From assembly GCF_005889715.1 (NCBI RefSeq), contig NZ_VCKW01000006.1:1-64000 (forward strand): DNA of 64,000 bases. The letters are read 5' to 3'. This stretch comes from Actinomadura soli. GTDB lineage: Bacteria > Actinomycetota > Actinomycetes > Streptosporangiales > Streptosporangiaceae. The position numbers and the translations under genes were made by a program. The notes beneath the pieces were generated by a model. That model made no database searches, was not told where the DNA came from, and saw nothing but the letters and a program-made list of their open reading frames with translations. This document shows, one piece after another, positions 1 through 64,000 of the stretch; position 1 is the stretch's first letter, and the number at the start of each line of letters is the position of its first letter.

Positions 1-131
1 GTCTGGGAGGGTGGGCAAAGCCACGTCCACGTTGCCGCGGAGCAGGTCGGCTTTGGGGCGATTCCTGGCTACGCTGGCGCAGTGAGCGGCGCCACAACGA
101 GGTGGCGAAGTGTCTCTAGGGGAGTTAGTCG

Positions 132-3100
132 ATGAGCGGCATGCTCGATCAAGCGAAGGACGACCTGCTCCGGCGGGCGGCTGAGACGTGCGCGCAGCGT
201 CCAGGGGCGCGCGGCGGTGACACGGAGGAGGCCTTCGCCTACCTCCGGCTGTACTACCGGCACGTCGCTCGCGAGGACCTGCTGGATCGGGATCCGGCCG
301 ACATCTGCGGCCCCGCGATGGCGCACCGCGCGCTCGGCGAGGAGCGGCCCCAGGGACGCGCGAAGGTGCGCGTCTTCACGCCGTCGCTGGAGGAGTACGG
401 CTGGGACCCGGGCCACACGATCGTGCAGGTCGTCACCGACGACATGCCGTTCCTGGTCGACTCGGTCACGATGGAGCTGACCCGGCACCAGCTCGCCACG
501 CACCTGATCGTCCACCCGCTGCTGGGCGTGGACCGCGACGTCGCGGGCCACCTGAAGGCGTTCCGCGGCAAGCTCGACAGCGACGACGACGTCGACGAGT
601 CGTGGATGCACATCGAAGTGGACCGTACCAGCGACCGGTCCGTCCTGGACGAACTGGAGAAGGACCTGCTCCGCGTCCTCGGGGACGTCCGCGTCGCCGT
701 CGAGGACGAGCCGAAGATGCGGGCCCGCGCCGGTGAGATCGCCGCCGCGATCCAGGAGACCGCGCCGCCGCTGCCGGACAAGGAGCTCGCCGAGGGCATC
801 GAGCTGCTCGACTGGCTGGCGAACGGGCACTTCACCTTCCTCGGCTACCGCGACTACACGCTCACCGAGAGCGGCACCGCGCTCAAGCCCGAGCCGGGCA
901 CCGGCCTCGGCATCCTGCGCAGCGACAAGCAGGAGTCCGACAGCTTCGCGGCGCTGCCGCCCGAGGTCCGAGAGAAGGCGACGGAGAAGCGCCTGCTGGT
1001 GCTCACCAAGGCGAACTCGCGCTCCACCGTCCACCGCCCGCTCTACCTCGACTACATCGGCGTCAAGAAGTTCGACGAGTCCGGCGCGGTCATCGGCGAG
1101 CGCCGCTTCCTCGGCCTGTTCACGCACGTCGCCTACAGCGAGTCGCTGTCGCACATCCCCGTCCTCAAGCGGAAGCTGGAGGAGGTGCTTGAGCTCGCCG
1201 GTTTCACCGCCGACAGCTACGACGGCCAGGACCTCATCGAGATACTGGAGAGCTACCCGCGCGACGAGCTGTTCCAGATCTCCGTCGACGACCTGCTGCC
1301 GATCTCGCTCGGCGTGCTGCGGCTGCGCGAGCGCCGCCAGCTGAAGCTGTTCCTGCGCAAGGACCTGTACGGCCGCTACATGTCCTGCATGGTGTACCTG
1401 CCGCGCGACCGCTACACCACCAAGGTCCGGCTCCGCGTCCAGGACCTGCTGAAGGACGCGTTCGACGGCGTCAGCGTCGACTACAGCGCCAACGTGACCG
1501 AGTCGATGCTGGCGCGGCTGCACGTGGTGGTCCGCGGCGAGCGCGGCCGTCCGCTGCCCGATGTCGACGTGCCCGAGCTGGAGGCGCGGCTCGCCGCCGC
1601 CATCCGCTCCTGGGAGGACGACCTCGGCGACGCGATCGTCGAGCAGTGCGGCGAGGAGCGCGCCCGGACCCTCGTCCGCCGGTTCGGGGACGCCTTCCCC
1701 GAGGGCTACAAGGCCGACTTCCCCGCCCGCACCGCCGTCGCCGACCTGCGCCGCCTGGACGACCTGAAGGACGGCGTCGCCGACACGTCCATCAACCTGT
1801 ACGAGCCGTACAGCGCCGAGCCGGGCGAGCGCCGCTTCAAGATCTACCGGCTGGGCGACCCGATCTCGCTGTCGCGGGTGCTGCCGCTGCTGCAGAACAT
1901 GGGTGTCGAGGTGATCGACGAGCGGCCGTACGAGATCAGGACCTCCGACGGGCACCGGTTCTGGATCTACGACCTGGGGCTGCGGTACGAGCCGCCCGCC
2001 GGCGTCGCCGAGGAGTCCATCAAGGGCCCGTTCCAGGACGCGTTCACCCGGCTGTGGCGCGGCGAGATCGAGAACGACGGGTTCAACGCGCTCGTCCTGC
2101 ACGTCGGGCTGAACTGGTGGCAGGCGATGATCCTGCGCGCCTACGCGCTCTACCTGCGGCAGACGGGCACGACGTTCTCCAAGCGCTACATCGAGCAGGT
2201 GCTGCTGCGGAACGCGTCCATCACGCGGCTGATCGTCCGGCTGTGGGAGAGCCGCCTCGACCCGACGCTGCAGGGCGGCGAGCAGGAGCGCAGCGCGGGC
2301 ATCACCGAGGAGCTCCAGGGCAAGCTGGACGACGTCGCCAGCCTCGACGAGGACCGCATCCTCCGCGCCTACCTCGCGCTCGTCCAGGCGACCCTGCGCA
2401 CCAACCACTACCGGCGCAAACCGTACCTGTCGATGAAGTTCGACCCGCACGCCATCCCCGACCTGCCCGAGCCCCGTCCCACGTACGAGGTCTTCGTGTA
2501 CTCGCCGAAGGTCGAGGGCGTGCACCTGCGGTTCGGGACGGTGGCGCGCGGCGGGCTCCGTTGGTCCGACCGCCGCGAGGACTTCCGCACCGAGATCCTC
2601 GGGCTGGTCAAGGCGCAGGCCGTGAAGAACACGGTGATCGTCCCGGCGGGCGCGAAGGGCGGGTTCGTCGGCAAGCAGCTGCCCGACCCGTCCGCCGACC
2701 GGGAGGCGTGGCAGCAGGCCGGAATCGCCTGCTACAAGGACTTCATCTCCGGCCTGCTCGACCTCACCGACAACCTCGTGGACGGCAAGGTCGTCCCGCC
2801 GCCGAACGTCGTCCGGCACGACGGCGACGACACCTACCTGGTCGTCGCCGCCGACAAGGGCACCGCGACGTTCTCCGACCTCGCCAACGGCGTCGCCGCC
2901 GAGTACGGCTTCTGGCTCGGTGACGCGTTCGCGTCCGGCGGCTCGGTCGGCTACGACCACAAGGGCATGGGCATCACCGCCCGCGGCGCCTGGGAGTCGG
3001 TGAAGTACCACTTCCGCTCCCTGGGCACGGACGTCCAGAACGAGGACTTCACCGCCGTCGGCATCGGCGACATGTCAGGCGACGTGTTCGGCAACGGCAT

Positions 3101-4973
3101 GCTCCTCTCCGAGCACACCCGCCTCGTCGCCGCGTTCGACCACCGGCACATCTTCATCGACCCCCAGCCGGACGCCGCTACCTCGTTCGCCGAGCGCCGC
3201 CGGCTGTTCGACCTGCCGCGCAGCAGCTGGGCCGACTACGACGCCGCGCTGATCTCCAAGGGCGGCGGCGTGTACCCCCGCACCGCCAAGTCGATCGCGC
3301 TGACCCCGCAGACGCGGGCCGCGCTCGGCATCGAGGACGGCGTGAAGGCGCTCGCCCCGTTCGAGCTGATCAGGAGCATCCTGAAGGCGCCGGTCGACCT
3401 GCTGTGGAACGGCGGCATCGGCACCTACGTGAAGTCGTCCATCGAGAACAACGCCGACGTCGGCGACAAGGCCAACGACCCGGTCCGGATCGACGGCTCC
3501 GAGCTGCGCTGCCGCGTCGTCGGCGAGGGCGGCAACCTCGGCGTCACCCAGCTCGGCCGGATCGAGTTCGCCCGGACCGGCGGCCTCATCAACACCGACT
3601 TCATCGACAACTCGGCCGGCGTCGACACCTCCGACCACGAGGTCAACATCAAGATCCTGCTCGACCAGGTCGTCCGGGACGGCGAGCTGACCGGCAAGCA
3701 GCGCGACGGCCTGCTGTACGAGATGACCGACGAGGTCGGACGGCTCGTCCTGCGCGACAACTACGCGCAGAACGTCGTCCTCGCCGGCGCCCGCGCCCAG
3801 GCACCGGCGATGCTCCACATCCACGCCCGCTACCTGCGCAAACTCGAACGCGAGGGCCGTCTCCTGCGGCGCATCGAGTTCCTCCCGGACGACAAGGCCC
3901 TGGCCGAGCGCAGGCAGGCGGGCCTCGGGCTCACCAGCCCCGAGTTCTCCGTCCTGCTCGCCTACGCCAAGCTCGCCCTCGACCACGACCTCGTCGCGTC
4001 CGACCTGGCCGACGACCCGTATCTGGAGTCGTGGCTGGTCGACTACTTCCCGACCCCGCTGCGCGAGCGGTTCCGCCCCTACATGGACCGGCACCCGCTG
4101 CGCCGCGAGATCATCACCACGGCCGTGGTGAACGACCTGGTCAACGCGAGCGGCTCCACGTTCGTGTTCCGGATGAACGAGGAGACGGGGGCGTCGTCGT
4201 CCGACATCGCCCGCGCCTACCTCGTCGCCCGCGACGTGTTCGAGATGCCGAAGTTCTGGCGGTCGGTGGAGTCGCTGTCCCACGAGATCGACGAGTCCAC
4301 CCAGATCGCGATGCTGCTGGAGGCCCGGAAGCTGACCGAGCGCGGCGCCCGCTGGCTGCTGCACAACCGGCGGCCGCCGTTCGACATCCGCGAGACGATC
4401 GACTTCTTCGCCGGGAGCGCGGCCGCGCTGAGCACCCACCTGTCGAAGCTCCTCGTGGGGCTGGACCTCGCCGCGTTCGAGCAGCGCCGCGACGGCTTCG
4501 CCCAGCGCGGCGTCCCGGACGGGCTGGCCGAGCGCTGCGCGACGTTCGTCCCCGCCTTCTCCACCTTCGACCTCGTCGGCATCGCGCACGACACGGGCCG
4601 CCCGGTGGAGGAGGTCGCGGAGGCGTACTTCGACCTGGCCGACCGCCTCCAGCTGTCCCGGCTCCGCGAACGCATCATCGCGCTGCCCCGCGACGACAAG
4701 TGGCGCTCGATGGCCCGCTCCGCCCTCCGTGACGACCTGTACACCGCGCACGCGGCCCTGACCAGGGACGTCCTCGTCACCAGCGAGCCGGGCGGACACC
4801 CGGAGGAGCGCATGGTCCACTGGGCGGAGAAGAACAAGCCGGCCGTCCAGCGCGCCCAGCAGACCCTCAGCGAGATCTGGGAAAGCGACAGCTTCGACCT
4901 GGCGACCCTCTCCGTGGCCCTGGGCGCCATCCGCACCCTGGTCACCGCCAGCTCGCTTCCATCCGCCGAATAG
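132..4973 (+). CDS. gdh: NAD-specific glutamate dehydrogenase, large (about 180 kDa) class
   Basis: This cytoplasmic enzyme oxidatively deaminates L-glutamate to 2-oxoglutarate and ammonium with NAD+. The 1613-residue product has the length of the large bacterial NAD-GDH class (about 1600 residues) rather than the 450-residue class. The long N-terminal half carries the regulatory ACT-like region. The catalytic region begins near residue 800 with GLRWSDRREDFRTEILGL, followed by the lysine-rich stretch KAQAVKNTVIVPAGAKGG around residues 825-845. The nucleotide-binding part includes GIGDMSGDVFGNGMLLS near residue 980. The ATG follows a GGGGAG ribosome site about 8 bases upstream. It is a monocistronic plus-strand gene ending just before a hairpin shared with the convergent lipoprotein gene. 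Family assignment is secure; allosteric control is not visible from sequence. Confidence 0.96.
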   Translation: MSGMLDQAKDDLLRRAAETCAQRPGARGGDTEEAFAYLRLYYRHVAREDLLDRDPADICGPAMAHRALGEERPQGRAKVRVFTPSLEEYGWDPGHTIVQVVTDDMPFLVDSVTMELTRHQLATHLIVHPLLGVDRDVAGHLKAFRGKLDSDDDVDESWMHIEVDRTSDRSVLDELEKDLLRVLGDVRVAVEDEPKMRARAGEIAAAIQETAPPLPDKELAEGIELLDWLANGHFTFLGYRDYTLTESGTALKPEPGTGLGILRSDKQESDSFAALPPEVREKATEKRLLVLTKANSRSTVHRPLYLDYIGVKKFDESGAVIGERRFLGLFTHVAYSESLSHIPVLKRKLEEVLELAGFTADSYDGQDLIEILESYPRDELFQISVDDLLPISLGVLRLRERRQLKLFLRKDLYGRYMSCMVYLPRDRYTTKVRLRVQDLLKDAFDGVSVDYSANVTESMLARLHVVVRGERGRPLPDVDVPELEARLAAAIRSWEDDLGDAIVEQCGEERARTLVRRFGDAFPEGYKADFPARTAVADLRRLDDLKDGVADTSINLYEPYSAEPGERRFKIYRLGDPISLSRVLPLLQNMGVEVIDERPYEIRTSDGHRFWIYDLGLRYEPPAGVAEESIKGPFQDAFTRLWRGEIENDGFNALVLHVGLNWWQAMILRAYALYLRQTGTTFSKRYIEQVLLRNASITRLIVRLWESRLDPTLQGGEQERSAGITEELQGKLDDVASLDEDRILRAYLALVQATLRTNHYRRKPYLSMKFDPHAIPDLPEPRPTYEVFVYSPKVEGVHLRFGTVARGGLRWSDRREDFRTEILGLVKAQAVKNTVIVPAGAKGGFVGKQLPDPSADREAWQQAGIACYKDFISGLLDLTDNLVDGKVVPPPNVVRHDGDDTYLVVAADKGTATFSDLANGVAAEYGFWLGDAFASGGSVGYDHKGMGITARGAWESVKYHFRSLGTDVQNEDFTAVGIGDMSGDVFGNGMLLSEHTRLVAAFDHRHIFIDPQPDAATSFAERRRLFDLPRSSWADYDAALISKGGGVYPRTAKSIALTPQTRAALGIEDGVKALAPFELIRSILKAPVDLLWNGGIGTYVKSSIENNADVGDKANDPVRIDGSELRCRVVGEGGNLGVTQLGRIEFARTGGLINTDFIDNSAGVDTSDHEVNIKILLDQVVRDGELTGKQRDGLLYEMTDEVGRLVLRDNYAQNVVLAGARAQAPAMLHIHARYLRKLEREGRLLRRIEFLPDDKALAERRQAGLGLTSPEFSVLLAYAKLALDHDLVASDLADDPYLESWLVDYFPTPLRERFRPYMDRHPLRREIITTAVVNDLVNASGSTFVFRMNEETGASSSDIARAYLVARDVFEMPKFWRSVESLSHEIDESTQIAMLLEARKLTERGARWLLHNRRPPFDIRETIDFFAGSAAALSTHLSKLLVGLDLAAFEQRRDGFAQRGVPDGLAERCATFVPAFSTFDLVGIAHDTGRPVEEVAEAYFDLADRLQLSRLRERIIALPRDDKWRSMARSALRDDLYTAHAALTRDVLVTSEPGGHPEERMVHWAEKNKPAVQRAQQTLSEIWESDSFDLATLSVALGAIRTLVTASSLPSAE

Positions 4974-4984
4974 GCACCGCCGGA

Positions 4985-5033
4985 TGCCGGGCTGGTTCCG
5001 CTGCAGCGGTCAGAAGCGCGGGACCGCCCGGCA
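4985..5033. terminator. Hairpin between convergent gdh and lipoprotein genes
   Basis: TGCCGGGC at 4985-4992 pairs perfectly with GCCCGGCA at 5026-5033, and inner bases extend the stem imperfectly. It sits in the 71-base gap between two convergent stop codons, so it could end transcription from both sides. There is no U-tract, which is common for actinomycete terminators. Confidence 0.5.
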
Positions 5034-5044
5034 CCCGACGGAGA

Positions 5045-6037
5045 TCAGGTGCCGTGCGCGATGACGGCTTTGCGGTACATCCCGGTGACCGTGGCGCGGC
5101 CCTTCGGCGGGACGGCGGCCAGGTACTGCACGAGGACGGTCGTGTCCATGCGTGTCCGGGCGGCCTTGACCGGGGCGAGACCGAGAAGGTCTCCGCCTAC
5201 GGCCAACTGTCCCCGCTTGGACGAGGAGTACGCCTCGTTCTGCTTGAGGACGTACCAGACCAGGGCCCCCCGGTCCTTGGTGCGGAGCGCGAACACCCGG
5301 TACCTGGTGGGGGAGAAGCGGGACGAGAGCGTGACGCCTCGTCCGGCCAGGGTCTGCTCGCCCTGCTTCAGCGCCTTGTACGTCTCGCTGGTCTGCGCCC
5401 CGTCCGCGAGGAGGGACGCCTTCGACGCGCCGGGCCCGTCGGTGAGGAGCGCGGCGTGCGCCTCGGGCAGCTTGCCGGGCGCGGTGGCGAGGCCGTTCTT
5501 CTCGTCCGGCTCGACCGGGGTGGCGTAGCCGTCCGGGTCGAGGGCGACGGTGCTGAGCGCGTCGCTGGTGGGGTAGGGGTTGGCGGTCAGCAGCCAGGGC
5601 GCCCCAGGCTTGGCCTGCGTGAACAGCAGCGCGTGCCGCATCGAGCGCTTCCCCTGCCCGGTGACGGCGCCGGCCGCGAACCAGTGCGGGTATCCGCTCA
5701 CCCGCGGGATGTAGAACGTCGTGTTCGAGAACTTCACTTCGGGCGGCGGCCGCTTGATGACGCGGCGGAGCTTGAGTGACGCGTCGTCCATGGACAGCTG
5801 CGGGTCTGCCTCGATGCCGGCCAGGGCCCCGCGGTTGAGCTTGCGCCTGACCCGGTTGGCCCCGTCGGCGTAGGAGTCGAGGATCCGCTGGGCCTGCGCC
5901 TTGTCGAGCGCCGGCGCGGCCGCGCGTCTCTCCGCCTCGGCCGACGATGGCGAGCCTTCCGAGCAGCCGGTGCCCATGGCGGCCGTGAGCAGGCAGGACG
6001 TGAAGAGTGAAGCGACGGTGATGGTGCGTGCGGGCAT
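5045..6037 (-). CDS. Secreted lipoprotein of unknown function (paralogue of 7483-8538)
   Basis: The 330-residue product starts at an ATG (6037) giving a lipoprotein signal peptide: MPARTITVASLFTSCLLTAA followed by MGTGC, with the Cys as lipobox. A longer in-frame start at 6109 would put 24 residues before the signal, so the internal ATG is preferred. The mature part has a segment like that of the other lipoprotein 1.4 kb away: an aromatic GYPHWF motif, then DPDGYATP, then a C-terminal FALRTKDRGALVWYVL strand. No catalytic motif is recognised. It lies downstream of prfB on the same strand after a 133-base gap with its own inverted repeat, so it is probably transcribed separately. Export and lipid anchoring are supported by sequence; function is unknown. 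Confidence 0.8.
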   Translation of the reverse strand: MPARTITVASLFTSCLLTAAMGTGCSEGSPSSAEAERRAAAPALDKAQAQRILDSYADGANRVRRKLNRGALAGIEADPQLSMDDASLKLRRVIKRPPPEVKFSNTTFYIPRVSGYPHWFAAGAVTGQGKRSMRHALLFTQAKPGAPWLLTANPYPTSDALSTVALDPDGYATPVEPDEKNGLATAPGKLPEAHAALLTDGPGASKASLLADGAQTSETYKALKQGEQTLAGRGVTLSSRFSPTRYRVFALRTKDRGALVWYVLKQNEAYSSSKRGQLAVGGDLLGLAPVKAARTRMDTTVLVQYLAAVPPKGRATVTGMYRKAVIAHGT

Positions 6038-6089
6038 TGCGAAAGCCCCCCGAAGTGGCGACGGAGATCCGGACCGCACGCCATCCTCG

Positions 6090-6113
6090 CAGAGTGACCA
6101 CACAGTCACTCTG
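6090..6113. promoter_or_regulatory. Perfect 9-bp inverted repeat upstream of lipoprotein gene
   Basis: CAGAGTGAC at 6090-6098 is separated by 6 bases from its exact reverse complement GTCACTCTG at 6105-6113. It lies 53 bases upstream of the lipoprotein ATG and 57 bases beyond the prfB stop on the same strand. An operator for the lipoprotein gene or a short terminator for prfB are both possible. Confidence 0.45.
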
Positions 6114-6170
6114 TGAACACGAAACCTCGCCGCGCAAAACTTTCCGGTGGGCGGGCGAAGGACGCCCAGG

Positions 6171-7286
6171 TCAGGCGGTCTGCTGCTCCTGCTGCCGGAG
6201 CCAGCGGATCTCGGCCTCGATGAACTCGTCGATGTCGCCGTCCAGCACCGCCGAGGGGTTGCCGACCTCGATGCCGGTGCGCAGGTCCTTCACGATCTGG
6301 TACGGGTGCAGCACGTAGTTGCGGATCTGCGTGCCCCAGCTGCTGGTGCCCTCGCCGCGCAGCGCGGACATCTTGTCCGCCTCCTCCTGCCGCTTGCGCT
6401 CCAGGAGCTTGGCCTGCAGGACGTTCATCGCCGTGGCCTTGTTCTGGATCTGGCTGCGCTCGTTCTGGCAGGACACGACGATGCCGGACGGGATGTGCGT
6501 GATCCGCACGGCCGAGTCGGTGGTGTTGACTCCCTGGCCGCCGGGCCCGGACGACCGGTACACGTCGATGCGCAGGTCGTTCTCGTCGATGTCGACGTGG
6601 TCGCTCTGCTCGACCACCGGGACGACGTCCAGGCCCGCGAACGACGTCTGGCGGCGGCCCTGGTTGTCGAACGGGGAGATCCGGACGAGCCGGTGCGTGC
6701 CGTGCTCGCCGCGCAGCGTCCCGTAGGCGTAGGGCGCCTTGACCGTGAACGTCGTCGACTTGATCCCCGCCTCTTCGGCGAAGGACGTCTCGTAGATCTC
6801 GGTCGGGTAGTTGTGCCGCTCCGCCCAGCGCAGGTACATGCGCTGGAGCTGCTCGGCCCAGTCGGCCGCGTCGACCCCGCCGGCCTGGGCGTTGATCGTG
6901 ACGAGCGCCTCCCGCGCGTCGTACTCGCCCGACATGAGGGTGCGGACCTCGAGCTGCTGGACCGCCTTGTGCAGCCCCGCGAGCTCATCGTCGGCCTCCG
7001 TGCGGGTGTCGGCGTCGTCCATCTCCTGGGCGAGCTCGTACAGCGTCACGGTGTCGTCCAGCCGCTGCCGCAGGCCCTCGACCTTGCCCAGCTCGCTCTC
7101 CAGGTACGACAGGCGGCGCGTCACCGTCTGGGCGCGCTCCTGGTCGTTCCACAGGTCGGGGTCGGCCGACTGCTCGCGCAGCTCGGCGATGTCGCGCCGC
7201 ATGCCGTCGAGGTCCAGCACCTGCTCGATGCCGGTGAGGGTCGAGCCGAGCTCCTTGAGCTGCTCTTCGGGTTCGATGGCTGCCAC
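6171..7286 (-). CDS. prfB: Peptide chain release factor 2
   Basis: RF2 recognises UGA and UAA stop codons in the ribosome and triggers peptide release. The 371-residue protein has the usual length. The SPF tripeptide used for stop-codon recognition is present in [15 protein letters not shown], and the peptidyl-transferase GGQ loop is present in [20 protein letters not shown]. The GTG at 7286 ([14 protein letters not shown]) was chosen because family members begin here; the upstream in-frame extension is arginine- and proline-rich and non-conserved in character. The reading frame is continuous, so the autoregulatory in-frame UGA +1 frameshift of E. coli prfB is absent, as in many actinobacteria. 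The gene is divergent from the lipoprotein at 7483. Confidence 0.96.
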
Positions 7287-7482
7287 GCCTTCGAGCTTAT
7301 CGCCGTCCGGGCACCGGTCGGGCGTCCGATGCTCCCCGGCCGGACCTGGGGCGGACGCGGCTCCCTCCTCGGTCATGGCCTGCCCGCCCCGTCCGGCCAA
7401 TATCATGCGGGTGGCAGAATCACGGGCCGAGGAGGCCGGCCGAGGACGGCGGGCCGTGGAGTTCGGTCCGGGGGACGGGTCT

Positions 7483-8538
7483 GTGCACAGGTTCTCGCGG
7501 ATGGTCGCGGCAGCGATGATCGTCGTCATGCCGCTGGCCGCGGGCTGCGCCGAGGGCAAGGCGAAGGCGCGGCCGAGCGCCGCCATGCCCACGACGTCGC
7601 CGCCCGAGCCGGTCCCGCTGACGCCGGAGGCCGCCGGGCGCGCGTTCCGCACCTACGTCACCGACGAGGACGTGGCCAGGGCCGCCGGCGACGAGCGGCT
7701 GGCGCTGTCGTGGACGTCCGACGGCCAGTCCCAGCTCACCGCGGCCGAGTTCCGTAAGGCCGCCTACGACGGCGACCCGGTGCGGCGCTTCGTCTACGGC
7801 GAGCCCAAGCTTTACGTCCCGAAGCTGAAGGACGCCTCCTACCCGCAATGGTTCCTTGTGTCGGTCGACCGTTCCGTCCTGGGGGAGTCCAAGAGCAAGC
7901 GCAGGGCGCTGATGGCGTTCATCCTGCGCGGCCCGTCCGACGACTGGAAACTGACGCTCGCGACCCTTCTGCAGCCGAAGGCGAAGGAACCGGCGGTCTT
8001 GATCGACAAGGACGGTTACGCGACCCCGCTGGGCAGCGACGACACGTCGGTGCTGATCCGTCCCCGCGACGTCGGCGGCATCCAGGCGACGATCGCCGCG
8101 GAGGGCGGACGCAGCGTGGCCGCGAAGGTGATGAAGTCCGGGACCGTCACCACGGGCTTCTACCGGGCGGCGAGGAAGGCCAAGAAGAAGGCCAGGGAGC
8201 AGGACCTCACGCTGCAGGTCGTCTACACGGCGACGCCCTTCCCGTACTTCGGGCTGCGGACGAGGACCGGCGGCGGCCTGATCATCTATTCGCTGTTCCG
8301 CAACACCTCGCTCGTCGCCAAGGACCCGGAGACCCCGAAACCGGAGATCCCGGAGGAGGCGGAGCACCTGCTCGACGGGACCGTCGAGGGCAACGAGGTC
8401 GCCACGACGGCGACCCTGCATTTCGCGGCGTACGACCCCGCGCGGGCCGAGAAGGACGAGCCGCAGGCGAAGGCGCACCTGATCGCCGACGACGGGGCGA
8501 TCTCCAAGGCCGCCACTCCGCCGCTCAAGAAACCCTAG
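7483..8538 (+). CDS. Secreted lipoprotein of unknown function (paralogue of 5045-6037)
   Basis: The 351-residue product starts at GTG 7483, preceded by GGGGGACGGG. An ATG at 7501 is an alternative. The N-terminus is a lipoprotein signal, [16 protein letters not shown], with the Cys in a lipobox. The mature region shares its layout with the lipoprotein at 5045-6037: [10 protein letters not shown] versus [19 protein letters not shown] versus DPDGYATPV, and [18 protein letters not shown] versus FALRTKDRGALVWYVL. The two therefore look like diverged paralogues flanking prfB. No enzymatic motif is seen. It is divergent from prfB across a 196-base intergenic region and convergent with the small gene at 8615. 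Confidence 0.82.
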
Positions 8539-8614
8539 GAAGCCGGGGAGCCGAGGGATCTACGGGCGCCGCAGGGGCCGGCCGTGCGGCGGGCTCGCCC
8601 GCTGTGGAGAGGTC

Positions 8615-8800
8615 CTAGCCGTAGACCCGCTGGACGACGAGCGCGACGAAGAGCAGCGCGACGAGCCCCGCCAGGACGAGGGCGGGCGGCACGGCCGGGC
8701 CGTGTCGGTGCAGTTCGGACCGGGCCTCCCGGCAGGTCGCGCAGCGCCCCTCCACCACCGGGTTCGAGCACCGAGCGCAGATCAGATGTTCGCAGCTCAC
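8615..8800 (-). CDS. Small membrane protein with Cys-pair (zinc-ribbon-like) motif
   Basis: The 61-residue product begins at a GTG after a GGGG box. It reads SCEHLICARCSNPVVEG and then RCATCREARSELH. The CxxC pairs separated by about 10 residues resemble a small zinc-binding knuckle. The C-terminus is one hydrophobic segment, PPALVLAGLVALLFVALVVQ, ending in RVYG, so it should be tail-anchored with the Cys motif in the cytoplasm. The frame stays open upstream to 9010, but that part is arginine- and proline-rich. No family name is recognised and zinc binding is an inference. Confidence 0.55.
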   Translation of the reverse strand: MSCEHLICARCSNPVVEGRCATCREARSELHRHGPAVPPALVLAGLVALLFVALVVQRVYG

Positions 8801-9236
8801 GTCGTGACCCCAATCTCCGAGAACGGGACGCCGACCCCGTGGCGGGAAACGTCGGCCTGTCTGGTCTCTGTCGAGCTCGTCGGGTGTCTGTCCACCTATT
8901 AGGTATCTTTCTCCATCATCCAGCCTAGCCGGACTGTATGGTCGTTCCGGCAAGTCCGGGAGCTTGACGGTACGAAACGACCGGACGTCGGGAGATGGTT
9001 CGCATGGCACTGACCGGACGGGAGCGGAATGATCCGGCGATGCGGGCGGCCTTGCGCGTTCGTACCACGTCGAGTGGGACGAGACAGTTGACTCTCCCCT
9101 CTACACTGCTCGAAGGCTCCGCGTCCCACCCGGTCGCGAAGCCGGGCGGCACAGGCCGGAGACCGCGGGCGACCAGCCCGCGGGCCGCGGTCCGGGCCGC
9201 TCCCCAACCCCTAGACTGAACCGCCGTGATGCAGCC
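8801..9236. other. Intergenic region upstream of ftsE
   Basis: No convincing gene is seen in these 436 bases. The stretch should hold the promoters of the small Cys-pair gene (minus) and of ftsE (plus). It contains a GC hairpin at 9163-9183 (CCGCGGGC, 5-base loop, GCCCGCGG) about 50 bases before the ftsE start, which could act as a terminator or leader hairpin. Confidence 0.4.
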
Positions 9237-9926
9237 GTGATCCATTTCGACAACGTCACCAAGGTCTACCCGAGCCAGAACCGGCCCGCCCTGGCGCACG
9301 TGAACGTCGCCATCGAGAAGGGCGAGTTCCTGTTCCTGGTGGGGCCGTCCGGCTCCGGCAAGTCGACCTTCCTGCGCCTCATCCTGAAGGAGGAGCGTCC
9401 TTCCCAGGGTCACGTGCACGTGGCGGGCAAGGACCTGAGCAGGCTGAGCAACTGGAAGGTGCCGCACCTGCGCCGCAGGATCGGCTGCGTCTTCCAGGAC
9501 TTCCGCCTTCTCCCCAACAAGAACGTCTTCGAGAACGTCGCTTTCGCCCTCGAGGTGATCGGCAAACCGCGGCGGTTCATCGGCAAGGTCGTCCCCGAGG
9601 TCGTCGACCTCGTCGGCCTTGAGGGCAAGATGCACCGGATGCCGGACGAGCTGTCCGGCGGCGAGCAGCAGCGCGTCGCCATCGCGCGGGCGTTCGTCAA
9701 CCGGCCGATGATCCTGCTGGCGGACGAGCCGACGGGGAACATCGACCCCGCGACCTCGATCGGCATCATGAAGGTGCTGGACCGTATCAACCGGACCGGC
9801 ACCACCGTCGTGATGGCCACCCACGACGCCGCGATCGTCGACGCGTTCCGCAAGCGCGTCGTCGAGCTGGAGGACGGGCGCGTCGTCCGCGACCAGTCCC
9901 GCGGCGTGTACGGGCAGGCCTACTGA
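9237..9926 (+). CDS. ftsE: Cell division ATP-binding protein FtsE
   Basis: FtsE is the cytoplasmic ATPase of the FtsEX ABC-type complex, which drives conformational change to activate septal peptidoglycan hydrolases rather than moving a substrate. The 229-residue protein has Walker [10 protein letters not shown] at residues 36-44, the ABC signature LSGGEQQR near 140, Walker B ILLADEPT and a switch histidine in MATHDA. The start is GTG. The partner ftsX follows after 169 bases, so the pair may share a transcript but is not overlapped. Confidence 0.97.
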
Positions 9927-10095
9927 CCCTCCACGGCAATTCCATCTGAACCATCGATTCCTTCCGGGTCGTACGACACCGAGTACGGCGTCGGGCGCGG
10001 CCCACAGGTGGGAACCGCCCGCATCGGGCCGCGTTCCACGGTACGGAGACGGCCCGGGCTTCCGGCGGGACACAGGCGATCAAGGACAGCGAGGC

Positions 10096-11001
10096 ATGCG
10101 CGTACAGTTCGTTCTCCAGGAGATCTGGATCGGTCTCCGCCGGAACATGACGATGACGATCTCCCTCGTCATCACCGTCGCCATCGCCATGGCGCTCTTC
10201 GGCACCGGGTTGCTCCTGCGGGAGCAGGTCCGGGCGTCCAAGAGCTTCTGGTACGACAAGATCGAGGTCTCGATCTTCCTGTGCGCCAAGACGAGTTCCA
10301 ACGAGGCCTGCCAGAAGCAGGACATCACCGAGCAGCAGCGGCAGACCCTCAAGGGGCAGCTGGAGAAGATGCCGCAGGTCTCGAACGTCGAGTACGAGAG
10401 CAAGCAGCAGGCGTACACCCGGTTCAAGGACAACTTCGCGGGCGCGCCCGGCTTCGTGGAGAGCACCAAAGAGGGTGACATTCCCGACTCGTTCCGGGTG
10501 AAGCTGAAGAATCCCGAGGAGTACAAGGCGGTCGCGCAGGCGATGCTCGGGCAACCGGGCGTCGACACCGTGATCAACGAACAGGAGATCCTGAAACGGT
10601 TCTTCAGGATCCTGAACGGCCTGCAGGTGGCCGCGCTGACGATCGCGTTGATCCAGGTGGTCGCGGCGGTGATGCTGGTCGGCAACACCGTCCGGCTGTC
10701 GGCGTTCAACCGGCGCCGGGAGACGGGCATCATGCGGCTGGTCGGCGCGTCCAACACCTACATCCAGATGCCGTTCATCCTGGAGGGTGCGATCGCCGGG
10801 CTGATCGGCGGGATGTTCGCGTCCATCCTGCTCATGTTCAGCAAGACACTGCTGGTCGACAGATTGGCGGGCGACGTCCAGCTCGTCAGCCAGCTCGGCT
10901 GGAGCACGGTGGTCGCCGTCATCGTCCTGTCGATCTGCTTCGGCGTGCTGCTCTGTGCCGTCGCATCGTTCCTCACGCTGCGCAGATATCTGAGAATCTG
11001 A
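10096..11001 (+). CDS. ftsX: Cell division membrane protein FtsX
   Basis: FtsX is the membrane half of the FtsEX complex. The 301-residue product has one N-terminal transmembrane segment (about residues 20-42), a periplasmic or extracytoplasmic domain of about 130 residues containing a Cys pair (FLCAKTSSNEACQK), then three transmembrane segments in the C-terminal FtsX/MacB-type domain. The ATG is preceded by AGGACAGCGAGG. In actinobacteria the external domain contacts NlpC/P60-type hydrolases; no such gene lies next to it here. Confidence 0.97.
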   Translation: MRVQFVLQEIWIGLRRNMTMTISLVITVAIAMALFGTGLLLREQVRASKSFWYDKIEVSIFLCAKTSSNEACQKQDITEQQRQTLKGQLEKMPQVSNVEYESKQQAYTRFKDNFAGAPGFVESTKEGDIPDSFRVKLKNPEEYKAVAQAMLGQPGVDTVINEQEILKRFFRILNGLQVAALTIALIQVVAAVMLVGNTVRLSAFNRRRETGIMRLVGASNTYIQMPFILEGAIAGLIGGMFASILLMFSKTLLVDRLAGDVQLVSQLGWSTVVAVIVLSICFGVLLCAVASFLTLRRYLRI

Positions 11002-11009
11002 CGGCGTGA

Positions 11010-11037
11010 CCGGATCCGGCTGAAGCGCCGGGTCCGG
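11010..11037 (+). terminator. Hairpin after ftsX
   Basis: CCGGATCCGGC pairs with GCCGGGTCCGG with one T/G mismatch and a 6-base loop, 9 bases after the ftsX stop and 28 bases before the next start. There is no U-tract. It could attenuate transcription between ftsX and the protease gene. Confidence 0.35.
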
Positions 11038-11064
11038 CGTGGTCCGCCGCCCTACACTTGCCGC

Positions 11065-12378
11065 ATGTTCCGGTCCGGCTTCCTGCGGGGGGACGATTCC
11101 CCACACCCCCCGGAAAAGCCCGCACGGCTCGGGGGAGGGCGGCCCCGGCGAACCTCCCGTGTCAGGACGGCCGGGCGCTTGCTGCGCGGTGCCGCCGTCG
11201 CCACCGCGATCCTCTGCGCGTACGGGCTGGGGATGGTGAGCGGCTCGGGGTCGCAGCGGCACAGCGCCGTCGCGGGCGACGGGTCCGTCCTCGACGAGGC
11301 CGCCGCGAAGATCGGCGGCCATGCCGAGAGGCCGGTCGGACGCGCCGAACTCGACCGCGCCGCCATCGAGGGCATGCTGCGCGGCCTCGGCGACAGGTGG
11401 GCGCAGTACTACTCCGCCCGCGAGTTCGACGATGCCGAAGGACGCCTGACCGGCCACTACAGCGGCGTCGGCCTGTGGCTAGGCGGCGTGGACGGCGATC
11501 CAGGCGCCCGTGCGGCCCGCTCCGGCGTGGTGGTCGCGAGCGTCCAGCCCGGTGGCGCCGCCGCCCGTGCCGGAGTGCTGCCCGGCGACGTCATCACCGG
11601 AGTCGGGAACGCGTCCGCGGCCGGCTGGGACGTCGAGCGGGTAGCCGAGGCGCTGCGCGGACGTCCGGACGAGCCCGTCGAACTCACCGTCGAACGCGAC
11701 CGTAGAACTATGCGGTTCCACCTCGTCCGCACACCGGTCCCCGCAGGAGACGTCACCGTGACCGAGCTTCCCGAGCAGGCGCGGATGATCCGGATCGGCT
11801 CCTTCACGCGTGGGACGGGGCAGCGGGTCCGCGCCGCGGCGGCCGGACGGTCGCCGTCCGGCGGTCCCGTGGGCGGTGTCCTGCTCGACCTGCGCGGCAA
11901 CCCGGGCGGGCTGCTGGACGAGGCCGTCGAGACGGCGTCGGCGTTCCTGTCCGGCGGGCCCGTCGTGACGTACGAGCCGCGCGGGCTGCCCGTCCAGCGG
12001 CGCATGGTGACCCTGCCCGGCGACGCCGGGACGCCGCTCGTCGTCCTGGTGGACGCCGGCACCGCGAGCGCGGCGGAGATCGTCGCGGGGTCCCTGCGCG
12101 ACCGCGACCGCGCGGTGATCATAGGATCGCGTACATACGGGAAGGGTTCGGTGCAGGAGCCCATCCGGCTGGCCGACGGGTCGGTGATCGAACTGACCGT
12201 CGGTCGCTACCGCACCCCGAGCGGCCGTAACCTCGACGGGGTCGGGATCGAACCCGACGTGGCGGTCTCCGCCGACCGTCCCCCCAAGGAGGCCGAGCGG
12301 AGAGCCCGGACGGTGCTGCGCGGCCTGCGCGCCGCCCTGCCGCCGGGAACCGCCGGGCCGCACAAGGACGAGGACTGA
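11065..12378 (+). CDS. PDZ-containing S41 family (CtpA/Tsp-like) serine protease
   Basis: The 437-residue product has an N-terminal transmembrane segment near residues 37-60 that places the enzyme outside the membrane, then an S41 N-terminal region, a PDZ domain at about 145-235 and the protease domain. The Ser/Lys dyad can be read: Ser335 in [11 protein letters not shown] and Lys360 in [10 protein letters not shown]. The FtsEX-S41-SmpB order is a conserved actinobacterial arrangement, which suggests a link to envelope or division proteolysis; that is inference. The substrate is unknown. The smpB start follows 4 bases after the stop, so the two are probably co-transcribed. Confidence 0.93.
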
Positions 12379-12382
12379 GGAC

Positions 12383-12880
12383 GTGGCACGCGACACCGGG
12401 CGCAAGAAGGACAAGGACGCCGGGCACAGGCTCATAGCCCAGAACAAGCGGGCCCGCTACGACTACCACATCGACGACACGTGGGAGGCGGGCATGGTGC
12501 TGATGGGCACCGAGGTGAAGGCGCTGCGCGCCGGCCGCGCCTCCCTCGCCGACGGCTACGCGCACGTGCGGGACGGGGAGGTGTGGCTGGAGAACGTCCA
12601 CATCCCCGAGTACACGCAGGGCACCTGGACCAACCACGCCCCCCGCAGGCGCCGCAAGCTGCTGCTGAACCGCCGCGAGATACAGAAGATCATCACCAAG
12701 TCGGAGGAGCCCGGCTGGACGCTGATCCCGCTGTCCCTCTACTTCAAGGACGGGAGGGCCAAGGTCGAGATCGGCCTGGCCCGTGGTAAGAAGGCGTACG
12801 ACAAGCGCCAGGCCCTCGCGAAGCGGGAAGCCGAGCGGGAGATGCAGAAGGCGGCGGCGGCCCAGTTCAGGAGACGGTGA
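12383..12880 (+). CDS. smpB: SsrA-binding protein SmpB
   Basis: SmpB binds the tRNA-like domain of tmRNA and delivers it to stalled ribosomes for trans-translation. The 165-residue basic protein contains the family core: [39 protein letters not shown], NPHxPEY-like [26 protein letters not shown] and the C-terminal [20 protein letters not shown] tail that probes the mRNA channel. It starts at GTG, 4 bases after the protease stop. The tmRNA gene itself lies 2.3 kb downstream. Confidence 0.98.
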
Positions 12881-12889
12881 AGGGTGCCG

Positions 12890-14848
12890 ATGACCAACCG
12901 TGGCCGGAGGCGGCTTCCGCGGGGCACGCGGGCTGTGCGGGGCGCGCGGACGCGCCGGCGTCAGGGGGCGTCCCTCGCGGTCTGCGCCGCCCTCGTCGCG
13001 TCCCTGACGACGGGATGCTGGGCCGAGCCGTCGGCTATGCCCGCCGTCCGCGACTTCCTGATCGCCTGGCAGGTCGGCAACTACGAGGCGGCCGCAGGCC
13101 GGACCGTCGGCATCGACAAGCGGCAGGTCGAGGACGCGCTCAGCCGCGTCCGGCAGCAGCTGGACGCCGCGTCCCTGCGGCTGTCCCTCGGCACCCAGGT
13201 CAAGGGCAGCGACGTCGACCAGATCGTCAAGAAGGGCGACGAGGCCGACGCGCGCTTCACCGTGAAGATCGACCTCGGGGAGAACGGCCAGCCGTGGGAG
13301 TACCCCGGGCTGATGCACCTGCGCCGGATCGGCGGCAAGTGGAAGGTGGTCTGGAGCCCGTCCATCGTCCACACGAAGCTGAAGCCCGGGCAGCGGCTCG
13401 CCGTGGTGACGGAGGTGCCGAAGCGCGCCCCCATCACCGACACGCAGGGCCGCTCCGTGCTGCAGGCGGTCGACGCCTTCATGGTCGGCGTGTACCCCGG
13501 GCAGCTCGCCGATCCGCAGAAGACCCTCGACCTGCTCGCCAAGCAGACGAAGATCGACGGTGGCCGCCGGCTGGACGCCGAACGCCTGCTCGGCCGCGTC
13601 CAGTCCGCACCGCCGCAGGAGTTCCTGCCGCTCCTCACACTCCAGGTCCCGACGCACAGCAAGCTGATCCAGCGGCTCAACCGCGTCCCGGGCATCCGGT
13701 TCCAGGCCGTCAAGGCCCCCATCGCGCCCGCGTACGCGCCCGAGCTGATCGGCGGCCTCGGCCCCGCCACCGCCGACCGCCTCCAGCAGGTCGGCGCCCC
13801 CTACCAGCCGGGCGACACCATCGGCGTCAGCGGCATCCAGCTCCTCCAGCAGCGCCGCCTCGCCGGGACGCCCACCGTCCGGGTCGTGGCGCAGGACGAG
13901 ACCGGCGAGAACACCGAGGAGCTGCGTTCCTGGCCCGGCCAAGACCCGCAGGCCGTCCGCACCACGCTCGACCCTGGCTTCCAGCGCCGCGCCGACTTCG
14001 CCCTCAACGGGCTGACCTATCCCGCGTCCATGGTGGCGGTACGTCCGAGCACCGGCGAGGTCCTGGCCGTCTCCAACCATGGGACGAACGGCCAGAACCT
14101 CGCGTTCGAGGGCCACTACCCGCCCGGTCTGACGTTCGGGATCGTCTCCGCCGAGGCGCTGTTCTCCCAGGCCGGGATGAACCAGTCCACGAAGACGACC
14201 TGCCCCGGCAAGGTGACCGTCGGCAACCAGACGTTCGTCAACAAGGCCCGCCCTGACGGCCCGTTCTCCACCCACTTCGCCACGTCCTGCAAGACGACCC
14301 TCGCGCAGCTGGGCAGCAAGCTGGACGCGCAGACCCTCGTCAAGGAAGCGGGCCAGCTCGGCCTGGGCCAGAACTGGGGCCTGATGGTCCCGGCGTTCAC
14401 CGGCTCTGTCCCGACCCCCGCCGACGAGGGCGAGAAGGCGGCCGCCATGGTCGGCGAGGGCAAGGTCGAGGTGAGCCCCCTGGCCATGGCCCTCGTCGCC
14501 GCCGCCGCGCAGAACGGCACCTGGAAGCCGCCGTACGTCCTCTCGGACATCCCCAAGACCGTCCAGGCGCCCGCGCCGCAGAACCTGCGGCCCGAGTCCA
14601 TCTCCAGCCTCAAGAAGCTCCTCGGCCGCAACGCCAAGTTCGGCAACGCCCGCGGCGCCCGCGTCTCCGGCGACGTCGTCGGCGTCGCCGCGCTCGCCAC
14701 CTACCAGCGGGACGGCGCCACCAGGACCGTCTCCTGGTTCGTCGGCTCCATCGGCGACCGCGCCTTCGCCATCGCCGTCGAGGGCCGCGTCAACACCCCC
14801 CAGCTCGCCGCCAGGTTCCTGACCGGCACAGCTCGCGGCGCGGGGTAG
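12890..14848 (+). CDS. Penicillin-binding-protein-like lipoprotein with degenerate transpeptidase site
   Basis: The 652-residue product starts at ATG 12890, spaced 6 bases from AAGGG; a GTG 6 bases upstream is possible. A basic leader and hydrophobic stretch end in SLTTGC, a lipobox. Next come an NTF2-like MecA_N domain (FLIAWQVGNYEAAAG), a PBP dimerisation region, and a transpeptidase-like domain that keeps peripheral family motifs such as MVAVRPSTGEVLAV and MVGEGKVEVSPLAMALV. All three catalytic motifs are altered. The SxxK position reads LTFG (residues 414-417, after HYPPG), the SxN position reads SCK, and no KTG is found before the final strands. It therefore probably cannot form an acyl-enzyme and may act as a scaffold or sensor. 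The gene follows smpB after 9 bases. Confidence 0.85.
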   Translation: MTNRGRRRLPRGTRAVRGARTRRRQGASLAVCAALVASLTTGCWAEPSAMPAVRDFLIAWQVGNYEAAAGRTVGIDKRQVEDALSRVRQQLDAASLRLSLGTQVKGSDVDQIVKKGDEADARFTVKIDLGENGQPWEYPGLMHLRRIGGKWKVVWSPSIVHTKLKPGQRLAVVTEVPKRAPITDTQGRSVLQAVDAFMVGVYPGQLADPQKTLDLLAKQTKIDGGRRLDAERLLGRVQSAPPQEFLPLLTLQVPTHSKLIQRLNRVPGIRFQAVKAPIAPAYAPELIGGLGPATADRLQQVGAPYQPGDTIGVSGIQLLQQRRLAGTPTVRVVAQDETGENTEELRSWPGQDPQAVRTTLDPGFQRRADFALNGLTYPASMVAVRPSTGEVLAVSNHGTNGQNLAFEGHYPPGLTFGIVSAEALFSQAGMNQSTKTTCPGKVTVGNQTFVNKARPDGPFSTHFATSCKTTLAQLGSKLDAQTLVKEAGQLGLGQNWGLMVPAFTGSVPTPADEGEKAAAMVGEGKVEVSPLAMALVAAAAQNGTWKPPYVLSDIPKTVQAPAPQNLRPESISSLKKLLGRNAKFGNARGARVSGDVVGVAALATYQRDGATRTVSWFVGSIGDRAFAIAVEGRVNTPQLAARFLTGTARGAG

Positions 14849-14963
14849 ACGACTTTGTCATCCCTTTAAGCATCAGGCGCAACTAACCCACCGCTCCCGA
14901 GCGTCTTTACGGGTGACTGAGACACCGCTTGGGGGGTTGCGGGCTCAGTCGCCGTGATGAGAC

Positions 14964-14990
14964 CAGAGCCTCGTCTCGGGGGAGGCTCTG
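14964..14990 (+). terminator. Perfect 9-bp hairpin after PBP-like gene
   Basis: CAGAGCCTC (14964-14972) pairs exactly with GAGGCTCTG (14982-14990) across a 9-base loop, about 115 bases after the stop codon. It is a likely transcription end signal despite the lack of a U-run. Confidence 0.4.
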
Positions 14991-15020
14991 TCGTCCGGAC
15001 CGGCCCGACCCTGCCGGTCG

Positions 15021-15057
15021 ACCCCGGTGGGCGCGACCAGTTCGCGCTCACCGGGGT
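15021..15057 (+). terminator. Very stable 16-bp hairpin upstream of the tmRNA promoter
   Basis: ACCCCGGTGGGCGCGA (15021-15036) pairs with TCGCGCTCACCGGGGT (15042-15057), with 15 Watson-Crick pairs, one G-U pair and a 5-base loop. It probably insulates the tmRNA gene from upstream transcription. Confidence 0.5.
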
Positions 15058-15151
15058 TCACGGCCGCCGGGAATCACGTTGCCCGTTCACGCGTTATCCT
15101 TGTAACGTCATCATGCGGACGTCCCCGGACGCCCGTTTGACAACTGAACAT

Positions 15152-15524
15152 GGGGGTGACCGGCTTCGACTTCGGTCGTTCGAGCCAGGGGAAGCGGGTC
15201 GAGGGTTGCTGTCGTGACCTCGTAAATCCTGTGACAGCAAACCAATAACTGCCAACACGAAGCAGTCCGAGTTCGCTCTCGCCGCCTGAGCGAGTAGCGA
15301 ACTCTGTCAGCCCGGGTGAGTCTCCGCCCCGGGACCTGGCATCGTAAGGAGACTCCACCTACCAGCCCGGTCGCGGGGCCGGTAGGGAAACCCAACAGCG
15401 ACTGAGTCCGTCGGCGACACGCCTGCGTGAGCGCCGGGACTGAGAAAACGCCAAGCAGGCTGCACCCGGAGAAGCCCTAGCCCATCACCGAAGGACGCGG
15501 GTTCGATTCCCGCCACCTCCACCA
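15152..15524 (+). ncRNA. ssrA: Transfer-messenger RNA (tmRNA, SsrA)
   Basis: tmRNA acts as tRNA-Ala and then as mRNA to tag stalled nascent proteins for proteolysis. The tRNA-like ends are clear: 5' GGGGGTG pairs with 3' CACCTCC followed by encoded ACCA, and the T-arm GCGGGTTCGATTCCCGC lies just before. The tag frame starts with the resume codon GCC at 15251 and reads ANTKQSEFALAA then TGA (15287-15289), ending in the usual ALAA degron. The 373-base length is normal. Downstream pseudoknot-forming GC stretches lie between the tag and the 3' domain. smpB is 2.3 kb upstream on the same strand. The encoded CCA is part of the gene. Confidence 0.98.
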
Positions 15525-15826
15525 CCCGCGAAGCCGCCGGCCAGAACACATCTGACCGGCGGCTTCCGCGCGCACGCCACCGTTCCTCTACGAACTCGAC
15601 CCCGATGGCGCGCGCGAGGTTCTCGACGACGTTCAGCCCGAAGGGCACCACAGCCGACGCGGCGAACACACGCTGCTGGAAGCGGCGGAGCCCCTCCCGC
15701 CCCTCGGGCTGTATTCCTTGAGGTCGTCGGGTGTCCACTTCGAGCCACACGTTATCCACGCACTGGACGGCGAACCGTCCAGGCGACTCTCTACCCTTGG
15801 ATCGCTATCGCCAAGGAGGGGTCACC
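15525..15826. other. Gap between tmRNA and small Asp-tailed gene
   Basis: No gene is supported in these 302 bases. A C-to-G rich complementary pair just after the tmRNA end (GCCGCCGGCC near 15535 and GACCGGCGGC near 15554) can form a terminator hairpin for tmRNA. The AAGGAGGGG at the end belongs to the next gene. Confidence 0.4.
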
Positions 15827-16021
15827 ATGCTGCCCAAGCTGCTGCAAGCGTTCTTCAAGGGCCTGTTCGCCGTCGTCATGACCCTGATGCCGACGTCCGT
15901 TCCCGCCGTCGCCACCCTCGTGGCCGTCAGTTCGACCATGGCCATCACGGCCGGCTGCGCAGCGGGGGACGATGACGACGGCGGCGATGACGAAGACAAT
16001 GACGGCGGCGACGACGACTGA
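15827..16021 (+). CDS. Small secreted or membrane protein with Asp/Gly-rich tail
   Basis: The 64-residue product has a strong ribosome site, AAGGAGGGG, 6 bases before its ATG, the best argument that it is real. Residues 1-40 are hydrophobic (two segments around FFKGLFAVVMTLM and VATLVAVSSTMAITAGC) and end in an AGC that resembles a lipobox. The last 18 residues are almost only Asp, Gly, Glu and Asn (AGDDDDGGDDEDNDGGDDD). This suggests a membrane or surface-anchored polyacidic tail that could bind cations or basic surfaces. No family is recognised. It stands alone between tmRNA and the convergent pseudogene. Confidence 0.55.
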   Translation: MLPKLLQAFFKGLFAVVMTLMPTSVPAVATLVAVSSTMAITAGCAAGDDDDGGDDEDNDGGDDD

Positions 16022-16217
16022 TCGTCCGCGCCGCGCCCCGCCGCCCGTCACCGGTCTGCCAACGGCGCTTGACCTGACGGCGGCCTCGTGGTGGAGTGCC
16101 GAACGTTCGTTGACCAGCGGAGCGACGACCAGCAGATCGCCTGGGCCGACGAGCGGTTGCCCGGCAGGCGCGCCCGGCTTTTGTGACGCCGTGTTCCTTC
16201 TGCGCGCTGGCGCCGAA

Positions 16218-17508
16218 TCACTCGCCGGTCGCTCCTTCCTCTGGCGCGCCTGACCCTGGCGACGGCTCCACTCGCACTTCGCTGACCGGCTGGGGTACGT
16301 GAATCCAGGCGAGTTCGGTGAAGCCCTTCTCGGGGATCATCACCTCCGTGCGCTGAAACGACTCGGCGTCCAGTGCGTCCCCGCAGTGCAGGATGACGTC
16401 CCTGTAGAGAACGTCGGGAACGATCAGCACGAAGTCCGAGGCCGGGTGCGCGGCGAGTGTCTGGCAGTGGAGTGGAGTCGAGGAGACGGTGGACCGCGAT
16501 GGTGGAATCGCCGACCCAGCCGTTCGCGCCGTTGCTCACATGTCCGCGGTGCAGGGAGACCCGGATGCGGAGTCGAGCGTGCTCGCTCAAGTCGATGTTG
16601 CTCTCGACCAATGCCTTTCGGAGCTCGGTGACCAGCCGTGGGATGACGACCGTCTCGTCGATGTCCGGGGGCAGGACCACGAACTGCCCGTCTCCGGACG
16701 CTTGAACCTGGTTGTCCGGGACGTCGACCCCGGCATTGTGTCGGGCGCGGGCCAGTAGGTCGACGAACCGTCGCTGCGCACGGATGGCCTCGGTCAGTCG
16801 AAGTCGGCTGAAGCGTTCGATGTCGGCGGCCAGGCACAGCCTCACCCCCGACTTCGTCTGTGATCGGGCGCCCGGTCCAGCGGCCCAAGGCCGGCTCGGC
16901 ACCGCCATACCCACATCGTGCGACACATTGGGACGCGGCCCGGATCGTCCTGGAGGCAGAGATGCGACGAAGGGCTGGGGTTCACCCGCGCTCACGTGCG
17001 CGATAGACCACCGGTTCTGACGGACCGTCGCATCGGCTCGCAGTGAACCGCGAAGATCGGGCAGGTCGGCAGGAACGGCCAGCACCGCGAGTACCATGTG
17101 GCCGCCGTGCACACCCCGTTCCGATTCGAACTGCGTTCCCGCCGCGGCAGTGGAGAGTCCGTCGAAGGAGACTGTCACCTCCGGCGCCTCGGCGGACTGA
17201 CGGGGAGAGGCTGTCTCCAGGTCCAGGACCATCACGCGGTCGTCCTCGAACGACGTCCTAAGGTAGACGGCGATGATCACGGGCCGCCGCTTTTCCACCA
17301 CCTCGAATGCCACCCGCAATCCCACCAGTTCGTGGCCGCCCAATACGGAGGGATCGACCCTGCCCTCCTGCTCGGTAAGCGGATACGCCGTGGGGAGGGC
17401 CAGGCGAATGGTCGCGACATAGGCCGCCTTGGACATGGGCAGCTTTCCACCGGCGGTCGTGAGTTCGACGCTCGCCGCCGGTTCGGAGTCCATCGACGCC
17501 GCGCTCAT
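16218..17508 (-). pseudogene. Nucleotidyl-cyclase-like protein, frameshifted
   Basis: Translation starts at ATG 17508, overlapping the NUDIX gene stop by ATGA. An N-terminal beta-rich domain of unknown type (about 180 residues) is followed by a class III cyclase-like fold: LAADIERFSRL carries the first metal Asp, ASGDGQFVVLP the GDG hairpin with the second, and GWVGDSTIAVHRLLDS matches the substrate-binding helix, where the usual Asn is replaced but Arg is kept. The frame then breaks near 16464, where one extra base separates LLDSTPL from the expected continuation QTLAAHPASDFVLIVPD in the next frame, which ends at 16218. Either this is a recent loss-of-function mutation or a sequencing error. 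Product and activity are unknown. The fold resembles Pycsar-type cyclases only in general outline. Confidence 0.7.
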
Positions 17509-18170
17509 TCCCGGATCATGGGAAGGTCCGGCAGATAGCGTCGGTCGCCGGACAGGAATCCGGCATGCCCGCCGATCAGCGCCCTGCGGTGTCTGCCGTC
17601 GCGAATCTCGGCCGAGGTCGCGCAGATGACCAACGGCACGGACACGTCCGCCCCCGCCCTGACCAGTTCGATCCTCAGCTGGTGTGCGGCGGCATCGCCG
17701 ACGCACAGGTCATGGACCTCGAATCTGCGCAACTGCAGGTAGTCCTTGCCTGCCACCGGTTCGGGCCCAGTCGTGGTCGTTCGTAGGTGGCTGAAAGTGA
17801 GACGCCGGACATGGGGTACGAGATGCGGAAGTTCCACCTCGTTGAGCTCTTCGGCCAGTTCCCTGCGCAGACACTCCGTCGCGCTCTCTCGATAGGCGCC
17901 GCTGAGGAACCAGCGTTCGAAGGCCGGAATCGATTTCCCGGGAAGGAAGCCACGCAGGTCATGATGGAGATCGTTGGCCAGCGGCTCGGGTCTGTCGGGC
18001 CGAAAGCCCCAGCTCTCCAGGAGCCGGGCCGCAGGGCCGAAGTGTTTGTACACCCCGCCCGGCGGGTTGAACACACCGGGACGGCTGGGAGAGTGCAGCA
18101 GAACATGGCGGTCGTCATCTCGGATGCGAACCAGAGCCGAAAAGGAGATCCTTACTTCCCGTGCGCGCAT
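17505..18170 (-). CDS. SMODS-associated-type NUDIX domain protein
   Basis: The 221-residue product starts at ATG 18170 after GAGGAGAGAAGAGG. It begins with a beta-strand region FSALVRIRDDDRHVLL, then FNPPGGVYKHF, a long insertion with DLHHDLRGFLPGKSIPAFERWF, and a NUDIX box core SATECLRRELAEELNEV with the REXXEE metal-binding residues. This order matches the SMODS-associated NUDIX family (Sa_NUDIX), found in bacteria near nucleotide second-messenger immunity genes. The cyclase-like gene follows with a 4-base overlap, so the pair is translationally coupled. NUDIX proteins hydrolyse or bind nucleoside-diphosphate-linked compounds; here the substrate may be the product of the cyclase partner, which is inference. 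Confidence 0.72.
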   Translation of the reverse strand: MRAREVRISFSALVRIRDDDRHVLLHSPSRPGVFNPPGGVYKHFGPAARLLESWGFRPDRPEPLANDLHHDLRGFLPGKSIPAFERWFLSGAYRESATECLRRELAEELNEVELPHLVPHVRRLTFSHLRTTTTGPEPVAGKDYLQLRRFEVHDLCVGDAAAHQLRIELVRAGADVSVPLVICATSAEIRDGRHRRALIGGHAGFLSGDRRYLPDLPMIRE

Positions 18171-18419
18171 GGCCTCTTCTCTCCTCGCCTCCGCCATTGT
18201 CGCCCGGCCCGCGCGGGGAAAATGTGTCACCGGTCTCGGTGAAGGCGGCCGGTGTGTGCCATACACCATCGTCAACCAGTGCCATGTTCCAGAACATGAG
18301 AATCACCACCGCCGGGATGCCGGCACAGCCACGACCACACTCTTCTGCCGCGGGTGGGTGTGTGCGGGGCAGGCGGATATTGGCTGGGTGTGGGGGCGGT
18401 GCGCTGGCACAGTGCTGGT

Positions 18420-19238
18420 GTGGACGACTACGTGACGATCAATAGGGCCAACTGGGACGAGCGGGCCCCGGCACATGCCGATTCCCCCGACTACGAATTC
18501 GATCGGTTCATCAACGACCCCGGGCACCTCAGTGGCGTCGTCCGGTTCGACCGCCCCCGCCTGGGCGATCTGATCGGGCTGCGTGCCGTGCACCTGCAAT
18601 GCCACATCGGCACCGACACCGTATCCCTGGCGCGATTGGGCGCCACGATGAGCGGCCTGGATTTCTCCTCGGCCGCGCTGTACCAGGCGCGGCGGCTGGC
18701 CGCCGGCACGGGAAGCACCATCGACTTCCGCCAGGCCGAGCTCTATGACGCCGTCGAGGTCTTCGGCCGCGAGGGTTTCGATCTGGTCTACACCGGGATC
18801 GGTGCCCTGATCTGGCTGCCGGACGTGGCGCGATGGGCCCGCGTCGTCGCCGAGCTGCTGCGACCGGGCGGCCGCCTGTTCATCCGCGAGGGCCACCCCA
18901 TGCTGTTCGCACTGGACGAGACCACAAGCCCGCCCTGCCTGCGTTACCCCTACTTCGAAACCACCGAGCCGGTGATCTTCGACGAGCCCGGAACCTACGT
19001 GGAAACCGAGACCGAGTTCACCCACGGGCTCACCCACGAATGGAACCACGGCCTCGGCGAGACCATCACCGCGCTGCTCGCGGCCGGGATGCGGGTGACC
19101 GGCCTGACCGAGCACGACAGCGTCCCCTGGCAGGCCCTGCCCGGACAGATGGCCATGGACGAGACCGGCGAATGGCGCCTGACCCGCCACCCCGAACGCC
19201 TGGCCGCCAGCTACACCCTCCAAGCAGTCAAGGAATAG
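18420..19238 (+). CDS. Class I SAM-dependent methyltransferase
   Basis: The 272-residue protein begins VDDYVTINRANWDERAPAHA and has the SAM-binding motif I in VHLQCHIGTDTVSLARLGA, motif II GLDFSSAAL, and FDLVYTGIGALIWLPDV with LLRPGGRLFIREGHP for later motifs. The GTG start at 18420 was chosen because homologues begin near DDYV; no good ribosome site precedes it, so it may be leaderless, and an upstream start near 18400 is possible. It is probably a small-molecule methyltransferase with unknown acceptor. It is divergent from the NUDIX operon. Confidence 0.82.
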   Translation: MDDYVTINRANWDERAPAHADSPDYEFDRFINDPGHLSGVVRFDRPRLGDLIGLRAVHLQCHIGTDTVSLARLGATMSGLDFSSAALYQARRLAAGTGSTIDFRQAELYDAVEVFGREGFDLVYTGIGALIWLPDVARWARVVAELLRPGGRLFIREGHPMLFALDETTSPPCLRYPYFETTEPVIFDEPGTYVETETEFTHGLTHEWNHGLGETITALLAAGMRVTGLTEHDSVPWQALPGQMAMDETGEWRLTRHPERLAASYTLQAVKE

Positions 19239-19414
19239 ACCACGACAGACCCATCCCCCATGCGCACAACGCCCTCACCTGCCGTGGAGCGGCGCTCCCG
19301 CAGGGGTTGGCTCCAGGATGGGCGGGGTCGGTGGCGGTGTGCTCGTCCACCGTGACCGGATGGCGCTGGTTCGTCCGGCACGGCGTGGTGCCCGATGCGG
19401 CGTATCCTTCGTCC

Positions 19415-20125
19415 GTGGAACTGCGCTTCGGTACCCGCCAGTCCGACTCGCGGTGGGTCGACGCCGTCTGGACCTGCACGAGCGAGCAGGTCACGGAGAT
19501 GACGTCGGTGGCAGGGGTTCGCTGGGGGCTCGTGTTCTGGCAGCAGGACGGCCGGGCGTACGCGAGCGTCACCGGTCCCGAGACCAGGACTGGCACGGCG
19601 CCGGTGCCGGAGGGCGCGACCTTCACAGGCATCGAGTTCGCGGTGGGCACCTCGTTGCGGGCCGTGCCCACGTCGGCGCTGGTCGACGCGGGCCTCGAGC
19701 TCCCCGACACCACGCGCCGGACGTTCCGGCTGGACGGCGCGCGCTGGGAGACGCCCGGCCCCGACGACGCCGAGGCCCTGGTCGAGCGTCTCGTCCGGGC
19801 CGGGATCGTGCTCGGTGACCCGCTCGTCGCCGAGGTGCTGCGGGGTCACCGCCCGGACGTCTCGGGGCGCACGGTTGAACGCCGGTTCCGCGCCGCGACC
19901 GGGCTGACACGGGGCGCCATCCGGCAGATCGAGCGGGCCCGCGCGGCGGCGGGGTTGCTGGCGGCCGGTGATCCGGCCGCCGCCGTCGTCGCCAAGCTCG
20001 ACTACTTCGACGAGCCGCACTTGGCCCGGGCGCTGCGCTCCTACGTCGGACGGACCGTCGGGCAGCTGCGCGGGGGCGCCGTCGGCGCGATCGGCCTCGA
20101 CCTGGATCAGCGCTTGAGGTCATAG
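19415..20125 (+). CDS. AraC-family transcriptional regulator
   Basis: The 236-residue protein has an N-terminal sensor-like domain (VELRFGTRQSDSRWVDAVWTC) and a C-terminal AraC helix-turn-helix pair: VSGRTVERRFRAATGLTRGA, then KLDYFDEPHLARALRSYVG. It starts at GTG 19415. It overlaps by 19 bases the 3' end of the convergent DHFR-like gene. AraC regulator plus DHFR/RibD-like reductase is a recurrent actinobacterial pairing, so the reductase gene is a plausible target. Confidence 0.8.
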   Translation: MELRFGTRQSDSRWVDAVWTCTSEQVTEMTSVAGVRWGLVFWQQDGRAYASVTGPETRTGTAPVPEGATFTGIEFAVGTSLRAVPTSALVDAGLELPDTTRRTFRLDGARWETPGPDDAEALVERLVRAGIVLGDPLVAEVLRGHRPDVSGRTVERRFRAATGLTRGAIRQIERARAAAGLLAAGDPAAAVVAKLDYFDEPHLARALRSYVGRTVGQLRGGAVGAIGLDLDQRLRS

Positions 20126-20685
20126 ACCAGCTTCAGGATCCCGTTCGGGTAGCTCTCCGACTCCCGGAGCGTCAGCATCTGCTTGTCGCGGTCGGCCCGC
20201 CCGAACAGGCTCTTCCCGGCACCGAGCAGTACGGGGAAGACGAGCAGGTTGTACTGGTCGATCAGGCCCGCGTCCGACAGCCGCCGGGCCAGTTCCGCGC
20301 TCCCGTGAATGAAGATCGCACCGCCCTCGCCCTCCTTGAGCGCGGCGACGTCCTCGGTCGAGCGCAGGATCGTCGTCGGCCCCCACCCGTCGACAAGAGC
20401 GTCGTCGGGCAGCGTGGACGACACCACGTACTTGGGCAGTTCCTTGTAGCCGGCGTGGTCCTCCGAGCCGGGCCAGATCGGAGCGAACGCCTCGTAGCTG
20501 CGGCGGCCGAACATCAGCGCCGTCGTGTCGGCGAGTTCCTCGCCCTTCAGCGACCAGGCCTCTGGGACGAACTCGAGGTCCTTGAACACCCAGCCGCCGC
20601 TGCGGTGCTCCTCCCCAGGCCCTCCGCCGGGTGAGTCCACAACACCGTCGAGCGACATGAAACCGGTGTAGACCAGGTCACGCAT
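20107..20685 (-). CDS. Dihydrofolate reductase / RibD C-terminal domain family protein
   Basis: The 192-residue protein has the RibD-C/DHFR-like fold: start VYTGFMSLDGVVDSP, middle ALMFGRRSYEAFAPIW and KYVVSSTL, and end LLVFPVLLGAGKSLFG. The family binds NADPH and reduces pterin-, pyrimidine- or related substrates; many stand-alone members have no known substrate. The ATG has GAGGAG 9 bases upstream. It is convergent with the AraC gene and followed upstream by a gene-poor, decayed stretch. Confidence 0.85.
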   Translation of the reverse strand: MRDLVYTGFMSLDGVVDSPGGGPGEEHRSGGWVFKDLEFVPEAWSLKGEELADTTALMFGRRSYEAFAPIWPGSEDHAGYKELPKYVVSSTLPDDALVDGWGPTTILRSTEDVAALKEGEGGAIFIHGSAELARRLSDAGLIDQYNLLVFPVLLGAGKSLFGRADRDKQMLTLRESESYPNGILKLVYDLKR

Positions 20686-21228
20686 AGCGCTTACTCCTCG
20701 TGATCGGGCGAGCTGCCGGGTTCACAATAGATCGCGGACGCGGGGCCGTCTTGGACGGAAACGACAGCGTGTTCAGCACGCGTACCACAAAAGCGCCACA
20801 GCCGGCTCGCGCTCGGGCGAGCCGTCTGCACGTCCGGCCGCCCAACGAAGTAGCAGGGTGCCTCCATGCACCTGAAAACTTCACCCGGCGACATCGTCCG
20901 CGATCACCTGCCTCGCCTCGCCGGTGACCGGTACGGCCGTGGCCGTCGACGGAGGCGTGGACGGCCTGCGCCCATGCGTCCACCCCCGACGCCGCGCGCC
21001 CAAGGGCCGGGCCATTGAATCGGTCTCCGCGGTGGCGCCCCTCGGACCAGCCCGCGCCGCAGGCAGGATCTTCTGTAGCGCTCTCCTTCTCTGCGATGAG
21101 CGTGATCCGCCGTTCTCGTTCTGGCCTGGGGGTGAGTGTGAGGGGCTCGAGCGTCCGACGTCTTGGGCCGAGGGGGCCGACCGCCAGGATCGTCCGTCCA
21201 TCGCGGTCTCAGGTAGTCGGGACGGTGG
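20686..21228. other. Gene-poor decayed region
   Basis: These 543 bases hold the DHFR-like promoter region and the SDR tail relic at 20882-20980. No intact reading frame has a ribosome site or a recognisable product. It continues into the HsaA/HsaB pseudogene. Confidence 0.4.
20882..20980 (+). pseudogene. Relic of a short-chain dehydrogenase C-terminus
   Basis: In one frame the DNA reads SSAITCLASP then VTGTAVAVDGGVDGLRP, which matches the conserved C-terminal end of SDR enzymes (YLASP...VTGTxLAVDGG). No upstream SDR sequence or catalytic YxxxK is present, so only the tail remains. The rest of 20686-21228 holds no supported gene. Confidence 0.35.
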
Positions 21229-22008
21229 TCAGTACCACTCGCCGGGGTCTGCCCAGGTGAGGAAGTGCGGCTGGGCGTGGGCGGGTGCGGAAGGGGGTTC
21301 GGTGACCGTGTAGCCGCCGCGGTAGAACAGCAGCGGACGCTCTCCGGTGCCGGCGGTCAGGTCGTCCACGCGGCCTATGACGATGTGGTGGTCGCCGCCG
21401 TCGTGGACGGCATGCACCGTGCAGTCCGCCCAGGCGGACGTCCACGTCGTTGCTTCCCGTGCCGCGCAACCCGACGGTGTGCCAGACGTCGCGCACGGTG
21501 TAGTCGTCAGCGGGCAGCAGGAAGGCCGCCCAGTCGGCGGGTGCGCCGTCCTCACCGAGGATCAACCCGCCGAGGATGGCGGCGCCCGCATGGTCGACGC
21601 CCGAGGAGAAGCTCCACTTGCCGACAGCCGGTATCCGCCCTCGACGATGCTCGCGCGTCCGACGGGAGCGTAGGCGGAGGAGACCAGCGTGCTGGGATCC
21701 TGCCCCCAAGTGTCCTCCTGGGCCTGCGCGGGGAAGGTCGCGAGGTGCCACTGGTGGGCGCCGAGAACGGAGGCGACCCAGCCGGTCGACCCGCAGGCGC
21801 TGGCGACCGAGCGGACCGCGGTGTAGAAGGTCACCGGGTCGCATTCGTAGCCTCCGTAGTTCGCTGGCTGTAGCAGCCGGAAGAAGCCGCTCTCGCGCAG
21901 CGCCTTGATGGAGGCTTCAGGCACCACGCGCGCGTCCTCGGTCTCCTGCGCGCGCTCGCGCAGGCTCGGCAGCAGTTCGTGGACGGCGTCAAGCACCTGA
22001 TGGCTCAT
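21229..22008 (-). pseudogene. HsaA-type flavin monooxygenase fused to HsaB-type reductase tail
   Basis: It starts well: GGAGCG, then ATG 22008 giving SHQVLDAVHELLPSLRERAQ, LLQPANYGGYECDPVTFYTA and SACGSTGWVASVLGAHQWHL, all typical of HsaA-like acyl-CoA-dehydrogenase-fold monooxygenases. Near 21622 one G is missing (CTGTCGGCAAGTGG), shifting the frame; the continuation KWSFSSGVDHAGAAILGGLI lies in another frame and runs to HTVGLRGTGSNDVDV. There, near 21437, the sequence jumps to AWADCTVHAVHDGGDHHIVI, GRVDDL and LLFYRGGYTVTE, which is the C-terminal end of an HsaB-type flavin reductase. A deletion has joined the two subunit genes of a two-component monooxygenase, and a frameshift has since killed it. 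Confidence 0.75.
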
Positions 22009-22143
22009 GGATCGCTCCGCATCGGATCGGGGTGGTTGACGAGAATCATCTGGCGGCCGCGACGCGACGGCCAATACCGTTTCGCGTGGCTCATATACCG
22101 GCGACGTCATAGCGGTCCGCGGGGGCGTGGCTCCCAGATCCGC

Positions 22144-23730
22144 CTACATGGCCATAAAGCTGCACGTCATGCCCGTGCTGCGATACGGGCACCCCGGACC
22201 CGTATCTGCCCGGGATCGCGTCCGATGGCAAGGGTGGTGTCGTCCAGACCGCGCCCGGCACGCTCGCGACAAGACACCGCCGGCTCCGGCCACCGGTTCA
22301 GGAGACCGGGTTTGAGACGACTGGTGGCTTCCCGGGGTCGGGGCCTGGCCGGGGTGGGTGGTGCGGCGGCTGGAAGGGATGAGGAGCGCGGCGGCCACGG
22401 CCGCGGTGGAGATCGCGGCGAGCAGGAGGAAGGCAGAGGTGTAGCCGGATTCGCGGGGGAGGCCGGTGGGTTGCGGGGCGGCGGTGATGATGCTGCCCAC
22501 GATGGCCGTTCCGATCGCGCCGCCGATGGTGCGGATGTTGGCGTTCATGCCGCTGGCGGCGCCGGTCTGGTCGGCGGGGACGCTGGTGACGATCAGGTTG
22601 GCCATCGATGACATCGCCAGGCCGAGGCCGGCGCCGGACAGCGCGGCCGCCGCGGCGACCTGCCATTGCGCGGAGTGGGTGAGGGCGAGCGCGGCGAAGG
22701 CCGTCAGGCTGAGCGCCGAGCCGGCGGCCAGCTGGAGTTTGGAGCTGACGGCCCGCTCGATGGGCCCGCTGACGAGTCCGGCCACGAACATGGTGACGAG
22801 CATCGGCAGCAGGAGCAGGCCCGCCTCGGTGACGGTGGAGCCGAATCCGTAACCCGCGCCCGCGGGAGTCTGGACGAACTGCGGCAGGAAGGCGAACAGT
22901 GCGAACTGGCCCGCGCCGAACAGCAGGGCGACCAGGTTGGTCGTCCAGACCGGGGTCAGCCGCATCATGCGCATGTCGATCAGCGGGTGCGCCGATCGCA
23001 GTTCCGTGACGATCCATACGGCCAGGATCGTCACGGCGGCGAGGAGCAGGCCGAGGACGGCGGGTGAGGTCCAGCCCCATTCGGGGCCCTTGCTGACGGC
23101 CAGCAGGAGGCTGACCAGCCAGGCCGACAGCAGGACCGCGGCCGGCCAGCTGAAATGGGCGGCCTGCGACGTCGTCGAGGACGGGATGAGCAGGTACGCG
23201 GCCAGCGCGGCCAGTCCGGCGAGGATCATCGGGAGCCAGAACAGCCAGGCGTAGCCCAGGGCCTGGACGATCGGGCCGGCGAGCACGATGCCCACACCGC
23301 CGCCGGCGGCGATGACGGCGGAGATGCCGCCGACGCCGACGGCGACGCGCTCGCGCGGGAACCGGTCACGGATGATCCCGTAGGACAGGGGGAAGACCGC
23401 GCCGGCCGCGCCCTGCACGGCGCGGGCGGCGAGCAGGACGCCGATGTTGGGCGCGAGCGCGGCCAGCAGGCACCCGGCGGCCAGCACGACCAGGACGGCG
23501 ACCAGGGCGCGCCGTTTGCCGAAGGCGTCGCCGGCCCGGCCCAGGATCGGGGTGAAGACCGCGGCCGACAGCAGGTTCGCGGTCATCACCCAGGTGACGG
23601 TGCTCTGCGAGGTGTGCAGCTGCGCCTGGATCGTCGGCAGGACCGGGGTGACCAGGGATTGCAGCATCGCGAAGGCGCCACTGCCCGCGGCCAGGACTAG
23701 GAAGGTCACGCGGGGGTTCGCCGGTCTCAT
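22144..23730 (-). CDS. MFS drug-efflux-type transporter (DHA2/EmrB-like)
   Basis: The 528-residue protein has multiple transmembrane segments and the MFS motif A-like loop GRAGDAFGKRRAL between TM2 and TM3, followed by AARAVQGAAGAVFPLSYGII, typical of the DHA2 drug:H+ antiporter group. It should export small toxic compounds by proton exchange. The last 60 or so residues (from HPGQAPTPGSHQ) are Pro/Arg/Ser/Cys-rich, hydrophilic and unlike the family, so the original stop may have been lost. The Dabb gene lies 31 bases upstream on the same strand and a TetR gene is divergent, so the pair is probably TetR-controlled. Confidence 0.88.
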   Translation of the reverse strand: MRPANPRVTFLVLAAGSGAFAMLQSLVTPVLPTIQAQLHTSQSTVTWVMTANLLSAAVFTPILGRAGDAFGKRRALVAVLVVLAAGCLLAALAPNIGVLLAARAVQGAAGAVFPLSYGIIRDRFPRERVAVGVGGISAVIAAGGGVGIVLAGPIVQALGYAWLFWLPMILAGLAALAAYLLIPSSTTSQAAHFSWPAAVLLSAWLVSLLLAVSKGPEWGWTSPAVLGLLLAAVTILAVWIVTELRSAHPLIDMRMMRLTPVWTTNLVALLFGAGQFALFAFLPQFVQTPAGAGYGFGSTVTEAGLLLLPMLVTMFVAGLVSGPIERAVSSKLQLAAGSALSLTAFAALALTHSAQWQVAAAAALSGAGLGLAMSSMANLIVTSVPADQTGAASGMNANIRTIGGAIGTAIVGSIITAAPQPTGLPRESGYTSAFLLLAAISTAAVAAALLIPSSRRTTHPGQAPTPGSHQSSQTRSPEPVAGAGGVLSRACRARSGRHHPCHRTRSRADTGPGCPYRSTGMTCSFMAM

Positions 23731-23761
23731 GGCCGTCCTCGAGTTCGGGCGTGGGACCGGC

Positions 23762-24184
23762 TCACGTGGTCGCCGAACCTTCGTCCGGGACGCCGCTGCC
23801 CTGGTAAGAGCCGAGGTCCTGGACGAGATCGAGCAGTTCGGGGTGGTCGGAGAACCGGTCGCTGTGCACCTTGGCGATCTTGTCGCCGATCTCGGGGTCG
23901 GGATCGTCGGTCAGGTCCTGGGAGATCATGTTGGCGACGAGCGGCAGGCCGAACGCGTCGATCTCGCGGTGCAGCGGCGCGTACATGTAGGCGCGGTAGG
24001 CGTCGACGTCCTTGAGCGCGTACATGGCGCCGTAGTGGAACTCGCCGCCTATGTCGCGGCCGACCAGGAAGAACTCGATGACGTCCAGCTCGCGGCCCAT
24101 CCTGCGCAACAGCTCGAGCGCGTGCTCGACCTTGTCGGCGGGGGCGTCGGGCTTCATGGCGATCCGGATCTGGTGATAGATCAT
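23762..24184 (-). CDS. Dabb (dimeric alpha-beta barrel) domain protein
   Basis: The 140-residue protein starts MIYHQIRIAMKPDAPADKVE and continues FFLVGRDIGGEFHYGAMYALKDVDAYRAYMYAPLHREID, the pattern of stress-responsive A/B barrel proteins. Such proteins dimerise and often act as small oxygenases, cyclases or binding proteins. The ATG follows GGAGGAG. It is the first gene of a likely two-gene operon with the MFS transporter. Confidence 0.82.
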   Translation of the reverse strand: MIYHQIRIAMKPDAPADKVEHALELLRRMGRELDVIEFFLVGRDIGGEFHYGAMYALKDVDAYRAYMYAPLHREIDAFGLPLVANMISQDLTDDPDPEIGDKIAKVHSDRFSDHPELLDLVQDLGSYQGSGVPDEGSATT

Positions 24185-24223
24185 GGCGGTTCTCCTCCAC
24201 AGAGACCTTGATGCGACGGTTGG

Positions 24224-24283
24224 TTGCGTTAAGGACTCTAACCGCCTGTGCGCCTAAACGCAACGCCTCGACGCGTTAGCGTC
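24224..24283. promoter_or_regulatory. Inverted repeats in TetR/Dabb divergent promoter (candidate TetR operators)
   Basis: TTGCGTT (24224-24230) and AACGCAA (24257-24263) form a perfect inverted repeat with a 26-base spacer, and GACGC-GTTA-GCGTC (24270-24283) is a second palindrome. Both lie between divergent starts at 24184 and 24339, where the TetR protein would be expected to bind. Confidence 0.5.
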
Positions 24284-24338
24284 CCGTTAATGCGCCATCG
24301 AGTTGCTTCTAGGTGCGGTGGCGCTCTACCCTGCCTGG

Positions 24339-25007
24339 ATGCCCGGAGATCCGCTCAACGACGTCCAGCACCTGCATGCCGACGCTGCCCAGGCCCGGCC
24401 GGGCGGCAGGACGGCCCGCGTGCGCGAGGCGGTCATCGACGCGACCATCGCCGAACTCGGCGAAGTCGGCTACGCCGCGCTGCGCATCGACGCGGTGGCC
24501 GAACGCGCCGGCGTCAACAAGAGCACCATCTACCGCCGCTGGGGCACCAAGACCGGCCTGGTGTCCACCGCCCTCATCGAACGCCGCGGCGACCTCGTCC
24601 CACCGGCGGACACCGGCAGCCTGCGCGGCGACCTCATCGAACTGCTCAAGGAGATCAGGCTCGGGCTCCACACCCCCTGGATCGCCGCGCTGATACGCGA
24701 GACCGGGCTGCGCACCCCCGACAACGCCGACCTGTACGAACTCCTCGACAAATTCTGGCCGGCGCGTTTCCGGACCTCCGGAGCGATCTTCGTACGCGCC
24801 ATCGAACGCGGCGAGCTTCCCGCCGGCAGCGACCCCGACTTCCTGCTGGAGATGCTTTCCGGGCCGCTCTACTTCCACCTGCTCATGCTCGGCCGACCGC
24901 TCGACGACGCCTTCCTCGAAAAAACAGCCGACTTCGTCCTCACCGCCGCCCGAGCCCGGCCCCCGGCATCGCAACAGTCCGACAGCCCCGCCTCGACGGA
25001 GGACTGA
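24339..25007 (+). CDS. TetR-family transcriptional regulator
   Basis: The 222-residue protein has an N-terminal TetR helix-turn-helix: VREAVIDATIAELGEVGYAA, then IDAVAERAGVNKSTIYRRWG, followed by a TetR C-terminal ligand domain. The ATG at 24339 was chosen over a TTG at 24303 because it lies nearer the conserved domain. It is divergent from Dabb-MFS and probably represses that operon until a ligand binds. Confidence 0.88.
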   Translation: MPGDPLNDVQHLHADAAQARPGGRTARVREAVIDATIAELGEVGYAALRIDAVAERAGVNKSTIYRRWGTKTGLVSTALIERRGDLVPPADTGSLRGDLIELLKEIRLGLHTPWIAALIRETGLRTPDNADLYELLDKFWPARFRTSGAIFVRAIERGELPAGSDPDFLLEMLSGPLYFHLLMLGRPLDDAFLEKTADFVLTAARARPPASQQSDSPASTED

Positions 25008-25091
25008 GCCGACCGGGCGACCTACCGGAATCTCATGCCGGTAGCCGGGTGTGTGAGATCGCCGTGAGGCGCTGTTGCGGGCGTGGCCCGT

Positions 25092-28000
25092 TTAGTCAAT
25101 GTGGAGGGCGAGGCTTTCGATGAGGGCCTCAAGATTTGGGTCGGTGCGGGCTGCGGCGCGGAGGCGCTGCAAGGTCGCGCTGAGCCATTCGGACGGTAGC
25201 CGGTCTCGTTCGGCGGCGAGTTGGTACAGGACGAGTTTCCGATAGATGGTCCGTGCCCTGTCGTCCTGGCTGATAGTGGCAAAGAAGCCGTCGAGGGCGA
25301 TGGTGAGGCAGGCGTCGTAGGCCGTGGTCAAGGTCGTCTCGTCTGAGTCGGGGCGTGAGTTGGAGAGCCATAGGGTGAGGAGCGCGTACGCGGGGGAGAA
25401 GGCGCGCTCTTCATCGGGGCCGTGCAGGGTGCCGAACGTTGGATCGAGAACGCCCGTGAGCGGTTCGAGGGCATGGGCCATCGTGTCGTCGACGTCGTCG
25501 CACATGAAATGAACGTGATGACGGACGTCTTCCAGGCTGTAGTTGCGCCACCGTGAGAACCGGCCCCGTCGCTCGTCGCCGGGAGGGATGGCGTAAGACC
25601 AGTACGGGTCAACTGGCGGGACGGGGGTCTCGTCACGGTCGAAGCTAATGATCACAGACCTTTCTGTGTCACGCCACGACCGATTCACCTTGAGGCTATG
25701 GACAAGGCCACTCCATCCTTCGGCGGTGAGTTGGGCGCGCCACAGGTAGGCCAGCCGTCGCCATTGGGCGATCGGCTTTGCCCGGTCCGGGAACAGTTCG
25801 TTTACCGCGACCGGGGTGCCCAGGAGAGTGATGAGCAGCATGAGATTCGCCGCATACGCGGCGTGTCGGCCCGGGACGGAGACCGCGGCCGGCCGGTAGC
25901 CGTCATACGCGCCGGCACTCCGTTCTTCCAGTGACCCATGGAACAGCCTCAACAGCAGATCGCGGATCACCGGGCGCCGTTGCGCTGGGATGGTCACCAG
26001 GCGATCACGCAGGAAGTCCACGGTGCTCTGCCGGGTGGTGAGCGCAGCGTACGAGAGCAGAGCGTGCAGGAACGCGTCATCGATTGGCGTCCTGCGAGTC
26101 TGCGCCGCGGCGAGTTCGGCGGCGGCGGCCAAGGCATCGAGTTCGTGGACGACCAGACGGGCGACAAGGTACTCGCCGAATGTGGCGTGCAAGAACTCGT
26201 AGGTACTGAGCTGTGACTCCCCGCGCTGCGCTCGTGCTTCGTGAATGAAGAAGAACCGGCCGATCGTCAGTTCCGAGTCTGACAGGGGCGACTGCATAGA
26301 GGTGGTCTTGCCCCTGGCTGAGTGCATTTCGGGTAGCAGCGTGCTCAGATCCCCGTCCAGCTCCTCAGGGGTCGTCCATTGCCGGTTGCGGTTGAACATG
26401 GCGAACGCCACGATCGACAATCGCGTCAACTCCACGTCCACCGCCCGCGCGAGATCGGCCTTGGACGAGGATCTGTGGGTTTTGGAGTTCTCCCGTTCGG
26501 CGAATCGGCGCAGGAGACGTTCGTACAGGTCCGCCGCCTGCAACGTCGTCGACGAACGCTGAAGCAGGTTGTGGTCGGCATCGTATAAGGCGAGCATCAG
26601 CAACAGGAGCGGCTGTGCGGTCAGCTCGCGATGCTGCAGTACCGCTTCCAGCGGCAGCGGTCGCAGGTGACGGCGAGCGAGAACGGCTGAGTTGGCGGCG
26701 TTCCAGACGCCGAGCCACCGCTCGATCTGCGCCTCGCGGAACGGCTCCAGCTGAACGGCGATCATGCTGTCCACCGCGCGGGCGCGGTCGGCCACCGTCG
26801 TCCGGCTCGTCACCACCACGGCGACCGGGCGGCCCTGCTCGGCCTCGCGTCGCTGCAGCCGCGCCGCCTGCACCAGGTAGTCCGACTGGTTGACGCCGGT
26901 GGCCTGCAGCAGTTCGTCGAACCCGTCCAGCATGACCACCGGAAGGGCTCCGCCCGCGCGGCGCACGAGCCGGGGCCATGAGACGTCCTCCCCGGTCGTC
27001 ATCCTGATCGCCTCTTCGATCTGGCTCTGCAGATCGGTGTCGGCCCGCACCTCACGCAGCACCACCCGCACCACCAGGAAGTCGCGAGGAGACAGTTTCG
27101 CCGCAAGGATCCGCGTCAGCACTGACTTGCCGGACCCCGGCTGGCCGAGGATCAGCAGCGGCGCCTCCGTGGCCTGGGGGGAGGTCAGATGGCCGAGCAG
27201 GAAACCGTGCAGATCGGTGCGCACGGAATGTTCTCGCCACCACGACTCCCGAGCCACGAGGTCGCCTGAATCGACATACGCGGCACGGAAGTCAGGGTTG
27301 ACGTAGATGTCTCCAAGCGGGGGCAGTACGAGGTCTTCACCCGAGCCCATCTCCAGGACGGGCTTGCTCAATGCGACCTGGTGGTAGCGGGCGAGGGCCC
27401 CGCCCACGTCCCCGGTGTCCCGGTCGGCGGCGACCTGCTCCAGCAGCCGTTCCATCACTTCCAGGCCGCCGCGCAGACCCCGCACCTCGGCCCTGGTGGC
27501 CTGGTGATCTACCAGATTGGCCCAAAACGCCACCTCTGGAAACTCTCCCGCGAGCCGGCGGAACATTTCCTCGTAACGACGCAGGGCACGCTCGGGCAGA
27601 TCGTCTCGCACGGCTGCCTCTAGCTGGTGGCTCTCCTGCTCGCTCAACTCGCGCCAGGCCGTTGTGGCCGCGATGACCTGCTGCACCGCCGTGGACAGGT
27701 CATCGTAAAAGTCGTGCAATGCGGCCATGGTGATTTCGTACGGCCACTGGGGAGCCGGCATCGGTACATCGGAATGCAGGAGTGTTCGCACCAATTCGCG
27801 CATTCGGCCGTCACCCGCGTCATCGCCGGTCGCGAAGGCGATCTGACCGGACCGGCCGAGCTGGAGTTCGCTGACCTCGAACGGGAGATCGATCTTTTCC
27901 AAGCGCTCAAAGAACGCTGTGACCACAATGACTGAATGCGCTGCCACCAGCCGTTCGCTGCGCTCGAAACGACCGAGGCCCGACAGGCGCTCGCTCAGCG

Positions 28001-28193
28001 TGGACACCAATTCCCTGCTGAGGCGAACCAACTCCGCACGCGGATCGAAGAGACTCATCAGCAGGCCGCCGCCGGTCACCGACGCGGCGGCCAGCAGGGC
28101 GCCGCCCGTCAGGCGGTCCAGCATGGCCACGGTCCGGCCTTGCCGCCCTCCCAGGAGCTCGGCCGCATCCGCATAACTCAAGCTCCGCGCCAT
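25092..28193 (-). CDS. NACHT-family STAND NTPase with N-terminal helical (NNH-type) domain
   Basis: The 1033-residue protein begins with a helical domain, LSYADAAELLGGRQGR to FFERLEKIDLPFEV, like NNH domains (closest to NNH7) fused to bacterial NACHT modules. Walker A is GQPGSGKS at residues 350-357 and Walker B is PVVMLDGFDEL near 419-428, followed by a sensor VVVTSRTTVADR. The C-terminal half has helical repeats, LSTYEFLHATFGEYLVARLV being the typical NACHT winged-helix end. Bacterial NACHT proteins sense invasion or stress and oligomerise with ATP; the trigger and effector action here are unknown because the N-terminal domain is not enzymatic. It stands alone, 168 bases downstream of the membrane-protein operon. 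Confidence 0.88.
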   Translation of the reverse strand: MARSLSYADAAELLGGRQGRTVAMLDRLTGGALLAAASVTGGGLLMSLFDPRAELVRLSRELVSTLSERLSGLGRFERSERLVAAHSVIVVTAFFERLEKIDLPFEVSELQLGRSGQIAFATGDDAGDGRMRELVRTLLHSDVPMPAPQWPYEITMAALHDFYDDLSTAVQQVIAATTAWRELSEQESHQLEAAVRDDLPERALRRYEEMFRRLAGEFPEVAFWANLVDHQATRAEVRGLRGGLEVMERLLEQVAADRDTGDVGGALARYHQVALSKPVLEMGSGEDLVLPPLGDIYVNPDFRAAYVDSGDLVARESWWREHSVRTDLHGFLLGHLTSPQATEAPLLILGQPGSGKSVLTRILAAKLSPRDFLVVRVVLREVRADTDLQSQIEEAIRMTTGEDVSWPRLVRRAGGALPVVMLDGFDELLQATGVNQSDYLVQAARLQRREAEQGRPVAVVVTSRTTVADRARAVDSMIAVQLEPFREAQIERWLGVWNAANSAVLARRHLRPLPLEAVLQHRELTAQPLLLLMLALYDADHNLLQRSSTTLQAADLYERLLRRFAERENSKTHRSSSKADLARAVDVELTRLSIVAFAMFNRNRQWTTPEELDGDLSTLLPEMHSARGKTTSMQSPLSDSELTIGRFFFIHEARAQRGESQLSTYEFLHATFGEYLVARLVVHELDALAAAAELAAAQTRRTPIDDAFLHALLSYAALTTRQSTVDFLRDRLVTIPAQRRPVIRDLLLRLFHGSLEERSAGAYDGYRPAAVSVPGRHAAYAANLMLLITLLGTPVAVNELFPDRAKPIAQWRRLAYLWRAQLTAEGWSGLVHSLKVNRSWRDTERSVIISFDRDETPVPPVDPYWSYAIPPGDERRGRFSRWRNYSLEDVRHHVHFMCDDVDDTMAHALEPLTGVLDPTFGTLHGPDEERAFSPAYALLTLWLSNSRPDSDETTLTTAYDACLTIALDGFFATISQDDRARTIYRKLVLYQLAAERDRLPSEWLSATLQRLRAAARTDPNLEALIESLALHID

Positions 28194-28361
28194 TTCCGCC
28201 CCGATCCGGTCGCCCAGGCTTCAGCATCCCAAGACCAGCGCGCGGGAACGGCCCCATGACCGGTTCCGGCACTGCGTACTGCGTGCGTGTGTTGAGGCTC
28301 CGGGGGGTGCGAGCCGAGCGACTTTCCGCACTGGTACGCGCCCACCCGGATGCCCAGCGTT

Positions 28362-30635
28362 TCAGGTCAGGGCAGGCATCCCGGCGCTGCCGTCGTCGTC
28401 ACCGGTGTCCCAGGGGAGTTCCTGGCGCCTGTCGATCTGGCGTTTGAAGTCGAACATCCGCCGCGTGCGGCGCTTGCGCTCCTGGCCCAGCCACTCCCGG
28501 CCCTCGGCGGCCACCGACTCCAGGACGCGCAGCGCCCCCCGCACGCCCGAGTTGTCCAGCGCCAGCTCGAAGAGGCTGTCAATGTTCTCCCGCAGCCGGT
28601 CGAGGAAGCCCTCGTCGAAGTGCTCGACCACGATCTCGATCGGTGGGCCGCCCATCAGGGAGAGGCGGAAGGCCTGGCTGGAGATCAGCGAATCGACGTC
28701 CTTGCCCTTCTTCGCGTCGTCGGCCTCCTCCATGAGGATCACGCTGCGGCGGCCGGCGTCGAACCGCACCCCGACCTCCACCACCCGCGCGGAGGCGATG
28801 GCGTCGTACCGGAAGTTGTTGCGCTGCTGGTTGCTGACGGTGCCGGTGAGGAAGTCGAGGTCCATGCTGATCTGCCGGACCCCGGCCTCGGTCAGCAGGA
28901 AGACGATCACCCGGTAGCGGGAGTACCGGGGCGGGCCGAACACCACACGCGCCTTCATGCACGGCGCGCGGTACTCGGTGAGGATGGCATGCGCGACGAT
29001 GTCGCGATTGGCCAGGCCGCAGGTGTTCATCGCCAGGTTCTTGATGTAGAACTTGTCGTGGTCCAGCCAGCGGGCTATCTCCGCATCGGTCGGCCGGTCG
29101 GCGAGTTCCGCCTGGGAGGCTTCGTACGCGGCCCGCTCCTCGGCTTCCTCGGCGGCGACCCACTCCGCCTCGGCGTGGTGGATCCGCTGCTTCACGAGCC
29201 GGACGCGATAGCCGCTGCCGAAGCCGATCGCGGCGCCGGCGCCGGTGAGCAGGATGAGCAGCAGACCGAACCCGATGTCCGCGCGGAACAGGCCGATGAC
29301 CCCGCAGAGCAGCCCGAACCCGAGCGCGAACCGTCCGAGACCGGCCAGCCCGCCGGGCGACGCGGCGTACAGGTCCTCGCGGTGCTCGCGCAGCTTTCCC
29401 TTCTCCCAGCGTTCCTTGGCCCGCTTGGCGTGCCAGGTGATGAGCCAGTCGAGCTCGTTGATCATCAGATCGGGGTCGGTGTAGCGGTGCCGGATGTCGT
29501 CGGCCAGCGCGCGGCGCAAGCCTTCTGTGGCTTCCCACCAGTTCTTCCGGTTGTTGGCGCCGTCCGGGTTCTCCATCTCGAAGCAGATGTCGACGAACGG
29601 AGCGACGACGGAGCGAAACGCATCACGCCGCCGCAGGAAGCGCCGGTGCTCCCTGTCGGCCTTGTCGCTCTCGCCCCATTCATGGTCGTCGTCATCGTCG
29701 CTCTCCTGCGGCTTGGCCGGCGCGTAGGCGGTGGGGACCTGCGGGTACTCGCCGTGCCGGCCGTTGTCGGCGGCGATACGGCCTTGGATCACCAGCCATT
29801 CGACGCCCCTGGTGGCCAGCAGGTAGCCGCCGCCGCCCACCCCGGCCGCGAACAGCAGGGCGGTCAGCGGAGCCACCGGGATGACCACGAAGAACGCGAT
29901 GAGGAGGGACAGGCCCGCGATGGCCGCGCCGATGGCGGCCCCCGTCCGCGCCCCCGTGGTGATCTCGGGCTCGGTCGACCCGCGCGGGATCGGCGGATGC
30001 GGGACCGGCGTGAAGAACTTCACGGCGCGGTTCTCCCGGTCACCCGCCATCCGGTATTCCCTGATCTTGGCCGCGTAGGTCGCCTCCAACCGGTCCTGGA
30101 GCGCGCCGGTCATGATGAACTCCAGGTGCCGGCGCAGTTCCTCCCGCCGGGCTTCGGGAAGAGCGTCGTGTAACCGGAGGGAGAGCTCGTACTCCTGCTC
30201 GTTCATCATGCCGACGCGCTCCTGCTGGAGCAGGCAGTTGACGAACCGGGTGATCACGTTCAACGCCTCGACCCACTCGTCCGGGCTGTCGGGGTTGACG
30301 AGGGCCGAGGCGTGGCGCAGCGACTCGAACTCCGGATTGTCCAGATGGTCGAAGGAGCGCCCGCTGAGAACCGCCAGCGCCCAGTAGTAGGCGACCTTGT
30401 GCGACCGGTAGCCCGCCTCGACGGCCTCCCGGATCAGCTGCTCCGCGCGCCTGGGCATGGCACCGTCGAGCAGATTGAGCGCTTTGCCGAACCGCTCCTC
30501 GGGCGGCGCGGACTCGCCCACGTCGTAGATGTGGACGTCGCCGTACATGTAGGCGAACTGGCCGCCGATCTTCGCGTTGTCATGGGCGTTGAACGTCGCG
30601 TTGTGCTCGCCCTGGGAGTTCGGGGGGGCGTTCAC
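28362..30635 (-). CDS. Four-TM membrane protein with N-terminal amyloid-like motif
   Basis: The 757-residue protein starts at GTG 30635, which overlaps the stop of the SARP gene (GTGA), so the two are coupled. Residues 11-38 read like a bacterial amyloid signalling motif, with NAKIGGQFAYMYGDVHIYD as core. A helical TPR-like region follows (about 45-200), then two transmembrane segments (about 232-253 and 255-275), an acidic linker with DDDDD, a soluble part, two more transmembrane segments (about 431-450 and 454-475) and a C-terminal region of about 280 residues with no recognised fold. No enzyme motif is visible. It may be an effector or signal transducer recruited through the motif. Family unknown. 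Confidence 0.72.
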   Translation of the reverse strand: MNAPPNSQGEHNATFNAHDNAKIGGQFAYMYGDVHIYDVGESAPPEERFGKALNLLDGAMPRRAEQLIREAVEAGYRSHKVAYYWALAVLSGRSFDHLDNPEFESLRHASALVNPDSPDEWVEALNVITRFVNCLLQQERVGMMNEQEYELSLRLHDALPEARREELRRHLEFIMTGALQDRLEATYAAKIREYRMAGDRENRAVKFFTPVPHPPIPRGSTEPEITTGARTGAAIGAAIAGLSLLIAFFVVIPVAPLTALLFAAGVGGGGYLLATRGVEWLVIQGRIAADNGRHGEYPQVPTAYAPAKPQESDDDDDHEWGESDKADREHRRFLRRRDAFRSVVAPFVDICFEMENPDGANNRKNWWEATEGLRRALADDIRHRYTDPDLMINELDWLITWHAKRAKERWEKGKLREHREDLYAASPGGLAGLGRFALGFGLLCGVIGLFRADIGFGLLLILLTGAGAAIGFGSGYRVRLVKQRIHHAEAEWVAAEEAEERAAYEASQAELADRPTDAEIARWLDHDKFYIKNLAMNTCGLANRDIVAHAILTEYRAPCMKARVVFGPPRYSRYRVIVFLLTEAGVRQISMDLDFLTGTVSNQQRNNFRYDAIASARVVEVGVRFDAGRRSVILMEEADDAKKGKDVDSLISSQAFRLSLMGGPPIEIVVEHFDEGFLDRLRENIDSLFELALDNSGVRGALRVLESVAAEGREWLGQERKRRTRRMFDFKRQIDRRQELPWDTGDDDGSAGMPALT

Positions 30636-31594
30636 GCCTCCGGCTCCTCTTCGGCCTGGACCTTCACCGGGGCGTCCTTGGCGGGCATGTGAAACGTCAT
30701 GTTCCCGGAGGCTTCCGCGGTCTGCATGGCCACCGTGGTGTTGTCGTAGTTGTTGAACACGACCCTGCCGTCCCTGTTCCCGTCCGTGCCGTCTCTGTTC
30801 CTGTCTCGGTCGCTCATCGCTCTCCCAGGGGTACGAGTGGAATCTGTTCGGATCCGCTCGGCGAGTTCCTGGAGGCGCCGGTCGAGCGGACGTTGGAGAT
30901 GGCGCCGTGCCGAGTCCTCGGCAAGCCGGAGGATCTGGTCGGCCCGGCCGGGAAGGCCCGTTCGGTGCGCCGCGGTCACCCACAGCTGGACGAAGTCGGA
31001 GTCGTGCAGCGCGTCGGGTTCGTCGGCGAGTTGCTCGCACTCCCGGACGAGCCGGTCGAAGCGCCCCTCGCGCAGGTCCTGCTCCAGGCAGTGGATGACC
31101 GCATCGCGGTGCTCCAGACGGAGCGCCGTCCGGCGTGCGTCGGCCCAATGGCCCGGAAGGCCGCTCAGCGGCCGTCCGCCGTAGAGGCCCTTGCCATCCG
31201 ACCCCCACTCCTCCAGAGCCGCACGCATGAGGTCGGTCGATCGCGGCCCGGCGGCCCTTCGGGCCTCGGCCAGCTTGGCCCGGAACCTCAGGACGTCGGC
31301 CTGGTCGCTCGCGAGGCGGAGCCGGTAGGTGTCGCTCGCACCGGGGATCGGGTCGCCGGCGTCACGGTAGGCCGGCTCCAGCCGCGCGCGGAGTTCGGAG
31401 ACCACCCGCTTCACGCCCCCCTCGGGGGAGTGGAGCTGCTCGTCCCAGAGCGCCGTCTCCAGGCTCGGGCGGTCGACGGGGCCGCCGCCCGCCAGGACGA
31501 GGACGGAGAGAAGGTGCTGCTGCTGGCGGGTGAGGCTCGCGACCCAATCACCCCGCGAGGCCGTGACACGGCCGAGAATCTCGAAGTTGATCAC
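30632..31594 (-). CDS. SARP/AfsR-type regulator (BTAD) with C-terminal Asn-rich tail
   Basis: The 320-residue protein starts at GTG 31594 with GGAG 4 bases upstream. Residues 1-95 form an OmpR-like winged helix (INFEILGRV, LTRQQQHLLSVLVLAG, VKRVVSELRARLEP), and 100-250 a bacterial transcriptional activation (BTAD) domain, as in SARP regulators. A tail at about 258-320 is unusual: a charged DRDRNRD stretch, then VVFNNYDNTTVAMQTAEASG and NMTFHM, resembling the motif at the start of the next protein. An ATG at the tail (MSDRDRN) with GGGAG before it could also give a 62-residue separate product. SARPs activate secondary-metabolite or local genes; here the likely target is its own operon or the divergent DUF397 gene. 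Confidence 0.8.
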   Translation of the reverse strand: MINFEILGRVTASRGDWVASLTRQQQHLLSVLVLAGGGPVDRPSLETALWDEQLHSPEGGVKRVVSELRARLEPAYRDAGDPIPGASDTYRLRLASDQADVLRFRAKLAEARRAAGPRSTDLMRAALEEWGSDGKGLYGGRPLSGLPGHWADARRTALRLEHRDAVIHCLEQDLREGRFDRLVRECEQLADEPDALHDSDFVQLWVTAAHRTGLPGRADQILRLAEDSARRHLQRPLDRRLQELAERIRTDSTRTPGRAMSDRDRNRDGTDGNRDGRVVFNNYDNTTVAMQTAEASGNMTFHMPAKDAPVKVQAEEEPEA

Positions 31595-31702
31595 CGTACT
31601 CCAAACGCACCGAGGGCGAACCGGGGGCGGACTCCGCGCGCACCGGCCTGACCGAAGGTCGTCCCATCGCGCGAAGGCGCGGGGACGAGGGAAGGATCGG
31701 AA

Positions 31703-31978
31703 ATGTTCGAGAGCGACAACTGGCCGGAGACGAACTTCCGGTGCAACGGCGGAGGCGGCTGCGTGATCGTCGAGAAGATCGCCGGCACCGTGGTCATCAG
31801 GGACAGCAAGAACCCGTACCAGCCGGGGCTGGTGTTCAGCCGGAAGGAGTACGCGCAGTTCCGGCGGCGCGTGCGGGGCGGGTCGTGGCCGCGGCTCCTG
31901 CTCACCACCGGGTCGGACATCACGGTCCGGCTCCTGGTCGAGCCGGTCGTGCGGTTCGTCCGGTGGCTGACGGGCTGA
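31703..31978 (+). CDS. DUF397 domain protein
   Basis: The 91-residue protein contains a DUF397-like unit: NWPETNFRCNGGGGCVIVEK, then VVIRDSKNPYQPGLVFSRKE and AQFRRRVRGG. Such small proteins are usually encoded beside Scr1-type XRE regulators and act as their partner. The ATG has GGAAGGA upstream. The XRE gene is convergent 70 bases away. A C-terminal extension of about 30 residues with aromatic and basic residues is longer than usual for the family. Confidence 0.8.
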   Translation: MFESDNWPETNFRCNGGGGCVIVEKIAGTVVIRDSKNPYQPGLVFSRKEYAQFRRRVRGGSWPRLLLTTGSDITVRLLVEPVVRFVRWLTG

Positions 31979-32048
31979 CCGGCGCGGGCGTCCAGGCCCG
32001 GGCACCCGGCGGATGGCCTGCCGCCGGGTGCCCGGACCCGCTCCGGCC

Positions 32049-32930
32049 TCATGGGACGCTCTCCGGCGGCAGCGCCTTCAGCTCGGCGGCGATGTCGCGG
32101 AGCAGCGCGTTGGCGGAGCCGCCGAACGTGGCCGACTCCTTGAGACGCGACCACTGCCGCTTGTAGAGCGCGACCTCGCCCGGGTCGGCGACGGTCAGGT
32201 TGGCGTGCACGGTCTCGACCATGACCAGCGTGCCGCCCTCTTCGTCCGCCGGTTCGAAGATGACGAAACCGTGCGGCACGTGGGTGAGGGCCGGGGCGGA
32301 CTGCGGGATGAGCCCGATCGACACGTTCTCCAGGGTGCTCAGCGAGTCGATGCGGTCGAGCTGGGCGAGCATGACGTCGACGGGCGTGATCCGGAAGCGC
32401 AGCGCCGCCTCGGTCACCACGAACTCGAACCGGCGGGACGGATCGAAGAGCGCGACCTGGCGGTCGAGCCGGCCCGCGACGGCCGCCGGCACGTCAAGCG
32501 CCGGATAGGCCGGCTCGAACTGCGCGAACACGCGCCGTGCGTACTCTGCGATCTGGAGCAGCCCGGGGACGATCGACGGCTCGTAGACGAGTTTGACGCC
32601 GGTCGCGTTCTCGATCTCCTGGATGTCGTGCTGGAGATGGACACGTTCCGGGAGCGCGCTGCTCCAGGGGTGGATCTCGGTGTAGGCCGGGTCGACGAGC
32701 GTCCCCAGCTTCTCGGCCGCGGTCGCGGACAGGCCGGTGGCGGCTGCCCACGCAGCCACTTCGGCGTGGGTCGGGATCGTCGCGCAGGACTCGATCCGTG
32801 ACACCTTCGACTGGCTGATGCCGACGCGTTCCGCGAGCCGCCGTCCGGACAGGTCGGCCTGCTCGCGGAGCCTCCGCAACTCGCGCGCCAGCCGCCACCG
32901 GTTCGCGAGCAGCTTCTCCTCATCAGGCAC
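32049..32930 (-). CDS. XRE-family regulator with DUF5753 (Scr1-like)
   Basis: The 293-residue protein has an N-terminal XRE helix-turn-helix (LRRLREQADLSGRRLAERVG, ISQSKVSRIES) and a C-terminal DUF5753 domain (EIENATGVKLVYEPSIVPGL, LQIAEYARRVF). It starts at GTG 32930 with AAGGAGAGA upstream. XRE/DUF5753 proteins form regulator pairs with DUF397 proteins in actinomycetes, here the gene at 31703. Repeated GAATC motifs lie directly upstream of its start and are candidate operators. Confidence 0.9.
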   Translation of the reverse strand: MPDEEKLLANRWRLARELRRLREQADLSGRRLAERVGISQSKVSRIESCATIPTHAEVAAWAAATGLSATAAEKLGTLVDPAYTEIHPWSSALPERVHLQHDIQEIENATGVKLVYEPSIVPGLLQIAEYARRVFAQFEPAYPALDVPAAVAGRLDRQVALFDPSRRFEFVVTEAALRFRITPVDVMLAQLDRIDSLSTLENVSIGLIPQSAPALTHVPHGFVIFEPADEEGGTLVMVETVHANLTVADPGEVALYKRQWSRLKESATFGGSANALLRDIAAELKALPPESVP

Positions 32931-32951
32931 GCGCCGGTCTCTCCTTCAGTG

Positions 32952-33075
32952 TGAATCGTGGTGAATCAAGCGGACCTGGATCGGGCCCCGCGGACCGCGC
33001 CGCACCCGGCTATACACTGATGTACTGGCTCTACAGGCTCTGATGCAAGGGATGAATCAGATTCGGCATGATTCA
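32952..33075. promoter_or_regulatory. Repeated GAATC motifs between XRE and GNAT genes
   Basis: TGAATC occurs at 32952-32957 and again at 32962-32967, a 10-bp phasing. At 33053-33075 TGAATC is matched by GATTCA, and GAATC-A-GATTC (33054-33064) is an 11-bp palindrome. A TACA-N4-TGTA repeat lies at 33013-33024. These sites sit in the divergent region between the XRE gene and the GNAT-like gene, as expected for operators. Confidence 0.5.
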
Positions 33076-33218
33076 CGCGCCAGCCGCCGACGTGCGCGCG
33101 GGTCTCGTGAGAGTGCTCGTCCGCAGGGCGGGGCGGGACGGAGGGGCCGGGTAGGATACGTCGTGTTCTGGGGGCTGAAACCGGCTGACGCCATGGTGAG
33201 AGAGCGTGGAGGGCCGAG

Positions 33219-33968
33219 GTGGACTTGCTGGTCGTCACCGTGGCCCAGCGTCCCGACCTGGCGGATTCCGTCAACGAATTCGATGACTGGCCCGCCTTTA
33301 TCAACCAGGACAAGGTCGGTGACCTGTACTACGCCGACGCCATTACGGCCTTCCCCGAATTCGTGCAGCTGGCCTTCGACCGGGCCGCGCCCGACCGGCT
33401 GGTGGCCAAGGCGTTCAGCGTGCCGTTCAGCTGGGCGCATGATCCCGACGAGCGGCTCCCCGCCGGCGCCTGGGACGAGGTCATCCTCGCCGCCACTCAT
33501 GATCGGCTGGCGGGACGGAAGGGCAACCTGGTGTCGGCCCTGGAGATCTCGATCCGCCGCGACCTGCGCGGCACGGGCCTGGCGGCCGTGATGCTGGCGG
33601 AGATGCGCGGCAACGCCATGCGGCTCGGGTACAGCAGCCTGGTCGCCCCGGTGCGCCCCAACGCGAAGTTCCATCAGCCGGACATGCCCATCGAGCAGTA
33701 CGCGGCCCTGTCCCGCGACGACGGGCTGCCGGTCGATCCGTGGCTGCGGACCCACGTGCGGGCCGGCGGCCGTATCGTCGGATTCTCGCGGCACGCGATG
33801 ACCATCAGCGGGGAATTGGCCGAGTGGCGTTCGTGGACCGGTCTTCCCTTCGACACCGCGGGTCCGGTCTACGTCCCCGACGCGCTTGTGCCGGTCCATT
33901 GCGATCTGGTCCACGACTATGCCGTCTACTGTGAGCCCTGCGTATGGGTGCACCACCCGCTCAACTGA
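33219..33968 (+). CDS. GNAT-fold N-acetyltransferase-like protein
   Basis: The 249-residue protein starts at GTG 33219 with GGAGGG upstream. The acetyl-CoA-binding signature is recognisable: LEISIRRDLRGTGLAAVMLA, with the R-x-x-G-x-G/A-like loop DLRGTGLA, then EMRGNAMRLGYSSLVAPVRP. Its length and the C-terminal Trp/Cys-rich end (CEPCVWVHHPLN) are larger than minimal GNATs. Substrate unknown. The 3' end overlaps the convergent radical SAM gene by 8 bases. Confidence 0.65.
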   Translation: MDLLVVTVAQRPDLADSVNEFDDWPAFINQDKVGDLYYADAITAFPEFVQLAFDRAAPDRLVAKAFSVPFSWAHDPDERLPAGAWDEVILAATHDRLAGRKGNLVSALEISIRRDLRGTGLAAVMLAEMRGNAMRLGYSSLVAPVRPNAKFHQPDMPIEQYAALSRDDGLPVDPWLRTHVRAGGRIVGFSRHAMTISGELAEWRSWTGLPFDTAGPVYVPDALVPVHCDLVHDYAVYCEPCVWVHHPLN

Positions 33969-35376
33969 CTTCGGCGTTCAGCGCGCCGGATTCCATCGCG
34001 CCGCCGAATTTCCGCAGCGCGTCCAGGTAGACCGAGTAGACCTCGTCCGGGGTGGCCAGCGGGGTGTCGAAGACCGGCGGAAGCTCCTCGTGGTAACGGT
34101 CGAATTCGCGATGGTGGAGCCGCATGCCGTGCCGTTCCGGCGCGGCGAAGTACGAGGTGCCCGGATAGGGCACGAACACCGAGACGTACGACGCGGTCAG
34201 CAGCCCCTCATCGATGAGCGCGGCCACCTGGTCGACCGTTCGGCACATGTCATCGCGGCTCTCCACCGGCAGCCCGATGATCGTGTACGTGCAGACGAGC
34301 AGCCCGGCATCGCGCAGCCGTCGCAGGATCTCCCGTAAGGCGCCGAGCCGCGTCCACTGCTTCATCGAGTCCTGCGTCGCCTGGTTCAGCGATTCCAGCC
34401 CGACCTCGAGCCATCGGCAGCCCGCCGCGTACAGGGCGCTCGGCAGCCTCACGTCGTTCAGGCAGTTCAGCCGGGTCTGGCAGTCGAAGTGGACGTCGCC
34501 CCGCCGGGCGAGGAGCGCGCAGATGTCGAGGGTCCGGTCGGTGTTCAAGGTGAACGTCTCGTCGCCGAAATAGACGGAGTGATGCGCGCCATATCGGTCC
34601 CGGTAGGCGTCGATCTCGGCGAAGACCCGGTCGGGCAAGGCGTACTGCGGACGGCGCCCGATCGTCTGTATCGTGCAGAAATCGCACCGGAAAGGGCAGC
34701 CCAGCGCGTAGTTCTGCCTGATGTAGCGTATTTCGCCGCCGACCGACGGATCGAAGACGTCGACCTTGGGAAAGGGCAGCGAGGACAGCGGCGTCCGGTC
34801 ATGGCGGGCCGGTGTGACATGGACGCGGCCGGCGCCCGCGTCGAACGCGAGATTGCCCGTTCCGGTCCAGTCGGCGCCGGAGGCGAAGGCGGTGAGCAGG
34901 CCCATCAGCGCCTCCTCGCCCGGCCCGTGGACCACGACGTCGACCGACCGGTGCCGGGCGAGTTCGGCCCTCAACGGGGTGGCGACGATGCCGCCGAAGA
35001 CGGTCCGGGCGCGCGGATATTCCTCCTTGACGATCTCGGCCACGCGCAATGCCTGCGGCAGGTTCACGGTCATGGGCGAGAACAGGTAGACATCGCCGGG
35101 ACAGCGCGACACCTCCCGGCGGACGAGTTCCTCGTCGATTCCGTCGGTGACCGAGCCGTCGACGTACAGGTTCAGCGTCGCGGTCTCGAATGTCCCGTCC
35201 GTCGCGACGACCCCGGCCAGCCAGGGAATCCAGTGGGGCAGCTCCCACATCACCCGCCGCATCCGGCGCGCCCGCGGGTGAGCCGGATAGTAGCGGTCGT
35301 CGAGCCTTTCCCAGTAAAGGTCCCGGCCCGGAACCTCACGGGCCGCGTACGGTGCGTGCACGAATACAATTCGCAT
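33961..35376 (-). CDS. B12-binding-domain radical SAM protein
   Basis: The 471-residue protein has an N-terminal cobalamin-binding-type domain (residues 1-180, with DVYLFSPMTVNLPQAL and TVFGGIVATPLRAEL) and a radical SAM core with the cluster motif CPFRCDFCT. A downstream GLPVESRDD segment matches the SAM-binding strands. Such enzymes use SAM cleavage to methylate, cyclise or rearrange substrates. The substrate here is unknown. The gene starts 10 bases after the stop of the caspase-WD gene and is probably the last gene of that operon, an unusual partner for a protease/lipase pair. Confidence 0.85.
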   Translation of the reverse strand: MRIVFVHAPYAAREVPGRDLYWERLDDRYYPAHPRARRMRRVMWELPHWIPWLAGVVATDGTFETATLNLYVDGSVTDGIDEELVRREVSRCPGDVYLFSPMTVNLPQALRVAEIVKEEYPRARTVFGGIVATPLRAELARHRSVDVVVHGPGEEALMGLLTAFASGADWTGTGNLAFDAGAGRVHVTPARHDRTPLSSLPFPKVDVFDPSVGGEIRYIRQNYALGCPFRCDFCTIQTIGRRPQYALPDRVFAEIDAYRDRYGAHHSVYFGDETFTLNTDRTLDICALLARRGDVHFDCQTRLNCLNDVRLPSALYAAGCRWLEVGLESLNQATQDSMKQWTRLGALREILRRLRDAGLLVCTYTIIGLPVESRDDMCRTVDQVAALIDEGLLTASYVSVFVPYPGTSYFAAPERHGMRLHHREFDRYHEELPPVFDTPLATPDEVYSVYLDALRKFGGAMESGALNAEVS

Positions 35377-35386
35377 ATCTCACCCA

Positions 35387-38300
35387 TTAATGGCCTGTCG
35401 TGAACAATGTGGCGCTGAGGTCGATCGCGATGATCCCCCTGGTCGTCCCGACCGCCAGCGTCGCTCCGCCGCCGGTGCGCAGCCGGGACGCCGGGTCACC
35501 GAGGCCGTCGGCGAGGTCGCACACCGGCAGCCCGATCGGCAGGGCCCGGACGAGCAGCCGCGACTCCGGGTGCCACAGGCACACCGTGCCGTCCATGCCG
35601 CCCGACGCCAGCAGGGCCGCGCCGTCCTGGCGGGTGACCACGGCCACCGCGCGCACCTGGCCGGCGTGGCCGGACAGCGGCGCGCCGGCGGGGCGGCCGG
35701 ACGCCGGGTCCCACAGCCGCACGAGATGGTCCGACCCGGCCGCGGCCAGCAGGTCGGGGCCGCCCTGCACCGGTACCGAGCACAGCGACCAGATCCAGGT
35801 GCCGGGCGCGGCCGGCAGCGTGCCGGACGCGGACCCGTCGGCCAGGTCCACGAGCGTCACCCGGCCGTCCTGACCGCCGCAGGCCAGCAGCGACGTCCGT
35901 GACGTCCGCACGACGCACAGCGACTGCACCGGGCCGTCCTGCACCCGCGCCGGCGGCACTCTCCAGCGGCCCGTCCGGACGTCCCACCGCCCGACCGTGC
36001 CGTCGCCGTAGCCCACCGCGATGGCGTCCTGGTCCGGCACGGCGGCCAAGGCCAGGACGGGCGCTTCAGCCAGTACCGGCGGGTGCACGGGTGCCGGGCG
36101 CCGGGGCTCTGCCCCATGCGGATCGGCGGCCCGCAGGTCGACGGCGTGCAGCGTCCCGTCGGCACAGCCGATCACCACGACGCAGCCGCCGGGATCCGGG
36201 ACGCACACGGTCACCGCGTGGCCGTCCCGCCACACCGGCCGCCACCGCGGCGCGTCCGGGCGCCATGTGCTGAGCACGCCGTCGCGGGAGACCAGCAGGC
36301 AGGCGGGCCCGGCATCGCCCGCCATCGGCCGGACGACCCCGACGCTCAGGGGACTGTCGTCCAGCGGGGCGCCGCGCAACCGGGAGGTGGACGGATCCCA
36401 GACGCGGACGAGGCCGTCCTGGCCCGCGGACGCCACGTGGGCCGCCCCGCCCGGCACCGGGCCGGGCGGCAGAGTGCAGATTCCCCAGCCCGTCCCGGCG
36501 TGGCCGGACAGCGGCGGCCCGGCCGGGCGCCCGGTGTCCGGCTCCCAGAGCCGCACGCAGCCGTCGTCGCCGATCGTCGCCAGCCTGCCGTCCCCGCCGG
36601 GCACGAAGCAGATGTCCCACAGCGAACCGCTCTGGGTGACCACCGGCGGCCCGGCCTCGCTCCCGGTCTCCGGGTCCCACACCCGCGCGGTCCCGTCGTC
36701 GGACGCGGTGGCCAGCCACACGCCGCCGCCGGGACGGGGTACGACGCACATCGCCATCACCGCGCCGGGATTCGTGCTCGACGTCAGGTCCGTCATGGCC
36801 GCGGCCCCGGGTCTCCAGTACCGCAGGACACCGCTCGCCGAGGCGCTGAACACCGTCACACCGTCGTCGCCGTCCGCCACGCACGCGGCGTAGACGTTGC
36901 CGGCGTCCTGCGACAGCACGGTGGCGGCCTGCCCCGGGACGGCCGGGTCCCACAGCCGGACGGTCCCGTCGCTCCCGGTCGTGACGAGACCTTCGCGACC
37001 GCCGGGCAGCGGCACGCGGCAGGACGACCAGACCGGGCCCGCATGGCCCGTCATGGGCGGCCCGGCCTGTGCCCCCGTCTCCGGGTCCCACCGGCGGACG
37101 GTCCCGTCGTTCCCGGTGGTCACGATGAGGGCCGGACCGTCGGGCGGGCTCACGGCGCACACCGACCAGACCGGGCCCACGTGGCCGGCCAGCGGCGCGC
37201 CGACCGGCAGCCCGGTCACCGGGTCCCAGCGCCGGACCGAGCCGTCGGTCCGGGTGGCGGCGATGATCGGCCGCGGGCCGGCGCCCGTCAGGAACGCCGC
37301 CCTGGTCACCGGGACCGGACCGGTGGCCGGTGGTTCCGGCGCCAGCGCGCCCGGTGAGACGTCCCAGATCCGGAGGGTCCCGTCGGCGCCCGCGGTCGCC
37401 AGCAGCCGGGCGCCGGACAGGTCCCCGGTCAGCCCGCACACGCCCCACACCGTGCCCGCGTGCCCGTACAGCGGCCAGGTGACCGGGGCGTCGTCGGCCA
37501 TGAGGTCCCAGAGCACGACGACCCCGTCCCCGCCCACGGTGACGAGCTGGTCGCCGCCCGGACCGGGCAGGGCGCACCCGCGCCAGATCGGGCCCGCGTG
37601 CCCCGGCAGCGGCGAGCCGACCGGTTCCCGGCGGCGCGGATCCCACAGCCGGACGATTCCGTCGACGCCCATGGCCGCGATCAGGGTTCGCCTGTCGGGG
37701 GCGCGCACCACCCGCACCTCCCAGACCGGGCCGCCGTCGCCGCTCATGGGCGGGGCGGTCTGCCGGCCGGTGAGCGGATCCCACAGCCGGACGGTCCCGT
37801 CCTCGGCCCCGGACACGATCAACGGCGCGGCGGCGCCCTCGTCCAGCCAGAGCGGGCACACGCTGAAGACGGGCCCCTCGTGCCCGGTCATCGGATCGCC
37901 GACCGGGGAGGACGTGCGCGGATCCCACACCCGCACCGTCCCGTCGCTCCCGGCGGTCACGAGCAGGTGACCGGACCCGGCGACCGGTATGGCGCAGACC
38001 TCCCAGATCGTTCCCTCGTGGCCGGTCATGGGACGGCCCACGGGCTGCGCGGTCACCGGATCCCAGAGCCGGACCGTCGCGTCGTCGCCCACCGTCGCCA
38101 GCTGCCCCCCGACCGCGCACACGTCCTCGACGGCGCCGTCGTGCCCGGTCATCGGATCCCCGATGGGCGCGGCCGTGAACGGGTCCCACAGCCGGACCGT
38201 CCCGTCGTCCCCGACGGAGACGAGCAGCTCGCGCCCGTCCTGGCCCCGCGCCGTGCAGACCGCGTTGGCGCCGCCGTCATGGCCCGAGATGACCAGGTGC

Positions 38301-40684
38301 GGCTGCTCGGGCGGCAGCGCCGCGCCCGCCACCCCCCAGGTCGCGGTCGGCTCCTGGACGTGGTGGGCCGGATCATGGGTCAGCATCGACAGGTGCCGGA
38401 GCCCGGCCCGGTCGCCCGGGTCGGCGTCGACCAGCCGGGCCCGGGCCGACAGCACCGCCGCGAGCCGCGGCGGAATCGGGCGGCGTCCGAACAGGGAGGT
38501 CGCGATGTCGCCGGCCATCGCGTTGGGATCGAGGCTGTCGAGCACGGCCCGCCGGCCGCCGAGCTCGTCCCACAGGTCGGCCTCGGCGATGTGCGCGGAC
38601 AGGTAGCGGCGCAGGTAGCTCGAATCGATCGGGGACGCCCGGCCCGCGGCGCGCAGCAGTGCCGCCGCCGTCGCGCGGCACCGCTCCCGGTACTCGTGGG
38701 CGGGGACGGACGGCGCCAGGAAGTGCTCCACGAACGTGCGGTGGGCGAGCCGGTACACCGTCTGGCCGGCCTCGCTGGTGACGGTGATGTAGGCCGGTGC
38801 CCGATCGATCAGGTCCTGGATCACCGCGCGGTCCACCGGCGGGCCGGTCCCGTCCCCGGCCGCCGGGAGCAGTGCCCCGGCGGCGATGCCCCACACGTCG
38901 TCCTCGATCGGCAGCCCGCGCCCCTTGGCCTGCGCCAGCGCCTGGATCAGGGGCACGAAGGCGTCATGCTGCCGGCCCAGCCGGGCGACGACGGCCGAGA
39001 ACAGGTCCCGGTGGGTGCCCGACAGCAGCCGGCCCAGCGTGTGGGCACGTCCCGGGTCCAGCAGCGAGGGATTGTGGATCAGCTCGTGCACCGCCAGCCG
39101 GGCGAACAGGAACCGCTCGTTGCGCTCGGCGATCGCGTCGGCGGCGGCGGCGATCCACTCGTCGCGCGGCGGGTAGTCGCTGATCGGGGTCCGGTGCTCG
39201 CCCGGGTGGTCGCGCGCCTCGCGCAGCCGGCGCGAGACGTAGCGGCGCATCGCGGTCGGGTCCGGCCGCAGCGCCCGGACGGTCGTCGCCGTCCCGCCCA
39301 CCGCCAGGGCCTTCAGGAGGTTGTCGTCCGTGGCCGGGTGGTCCGGTGTCTCCGCCGTCGACGGCCGGGTGCCGAGGACGATCCGCAGGCTGGTGCCGGC
39401 GGCGAGCCGGGCGAGCGCCCGCGCCGTGTCGAGCGGGTCGACGGCCTCGTCCAGGGCGTCGGCGAGCAGCGTGTACGGCGCGTCCCGGCGGAGCAGCTCC
39501 GCGTGCAGCCAGTCGAGGTCGTTCGCGAGCCCGAGCAGGGGGTCGCCGGCGCTCGGCGGGGGCCCGCACCCGGCTCCCTCGGCGATCCGCCCGACCGTCT
39601 CGCGGATGGACAGCCCGGACAGGTGCAGCGCGTGGTCGAAGGCGCCGTCGGCGGGCGCGGACGGCGCGGGCAGCGGATCGATCAGCCCGCGCCGCAGCAA
39701 CGCCTCCCGCACGTCCGGCAGGGAGTGGATCAGGAGGGTGCCGAGCAGCGCCGACTTGCCGATGCCGGCGGGCCCGGTCACCACCATGACGCCGTGCCCG
39801 TGCCGGGAGATCCAGCTCACCACCTCCGCGCACTCGTCCTGGCGGCCCTCGAAGAACCAGGAGATCTCGCCCTCTTCCGCGCTCTGCGCCTTGGACAGGA
39901 AATGCCTGCGCTCGTCGGTGCTGAGCTGGGTGAGCGCGTCCTCCAGGTAGCGGATGCTGTCCAGCGGGCCGGACAGCGACGCCGGCGGCGGAGCGGCCCG
40001 GACCAGCGCCGCGTCGCCGGGCTGGAACAGCTCGACGAAGCCGCCGGGCAGCAGCGCGGCCAGATCCTTGCAGATCTCGTAGAAGGTGATCTCGGCCCGG
40101 TCCTTGTACGTGCCGCGCAGCAGGCACCTCAGCGCCTCGCTGAACCGGCCGAGCGCGGTCGCGCCGTCCGCCGAGACCCCGACGAGCAGGACGCGCGCCA
40201 CCCGGTCGACGGAGCGGTGCATCGCGCCGGCCATCAGCTCGGCGAAGCGCGCCGACCGGCACGCGTCGATCACCACGATCGCCCAGGCGCCGTCCGCGGT
40301 GAGCTGCCGGCTGATCACGGCGTCGGCGAGCTGCTCCGGGCTCACGCCGAAGGCCCCGACCTCGGGCGGGCTGGCCGAGTGGGCGAGGGCGGCCGAGGTG
40401 TCGTCGGACCAGCCGTGACCGGCCCAGTACAGCACCGAATCGCCAGGGCGCTCGGGGCGCGCCCAGGTCAGCAGGCGCCGCTGGACGGCGTTCGCGTCCC
40501 GCTGGTCGAGCCTGCCGGGCCAGCGGCGGTGCACCGGCTCGAAGTCCGCGAGCAACTCCAGCACCCGGCCGACCTCGGCGTCCACCGGCAGGTCGGGCAG
40601 GTCAGGGTCCTGGTACCGGCCGATCGCCATGGGGAACAGCTCGAGCTCCGGCGGCGGCACGGCCCCGTCGATCGCGGCTGGCAC
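35387..40684 (-). CDS. Caspase-like protease / STAND NTPase with 21 WD repeats
   Basis: The 1765-residue protein combines three parts. Residues 1-230 form a caspase-like domain with His90 in YWAGHG and Cys142 in VVIDACRS, the catalytic dyad. Residues 280-790 contain an NTPase, Walker A GPAGIGKS at 304-311, followed by helical arms. Residues about 795-1765 are WD repeats of about 46 residues, units of the form GHxGPVWSVC...DGTVRLWDP. I count 21, enough for three seven-bladed propellers. WD repeats usually bind the ligand that triggers ATP-dependent assembly; the caspase domain would then act as effector. The GTG start lies 4 bases after the lipase stop. It is probably a cell-death or defence protein, inferred from architecture. 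Confidence 0.9.
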   Translation of the reverse strand: MPAAIDGAVPPPELELFPMAIGRYQDPDLPDLPVDAEVGRVLELLADFEPVHRRWPGRLDQRDANAVQRRLLTWARPERPGDSVLYWAGHGWSDDTSAALAHSASPPEVGAFGVSPEQLADAVISRQLTADGAWAIVVIDACRSARFAELMAGAMHRSVDRVARVLLVGVSADGATALGRFSEALRCLLRGTYKDRAEITFYEICKDLAALLPGGFVELFQPGDAALVRAAPPPASLSGPLDSIRYLEDALTQLSTDERRHFLSKAQSAEEGEISWFFEGRQDECAEVVSWISRHGHGVMVVTGPAGIGKSALLGTLLIHSLPDVREALLRRGLIDPLPAPSAPADGAFDHALHLSGLSIRETVGRIAEGAGCGPPPSAGDPLLGLANDLDWLHAELLRRDAPYTLLADALDEAVDPLDTARALARLAAGTSLRIVLGTRPSTAETPDHPATDDNLLKALAVGGTATTVRALRPDPTAMRRYVSRRLREARDHPGEHRTPISDYPPRDEWIAAAADAIAERNERFLFARLAVHELIHNPSLLDPGRAHTLGRLLSGTHRDLFSAVVARLGRQHDAFVPLIQALAQAKGRGLPIEDDVWGIAAGALLPAAGDGTGPPVDRAVIQDLIDRAPAYITVTSEAGQTVYRLAHRTFVEHFLAPSVPAHEYRERCRATAAALLRAAGRASPIDSSYLRRYLSAHIAEADLWDELGGRRAVLDSLDPNAMAGDIATSLFGRRPIPPRLAAVLSARARLVDADPGDRAGLRHLSMLTHDPAHHVQEPTATWGVAGAALPPEQPHLVISGHDGGANAVCTARGQDGRELLVSVGDDGTVRLWDPFTAAPIGDPMTGHDGAVEDVCAVGGQLATVGDDATVRLWDPVTAQPVGRPMTGHEGTIWEVCAIPVAGSGHLLVTAGSDGTVRVWDPRTSSPVGDPMTGHEGPVFSVCPLWLDEGAAAPLIVSGAEDGTVRLWDPLTGRQTAPPMSGDGGPVWEVRVVRAPDRRTLIAAMGVDGIVRLWDPRRREPVGSPLPGHAGPIWRGCALPGPGGDQLVTVGGDGVVVLWDLMADDAPVTWPLYGHAGTVWGVCGLTGDLSGARLLATAGADGTLRIWDVSPGALAPEPPATGPVPVTRAAFLTGAGPRPIIAATRTDGSVRRWDPVTGLPVGAPLAGHVGPVWSVCAVSPPDGPALIVTTGNDGTVRRWDPETGAQAGPPMTGHAGPVWSSCRVPLPGGREGLVTTGSDGTVRLWDPAVPGQAATVLSQDAGNVYAACVADGDDGVTVFSASASGVLRYWRPGAAAMTDLTSSTNPGAVMAMCVVPRPGGGVWLATASDDGTARVWDPETGSEAGPPVVTQSGSLWDICFVPGGDGRLATIGDDGCVRLWEPDTGRPAGPPLSGHAGTGWGICTLPPGPVPGGAAHVASAGQDGLVRVWDPSTSRLRGAPLDDSPLSVGVVRPMAGDAGPACLLVSRDGVLSTWRPDAPRWRPVWRDGHAVTVCVPDPGGCVVVIGCADGTLHAVDLRAADPHGAEPRRPAPVHPPVLAEAPVLALAAVPDQDAIAVGYGDGTVGRWDVRTGRWRVPPARVQDGPVQSLCVVRTSRTSLLACGGQDGRVTLVDLADGSASGTLPAAPGTWIWSLCSVPVQGGPDLLAAAGSDHLVRLWDPASGRPAGAPLSGHAGQVRAVAVVTRQDGAALLASGGMDGTVCLWHPESRLLVRALPIGLPVCDLADGLGDPASRLRTGGGATLAVGTTRGIIAIDLSATLFTTGH
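35400..38300 (-). repeat. Tandem WD-repeat coding array (about 21 units)
   Basis: About 21 units of roughly 138 bases encode the WD propeller region. Many units share near-identical phrases such as SDGTVRLWDP and TGHAGPVWS, while several (units 8, 11, 15-18 and 21) are strongly diverged. Base-level similarity between units could allow recombination and repeat-number change. Confidence 0.75.
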
Positions 40685-40688
40685 GGCC

Positions 40689-42035
40689 TCAGCCGCCGCT
40701 CACCAGGAAGAGCTGCGTCACCGGGCTGGCGCCGCCTCCCGCCACCCGGAGCCGGTACAGCCCGGGTCGCCGCCCGCCGATGACGGCCCGGTGGCCGTCG
40801 CCGCTCCGCTCCAGCTTCGGCGCCGCCGCCTGGCGGCCGGTCTCCGCGTCGGTCACCCGGCACGTGACCCGCGCGGGATGGCCGGCCCCGGTGACGGTGA
40901 AGGGGATCGGCTCGCCGGCCGGGACGACGTCCGGCACGTCGAGGCCGAGCCGGGTCTCGCCCTGCCACGGCCCGGTGTCCCGGTCGGCGAGGACGTCGGA
41001 CGCCACCACCAGCGCCTCCGCGCAGCGGGCCATCGCCCCGTGGGTCTGCGCGAGCGGCTGCCCCGTGCTGTCGCGGATCCAGGCGGAGTCGCGGGGGACC
41101 GTGCCGTCCCCCCTCCGGTCGGCGCGCTCGACGCCGCCGTCCGCCGACGGCCGGCACGTATACCGGTGCCCGGCCACTACGCCGTCCTTCAGGGTGACCG
41201 CCTGGACGGTGGGCTGGTCGGTGCCCACCACCCGGACGTGGCCGGACGGCAGGACCTGCTCGCGGTCCGCCGCGTCGCGCGCCGAGTCCTGCCACAGGCC
41301 GGGGTCCGCGTCCATCCCGGTGATGTCCGAGGCGGTCAGCGCCCGCGCGTCGGCGCCGGTGTCGACGCACCGGTACGTCGGCAGGAGGTCGTAGACGCCG
41401 GGCAGGGTGACCGCCAGCTCACGCAGCCGGCGCGCGGGCAGCGCCGGCGAGCCGCGTCCCGCCGCCAGCAGCAGCGCCGCCTTCGGGGCACCGGAGAACG
41501 GCGTGCCGAACGTCACGGTGGCGCGCACGTCGTCGGCCGCGCCGGAGATCAGGCCGAGCTGCCGGGCGAGGAGGCCGCCCATCGAATGCGCGACGACGAC
41601 AAGCCGCGCGGGACCCTGGTCGGCACTCGCCCGGCGGGCGGCTTCGCAGGCCGGATGCGCCCGCCAGCCGGTCAGATGCCGGTCCGCCGCCTTGGCGAGC
41701 AGGCCGGCGTTGTACGCCACCGGAAGCCGCCAGTCGTACGGGAACGTCGCGACCGCCGCCGGGTCGGCGCAGACCTTGCGCAGGCCGGTGACCAGGTCGG
41801 TGTAGGGCTCGAAACCGCGCAGCAGCGGCGCGAAGGCGGGGAACCGCAGCAGGCCGCCCGGCCGGATGCGGCCGTAGCGGCCCGCCCGCTCCTCGTCGGT
41901 CAGGCGGAGCCGGGCGAGCGAGCGCCCCGATGTCCACGCCTGGACGTACCAGCGCGGATCCCGCAGGCCCCAGAGCTGCTTGCCGCTCTCGTCCTCGACG
42001 AGCTCGGACCCCATGATGCCGGGCACGATGAGCAC
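40689..42035 (-). CDS. LCAT-like alpha/beta hydrolase (lipase/acyltransferase fold)
   Basis: The 448-residue protein begins VLIVPGIMGSELVEDESG and has the lipid acyltransferase pattern TFPYDWRLP and VVVAHSMGGLLARQL, where Ser151 of GHSMG-like AHSMGG is the nucleophile. GDGTVPRDSAW and QTHGAM are likely Asp/His contributors. The C-terminal 110 residues form a beta-rich module. Upstream in frame lies YDA before the GTG, typical of homologues, but no start codon exists before the next stop, so the N-terminus may be slightly short or use a rare start. It may attack membrane lipids as an effector, co-encoded with the caspase-WD gene, but no signal peptide is present. Function is inferred. Confidence 0.8.
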   Translation of the reverse strand: MLIVPGIMGSELVEDESGKQLWGLRDPRWYVQAWTSGRSLARLRLTDEERAGRYGRIRPGGLLRFPAFAPLLRGFEPYTDLVTGLRKVCADPAAVATFPYDWRLPVAYNAGLLAKAADRHLTGWRAHPACEAARRASADQGPARLVVVAHSMGGLLARQLGLISGAADDVRATVTFGTPFSGAPKAALLLAAGRGSPALPARRLRELAVTLPGVYDLLPTYRCVDTGADARALTASDITGMDADPGLWQDSARDAADREQVLPSGHVRVVGTDQPTVQAVTLKDGVVAGHRYTCRPSADGGVERADRRGDGTVPRDSAWIRDSTGQPLAQTHGAMARCAEALVVASDVLADRDTGPWQGETRLGLDVPDVVPAGEPIPFTVTGAGHPARVTCRVTDAETGRQAAAPKLERSGDGHRAVIGGRRPGLYRLRVAGGGASPVTQLFLVSGG

Positions 42036-42491
42036 GGCGTCGTAAGCGCTGATGTCACTGCCCTCCCCGTACGGGCAGCCGGTGCGGCGGCCGCAGACCG
42101 TGCTCTCGCGGTCGCGTCACGCCGGTGTCCGCGCAGGGTGAGCGGGCGTCCCGAAAGATGTCCACTACGCCCCCGCCTTCGCCATGATCGCGATTCGACC
42201 GTCCCGCAGGAGCACACCCAGCTAAACTTTTATCGGAAGATCGCGCGATATGTCAGTAAGCGCAGTGCGACGACCGAAGTCGGCCATGACTTCTCCGGCG
42301 ATGGGCCCGCCCGTTCGCCCGGTGCCTCGGCGGACGGGGGCGCCCTCGCCGGCGAGGACTGGTTGATCATGGCCGGATCGTGACAGCGGGCCATTTTGTC
42401 AAAAGTCATCGGCGCGGACCGACCGGGACATACTTACACTTGCCGCGAACGGGGTCCGGATGGCGGGCCGGCGGGGGAGGGGAAGGCACCT
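42036..42491. other. Divergent promoter region between lipase operon and GTPase operon
   Basis: No gene is supported in these 456 bases. The region separates two large operons transcribed away from each other. It contains the perfect palindrome ATCGCGCGAT at 42240-42249 and TTTTG-T-CAAAA at 42394-42404, possible operators, in a locally AT-richer stretch (ACTTTTATCGG near 42224). Confidence 0.45.
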
Positions 42492-44819
42492 TTGCACGGT
42501 GTCGGCGACCGCATTAATGCGGTTATCGAGGCAAGGCGCGCGCAGGTACCGGTCATCGAGCGGGAGATCTCGCAGTGGGAACGCGTCCTGCGGATGCTGG
42601 ACGATCTGGCCGCGACGATCCGGGAATGCGAAGCCGCCGAGGAGGGGCAGGCCGCGGCCGACGCGCTCGCCGGTATGGACGTCGCGGCCCTGAGCGCCCA
42701 GGCCGCCGGGGCGCTGGGCGCCTTGACGGCCGTGCGTGCGAAGGTCGGGCGCCGCACGGTGAACATCGGCGTCAGCGGCCGTGCCCGCAACGGTAAGAGC
42801 ACGCTGCTGCAATCACTTTCGGGCCTGTCCGACGAGCAGATTCCGACGGGCCGCGGCCAGCCGGTGACCGCCGTCCGCAGCCGTATTCACCACTCGGTTT
42901 CACGCGCCGACGCACAGCTGACCATGCATTCCGAACAATCCTTCTGCGATGAGGTGCTGGGCCCTTATCACGCCGTTCTGGGATTGTCCTCGGGACCGCG
43001 GTCACTGGACGAATTCGCCGCCCATCTGGTAGGGGACGGCACGGAAAACGGGATGCCGGACGAATCGCGGGAGAACGGCCTGCGCGGCCACCCGCAGTTC
43101 GCCCCGATGCTCGCCCGGCTCCGCGAGATGCGCGAATCCCTGGGCACCTTCCGCGGCCACCTCACCGGGGGCGTGCGGCAGGCCGACCTCGCCGACCTGC
43201 GCGGCTGGGTCTCCTACCCGCCGCCGGACGACGGGTCCGGCGCCGCGCCGGATCGCCGCTACCTCGCGGTGCGGGACGTCCTGATCCACTGCCCGTTCCC
43301 GATCGAGGACGTGGTCGCGCTCGGCCTGGTGGATCTGCCGGGGCTGGGAGAGCTCGTCCCGCACGCCGAGGAGCACCATCTGGCGGGCCTGGAGAACGAG
43401 GTCGACTTCGTCCTGATGGTCAAGCGCCCGACCGACACGGGCGCCCTCTGGTCGGTCGAGGACGCTCAGGCCCTGGAACTGGTCAGGCGCGCGGGCGGGG
43501 CCGTCGCGGTCCGCGACTTCATGGCGATCGTCGTTAACACCGGCGGCTGCGACCAGGTCAACATCGACGCGCTCAACGCCGACATCGACAAGCGGCTGAA
43601 CGAGGGCGTCCAGGGCCGCTTCCACAACGTGATCAACGTGGACGGGGCGGACCGCGCCGAGGTCCGGACCCGGGTGCTCGCCGGGGTGCTCGACCATCTG
43701 GCGACCGCCCTGCCGCGGATGGACGCCGCCTCCATCGGCCGGGCGCTGGAGGTCGGCGCGGCGGCGCGGCGGGACGTCCTCGCCGCCGTGGAGGACGCGC
43801 TGGCGCGGCTGCGGTCGATCATGACGCCGACGGCCACCGAGGAGCTGATCGCCCGCGCGGAGGCGCTGCGCCTGGAGGTGGCCGAGTCGCTTCAGGCATG
43901 GGTGGACGAGCTGCGCAGGCGCGCCGACGAGGGGTATGAGGACGAGGAGTTCCATGCCCGGGTCACGGAGGTCGCCGACGACGTCCGCGCCTGGATCCTC
44001 GACGGGTTCGGCGAGGGCGAGGAGGCGTGGACGGGCAGGGCGCTCGGGCAGATGCGCCTGCACAAGTCGAGCGCGTCCTTCGCCGAGGGCGCCCTGAACG
44101 GCATCCGGGTGGAGGTCTCCCGCAGGTTCAGCGCGATCGACGACCTGCTGGCGCGGCGCCGCGAGCGGTTCTGGGGCGAGCTGATCGACGCGCTCGGGCC
44201 CCGGCTCGGCCGGTTGCTGGAGGGCGACGATCCGCAGCGCGCGCTGCAGGGCCTGGCCGAACGGTTCCGGGAGTCGCCGGAGCCCTGCCCCGTCCTCGGG
44301 GAGTCGCTGGACCTGGTGCTGGACGTCCGGCTCGACTACCGCACCCGGGTCCTGCCCAAGGTGCGCCGGGCGCTGGAGGTCCTGCTGCCGCAGTCACGCG
44401 GCGACGCCGCCGAGCTGGCCGCGATGCTGGCCGTGCCGCGGACCCCGGAGGGCGCGGCGGAGCTGTTCGTCGCGGTCTCCCAGCTCGCCCGGCAAGCCGC
44501 CTACGACGCCGGCAAGGTCCTCGCGGGCGAGCCCAACGTCAGCGCGGCGGTCCTGCACGCCTACGGGGAGCAGTTCGAGGACACCTTCATCCGCTCCGCC
44601 GCCTCCGAGACCGAGTTCCGGCGGATCGCCGAGGCGTTCCGCGATCAGCTCTGGGACGAGCACGCCGCCGGGGCCGCCACCGCCACCGCCCGGGTCCAGC
44701 GCGTCCGGGTCGCGCTGACGCGGCTCAGGCAGACGCTGCGCGACCCGGCGACCTCCACGCAAGCGGTGACCACCACGCACGGGACGGCGACCATCACGCA
44801 CGGGGGGACACAGGGATGA
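42492..44819 (+). CDS. Dynamin-like large GTPase
   Basis: The 775-residue protein starts at TTG 42492, placed 6 bases after AGGGGAAGG; the frame stays open upstream, but the ribosome site fixes this start. It has the GTPase motifs G1 GVSGRARNGKST (about residues 93-104), a conserved G2 threonine region (TGRGQPVTAV), G3 DLPGLGEL (about residue 280), and a G4-like VVNTGG. The remaining 400 residues are long helices with coiled-coil character, as in dynamin-like or GTPase-associated proteins. It may oligomerise on membranes and hydrolyse GTP. It is coupled by ATGA to a second GTPase. The pair is the start of a four-gene operon. Confidence 0.82.
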   Translation: MHGVGDRINAVIEARRAQVPVIEREISQWERVLRMLDDLAATIRECEAAEEGQAAADALAGMDVAALSAQAAGALGALTAVRAKVGRRTVNIGVSGRARNGKSTLLQSLSGLSDEQIPTGRGQPVTAVRSRIHHSVSRADAQLTMHSEQSFCDEVLGPYHAVLGLSSGPRSLDEFAAHLVGDGTENGMPDESRENGLRGHPQFAPMLARLREMRESLGTFRGHLTGGVRQADLADLRGWVSYPPPDDGSGAAPDRRYLAVRDVLIHCPFPIEDVVALGLVDLPGLGELVPHAEEHHLAGLENEVDFVLMVKRPTDTGALWSVEDAQALELVRRAGGAVAVRDFMAIVVNTGGCDQVNIDALNADIDKRLNEGVQGRFHNVINVDGADRAEVRTRVLAGVLDHLATALPRMDAASIGRALEVGAAARRDVLAAVEDALARLRSIMTPTATEELIARAEALRLEVAESLQAWVDELRRRADEGYEDEEFHARVTEVADDVRAWILDGFGEGEEAWTGRALGQMRLHKSSASFAEGALNGIRVEVSRRFSAIDDLLARRRERFWGELIDALGPRLGRLLEGDDPQRALQGLAERFRESPEPCPVLGESLDLVLDVRLDYRTRVLPKVRRALEVLLPQSRGDAAELAAMLAVPRTPEGAAELFVAVSQLARQAAYDAGKVLAGEPNVSAAVLHAYGEQFEDTFIRSAASETEFRRIAEAFRDQLWDEHAAGAATATARVQRVRVALTRLRQTLRDPATSTQAVTTTHGTATITHGGTQG

Positions 44820-45955
44820 GCGAACCGTTCAAGGCCGCGGTCGTCGGGCCGTCCCGGGTCGGCAAGACGACGCTGCTGACGGCGATCCTGGCGGACACCG
44901 CCGAGCTTCTCGCGGGCACGCCGGTCAGCGTCGCGCTGGACGAGGCGACGGCGAGCCGGGTCCGCCGGCAGAAGGGTCACCTCCGCAGCGCGATCGAGGC
45001 CGGCGAGTTCGACGCGGCCGCGCTCGGCGGGACCCAGGCCATGTCCGTCTACGAGATCAAGCTCCAGGCCGACGGCGACGTCGGGCTGGAGATCCCGTTC
45101 CGCATCCTCGACTACCCCGGCGGGTGGCTGGATCCGGACATGCGCGCCCGCTCGCCCGAGGCGGGGAAGGAGTGGCCGAGCTGCGAGGCCCACATCAAGG
45201 ACAGCATCATGCTGCTGCTCCCGATCGACGCGGCGGTGCTGATGGAGGCGTCGACGCCGGCGCAGCGTGCCGCCGTCCCGGAGCTGCTCGGCCTGGTGGA
45301 CGTCGAGGCCGTCGCCGAACGGTGGGCCAAGATCCGCAACCAGCACCCCGCGGAGCCGGCGGTGCTGCTGCTGGCGCCGCTCAAGTGCGAGAAGTACTTC
45401 TCCGACAACGGCGGCGCCGGGCAGGAGGCCGGCAGGCTGCGCAAGCTGGTGCGCGAGAAGTACAAGGAGGTCCTGCGGATCGTCGCCGCCGAATGCAAGG
45501 ACCGGATGGTCCACGTCGTCTACGCCCCGATCGACACCTACGGCTGCGTCGAGCTGATGGAGGCCGAATGGCTGCGGCTCGGGTCCGGCGGGCTGGACTT
45601 CCGCGGGCACTACCGGTTCCGGGGGCGTCCGCCGACGATCAGCGTGAAGGCCGCCGGGACGATCATGCAGGAGCTGTGCCGCGCCATCCTGGACACCGAG
45701 ATCGGGCGGACCACCGAGAGCATCGACGCGAGCCTCAGCGCCTACACCAGGCTGCTGGAGCGCAAGGCCGCGCCCAAGGGCGGGTTCCTGAACACGCTCA
45801 GCTACTACCTCGGCAACGAGGTGTGGGAGAACCGGGCCGGGCGCCAGCGGACCCAGCAGGAGATCGCGCGGGCGCAGCGGCAGCGGGAGCAGCTTCGCGA
45901 GGCCGTCGAGAAGCTGGTCGCGTCGCCGTCCGACGACCGCGTGGAGGTGTGGTAG
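44816..45955 (+). CDS. Second GTPase of the operon
   Basis: The 379-residue protein starts at ATG 44816, overlapping the previous stop (ATGA). It has a P-loop VVGPSRVGKTTLL at residues 9-21 and a DxxG-type DYPGGWL, followed by long insertion segments (HIKDSIMLLLPIDAAVLMEA, WAKIRNQHPAEPAVLLLAPL) typical of GTPase-fold proteins in bacterial conflict operons. The C-terminus is helical. It probably forms a partner or regulated substrate of the large GTPase next to it. Exact family not recognised. Confidence 0.75.
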   Translation: MSEPFKAAVVGPSRVGKTTLLTAILADTAELLAGTPVSVALDEATASRVRRQKGHLRSAIEAGEFDAAALGGTQAMSVYEIKLQADGDVGLEIPFRILDYPGGWLDPDMRARSPEAGKEWPSCEAHIKDSIMLLLPIDAAVLMEASTPAQRAAVPELLGLVDVEAVAERWAKIRNQHPAEPAVLLLAPLKCEKYFSDNGGAGQEAGRLRKLVREKYKEVLRIVAAECKDRMVHVVYAPIDTYGCVELMEAEWLRLGSGGLDFRGHYRFRGRPPTISVKAAGTIMQELCRAILDTEIGRTTESIDASLSAYTRLLERKAAPKGGFLNTLSYYLGNEVWENRAGRQRTQQEIARAQRQREQLREAVEKLVASPSDDRVEVW

Positions 45956-45958
45956 CCG

Positions 45959-46756
45959 GTGCGGCCCTACCTGATGACGCGCGGGATCCCGCGCGACCTC
46001 GACTACGCCTTCGTCGGCGCGTCGCCGGCCGACCCGTGGTGGTCCCCCGGCGGTCGCGAACTGGTCGTCCTGGAGGAGCCGGCCGTGCTCGCCAGGAGCG
46101 CGAAGGGCTCGCTGGGGATGCTGGTCAGCGGGTTGCCCTCGTCCCGGCGCGACGTGCTCGGAACCCGCATCCGGCACACCCTGGTCGTGGACGCGCTGGA
46201 GGCGGACCCTGCGCTGGCCGGGCGGCTGGCGGCCACCGCGCTCGACCCCGCCGGACGTGAGCGGCTCGGCAAGGAACTGGACGAGATGCTCCCCATCGGG
46301 AGGGTCGAGGCGGTCCTGTCCGGCGACGCGGACGGCTCCGAGGTCGGCGGCCTGCTGGAGCGCCTGCTCACCGCGCCCGGGTGGGAGACGAAGCCGGACG
46401 GGAAGGGCGCCGACCGCGAGGGGTCGTGGGCGGCTCCGCTCGGCGATCCCGGCGCCCGCGCGGCGTTCCTGGCCCGGGTCGCGGCGCTGGCGGAAGGGCG
46501 CGAGGGGCACGCGTTCGTCTCCCACTCCCTGACGAGCGTCACCGGTGCCGGACGCGCCGCGGCGGAGCTGCCCGGTCACACCGCGATCCTGCTCGCGGAC
46601 GGGGAGATCGGCGGGGTGGTGGAGCTGGGAAAAGTCCCGGGAGCCGTGGCGGCCCCGCCACGGCGGAGCGCCCCGCCGAGACCCGTGCCGATCATCGCGG
46701 CGGGGAGCCTCACGCTGGTGATCGCGCTGGCGGTGCTGGCGATCCTCTTGCTCTGA
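45959..46756 (+). CDS. Tail-anchored protein of the GTPase operon
   Basis: The 265-residue protein starts at GTG 45959, 3 bases after the second GTPase stop. The N-terminus reads MRPYLMTRGIPRDLDYAFVG and DPWWSPGGRELVVLEE; the middle is helical; the end is a single hydrophobic segment, ASLTLVIALAVLAILLL-like, which should anchor it in the membrane with the bulk in the cytoplasm. A Pro-rich linker PPRRSAPPRPVP precedes the anchor. It could recruit the GTPases to the membrane. No family name is recognised. Confidence 0.7.
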   Translation: MRPYLMTRGIPRDLDYAFVGASPADPWWSPGGRELVVLEEPAVLARSAKGSLGMLVSGLPSSRRDVLGTRIRHTLVVDALEADPALAGRLAATALDPAGRERLGKELDEMLPIGRVEAVLSGDADGSEVGGLLERLLTAPGWETKPDGKGADREGSWAAPLGDPGARAAFLARVAALAEGREGHAFVSHSLTSVTGAGRAAAELPGHTAILLADGEIGGVVELGKVPGAVAAPPRRSAPPRPVPIIAAGSLTLVIALAVLAILLL

Positions 46757-47436
46757 TCGGCCCGGACGAGTGGTTCCGCCTGAACGTTCAGGTCGGCGCC
46801 CTCTGGTGGACGGGATCGGTGACCGTGTCCCCGCCGCGCCTCCACGGAACCATCGCCCCGTACGGCACGGCCGACGAGGCCCGGATCGAAGGCCGGTTCG
46901 ACCTTGAGCCCATCGGGCCCGAGGCGGCGCGGATCCAGCAGTCCCCTCTCGGCGGACTGCTGGAACGGGCCCTCAACGTGGATCCGAAGGGGATGCTGAA
47001 GTTCGGCTTCGGCGAGTTCCGGGTGAGCGCCGTGATCGCCGGGCGGAAGTGGAAGAGGATCCAGGTCCTGCGGAACGAGCAGGTGCTGCCCGCCGTGGTC
47101 GAGTGCGACGAACTCCTGGGCCGGCTCGACGAGCTGGTCCGCGCGGTGTCGCCGGAACTGAACCGGCTCGCGGGGCGCACCGCCCGGGGCCCCGTGGAGA
47201 AGGCCGTGCGCCACTGGCGGATGGCGCGTCTGCACCTGGGCCTCGGCCGGTTCGACTCGGGTGGTGCCGAGGCGGAGAAGGGCCTCGGCGCTCTGCGGCA
47301 CACCACCTCCGGCGGGCCCCTCACGGACCCGCACCTGCGGGAACTCGGTGAGGAGCTGGTCACCCTGCTGGACGAGATCGACCGTCCCAGCGAGGCCCGA
47401 AGGATCCGGGAGCTGCTAGACGACGCCGGAGGGTGA
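46753..47436 (+). CDS. Small partner protein of the GTPase operon
   Basis: The product of about 227 residues follows the tail-anchored gene directly. No ATG, GTG or TTG lies near the expected start, and the only well-placed codon is CTG 46753, which overlaps the previous stop as CTGA, so a rare CTG start with coupling is the best reading; GTG 46822 would drop conserved-looking strands (LNVQVGALWWTGSV). It has an N-terminal beta-rich part, then basic and helical segments (RPSEARRIRELL) with a TPR-like end. The last 21 bases overlap the convergent CATRA-like gene. Function unknown. Confidence 0.55.
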   Translation: MIGPDEWFRLNVQVGALWWTGSVTVSPPRLHGTIAPYGTADEARIEGRFDLEPIGPEAARIQQSPLGGLLERALNVDPKGMLKFGFGEFRVSAVIAGRKWKRIQVLRNEQVLPAVVECDELLGRLDELVRAVSPELNRLAGRTARGPVEKAVRHWRMARLHLGLGRFDSGGAEAEKGLGALRHTTSGGPLTDPHLRELGEELVTLLDEIDRPSEARRIRELLDDAGG

Positions 47437-48972
47437 CCGGCGGCGCAGGTAGGCGTGGAGGGCCGCGCCGATGACGAATCCCGCCCCCGCGGTCGGCCAC
47501 GTCGCGGCCGGGGAGGCCAGCCCGCCGAGCAGCGCCGGCGACAGCCAGGCCAGCACCAGCCAGGCCAGGGCCGCCAGCATCAGACCGGTTCCAGTGCGTT
47601 CCAGCAGGCCCGCCGCGCGGCCGTGCCCCGGGAACGCCAGCCGCGCGCTGACGGCCGAGGCGGCCAGGACGATGCCGCCGAGCAGGAGGACGATCGGGGG
47701 TTTGACCGGCCCCGGCACCGGCACCTTGAACCCGAGGGACTGGATCGCCGCCAGGGCCATCAGCAGGCTGCTGATCACGGCGGTCTGCAGGAGACCGAAC
47801 ATCTCGTGCCGCCGCCGTCCCGCCTCGTCGCGTTCATGGAGCCGCCTCCGCAGCAACCGGTCGGCGATGGCGCCGACCTCGTGCACGCGGTCCCGGGCGG
47901 CGGTGAGGTAGGACTCGTCGTCGTCGAGACGCTGGACCAGCCACGCCGACAGGCCCTGGTCGTCGTGGAACGGACCGTACGGTTGCGCGGCGTGCCCTGA
48001 GACCTCCGCCCAGGTGGCCATGTTGGCGGCCGCGATCTGCACGCTGCGGCGCATGGTGCGCAGCCCGGCGAGGGCTTCGGCCAGCCCGGCCTCGTCGGCC
48101 TGCAACGAGATCAGCCGCCGGTCGGCCGCGGTGAGGCGGGCGTCGTCGTCCGCGGCGGGGCGGGTGCCGTCGGCCGCCTCGGTGACCAGCGGCAGGACGT
48201 CGTTCAGGGTCCGCTCGGCGCGCCGCCGGATCCGCGCGAGATCGCGGCCTCCGTCCCAGACCCTCAGCTGGTAGCGCACCTTCGCGGCGTGGAGGAGGTA
48301 CCGGACGACCGGGGCCGGAACCGGGCCGCCCACCATCCAGATCGACCTGCTGAGAGCCGCCTTGCGGCCGGCGGGCGCGACGGCCAGCAGATGCCGTTCG
48401 GCGCGGGTGTCGACCCGCGGCGAGATCTCCCACAGCCTCCACCCGGCCGACGTCACCGTGTCCTGCTCGTGCCATCCGGTGGCGGACGGCACGTCGGGCG
48501 CCGCCGTGCGCACGGCCTCCCGGAGCCTGCCGGGGTCGGTGTCACGGGCCTCGGCCCAGTGGAGGTACACCGCGCCCAGGAAGTCGTCGGGCAGCCGGCC
48601 GACAGCGGACCGCCACCTGCCGTGCAGCCGCCGCCACGCGTCGGCGCCCTCCGCCTGGTCGGTGCCCTCCGGCGGGTCGGCGTCCAGCGACACCGAAAGG
48701 ATCCAGACCTCGTGGTCACGGGTCAGCAGCGCCTGCCGGGCACCGCCGCCCTCGTCCCTGTTGCGCATCGCGGCCACGGGGCCGGCCGGCAACGAGTGGA
48801 GCGGCTCCGCCGGGAACGCGGTGGGAAGGCCCGTCCTGGAGACCGCCTCTCCCATCGCGAGCGCGTCGGCGCACGCTCGCCAGACCTCGCGGAGCGCTTG
48901 AACGGCGGCGGTGGCGCGGGGGCCGTCCACCCTGGCGAACAGGTGGACGACCAGGCCCCGCTCAGCGGTCAT
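47416..48972 (-). CDS. CATRA-like membrane protein
   Basis: The 518-residue protein has an N-terminal soluble domain (VVHLFARVDGPRATAAVQAL, EVWILSVSLDADPPEG), a middle helical region with HEQDTVTSAGWRLWEISPRV, and four transmembrane segments in the last 130 residues. It matches the layout of CATRA-N/CATRA-C proteins seen with CHAT-domain proteases and CATRA-associated small proteins. It starts at ATG 48972, overlapping the small gene stop by 11 bases. The divergent TPR-CHAT gene is its likely partner, so the three may form a ligand- or stress-responsive system. The 3' end overlaps the GTPase operon end by 21 bases. Confidence 0.75.
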   Translation of the reverse strand: MTAERGLVVHLFARVDGPRATAAVQALREVWRACADALAMGEAVSRTGLPTAFPAEPLHSLPAGPVAAMRNRDEGGGARQALLTRDHEVWILSVSLDADPPEGTDQAEGADAWRRLHGRWRSAVGRLPDDFLGAVYLHWAEARDTDPGRLREAVRTAAPDVPSATGWHEQDTVTSAGWRLWEISPRVDTRAERHLLAVAPAGRKAALSRSIWMVGGPVPAPVVRYLLHAAKVRYQLRVWDGGRDLARIRRRAERTLNDVLPLVTEAADGTRPAADDDARLTAADRRLISLQADEAGLAEALAGLRTMRRSVQIAAANMATWAEVSGHAAQPYGPFHDDQGLSAWLVQRLDDDESYLTAARDRVHEVGAIADRLLRRRLHERDEAGRRRHEMFGLLQTAVISSLLMALAAIQSLGFKVPVPGPVKPPIVLLLGGIVLAASAVSARLAFPGHGRAAGLLERTGTGLMLAALAWLVLAWLSPALLGGLASPAATWPTAGAGFVIGAALHAYLRRRSPSGVV

Positions 48973-49282
48973 CGTCGTCGGCCGGCTGGGCGAGCATGTC
49001 AGAGATCCGGTCGCGGAGTACCTCGGCGCGTTCGCGCACCGGTTCGGTCATGGTCCCTTCGTCGCCCTCCTCGCCCAGCGGCAACATCCGGGTGGGGTCG
49101 GCCGATTCGACGGTTTTGACGCTTTCACTCAATGATTCGACGTCGCCGTCCGCCAGTGCCCGAATCGCGATGTCCAGCGCCGCCTCGACCTCTCGCCAGC
49201 GCCGACCGGACATCGACCATTCCCGCATCTCCCGCAAGATGTCCAGCAGTTCGGCGGCTTCTTCGGCTTCGGTTGGCGACAA
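48962..49282 (-). CDS. CATRA-associated small protein
   Basis: The 106-residue protein starts at TTG 49282, spaced 7 bases from GGAGG. An earlier TTG at 49288 sits on the ribosome site and is less likely. It reads LSPTEAEEAAELLDILREMR and MSGRRWREVEAALDIAIRAL, the pattern of small helical proteins found with CATRA genes, ending in an acidic DDDDR tail. It precedes and overlaps the CATRA-like gene, so they should be made in ratio. It probably acts as an adaptor or inhibitor; this is inference. Confidence 0.78.
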   Translation of the reverse strand: MSPTEAEEAAELLDILREMREWSMSGRRWREVEAALDIAIRALADGDVESLSESVKTVESADPTRMLPLGEEGDEGTMTEPVRERAEVLRDRISDMLAQPADDDDR

Positions 49283-49365
49283 ATGCAATTCCTCCGCTGC
49301 CGTGACCGATCTCCCACAAGTGGGCGCTATCGACGTATCCTATCCTGGACGACCGCGGGAAAAAG

Positions 49366-52230
49366 GTGGGCCGGGTGACATTTCGGCGATGGGTCGAGGG
49401 CGCCGGCAGCGTGGCCCGTACGCTGCGAGCCGAGGCGGGGCTGTGGCGCGCCCAGAGCGACGACGACCCCGCCGTCCTGGACGCCGTCGTCCAGCACCTT
49501 CGCGAAGCGCTCGACAATGCCCCGCACAACCCCGATGGGATTTTCGGCCGGCCGCACATGCTGAGCGACCTTTGTTTCGCCCTGCGGCTGCGCTTTGAGC
49601 GCGGCGGTGCCGTCGAGGACATCGACGGCGCGGTCGCGGCGGGGGAGCAGGCCCTGGGCGAGGCGTTCTCCGGCCATCTCGCCCGATCCGCGATCCTGGC
49701 CAATCTGAGCGCGGCGCTGCTGAGCCGCCATGGCCGCAGAGGCGGCGGGGCCGACCTGAACCGGGGTGTCGAACTCGCGGAGCTGGCGGTGGAATCGACC
49801 CCGGCCGGGAACGGCGAGCGGCCGAAGTACCTCTCCAATCTCGGCAGCGCACTGCGGAGTCGCTTCGAGGAGACGGGCGTCCGCGCCGATCTCGATCGCG
49901 CCGTCGAACTCGAACGGCAGGCGATCGAGGCGTTTCCGGCGGATTCGCCATTCCGGCCGGGCGTGCTGGCCAATCTCGGTGCCGCGTTGAGCGCCCGCTT
50001 CGACCTCTACGGCGACCCGGCGGACCTGACCGGCGCCGTCGACGCGCTGCGGCAGGCCGTGGACGCCGCACCGCCGCGGCACCCGAACCGGCCCGGCGAC
50101 ATGTCCTCGCTCTCGGGCGTGCATCTGAGCAGGTACGAGTACCGGCGCACGGCCGGGCCGGGCGGCGCGTCCGACGATCTCGACCGGGCCGTCCATTACG
50201 CCTCGTCGGCGGTGACCGCCACCCCCGCCGGGCATCCCGAGCGGCCGGGACGGCTCGGCAACCTCGGCAACGCGCTTCTCGCCCGCTACGAGGCGCACGA
50301 GAACCCCGAGGACATCACCGCGGCGGAGGCCGTGGTGAAGGAGGCGCTGGAACTGGCCGACGCCGAGATCCCGGACCATTCCGCCCTGCTCGACTGCCTC
50401 GGCGGGGTCCTGGCCTACCGGCACCTGGTGTTCGACTCGTCCGCCGACCTCGATCGCGCCATCGAGGTCACGCGCCGGTCGGTGGACCGGCTCCCGTCCG
50501 GCCACCCCGGCCAGGCCGCACGCCGCTGGAACCTCGCCTCGCTGCTGATCCACAGGTCCCAACGCACGAGGGACAGCCGGGACGTGCGGGAAGTGCTGGT
50601 CCAGTTGCGGGCCGCCGCGACGAGCCCCACCGCGGCGGTGGGCGTCCGGATCCGTGCGGCACGCCGGTGGGGAGCCGTCGCGGCGTCGCTCGGAGATCGC
50701 TGGGCGACCGCGGCCGAAGGATACGCCGAGCTCATCTCGCTGCTGCCGCTGCTGGCCTGGCGCGGGTTGGACACCCCGCGCAAGGGGGAACTGCTGGCCG
50801 AGTTCGCTTGGGTCGCCGCGGAGGCCGCCGCGTGCGCCGTCCAGGCCGGAGACCCGCGCCGGGCGCTGCGGCTCCTGGAGCAAGGACGGGGCGTGCAGTG
50901 GGCGCAACTGCTGGAACTGCGCAGCGACCTGTCCATGATCGAGGCGGCCGACCCCGGCCTCGCCGCCGAGATGGTCTCCGTGCGGGACGCGCTCGACCGG
51001 GTGGAGGTCGGCGCGGCCGTCGAGGGGGGCGCTGCGTGGCTCCCCCGGATCACCGACGAACGGCTCCGCCTGGCCCAGCGCTGGGACGAGCTGCTCGCCC
51101 GCGCCCGTGAACTGCTCGGCGCCGGCTTCCTGAACGCCCCCGACGTCGCGGATCTCCAGCACGCCGCCGGAGGCGGACCGGTCGTGGTGGTCAACGCCAG
51201 CGTCTGGGGCTCCCACGCCCTGATCGTCACCGCGGACGACGTCCGGGCGGTGCCGCTGCCGGAGCTCAGCGAGGACGCGGTCGTCGAGAACGCCAACCGC
51301 TTCATGGCGACCATCAACGCGTTCGACCAGCGCGGCCTGGCGGAGTTCCCGGGGCTGGAACAGGCCATCGCCGACATCCTCGGCTGGCTGTGGGACGCGG
51401 CGGCGGAGCCGGTGCTCGCCGAACTCGGCCACACCGGCGCGCCGGCGGGAGACTGGCCCCGGGTCTGGTGGTGCCCGACGGGGCCGCTGACCGTCCTGCC
51501 GCTCCATGCCGCGGGACGCCACCACCTCGACGGGGAGAGCGTGCTCGACCGCGTCGTCTCCTCCTATCTCCCGACGCTGCGGTCGGCCGCCCCCGCCCCG
51601 CCGGCCGGCGGGGAGCGACCGGCGCCCCGCGTGCTGCATCTGGCGGTACCAGGACCGGCCGGGTACCCGCCGGTCACCGGCCTGCGCAAAGACCGTGAGC
51701 TCCTGGCGGAACTGCTCCCCGAAGGGAGCGTCACTCCGCTCTACGACCCGGACGTCGAGCCCGACGCGGTGTACAAGGCGTCACGAACGCACAGCGTGCT
51801 GCACTTCTCCGGCCATGCCACCCAGGACATCGCCCACCCGCATCGAGGGGGCCTGCTGGTGGGCGACAGCATCCTGACCGTCCCGCGCCTCAGCGCCGGT
51901 CACCCCGGAGAGCTGGCCTTCCTCGCGGCATGCCGGACGGCGCTGGGCGGCGTCCTGATCCCCGACGAGGTCGTGACGATCGCGGCGGCCTTCAACCACG
52001 CGGGCTGGCGGCACGTCATCGGCACCCTGTGGCCGGTCGGCGGGCGGGTCGCCGCGAAGATCGCAGCCGGGGTCTATCCCCGCATCGTCACAGACGGGAG
52101 GGTCCATCCCGACCGTACGGCGCTCGCTCTGCACCTGGCGGTACGCCACCATCGGGCGCGCCGGACGGACCGCCCCAGCCAGTGGGCGGCATTCGTCCAC
52201 CTCGGCGATCACGGGGCGGGGCGCCGCTGA
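49366..52230 (+). CDS. TPR-repeat CHAT-domain protease
   Basis: The 954-residue protein has N-terminal helical repeats of about 50 residues with phrases such as LSNLGSALRSRFEETG and LGNLGNALLARYEAHE, covering residues 40-480. The C-terminal CHAT domain keeps the caspase-like dyad: His817 in HFSGHATQD and Cys856 in FLAACRTALGG, with a final GTLWPVGG strand. CHAT proteases are activated by sensor proteins and cut specific targets. The gene is divergent from the CATRA-like pair, with only 83 bases between starts. GTG 49366 is used; GTG 49375 is close. The 3' end overlaps the convergent TPR-STAND gene by 22 bases. Confidence 0.9.
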   Translation: MGRVTFRRWVEGAGSVARTLRAEAGLWRAQSDDDPAVLDAVVQHLREALDNAPHNPDGIFGRPHMLSDLCFALRLRFERGGAVEDIDGAVAAGEQALGEAFSGHLARSAILANLSAALLSRHGRRGGGADLNRGVELAELAVESTPAGNGERPKYLSNLGSALRSRFEETGVRADLDRAVELERQAIEAFPADSPFRPGVLANLGAALSARFDLYGDPADLTGAVDALRQAVDAAPPRHPNRPGDMSSLSGVHLSRYEYRRTAGPGGASDDLDRAVHYASSAVTATPAGHPERPGRLGNLGNALLARYEAHENPEDITAAEAVVKEALELADAEIPDHSALLDCLGGVLAYRHLVFDSSADLDRAIEVTRRSVDRLPSGHPGQAARRWNLASLLIHRSQRTRDSRDVREVLVQLRAAATSPTAAVGVRIRAARRWGAVAASLGDRWATAAEGYAELISLLPLLAWRGLDTPRKGELLAEFAWVAAEAAACAVQAGDPRRALRLLEQGRGVQWAQLLELRSDLSMIEAADPGLAAEMVSVRDALDRVEVGAAVEGGAAWLPRITDERLRLAQRWDELLARARELLGAGFLNAPDVADLQHAAGGGPVVVVNASVWGSHALIVTADDVRAVPLPELSEDAVVENANRFMATINAFDQRGLAEFPGLEQAIADILGWLWDAAAEPVLAELGHTGAPAGDWPRVWWCPTGPLTVLPLHAAGRHHLDGESVLDRVVSSYLPTLRSAAPAPPAGGERPAPRVLHLAVPGPAGYPPVTGLRKDRELLAELLPEGSVTPLYDPDVEPDAVYKASRTHSVLHFSGHATQDIAHPHRGGLLVGDSILTVPRLSAGHPGELAFLAACRTALGGVLIPDEVVTIAAAFNHAGWRHVIGTLWPVGGRVAAKIAAGVYPRIVTDGRVHPDRTALALHLAVRHHRARRTDRPSQWAAFVHLGDHGAGRR

Positions 52231-54302
52231 GCGTCGAGGATGAGGTCGAGCTGGGCCTGGCTGGCCAGAGTGTCGGGGTGGTGGACGCCGAGAACCCGGG
52301 TGCGGCCGTCCAGCACGGTTCGTCCCGCCTCCTCCGCTTCTTCCAGCCTCCCCAGCCGATACAGCACGACGGAGTGAACACTGCGGCTGGCGAGGGTATC
52401 CGGGTGTTCGGGGCCAAGAATCTGGATGCGGCCGTTCAGCGCGGCCCGCCCTTCTCGCTCGGCTTCCTCTATCTGGCCGAGTCCGCTCATGATTATCGCG
52501 AGGTTACTGCGGCTGGCCAGGGTGTAAGGGTGTTCGGGGCCGAGTACCAGAATGCGGCCGTTCAGTGCCGCCTGCGCTTCCTGTTTGGCCTCTTCCAGGC
52601 GCCCCAGTTCGCCCAGCACTGTCGCGAGGATGCAGCGGCTGGCCAGGGAGGATCGGTGCAGGTCCCCCAAGACCCGTATGCGGCTGCTGAGCACTCTCCG
52701 CCCCTCTTCCTCGGCTTCCTCGAAGCGCGCAAGATCGCGCAGAATGGTGACGAGGATGCTCCGGCTGGCAAGAGTGTGAGGGTGTTCGGGGCCCAGTACT
52801 TGGATGCGGCTGTTCAGCACCGCCCGCGCCTCTCGTTCGGCTTCGTCCAGCCGCCCGAGCCGGCGCAGCAGGGCAGCGAGGTTGCTGCGTCGCGCGAGGG
52901 CATCGGGATGATCGGGCCTGTGCCGATCGTGTTCGGTCGCCTGGCGCAGGGCATGTTCCGCCAGTTGATAGCGACCCTGAGAATAGGCTGCGCCCGCAAT
53001 GCTGAGGCTGTCGGCCGGACTCGCATAGGCCAAAGCGGTGATGAGGGTCCGTTCCGGAACGTACTGCCCGGCGGGTGTGCGTCGTTGGACGACGTCGATG
53101 AGATAGTCGAAAACCTCGAACGTGTCGTTTCCGACGGGATGCAGCAAGGCATTGCCCGAAGGGCGTAGGCGGGTGGCCCATTCCCATGCCCGGTCCTCGG
53201 GCTCCGGGCGAAGGCGTGCGCCACCCCGTTCGCTGAGATAGCCGACGTGCAAGTCGCTGAGGAGAGCCCGGGGAAGCGGGCTGGTGTAGCCGGCCCGGCA
53301 GCAGTCGATGGCGGCCTCGATCAGCGACGCCCCGCGCGGGTGAGTACCGCGTGCCCAGGCGTTCTCCCACTCTCTCAACAGTTCCGGGCCGCAGGCGAGA
53401 TACTCAGCGAGCCCGTAACTGCCGGAGTGGACAAGAGCGTCGCTTATTCGTGGGTCCTCCTCGGCCATCTCGCGAGCCCTGCCCCGCTCGGTCCCCGTGA
53501 AATTTCGTTCGAGAAAAATGCGGTCGGCCTGATCGAGTACCGCTTGGGTGTCATATTGGAGCTGGCGCCCTTCCTCTCCGGGAGCGGTCTCGGCGCCGGT
53601 GAGGCGGCTCTCTTCCGCGGCGCGGAGGGTCGCCAAAATGATTCTGTGGTGATTGTTCCCGGCGAGCAGCTCTGTGATCGCCATGCGGGTGAGCCCCTCG
53701 GAACCCAGATAATGTTCCATGTCGTTCAACCACAGTACGCATCGTCGCATCTTCGCGGCGGCCTCGATGGCCGCGGACAATCCGTCCCTGCCCTCGGGTG
53801 CGATGAAAACGTGGTCCGGCAATGTCGCTCTCATGGCCTCGTAGGCGGTCCTAGTTTTTCCCGCCGTGGAATCACCGACCAGCAACAGGAAGCCGGAGTG
53901 GTTCAGCACGTCTCGGAGCCGGAGGTCGATATCGCGCGGCACATATACCGGCACCCGGTCGCGGCTGAGCGGATCACCGTCTTCCGTGGGGTCGCGCAGC
54001 GGCGCGGGATGCACGCCGACCGCGATCGGGTCAGTGATCTCCCTGACCCGGGGAAGTCTCCCGCCCGGCGTGAAGGTCCCCGAGGCCAACTGCTTGGCCT
54101 GCTCGTCGCGGTGTTGCGCCAGTGCTGTGAGCCGATCCCTGCCCACCCAGGCGAACAGCGCCGCGACGGGACTGATCGCCGCCGCAGCGGCCAACGCGCG
54201 CCAGTCCTGGACGTTGGCGATGGCCAGTAGCGCGGGGACCGCGACCAGTAACCCCGCGCTCACCGCCAGCAGCCCGTACCAGCCGGCTCGCCGTTGCCGC
54301 AT
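52209..54302 (-). CDS. STAND-type NTPase with kinesin-light-chain-like TPR repeats
   Basis: The 697-residue protein starts at ATG 54302 after GGGAG. Two transmembrane segments lie at residues 9-28 and 34-53. A P-loop NTPase follows, Walker A GDSTAGKT at 143-150 and Walker B VLWLNDME near 189-196. The last 240 residues are five or more TPR units of 42 residues with the phrase LGPEHPxTLASRSxL, close to each other in sequence. TPR arrays of this type bind peptides or proteins and drive STAND assembly. The membrane anchor is unusual for the family and suggests action at the inner face of the membrane. Substrate and effector output unknown. Confidence 0.82.
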   Translation of the reverse strand: MRQRRAGWYGLLAVSAGLLVAVPALLAIANVQDWRALAAAAAISPVAALFAWVGRDRLTALAQHRDEQAKQLASGTFTPGGRLPRVREITDPIAVGVHPAPLRDPTEDGDPLSRDRVPVYVPRDIDLRLRDVLNHSGFLLLVGDSTAGKTRTAYEAMRATLPDHVFIAPEGRDGLSAAIEAAAKMRRCVLWLNDMEHYLGSEGLTRMAITELLAGNNHHRIILATLRAAEESRLTGAETAPGEEGRQLQYDTQAVLDQADRIFLERNFTGTERGRAREMAEEDPRISDALVHSGSYGLAEYLACGPELLREWENAWARGTHPRGASLIEAAIDCCRAGYTSPLPRALLSDLHVGYLSERGGARLRPEPEDRAWEWATRLRPSGNALLHPVGNDTFEVFDYLIDVVQRRTPAGQYVPERTLITALAYASPADSLSIAGAAYSQGRYQLAEHALRQATEHDRHRPDHPDALARRSNLAALLRRLGRLDEAEREARAVLNSRIQVLGPEHPHTLASRSILVTILRDLARFEEAEEEGRRVLSSRIRVLGDLHRSSLASRCILATVLGELGRLEEAKQEAQAALNGRILVLGPEHPYTLASRSNLAIIMSGLGQIEEAEREGRAALNGRIQILGPEHPDTLASRSVHSVVLYRLGRLEEAEEAGRTVLDGRTRVLGVHHPDTLASQAQLDLILDAQRRPAP

Positions 54303-54608
54303 GCCTGCTCCCGCCAGGTCCGGTATCTGGATGATTACGTTAGCCGCCGGCCCGTGGAACAAAAGGTAGATTGCCACACTCGGTCAGACGTCCGGCGAGA
54401 GAACCAAACCGCTAGCGCGAAGGTAAGCGCCGCAGAAAGCGCCGGGCCGGAGATCGCCGCACTGCGCGGCGAATCGATCACTATCGCCTTTTCCAATGGG
54501 GTTGTCTTGGGTGCTGCGGGTTCGTGATCGCCATCATTTTTTGTTCTCGTCTCCTGCGGGCGCCCTCGCGGCGGTGAGGTCGGGCCTTGCCCGGCGATCG
54601 AGGTCGAC
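54303..54608. other. Divergent promoter region between two NTPase genes
   Basis: These 306 bases contain no supported gene. They separate the TPR-STAND gene (minus) and a NACHT gene (plus) and should hold both promoters. A short hairpin (CGGGCCTTGCCCG near 54584) lies shortly before the NACHT start. Confidence 0.4.
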
Positions 54609-57600
54609 TTGTCCTGGTTCATGGGTGAACGGCCTGACAGCGCCGGTGTCCTGTGGGTTAGATCGGAGAGGCAGCGGATCGAACGGCGAAAGGCGGGTCG
54701 GGTGGCGGTTCGTCGGGTGGCCCTGCGGGTGGTGACGGCGGTCGCAGGAGGGGTGATAGTGGCCGTTGCGGTCAACCAGGTCTTTAATGGCAGCAAATGG
54801 AATTGGCGGGCGCTGGGCATCGCGGTCGGGGTCGCGGTCGGCGCGGAGCTGGTCAACCATTGGCTGGATCGCCAGGACGCGATGGAAGGGGACGACCCGC
54901 GTCCGGCCGGGGGCAAGGTGTCGCGGCGGCGTTACCTGCGACGAGTCCGCCTGTCAGTGGAACAGATGGAGACCATGGGCCTGGTCACCCAGGCCGATCT
55001 CGTCCTGCGGACCCGGCAGGTCTACGTCGATGTGATGCTCCGGCCGAGGACCGTCGCCGACGCGACGACCGACAGCGGTATCGGCCCCGGCCCGTCGTCT
55101 CCCACACCCGGGCGCCGGGCCCAGCTGTCGTCGTTCCTCACGGCCGGGTGCGTCCTCGCGGTCCTGGGTGCCGCTGGATCAGGAAAGACCACTCTCGCCC
55201 GCTACACCGCGTTGGAAATGGCCGAGCAGCGACGGTGGCCGTGGCATCGGGAGTTCTGGCGCCCCCGCATTCCGGTCCTGCTCTACCTGCGCGAGCACGC
55301 CGCGGCGATCCTGGCCTCCGAGCCCGAGGACCTGGCCCAGGTCGCCGTCGATGCCCGGGGGCTGCGCAGCGTCGTCCCCGCCGGGTGGCTTCGCCAGCAT
55401 CTGGAGAGCGGCCGGTGCGTGGTGCTGCTGGACGGCCTGGACGAGGTCGCCGATGCCGACGACCGGTGGCGCGTCATCAGCTGGGTGGACGACCAGATCA
55501 GCCGGTTCCCCGGCAACTCGTTCGTGGTGACCTCCCGTCCGCTCGGTTATGAGCCCAACCAGCTGTCCCGTGCTGACGTGCTGCAGGTGCAACGCTTCAC
55601 CTACCAGCAGATCCGCGACTTTCTCAGCGCCTGGTACCGCGCCATCGACCGTCGCGCCTACGAAGGCGACCAGCAGGAGATCGACCGGGGTGCCGCGGAG
55701 TCCGCGGAGAAGCTGTTCAACCTGATCAGTACCAGCCCCGCACTGTACGACCTGGCCGCCAACCCGCTGCTGCTCACCATGATCGCCAGCGTGCATCGCT
55801 ATCGCGGTCAGCTCCCTGGCAGCCGGGTGGCGCTCTACGAAGAGATGTGCCAGGTACTTCTTCATCGGCGGCAGAGCGCCAAGGGGCTCAAGGATTCCAC
55901 AGACCTCAGCGGGGACCAGAAGGAACGCATCCTCCAAGAGCTCGCCTGGCACATGATGCGCCACACGCTCCGCGACATCCCCGCCGAAGACGCCCACCGT
56001 GCCATCCGCCGGATTCTTCAGCGCACCGGACCCGAGCTAAGTGCCGATTCCTTCCTCGACCATGCCCGCCGTAGCGGCATGCTCGTGGAACGCCAGCATC
56101 GGCACTACGGATTCGTCCACCTGACCCTGCAGGAGTTCTTGGCCTCCGCGCTCGTCCCGCAGCACCCGTCGCACCGTCAACGCCTCATCGATAAAGTGCG
56201 CGACTCCTGGTGGCGTGAAACCACCCTTCTGTGGGCGGCCCGTAATGATGCCAGCCCCGTCGTCGAGGCCTGTTTGGCCGCCCGTACCGTCACCTCGCTG
56301 AGCCTGGCCTACGCGTGCGCCGACGAAGCACTCGAACTCGAGCCCGACCTTCGCGCTCAACTTGACGAAATGCTCACCGTCACTCCGACCGATCCCAATG
56401 AAATCAAGCTCTTCAACGGTATTGCCGCGGCCCGGGAGCTCCATGACACTCGCACGCTCAACGACAACGGGGTGCAGCTGTGCGTCAACACCGTGTCTCA
56501 AGATCTCTGGAACCGGTCCACCGGCCAGCTGAACACCTCAGACCCGCTGACCCTCAACCGCGCACCGGCCACGCACTGGTGGCCCCGTGACATCGACCCG
56601 TTTCTCACCTGGCTGAACAGCCACTTCTCTGATGGAACCAGCTATCGCCTGCCCACAACGGAGGAGGCGCACCAGGCCGCCGCCAACTCGCTGCTCCCCG
56701 TCACGGCGATCTGGGCAGGCAAGAACAACAAACCACACCTCTTTTCCCCGCCTCTACTGAACCACCCACTCCTACCCCCCAGCCGCAAGGTCGCTGCCTA
56801 CTCCGACCTTATTCTTGATCACACCCATCTCTTTTTCCGACTTCTCTTCAGTCGCTCAAGCCTCAGCTTCATCCAGCTCCTCACTTACGCCCGGCCCAGA
56901 GACCTCACCCGCCCCGATCACCAATTACTGACCGCCCTCGACCTCGCTCTGGCCCTCAAGCATGCCGAGTACGGCCTCTCCGCCCGCACCATCACTCTCG
57001 CCCGCGCCCTCAACCTCGACGTCGGCGGCGACAGCGGGCGCGTCCTCGCCCGGAACGCATCCGCCATCGCTCGTAGCCTCGGCCCCGAAATCGGCCTCGA
57101 ACTCGGCTCCGACAACGCCCACAACCTGGGCCGCGCGCTCAACCTCGACCGCGATCACGAACGCGCCCTCAACCTCGCCCTCTACCTCGACCTTGACCTC
57201 AATCGCGCCACCGACCGCGCCCCCGGTCTCGAACGCGATCTTCGCCGCGCCGTCCTCCGCGACCCCGACCACGACCACGACCACAGCTCGGGCACCGCGA
57301 TTCCACTCGACATGGACCTCAGGGTTGCTCGGGAATTCGCCCGGGCCGGGCTGGCGACGTTTGAAACACGGGTCGTCTTGCACGTCGCCCATGCCTGTAA
57401 TCGGCTTGCCGCGGTCCTGTCCGCCTTTGCCGCGTCCGACCAAAGGCCACGAAGCCGCGCGGAAAGCGGGGGTGTTTTCCACCAGCCCCTCTCCAGGGCC
57501 TTGGCAACCGTCCGCGAGCACGAACCGGTCAACGATCCGGAGGCCACGTTCCAACAGATCCTCAGTCTCATGAACACGTACGGCCCACAAGAGTCCGTGC

Positions 57601-57851
57601 TTCTCATCGAGAACGCGCAAGCGCTGGCCGCGCCACTGTGGGACCGCGGTCGGCAAATCCAGCAGCGCGATCTGGTCCTGGCCGCCACCTTGCTCCTCGC
57701 GGTCTTTGTCGATGCGCCAAGCACACGCCGTCTTCCGGAATTGAATCAGCACCTCAGCGGCCTGCTCTGTGCGCTTATCGCGCTCACGCCGCGTGGGGAC
57801 CACGCCAGCGCGGCCGACTCCGACCGACTTCTCGTCCTGGTCAAGAACTGA
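54609..57851 (+). CDS. Membrane-anchored NACHT-family NTPase with Asp/Leu-rich C-terminal region
   Basis: The 1080-residue protein has two N-terminal transmembrane segments (about 39-57 and 67-83), then NACHT Walker A GAAGSGKTT at 187-195 and Walker B VVLLDGLDEVAD at 271-282, followed by SRPLGYEPNQL. The NACHT winged-helix end LTLQEFLASAL is present. The last 250 residues are strongly repetitive, with phrases like ARALNLDV, GRALNLDRDHERALNLALYL and DLDLNRA. Such Leu/Asp-rich alpha repeats occur at the C-terminus of some actinobacterial NACHT proteins and may bind the trigger. The start is TTG 54609 (GAGG upstream), with ATG 54621 as alternative. Divergent from the TPR-STAND gene. Confidence 0.85.
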   Translation: MSWFMGERPDSAGVLWVRSERQRIERRKAGRVAVRRVALRVVTAVAGGVIVAVAVNQVFNGSKWNWRALGIAVGVAVGAELVNHWLDRQDAMEGDDPRPAGGKVSRRRYLRRVRLSVEQMETMGLVTQADLVLRTRQVYVDVMLRPRTVADATTDSGIGPGPSSPTPGRRAQLSSFLTAGCVLAVLGAAGSGKTTLARYTALEMAEQRRWPWHREFWRPRIPVLLYLREHAAAILASEPEDLAQVAVDARGLRSVVPAGWLRQHLESGRCVVLLDGLDEVADADDRWRVISWVDDQISRFPGNSFVVTSRPLGYEPNQLSRADVLQVQRFTYQQIRDFLSAWYRAIDRRAYEGDQQEIDRGAAESAEKLFNLISTSPALYDLAANPLLLTMIASVHRYRGQLPGSRVALYEEMCQVLLHRRQSAKGLKDSTDLSGDQKERILQELAWHMMRHTLRDIPAEDAHRAIRRILQRTGPELSADSFLDHARRSGMLVERQHRHYGFVHLTLQEFLASALVPQHPSHRQRLIDKVRDSWWRETTLLWAARNDASPVVEACLAARTVTSLSLAYACADEALELEPDLRAQLDEMLTVTPTDPNEIKLFNGIAAARELHDTRTLNDNGVQLCVNTVSQDLWNRSTGQLNTSDPLTLNRAPATHWWPRDIDPFLTWLNSHFSDGTSYRLPTTEEAHQAAANSLLPVTAIWAGKNNKPHLFSPPLLNHPLLPPSRKVAAYSDLILDHTHLFFRLLFSRSSLSFIQLLTYARPRDLTRPDHQLLTALDLALALKHAEYGLSARTITLARALNLDVGGDSGRVLARNASAIARSLGPEIGLELGSDNAHNLGRALNLDRDHERALNLALYLDLDLNRATDRAPGLERDLRRAVLRDPDHDHDHSSGTAIPLDMDLRVAREFARAGLATFETRVVLHVAHACNRLAAVLSAFAASDQRPRSRAESGGVFHQPLSRALATVREHEPVNDPEATFQQILSLMNTYGPQESVLLIENAQALAAPLWDRGRQIQQRDLVLAATLLLAVFVDAPSTRRLPELNQHLSGLLCALIALTPRGDHASAADSDRLLVLVKN

Positions 57852-57890
57852 ACCGGTGCGTATGCCCGGGTCCGCACGGCGGGCGCGCGT

Positions 57891-58823
57891 CTAGCCGGCG
57901 TCTAATTGTTCATCGGTGTGCTTGGCGGAGGCAGCCGCTTGCGTCCTGGCGAGGTCGAGGATCTGGGTGGCTTCCCTGCGCGCCATCATGAGGATTTCGT
58001 CTGCCTCGCGGCGGCTGTCGGCGATGGCCTGATCGGCGGTTTGCTGGGCCAGGGCCAGCGTGCGAACGGCAGGTTCGAAGGTGACGGGATCATCGGCCTT
58101 GACCACCGCGTGATGAATGTGCTCATCCGGTTGATCAGGAGGGTCCAGGAGATCCAGCACTTCTTCGAGTCGCTGGCACCGGTACTCGGCTTGGAGCCCG
58201 CGATCCCGGGCCAGTTTCAGCTGGGCGGTGAGTTCGGTGATCTCCCGATCGAGACGCTGGAGCACCGCGTGCAGGTAGGTGCGCTCGCTGGCCCAGGCGT
58301 TGCGCAGCCGCCCCTGTTCGGCGGTGAGCTCGTCCACCTGCCGGATGCGTTCCGCCAGCCGCTGTTCCAGGTCACGGGCATGCCGTTCGGCCTCTCGCTG
58401 GCTGGCGACCGCCAGTTGCAGTTCGTCGGTGACCTTGCGGATCTTGTACTCGTGCGGGTGCGCCATTTCCAGAGCGCGAACTTGCAGGTCGGCCAGGTGT
58501 TCGCGGACGGCGGGCGTCAACGGCCTTCCCGCTTCCTCCTGGGCGTCCAGGAGTTTGTCCAGGAACCACCGCTCACGGGGGACGCGCCTGCCGTTCAGGT
58601 ACCGGGAAATCGTGCCTTTGTCGATGTGAGGGTTCAGGAGCGCGAACCGGTTGATCGACAGGCCGGTGGCGAGGAACAGGCCGCGTAGTTCGTTCGCCCA
58701 CGCCTGGACGACCGGGTCGAGTTCCGGACTCAACGGCTTCAGCCGGACGGAGTGCTCGGGCACGATCTGCGTCACTTCTCCATCATGTGCCGTAGAGCGC
58801 CTCTTGTGCCCTCCAAACCACAT
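57891..58823 (-). CDS. HTH and coiled-coil protein
   Basis: The 310-residue product has an XRE-like helix-turn-helix near its start (AWANELRGLFLATGLSINRF and HIDKGTISRYLNGRRVPRER), then about 200 residues of charged helix typical of coiled coils (ERHARDLEQRLAERIRQVDE, EITELTAQLKLARDRG) ending in KHTDEQLDAG. It could bind DNA or RNA and oligomerise. The frame stays open to 59033, but that extension overlaps a perfect CRP-like palindrome and looks non-coding, so ATG 58823 is preferred; a stronger ribosome site is not visible. It is convergent with the NACHT gene and divergent from the ECF sigma gene. Confidence 0.7.
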   Translation of the reverse strand: MWFGGHKRRSTAHDGEVTQIVPEHSVRLKPLSPELDPVVQAWANELRGLFLATGLSINRFALLNPHIDKGTISRYLNGRRVPRERWFLDKLLDAQEEAGRPLTPAVREHLADLQVRALEMAHPHEYKIRKVTDELQLAVASQREAERHARDLEQRLAERIRQVDELTAEQGRLRNAWASERTYLHAVLQRLDREITELTAQLKLARDRGLQAEYRCQRLEEVLDLLDPPDQPDEHIHHAVVKADDPVTFEPAVRTLALAQQTADQAIADSRREADEILMMARREATQILDLARTQAAASAKHTDEQLDAG

Positions 58824-59356
58824 CACGCATGTTGCCGACTCGTGCAACACCCCGTTGCGGCATAGCGCAACCCGGGCCGGGCGGTAGGTCGCGATCATCA
58901 CGCCGATGGCCCCGCCCGGCTCCTCCCGGAGCCGGGCGACGAACTCGGTGACCGGGCCCTTGATCAGGGGCGGCAGGTCGGCGGGGCGGACGCGGACGGC
59001 GAATGTGACCCTGGTCACATGGTCGCGCGACATCCGGACGTCCGGGTTCTTACGAAACCATTACGACCAGCGCCTATGGAGGACACCGGCATGGAACGGA
59101 ACAACATGGCCGCGCCACGGCGCCGCCCGCGCCGCATTCGTTCGCCCCGTTCGTCTCGCTCGGCGGGCAGGTGAGGCAGCGGACCGACCTGCTCAGCTTC
59201 GCGTGCGAGCCACCCGGCGCGTGGTGGCCGTCCGGGAGAGCGCCGTCCGGGCGAGCGCCGTCCGGACGGCCGGACCCGGCCATGACCCATCCCGTCCACG
59301 GCGACGAACGAACCTCATTTGCGGCAACCATGTCGTCAGGGCAGGAAGAGGGTTCG
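58824..59356. other. Promoter region between HTH gene and ECF sigma gene
   Basis: These 533 bases hold no supported gene apart from a possible N-terminal extension of the HTH gene. They contain a perfect CRP-type site (listed separately) and the palindrome CCGGACGTCCGG at 59034-59045, plus the short repeat CCGTCCGGGAGAGCG / CCGTCCGGGCGAGCG near 59228-59266. Confidence 0.5.
59004..59019. promoter_or_regulatory. Perfect CRP-consensus palindrome TGTGA-N6-TCACA
   Basis: TGTGA at 59004-59008 and TCACA at 59015-59019 are separated by 6 bases (CCCTGG), and the symmetry extends one more base on both sides. This is the exact CRP/FNR-family consensus. It sits between divergent genes for the HTH/coiled-coil protein and the ECF sigma factor, so a CRP-like protein may control either. 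Confidence 0.55.
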
Positions 59357-59902
59357 ATGGACGGGGACATCCGGCTCAGGCAGCGACTGGCGGCGGGAGA
59401 CGACGCGGCCCTGCAGCACACCTACGACCATTGCTCGACCTTGGTCTACCGGCTGGCGTTACGCGTGACACGCAGCCGTGAAGCCGCCGAAGAGATAACG
59501 CAGGACGTGTTCGTCCACCTGTGGGAGCACCCTTACGCCTTCGACCCGGGCCGGGGCACCCTGCGGACGTGGCTGGCACTGCTCGCCCACCGGCGAGCGG
59601 TCGACTGGGTCCGCAAGGAGGAGCGCCGGAGGCGACTACTGGACGCGGTCGGGAATCCCGAACCGGCCGCGCCCATCATCGACGTGATCATCGCCGACGA
59701 GACGGGGGCGCGGGTGCGGCACGCGGTGGCGGCCCTCCCGCAGCGCCTGCGCGAGGCGATCGAGCTCGCCTACTACCACGGACGGACCTACCGGCAGGCC
59801 GCCGCCGAACTGGGGTTACCGGAAGGCACCGTCAAGTCGCGGATCCGCACCGGGCTGCGCAGCATCGCCGACACCCTGGCCGAGGAAGGCAGCACCTCAT
59901 GA
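59357..59902 (+). CDS. ECF-type RNA polymerase sigma factor
   Basis: The 181-residue protein starts at ATG 59357 with AAGAGGG upstream. Region 2 is DDAALQHTYDHCSTLVYRLA through EITQDVFVHLWEHPYAFDPG, and region 4 is VAALPQRLREAIELAYYHGR followed by YRQAAAELGLPEGTVKSRI. It should direct RNA polymerase to a small set of promoters on an external signal. It overlaps by ATGA the next gene, whose product may act as its anti-sigma or effector partner. Confidence 0.92.
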   Translation: MDGDIRLRQRLAAGDDAALQHTYDHCSTLVYRLALRVTRSREAAEEITQDVFVHLWEHPYAFDPGRGTLRTWLALLAHRRAVDWVRKEERRRRLLDAVGNPEPAAPIIDVIIADETGARVRHAVAALPQRLREAIELAYYHGRTYRQAAAELGLPEGTVKSRIRTGLRSIADTLAEEGSTS

Positions 59903-60726
59903 CCGAACCTCCGCTGGACCTGCGCGCGCGCATGATCAGCACGGCGCTGACCCGCCGTCCCCCCGCGCGCCCGGCGCCCGGCTTCGCCCGGCCCTACGCC
60001 GCGATCGTCGCCATGCTCGACGTCCTGCTGACCGATCTGCGCGAGGCCGAGTGGACGGTGGTCGCGGCCAACGACGACTGGGACGTGCGCGACCTGGTCG
60101 TGCACCTGGCCGCCACCGACGGGCTGCTCGCCGAGGCGATCGAGGGGCGCGGCTCGTCCGCCTGCGACGTCCTCGACCGGACCCGCGAGGCGCTCAGCCG
60201 CTGCCCCCCTCCCCAGGACGCGCGCCTGGCGTGGCGGCGCCGGGCGGACGCCCTGTGCGACGGCCTGTGCGAGGCCGACGCCGATCGCCGGGTCGAGATG
60301 GGCGGCCGCCGGCTGCGCCTCAGCGATCACTTCGCGGGACGCGCCTTCGAGACCTGGATCCACGCCGACGACATCGCCCGGGGCACGGGCCGCACGCTGA
60401 TGCAGCCCCCCGCCGAGCACGTGTACCCGATCGCCGACCTCGGCGTCAGGAGCCTGCCCAAGGCGCTCGCCCTGACCGGCCGCGATCACGCCGACCGCAC
60501 GCTCCGGCTGATCCTGGACGGCCCGGGCGGCGGGCAGTGGACGATCCCGCTGGGGAGGGCGGCGACCGGTGACGACCCGCCCGCGCAGGTGCGGATGGAC
60601 GTCGTCGAGTTCTGCTTTCTGGCCGGAGGACGCCGCGACCCCACGAGCGTCGAAGCGGAGACCAGCGGCGATCCAGCCGTCACACGCGACGTACTGGCGG
60701 CCGCCTCGGCCTTCTCCGGCCCGTAG
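59899..60726 (+). CDS. Mycothiol-dependent maleylpyruvate isomerase-domain protein (DinB fold)
   Basis: The 275-residue protein has a MDMPI-N/DinB-like helical fold: AIVAMLDVLLTDLREAEWTV, DDWDVRDLVVHLAATDGLLA, and FETWIHADDIARGTGRT, which carry the likely metal-binding His, Glu and His. The C-terminus holds a beta-rich domain. Such proteins often sit next to ECF sigma genes and may act as anti-sigma or redox-sensing partners using mycothiol. The ATG overlaps the sigma stop, so the two are coupled. Function as sigma partner is inferred. Confidence 0.8.
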   Translation: MTEPPLDLRARMISTALTRRPPARPAPGFARPYAAIVAMLDVLLTDLREAEWTVVAANDDWDVRDLVVHLAATDGLLAEAIEGRGSSACDVLDRTREALSRCPPPQDARLAWRRRADALCDGLCEADADRRVEMGGRRLRLSDHFAGRAFETWIHADDIARGTGRTLMQPPAEHVYPIADLGVRSLPKALALTGRDHADRTLRLILDGPGGGQWTIPLGRAATGDDPPAQVRMDVVEFCFLAGGRRDPTSVEAETSGDPAVTRDVLAAASAFSGP

Positions 60727-60743
60727 CTCTTCCTGCGCCACGC

Positions 60744-61682
60744 TCACATCGTCTCGGGTTCGGGCCGGATGACCGACGCGGACCATCGGTCCCAATCCAT
60801 CTGCGGTCGCTCCCGCCGGGCGTGCGCGAGCGCCTCGTCGACCGCCTTGCAGACGTCGTCGTCCCGCACCGCCGTGCCCGCCAGCTCGGCGATCCTGCCC
60901 AGCAGTGCAGGGAGGAGCACCGGCCGGTGCTCCAGGGGCGCGGCGCCCGCGCAGGACAGCAGCGTCGCCGGGTGGTCCAGGCTGCGGCGCAGCGCGGCCG
61001 TGTGCTCGTGGTCGCCGCCGTCCCGGCAGGTCAGGACGATCAGGAAGGCGTGCAGGCCGCGCCCATCCGGATGGCGGAGCGCGCCCAGGTCGAGGCCGCC
61101 GACGAGCGTCCGGGACGGGCCGCGGCCGTTCGCGGCGCTGCAGTGGTCGTCGAGGACGATCACGTGCGCGGAGCGGAGCCCGTCCAGCCTGCGCTGCACG
61201 TCGTCGTCGATGCACAGCCGGACGTGGAGCCCGGGATAGTCGCCGCCGACCGCCTCGAGCCGCCTCGCGATCCCGTTGGAGCGCCGCCGGGTGATCAGCG
61301 CGACCGCGAGCGTGCGCTGCGGAGCCATCTCGAACCGCGTCCCGGCGGGCAGGGGAGCCGACCGGAGCGCCTCCCGGGCGGCGCTCTCGGTGAACGCGAC
61401 CACGCGCCGGACGCTGGACCCGTCCGGCCGGACCTCGCACTCGATGATCAGCTCGGCGTCCGCCATGCGGTCCGGCGGGGGCTGGGGCCCTTCGGCGGCG
61501 GGGGAGAGCAGGTGGTCGGCGGCGGCGGTGACGGCGCCGAGCACGAGCGTGCACGCGGCGACCACCGCCCAGGCGACCCCGTTCGCGTTGTGCTCGGTCG
61601 CGACGTTGACCGCGACCCCGGCGGACGATGTGGCGGTCGCGACGGTGAGGCCGCTGACGAGCGGACGGGCGCGATGCCTCAT
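60744..61682 (-). CDS. CHAT-like membrane protein coupled to a kinase
   Basis: The 312-residue protein starts at ATG 61682, overlapping the kinase stop (ATGA). It has two N-terminal transmembrane segments (about residues 8-27 and 35-55), then an N-terminal domain, and a C-terminal part that resembles a small caspase/CHAT fold: VIVLDDHCSAANGRGPSRTL could carry the His region, LIVLTCRDGGDHEHTAALRR the Cys region, followed by PATLLSCAGAAPLEHRP. If so, it is a membrane-anchored protease whose activity is controlled by the co-encoded kinase. The assignment to the CHAT fold is tentative because the glycine-rich H motif is weak. Confidence 0.6.
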   Translation of the reverse strand: MRHRARPLVSGLTVATATSSAGVAVNVATEHNANGVAWAVVAACTLVLGAVTAAADHLLSPAAEGPQPPPDRMADAELIIECEVRPDGSSVRRVVAFTESAAREALRSAPLPAGTRFEMAPQRTLAVALITRRRSNGIARRLEAVGGDYPGLHVRLCIDDDVQRRLDGLRSAHVIVLDDHCSAANGRGPSRTLVGGLDLGALRHPDGRGLHAFLIVLTCRDGGDHEHTAALRRSLDHPATLLSCAGAAPLEHRPVLLPALLGRIAELAGTAVRDDDVCKAVDEALAHARRERPQMDWDRWSASVIRPEPETM

Positions 61683-64000
61683 CGGCGCCACCGTGCCATC
61701 GTCACGCTTGCCCGTCGCAGGCGTACCCGCGACGAGCGCGGCCACGGCAGTGCCAGGAGTGCCTGCGACAGGCCGTCGTGGGCGCGGGTGAGGACGGCGT
61801 CCGCGTCGCCCGCGCCGTCTCCGTCCGCCAGGACACGCCGGAAATCCTCCCGGGCCGCTGTCACGTCCTGCTGGGCGAGGTGCAGGAATCCCAGATTGGT
61901 GCGGGCCTGCAAGGTCGCCGGATGGGCGGTGCCGAACGCCTTGGTCCGCCGGTCGACGACGTCCCGCAGCAGCTTCGCGGCCGCCCGGTGCTCTCCGGTC
62001 TCGTGCAGGAGGGCGGCGAGGCTGGCCTGGATCGTCAGGGTCTGCGGGTGGCGCCGTCCGAGCACGCGCTTGGCGTCCTTGAACGTGCGCTGGAGCAGGT
62101 CCACGGCCTCGGCCGGGTGCCCGAGGTCGCGGCGGACGGCGGCCAGATTGGCCCGCGCCCGCAACGCCGCCGGAGACCGGTCGCCGCCCTCGTCCACCGC
62201 GTCGCGCAGCGCCGTGGAGGCATGCTCTTCGGCCTCCTCCAGGCGGCCCGCGTCATGCAGGGCCGCGGACAGGTTGCTCCGCACCGGGACGGTCCGCGCG
62301 CCGGAGTCGGCCAGCGACTCGGACGCCGCCAGCGCCTCTTCCAACTGGTCGACGGCCTCCGGGAAGCCCGCCTCGTGCCGGACGGCGGCCAGGTTGGCCG
62401 CGAGCCTGCTCCCCACGACCAGATCAATGGTCTCGGCTCCCCGGCTCCCCGGCCGCAGGGTTTCGCTCAGGAGCCGTTCGGCTTCCGAGTGCCGGCCGAG
62501 CCCCAGGAGCGCCACGGCCAGGTTCCCGTAGACCTCGGGTGCGGCAGGCCGCCCGTCCTTCACCACGTCCGTCAGGACGGTCTCCGCCTCGGCGTACAGG
62601 CCTCGCGCGATGAGATCGCGGGCCCGTGCGACATCGTCGCCCGGCGGCGCGAGCGCCCGCCGCGCCCGCAGCCAGCGCACCGCTCCGCGCACGGTCACGA
62701 AGGCCGCACCGCACACCGCCACCGCCCCGATCACGAGCCCGGCGATCACTCCCGCGAATTCGACCTGCTCCGCCTCCGCCTGGACGGCCAGGAGCAGCAC
62801 CAGCGCGGCGGCCAGCAGCGCAACGGGCACCGTGCTCCCCGGCGACCAGAGCGAGATCCGAGTCTTCGCCGACCGGGCGGAGCCCGGCGGTGGGGCGGCG
62901 GCGCTGTCGGCCGACCAAACGGGCGGCAGGTCGAGGTCCGCTCGTCCGGCGACGACCGGCCTCGCTTTGCGCCGCCCTACGAGGAGGTTCCTCACCAGGT
63001 CGGCGGTCGCCGGACGGCGGGACGGGTCCTTGGCCAAGCAGGCGGTCAGCACCTCGCGCAACGGGCCTTCGGGCACCCCCGCCAGGTCCGGCTCGTCATG
63101 CAGGGTGCCCTGGACGATCTCCGTCGTCCCCGTGCCGCCGAACAGGCGGCGTCCGGTGGCGGCGAACACCATCGTCACCGCCCAGGCGAAGACGTCCGTG
63201 GCCGGGCTCGGCGCGCCCCCCTGGAACAGCTCGGGGGCCATGTAGCCGGGGGCGCCGAAGAGGGTGCCGGGTTCCTCGTCCGGCGGTCCGATGCCGTAGT
63301 CGACCACGCGGGGGCCGTCTCGCCCAAGGAGAACGTTCGCGGGCTTGAGGTTGCGGTGGACCACTCCAGCTCGGTGCAGTGCGGTGAGCGCGGTGGCGGT
63401 CCCGACGGCCAGCCGTTCGAGCTGACCGCCCGACATCGGCCCGCGGCGCTCGACGTAGTCCCGGAGGGAAAGGCCGTCGACGAACTCGTTGACGAGGTAC
63501 GCCCGCCCCTCGAACACGCCGGTATCGAGGACCCGGGCGAGACCGGAGCCTTGCACGTTCCGGGCGTCCGGGTCGAGCCGCCAGCGCGTGTCGCGCCGCG
63601 ACAGCCGCACGGCGACGTCACGGTCATCGCCGTCGCGCGCCTTGTAGACGACTCCCGTCCCGCCTTGGCCCAGACGGCCGATGAGCGTGTAGGGACCGAT
63701 CTCGCTCGCGTCCTCCGCCGTCAGCGGAGTCACGGTGGCGCGCGGCGTGGGGAGGGGAGGCCCGGAGTCGGGGGCGTTGATCGCCTCGTCCAGCATCGAC
63801 AGCGCTTCGCCGGCGCTCGGCCGCTGAGCCGGATCGCGTCTGAGCAGCCCCTCCAGGACGCGTGCCAGCGGACCCGCGTTGCGAGGCGGCGGGACCGGCT
63901 CAGTCAGGGCGGCGGTCACCGTGGCAATGGCGCTGTGGCGCTCGTAGGGTGAACGCCCCTCGACCGCCATGTACAGCGTCGCGCCCAACGACCACAGGTC
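61679..64000 (-). CDS. Tandem Ser/Thr kinase-pseudokinase with TM and TPR repeats (5' end outside window)
   Basis: The N-terminus lies beyond the window end. The visible 774 codons begin with the end of a Ser/Thr kinase (DLWSLGATLYMAVEGRSPYE to LLRRDPAQRPSAGEAL). A second kinase fold follows: glycine loop LGQGGTGVVYKA, VAVR where VAIK is expected, VVHRNLKPANVLL where HRD is expected, and VVDYGIG where DFG is expected. Loss of the catalytic Asp and ATP Lys makes it a pseudokinase. A transmembrane pair follows (VPVALLAAALVLLLAV and VEFAGVIAGLVIGAVAVCGA), then about 300 residues of TPR-like repeats (NLAAVRHEAGFPEAVDQLEE, RTNLGFLHLAQQDVTAARED). It is coupled by ATGA to the CHAT-like membrane protein. 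Confidence 0.88.
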   Translation of the reverse strand, partial: DLWSLGATLYMAVEGRSPYERHSAIATVTAALTEPVPPPRNAGPLARVLEGLLRRDPAQRPSAGEALSMLDEAINAPDSGPPLPTPRATVTPLTAEDASEIGPYTLIGRLGQGGTGVVYKARDGDDRDVAVRLSRRDTRWRLDPDARNVQGSGLARVLDTGVFEGRAYLVNEFVDGLSLRDYVERRGPMSGGQLERLAVGTATALTALHRAGVVHRNLKPANVLLGRDGPRVVDYGIGPPDEEPGTLFGAPGYMAPELFQGGAPSPATDVFAWAVTMVFAATGRRLFGGTGTTEIVQGTLHDEPDLAGVPEGPLREVLTACLAKDPSRRPATADLVRNLLVGRRKARPVVAGRADLDLPPVWSADSAAAPPPGSARSAKTRISLWSPGSTVPVALLAAALVLLLAVQAEAEQVEFAGVIAGLVIGAVAVCGAAFVTVRGAVRWLRARRALAPPGDDVARARDLIARGLYAEAETVLTDVVKDGRPAAPEVYGNLAVALLGLGRHSEAERLLSETLRPGSRGAETIDLVVGSRLAANLAAVRHEAGFPEAVDQLEEALAASESLADSGARTVPVRSNLSAALHDAGRLEEAEEHASTALRDAVDEGGDRSPAALRARANLAAVRRDLGHPAEAVDLLQRTFKDAKRVLGRRHPQTLTIQASLAALLHETGEHRAAAKLLRDVVDRRTKAFGTAHPATLQARTNLGFLHLAQQDVTAAREDFRRVLADGDGAGDADAVLTRAHDGLSQALLALPWPRSSRVRLRRASVTMARWRR

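Follow-up and report, generated by a model that had tools for sequence, protein, structure and literature searches.

A soluble SMODS-associated NUDIX gene coupled to a frame-broken cyclase-like gene next to the tmRNA gene of Actinomadura soli: a possible remnant of a nucleotide-signalling conflict system

Downstream of the tmRNA gene in the stretch of Actinomadura soli DNA analyzed here (64,000 nucleotides; hereafter, the window), a gene for a SMODS-associated NUDIX (Sa_NUDIX) protein is followed by a gene for a protein with a class III cyclase-like domain, which raises the question of whether both genes constitute a self-contained signalling unit or what is left of a larger system. Both gene identities and the coupling of the two genes by ATGA, as proposed in an initial annotation of this DNA, were borne out. 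The NUDIX protein matched the Pfam family PF18167 with an E-value of 7.1e-33 and 114.6 bits, compared to a cut-off of 25, and the match spanned residues 5-203 of 221 and profile positions 1-195 of 199, so that the curated cut-off was exceeded along the domain. The cyclase-like protein carries the Asp/Asp/Arg site described below, and the ATG of its gene overlaps the TGA of the NUDIX gene at an offset of -3 (Table 1). With PADLOC, the window NUDIX protein was matched by the 2TM Effector model (3.3e-18) and by the RTasNUDIX model (1.4e-15). Furthermore, it keeps the REL-x-EE residues of the Nudix box, with R103, E104, L105, E107 and E108 being invariant in 9/9 aligned proteins. Its 19-residue hydropathy maximum was 1.38, versus 1.90-1.93 in two relatives bearing transmembrane (TM) segments (L050 and L051); the maxima of five soluble NUDIX proteins (window, L044, L045, L047 and L049) were within 0.62-1.38. 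With regard to the cyclase-like protein, no useful family was retrieved from Pfam, NCBIfam or PADLOC; it is conserved in relatives, with E-values down to 1.5e-58 among the genomes of the genus. A sigma-70 promoter scan gave no promoter, and a single terminator-like match was at chance level.

Table 1. Coordinates of the features around the NUDIX and cyclase-like genes in the window.
Feature	Position	Strand	Remarks
tmRNA gene	15152..15524	plus	ARAGORN; matched in 65/65 genus genomes
C-terminal end of cyclase-like protein	16218..16463	minus	other frame, up to stop; matches relatives' C-termini
Class III cyclase-like gene	16218-17508	minus	frame broken; downstream partner of the Sa_NUDIX gene
Stretch holding the frame break	16447..16487	minus	segment ends of six relatives
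Class III cyclase-like domain, first part	16464..16854	minus	holds both metal-site Asp and the Arg
N-terminal domain of cyclase-like protein	16855..17466	minus	alignments A2/A6; no Pfam family
Sa_NUDIX gene	17505-18170	minus	soluble SMODS-associated NUDIX protein, 220 aa + stop, intact; Pfam

The occurrence of the pair was surveyed in 65 Actinomadura genomes, including that of the window; genes in relatives were called with a simple GC-based script, not a gene finder, and genome counts and genome-level statistics are raw values that ignore shared ancestry. Sa_NUDIX was carried by 9/65 genomes. In six of these nine, the window genome among them, the NUDIX gene was immediately followed by the cyclase-like gene in the same orientation, with possible cyclase starts lying between -25 and +98 bases from the NUDIX end. 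Since the paired cyclase was intact in the other five, the pairing first noted in the window also holds for intact relatives. In A. formosensis, a lone soluble NUDIX gene adjoins thiolase and enoyl-CoA-hydratase-like genes (identified by reading), which recur close to the A. madurae locus; on a separate contig, this species has a cyclase without NUDIX (L048). At L050 and L051, the TM-bearing NUDIX has no adjacent cyclase, L051 being near an EACC1 gene. In a phylum-wide sample of 396, Sa_NUDIX was recovered from the window genome only, among at most seven candidates scored per genome, which is not proof of absence. No relatives of the pair were present among the viral contigs searched, and the plasmids searched yielded seven matches to the cyclase domain and a single, weak one to the NUDIX. 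Our literature searches found no description of this NUDIX-cyclase gene pair.

The neighbourhoods of the relatives bear directly on the question. A TCAD9 gene was found beside 4/6 pairs (L043, L045, L046 and L047). Throughout the genus, TCAD9 (PF19974) exceeded the cut-off at six places in 5/65 genomes, five of them within ~7 kb of a cyclase with the N-terminal domain (N-domain) listed in Table 1; at the sixth (L078), CHAT-like genes are nearby and the cyclase is absent. In the phylum-wide search, TCAD9 at E up to 1e-12 was found in 0/376 genomes, among at most four candidates scored per genome and with no positive control, which again is not proof of absence. L043, L045 and L046 harbor a TyrRS-like/TCAD9 protein, a deoxyribosyltransferase-like protein (NDT; PF05014) and a B12 radical-SAM enzyme, and in L045 the genes are organized in a row on one strand (radical-SAM, TCAD9, NDT, NUDIX, cyclase); the TyrRS likeness was observed for the L046 protein, to which those of L043 and L045 are 60-72% identical. 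Both the L047 pair and the NUDIX-less A. formosensis locus (L048) are accompanied by two CHAT proteases and a TCAD9 protein of ~1600 residues, with an additional NACHT match below the cut-off in the case of L048. By these domain matches, the TCAD9 proteins of the fuller loci have either a NACHT-like NTPase or a TyrRS-like domain as fusion partner. Genome G008 has an intact pair and a deoxyribosyltransferase-like gene with a degraded or truncated N-terminal part, and no TCAD9.

A similar survey of the taxonomic family, sampled with 200 genomes, revealed the N-domain in 17 genomes, that of the window included, and 14 genomes belonged to other genera. The cyclase domain was present at 13 of these 14 other-genus loci, all 13 with an adjacent CHAT gene and nine with a Crp-type gene, the cNMP-binding domain of which was confirmed with Pfam in the three scanned. 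The fourteenth locus is L148, situated at the end of a contig, where the N-domain lacks the cyclase and adjoins a CHAT fragment. The 14 surroundings read, each of 7-17 kb, contained no NUDIX match, and neither did L048 and L053; hence the cyclase does not need a neighbouring NUDIX. The earlier statement that no obvious effector lies beside the pair therefore stands for the window copy; for the family it does not, given the TCAD9 genes near four of the six pairs, with CHAT or NDT-like and radical-SAM genes, and the CHAT and Crp-type genes in other genera. The same neighbours give no support to the idea of a stand-alone two-gene unit without effectors.

On this basis, we regard the window pair, with slightly more confidence than doubt, as what erosion has left, in a variable island anchored at the tmRNA gene, of an actinobacterial conflict (defence-type) system based on nucleotide signalling. 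Erosion would be in line with the truncated NDT gene of G008, with the lone NUDIX of A. formosensis and with the window genome itself, in which no TCAD9 exceeded the cut-off (genome 93.9% complete). Within the window, there was no TCAD9 or deoxyribosyltransferase-like match, the radical-SAM match is distant (34.1-35.2 kb) and the CHAT match lies near 51-52 kb. As the partners are present in the fuller loci of relatives, the window copy has lost its effector locally; the assembly is a draft of 622 contigs, and so partners could also be unassembled. In two cases only, the paired cyclase is missing (A. formosensis) or broken (window) although the NUDIX is intact, which fits a restraining or harmless role of the NUDIX protein; the reverse, a cyclase without NUDIX, also occurs (L048 and L053).

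The frame break was located by tblastn with six intact relatives. The first segment ends at 16465-16474 in five of them and at 16447 in one, and the second segment, in another frame, starts at 16463 in 4/6 relatives and at 16487 and 16505 in the other two, which places the break at about 16463-16474, inside the C-terminal cyclase domain and past the catalytic residues. This agrees with the position near 16464, with the remainder in another frame, given in the initial annotation. The position-specific GC pattern shifts in 150-base windows starting at 16548 and below. Identity to the six relatives was 32-53% after the break and 35-45% before it, and this comparable similarity indicates that the break is either recent or a sequence error. 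An error of sequencing or assembly, in a genome that in fact holds an intact two-gene system, is nevertheless unlikely: although the equal conservation on both sides, the draft state of the assembly and the intact pair of G008, likewise without TCAD9, are all compatible with it, it leaves the absent TCAD9, CHAT or NDT partners unexplained, and no run of >3 identical bases is present at the break. At three of the 13 other-genus loci (L144, L147 and L151), the N-domain and the cyclase domain are in different frames, and thus frame changes in this family may represent split genes or errors, not decay.

With respect to the genomic setting, the genes upstream of the tmRNA gene are conserved in relatives, whereas those downstream differ in the eight relatives read; only two of the window genes downstream of it were matched at 1e-15, with ~34% identity (5.6-14 kb read in the eight relatives). 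In four genomes (G001, G027, G043 and G064), 33-35 bases of the tmRNA 3' end recur without a mismatch on the contig of the tmRNA gene, at a distance of 8-38 kb, and these second copies suggest that the tmRNA 3' end is an integration site in the genus. No second copy was found in the window genome; consequently, an intact tmRNA-bounded element was discarded as a description of the window and is not claimed. The GC3 of the pair (0.75-0.78, versus 0.89-0.97 in the core genes upstream) marks it as foreign DNA and has no bearing on the frame break. The interval 15684-16094, between the tmRNA gene and the pair, is 86% identical to DNA of G013 on a contig other than the tmRNA-bearing one.

Within this interval, 15827-16021 (plus strand) encodes a hydrophobic peptide of 64 aa whose acidic tail is rich in Asp; its ribosome-binding site was judged good by eye. 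Matches to the peptide were found in 15/64 other genomes of the genus, five of them only at E 0.001-0.01; three genomes have two close copies, and one copy in G013 is 92% identical. Further along the window, a NACHT-like protein with an NNH7 N-terminal domain is encoded at 25092-28193 (minus strand); at 33961-42035 (minus strand), genes for a B12 radical-SAM enzyme, a WD40 repeat protein of 1765 aa and an LCAT-like hydrolase follow one another; and CHAT, TPR-repeat and NACHT proteins are close together at 49366-57851. Owing to these NACHT, CHAT, WD40 and TPR proteins, the region looks rich in conflict genes.

The C-terminal domain of the cyclase-like protein is a member of an unannotated family of paralogues, which gave 3 to 14 matches in every one of the 65 genomes. 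In class III cyclases, the transition-state pair of Asn and Arg forms the NxxxR motif. Among 30 distinct domains of the top-scoring loci (six duplicates having been removed from 36 rows), the metal-site residues D10 and D54 and the Arg R122 were invariant (30/30), and the three residues were kept in 21/21 distinct cyclases of the N-domain type, including that of the window. The conservation of cyclase residues, a check named in the initial annotation, was thereby confirmed for Asp/Asp/Arg, with the canonical Asn absent throughout: its position is occupied by Ile in 27 domains, Val in two and Thr in one (0/30 Asn). The family therefore has the two metal Asp with the usual spacing and, of the transition-state pair, the Arg only. 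The Asp spacing was 44 in 23/30 domains, window included, and 42 in 7/30; for PycC, the excerpt of PMC11224242 at hand gives the pairs D102/D146 and D62/D106, with a spacing of 44 in both proteins. A profile of nine domains (A4) retrieved two PDB entries at E up to 10, 3mr7 and 5d0g (E 0.52 and 0.61), both class III cyclases and neither a significant match, which is no more than suggestive of such a fold. The full-length A2 profile gave no PDB match, and single-protein PDB sequence matches of the pair were dismissed as chance-like. AlphaFold2 models, from two-row alignments each, had pLDDT values of 46.8 and 42.8, too low for a comparison of folds.

As for known systems, the window protein has the same Sa_NUDIX domain as the CBASS Cap16-type 2TM-NUDIX effectors and the DRT-associated RTasNUDIX proteins of PADLOC. 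However, it is soluble and has no TM segment, which sets it apart from the Cap16 type, and where those systems have a CD-NTase or a reverse transcriptase gene, its neighbour is the class III cyclase-like gene. CD-NTase models gave no match among the ten neighbour and two window proteins scanned with PADLOC (part of all neighbours). The family has in common with PycC of Pycsar the class III metal Asp pair, its spacing and the Arg; it differs by the extra N-domain and by having no sequence-level match, and it carries Ala two residues before the first Asp in 28/30 domains, versus Phe (F100 and F60) in PycC, as given in the available part of PMC11224242. Of the 21 PycTM places recorded in the genus, none coincides with a NUDIX pair, that of the window genome being on contig C250, and a PycTM partnership of the pair was accordingly rejected; at one of the 21 (L126), a member of the cyclase family lies within ~1.5 kb.

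A Pycsar-like two-gene system, with the cyclase making a cyclic mononucleotide that switches on the NUDIX protein as receptor or effector, is an improbable reading of the pair. It would accommodate a class III-like active site with the PycC spacing, the NUDIX-then-cyclase order in 6/6 pairs and the precedent of TM-fused Sa_NUDIX as a CBASS effector (Cap16; excerpt of PMC10419184). Nonetheless, the window NUDIX is without a membrane segment and its catalytic box is intact in 9/9 proteins, neither a PycTM place nor a Crp-type gene occurs at the NUDIX pairs, A. formosensis has a lone NUDIX, and this type of cyclase lacks a nearby NUDIX at 13 other-genus loci. According to the accessible part of a review (PMC10419184), Cap16 with a mutated NUDIX domain is still toxic, which means that the NUDIX of Cap16 is not the killing activity.

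We also considered that the cyclase-like protein might be a non-catalytic nucleotide sensor or adaptor, leaving the NUDIX protein as the sole enzyme of the pair. Because the canonical Asn is absent in all 30 domains, catalysis may, on the alignment evidence, be altered or lost; and in the related ternary systems described in the part of PMC7159879 at hand, cNMP cyclases are signal makers, of which some versions are inactive. However, the N-domain type, with D10, D54 and R122 all invariant, contrasts with the short second cyclase-like gene of the CHAT clusters, which lacks D54 in 7/7 aligned members (8 found). This contrast speaks for constraint on the active site of the N-domain cyclase and renders a mere sensor role doubtful. 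Finally, an ordinary metabolic pair unrelated to conflict is very unlikely, since the finding of NUDIX, deoxyribosyltransferase-like and radical-SAM enzymes in nucleotide metabolism and the lack of phage data are outweighed by the patchy distribution of Sa_NUDIX (9/65), by the variable tmRNA-adjacent region and by the TCAD9, CHAT and NACHT-like partners.

To our knowledge, no activity, signal or phage phenotype is known for any member of the family. Nudix enzymes normally cleave diphosphate linkages, of which a 3',5'-cNMP has none; action of the NUDIX protein on a cyclic mononucleotide is thus chemically doubtful, and the processing of such a product by the NUDIX protein, as had been suggested, is unlikely. 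For the conflict system of which the window pair would be a remnant, we propose that infection or stress, acting through TCAD9 or an NTPase/NACHT-like sensor together with the N-domain, would switch on the cyclase domain, which would make a (cyclic) nucleotide signal. This signal would in turn unleash CHAT or a NAD/nucleoside-cleaving effector (deoxyribosyltransferase/TIR-like). The soluble NUDIX protein might hydrolyze a diphosphate-linked nucleotide, be it an NTP substrate or precursor, ADP-ribose or a modified signal, and might thereby set a threshold or limit self-damage; action of Nudix domains on ADP-ribose or NAD has been suggested in the portion of PMC7159879 available to us.

Several described systems resemble parts of this scheme. 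In the excerpts at hand (PMC7159879, PMC10910872 and PMC8195603), the VMAP/vWA-MoxR ternary systems (Kaur 2020) and CATRA share with it cNMP cyclases, caspase-superfamily proteases, TCAD9 and TIR/DRHyd-type components in actinobacteria, CATRA being the caspase-dependent systems of Burroughs and Aravind (2020), as named in Kaur 2021 (excerpt of PMC8195603). vWA, MoxR and VMAP were absent among the neighbour proteins scanned with Pfam (part of all neighbours), and TCAD9 was present. In SAM-AMP signalling of type III CRISPR, as described in the available part of PMC10600005, the synthase of a nucleotide signal is encoded together with the NrN phosphodiesterase, a soluble hydrolase by which the signal is destroyed. 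This layout of synthase and soluble hydrolase is like that of the window pair by analogy only, as the protein families are unrelated and no CRISPR link has been shown.

A bolder and rather doubtful proposal is that the five-gene row (B12 radical SAM, TyrRS-like/TCAD9, deoxyribosyltransferase-like, Sa_NUDIX and cyclase-like) is an undescribed defence system that builds an unusual messenger, such as a radical-SAM-modified or aminoacyl nucleotide, which the Asn-less cyclase would read or cyclize and the NUDIX protein would destroy; in the CHAT version, the same cyclase would unleash caspase-like proteases. An unannotated actinobacterial cyclase-like family is now tied to CHAT, Crp-type, TCAD9 and soluble Sa_NUDIX genes. 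The intact loci L043, L045, L046 and L047 are material for testing cyclic-nucleotide control of caspase-like or NAD-cleaving effectors in filamentous bacteria, and they also bear on the role of soluble Sa_NUDIX proteins; the window copy itself would be only a remnant.

Two further arrangements of the cyclase family were observed. At L140-L145 and L052, a Crp-type gene, a short cyclase-like gene without the second metal Asp, a CHAT protease gene and an N-domain cyclase gene are clustered, and this pairing of a catalytic with a degenerate cyclase looks like a built-in regulatory dimer. Moreover, two distant cyclase relatives, one on a Streptomyces plasmid (L104) and the other in an Actinomadura genome (L126, in G036), have PycTM-like and Crp-type neighbours, the three genes being side by side at 5426-7786 of L104 and at 700-2915 of L126. 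The PycTM-like protein was over the Pfam cut-off in L104 and under it in L126, and both loci are a possible actinobacterial variant of Pycsar.
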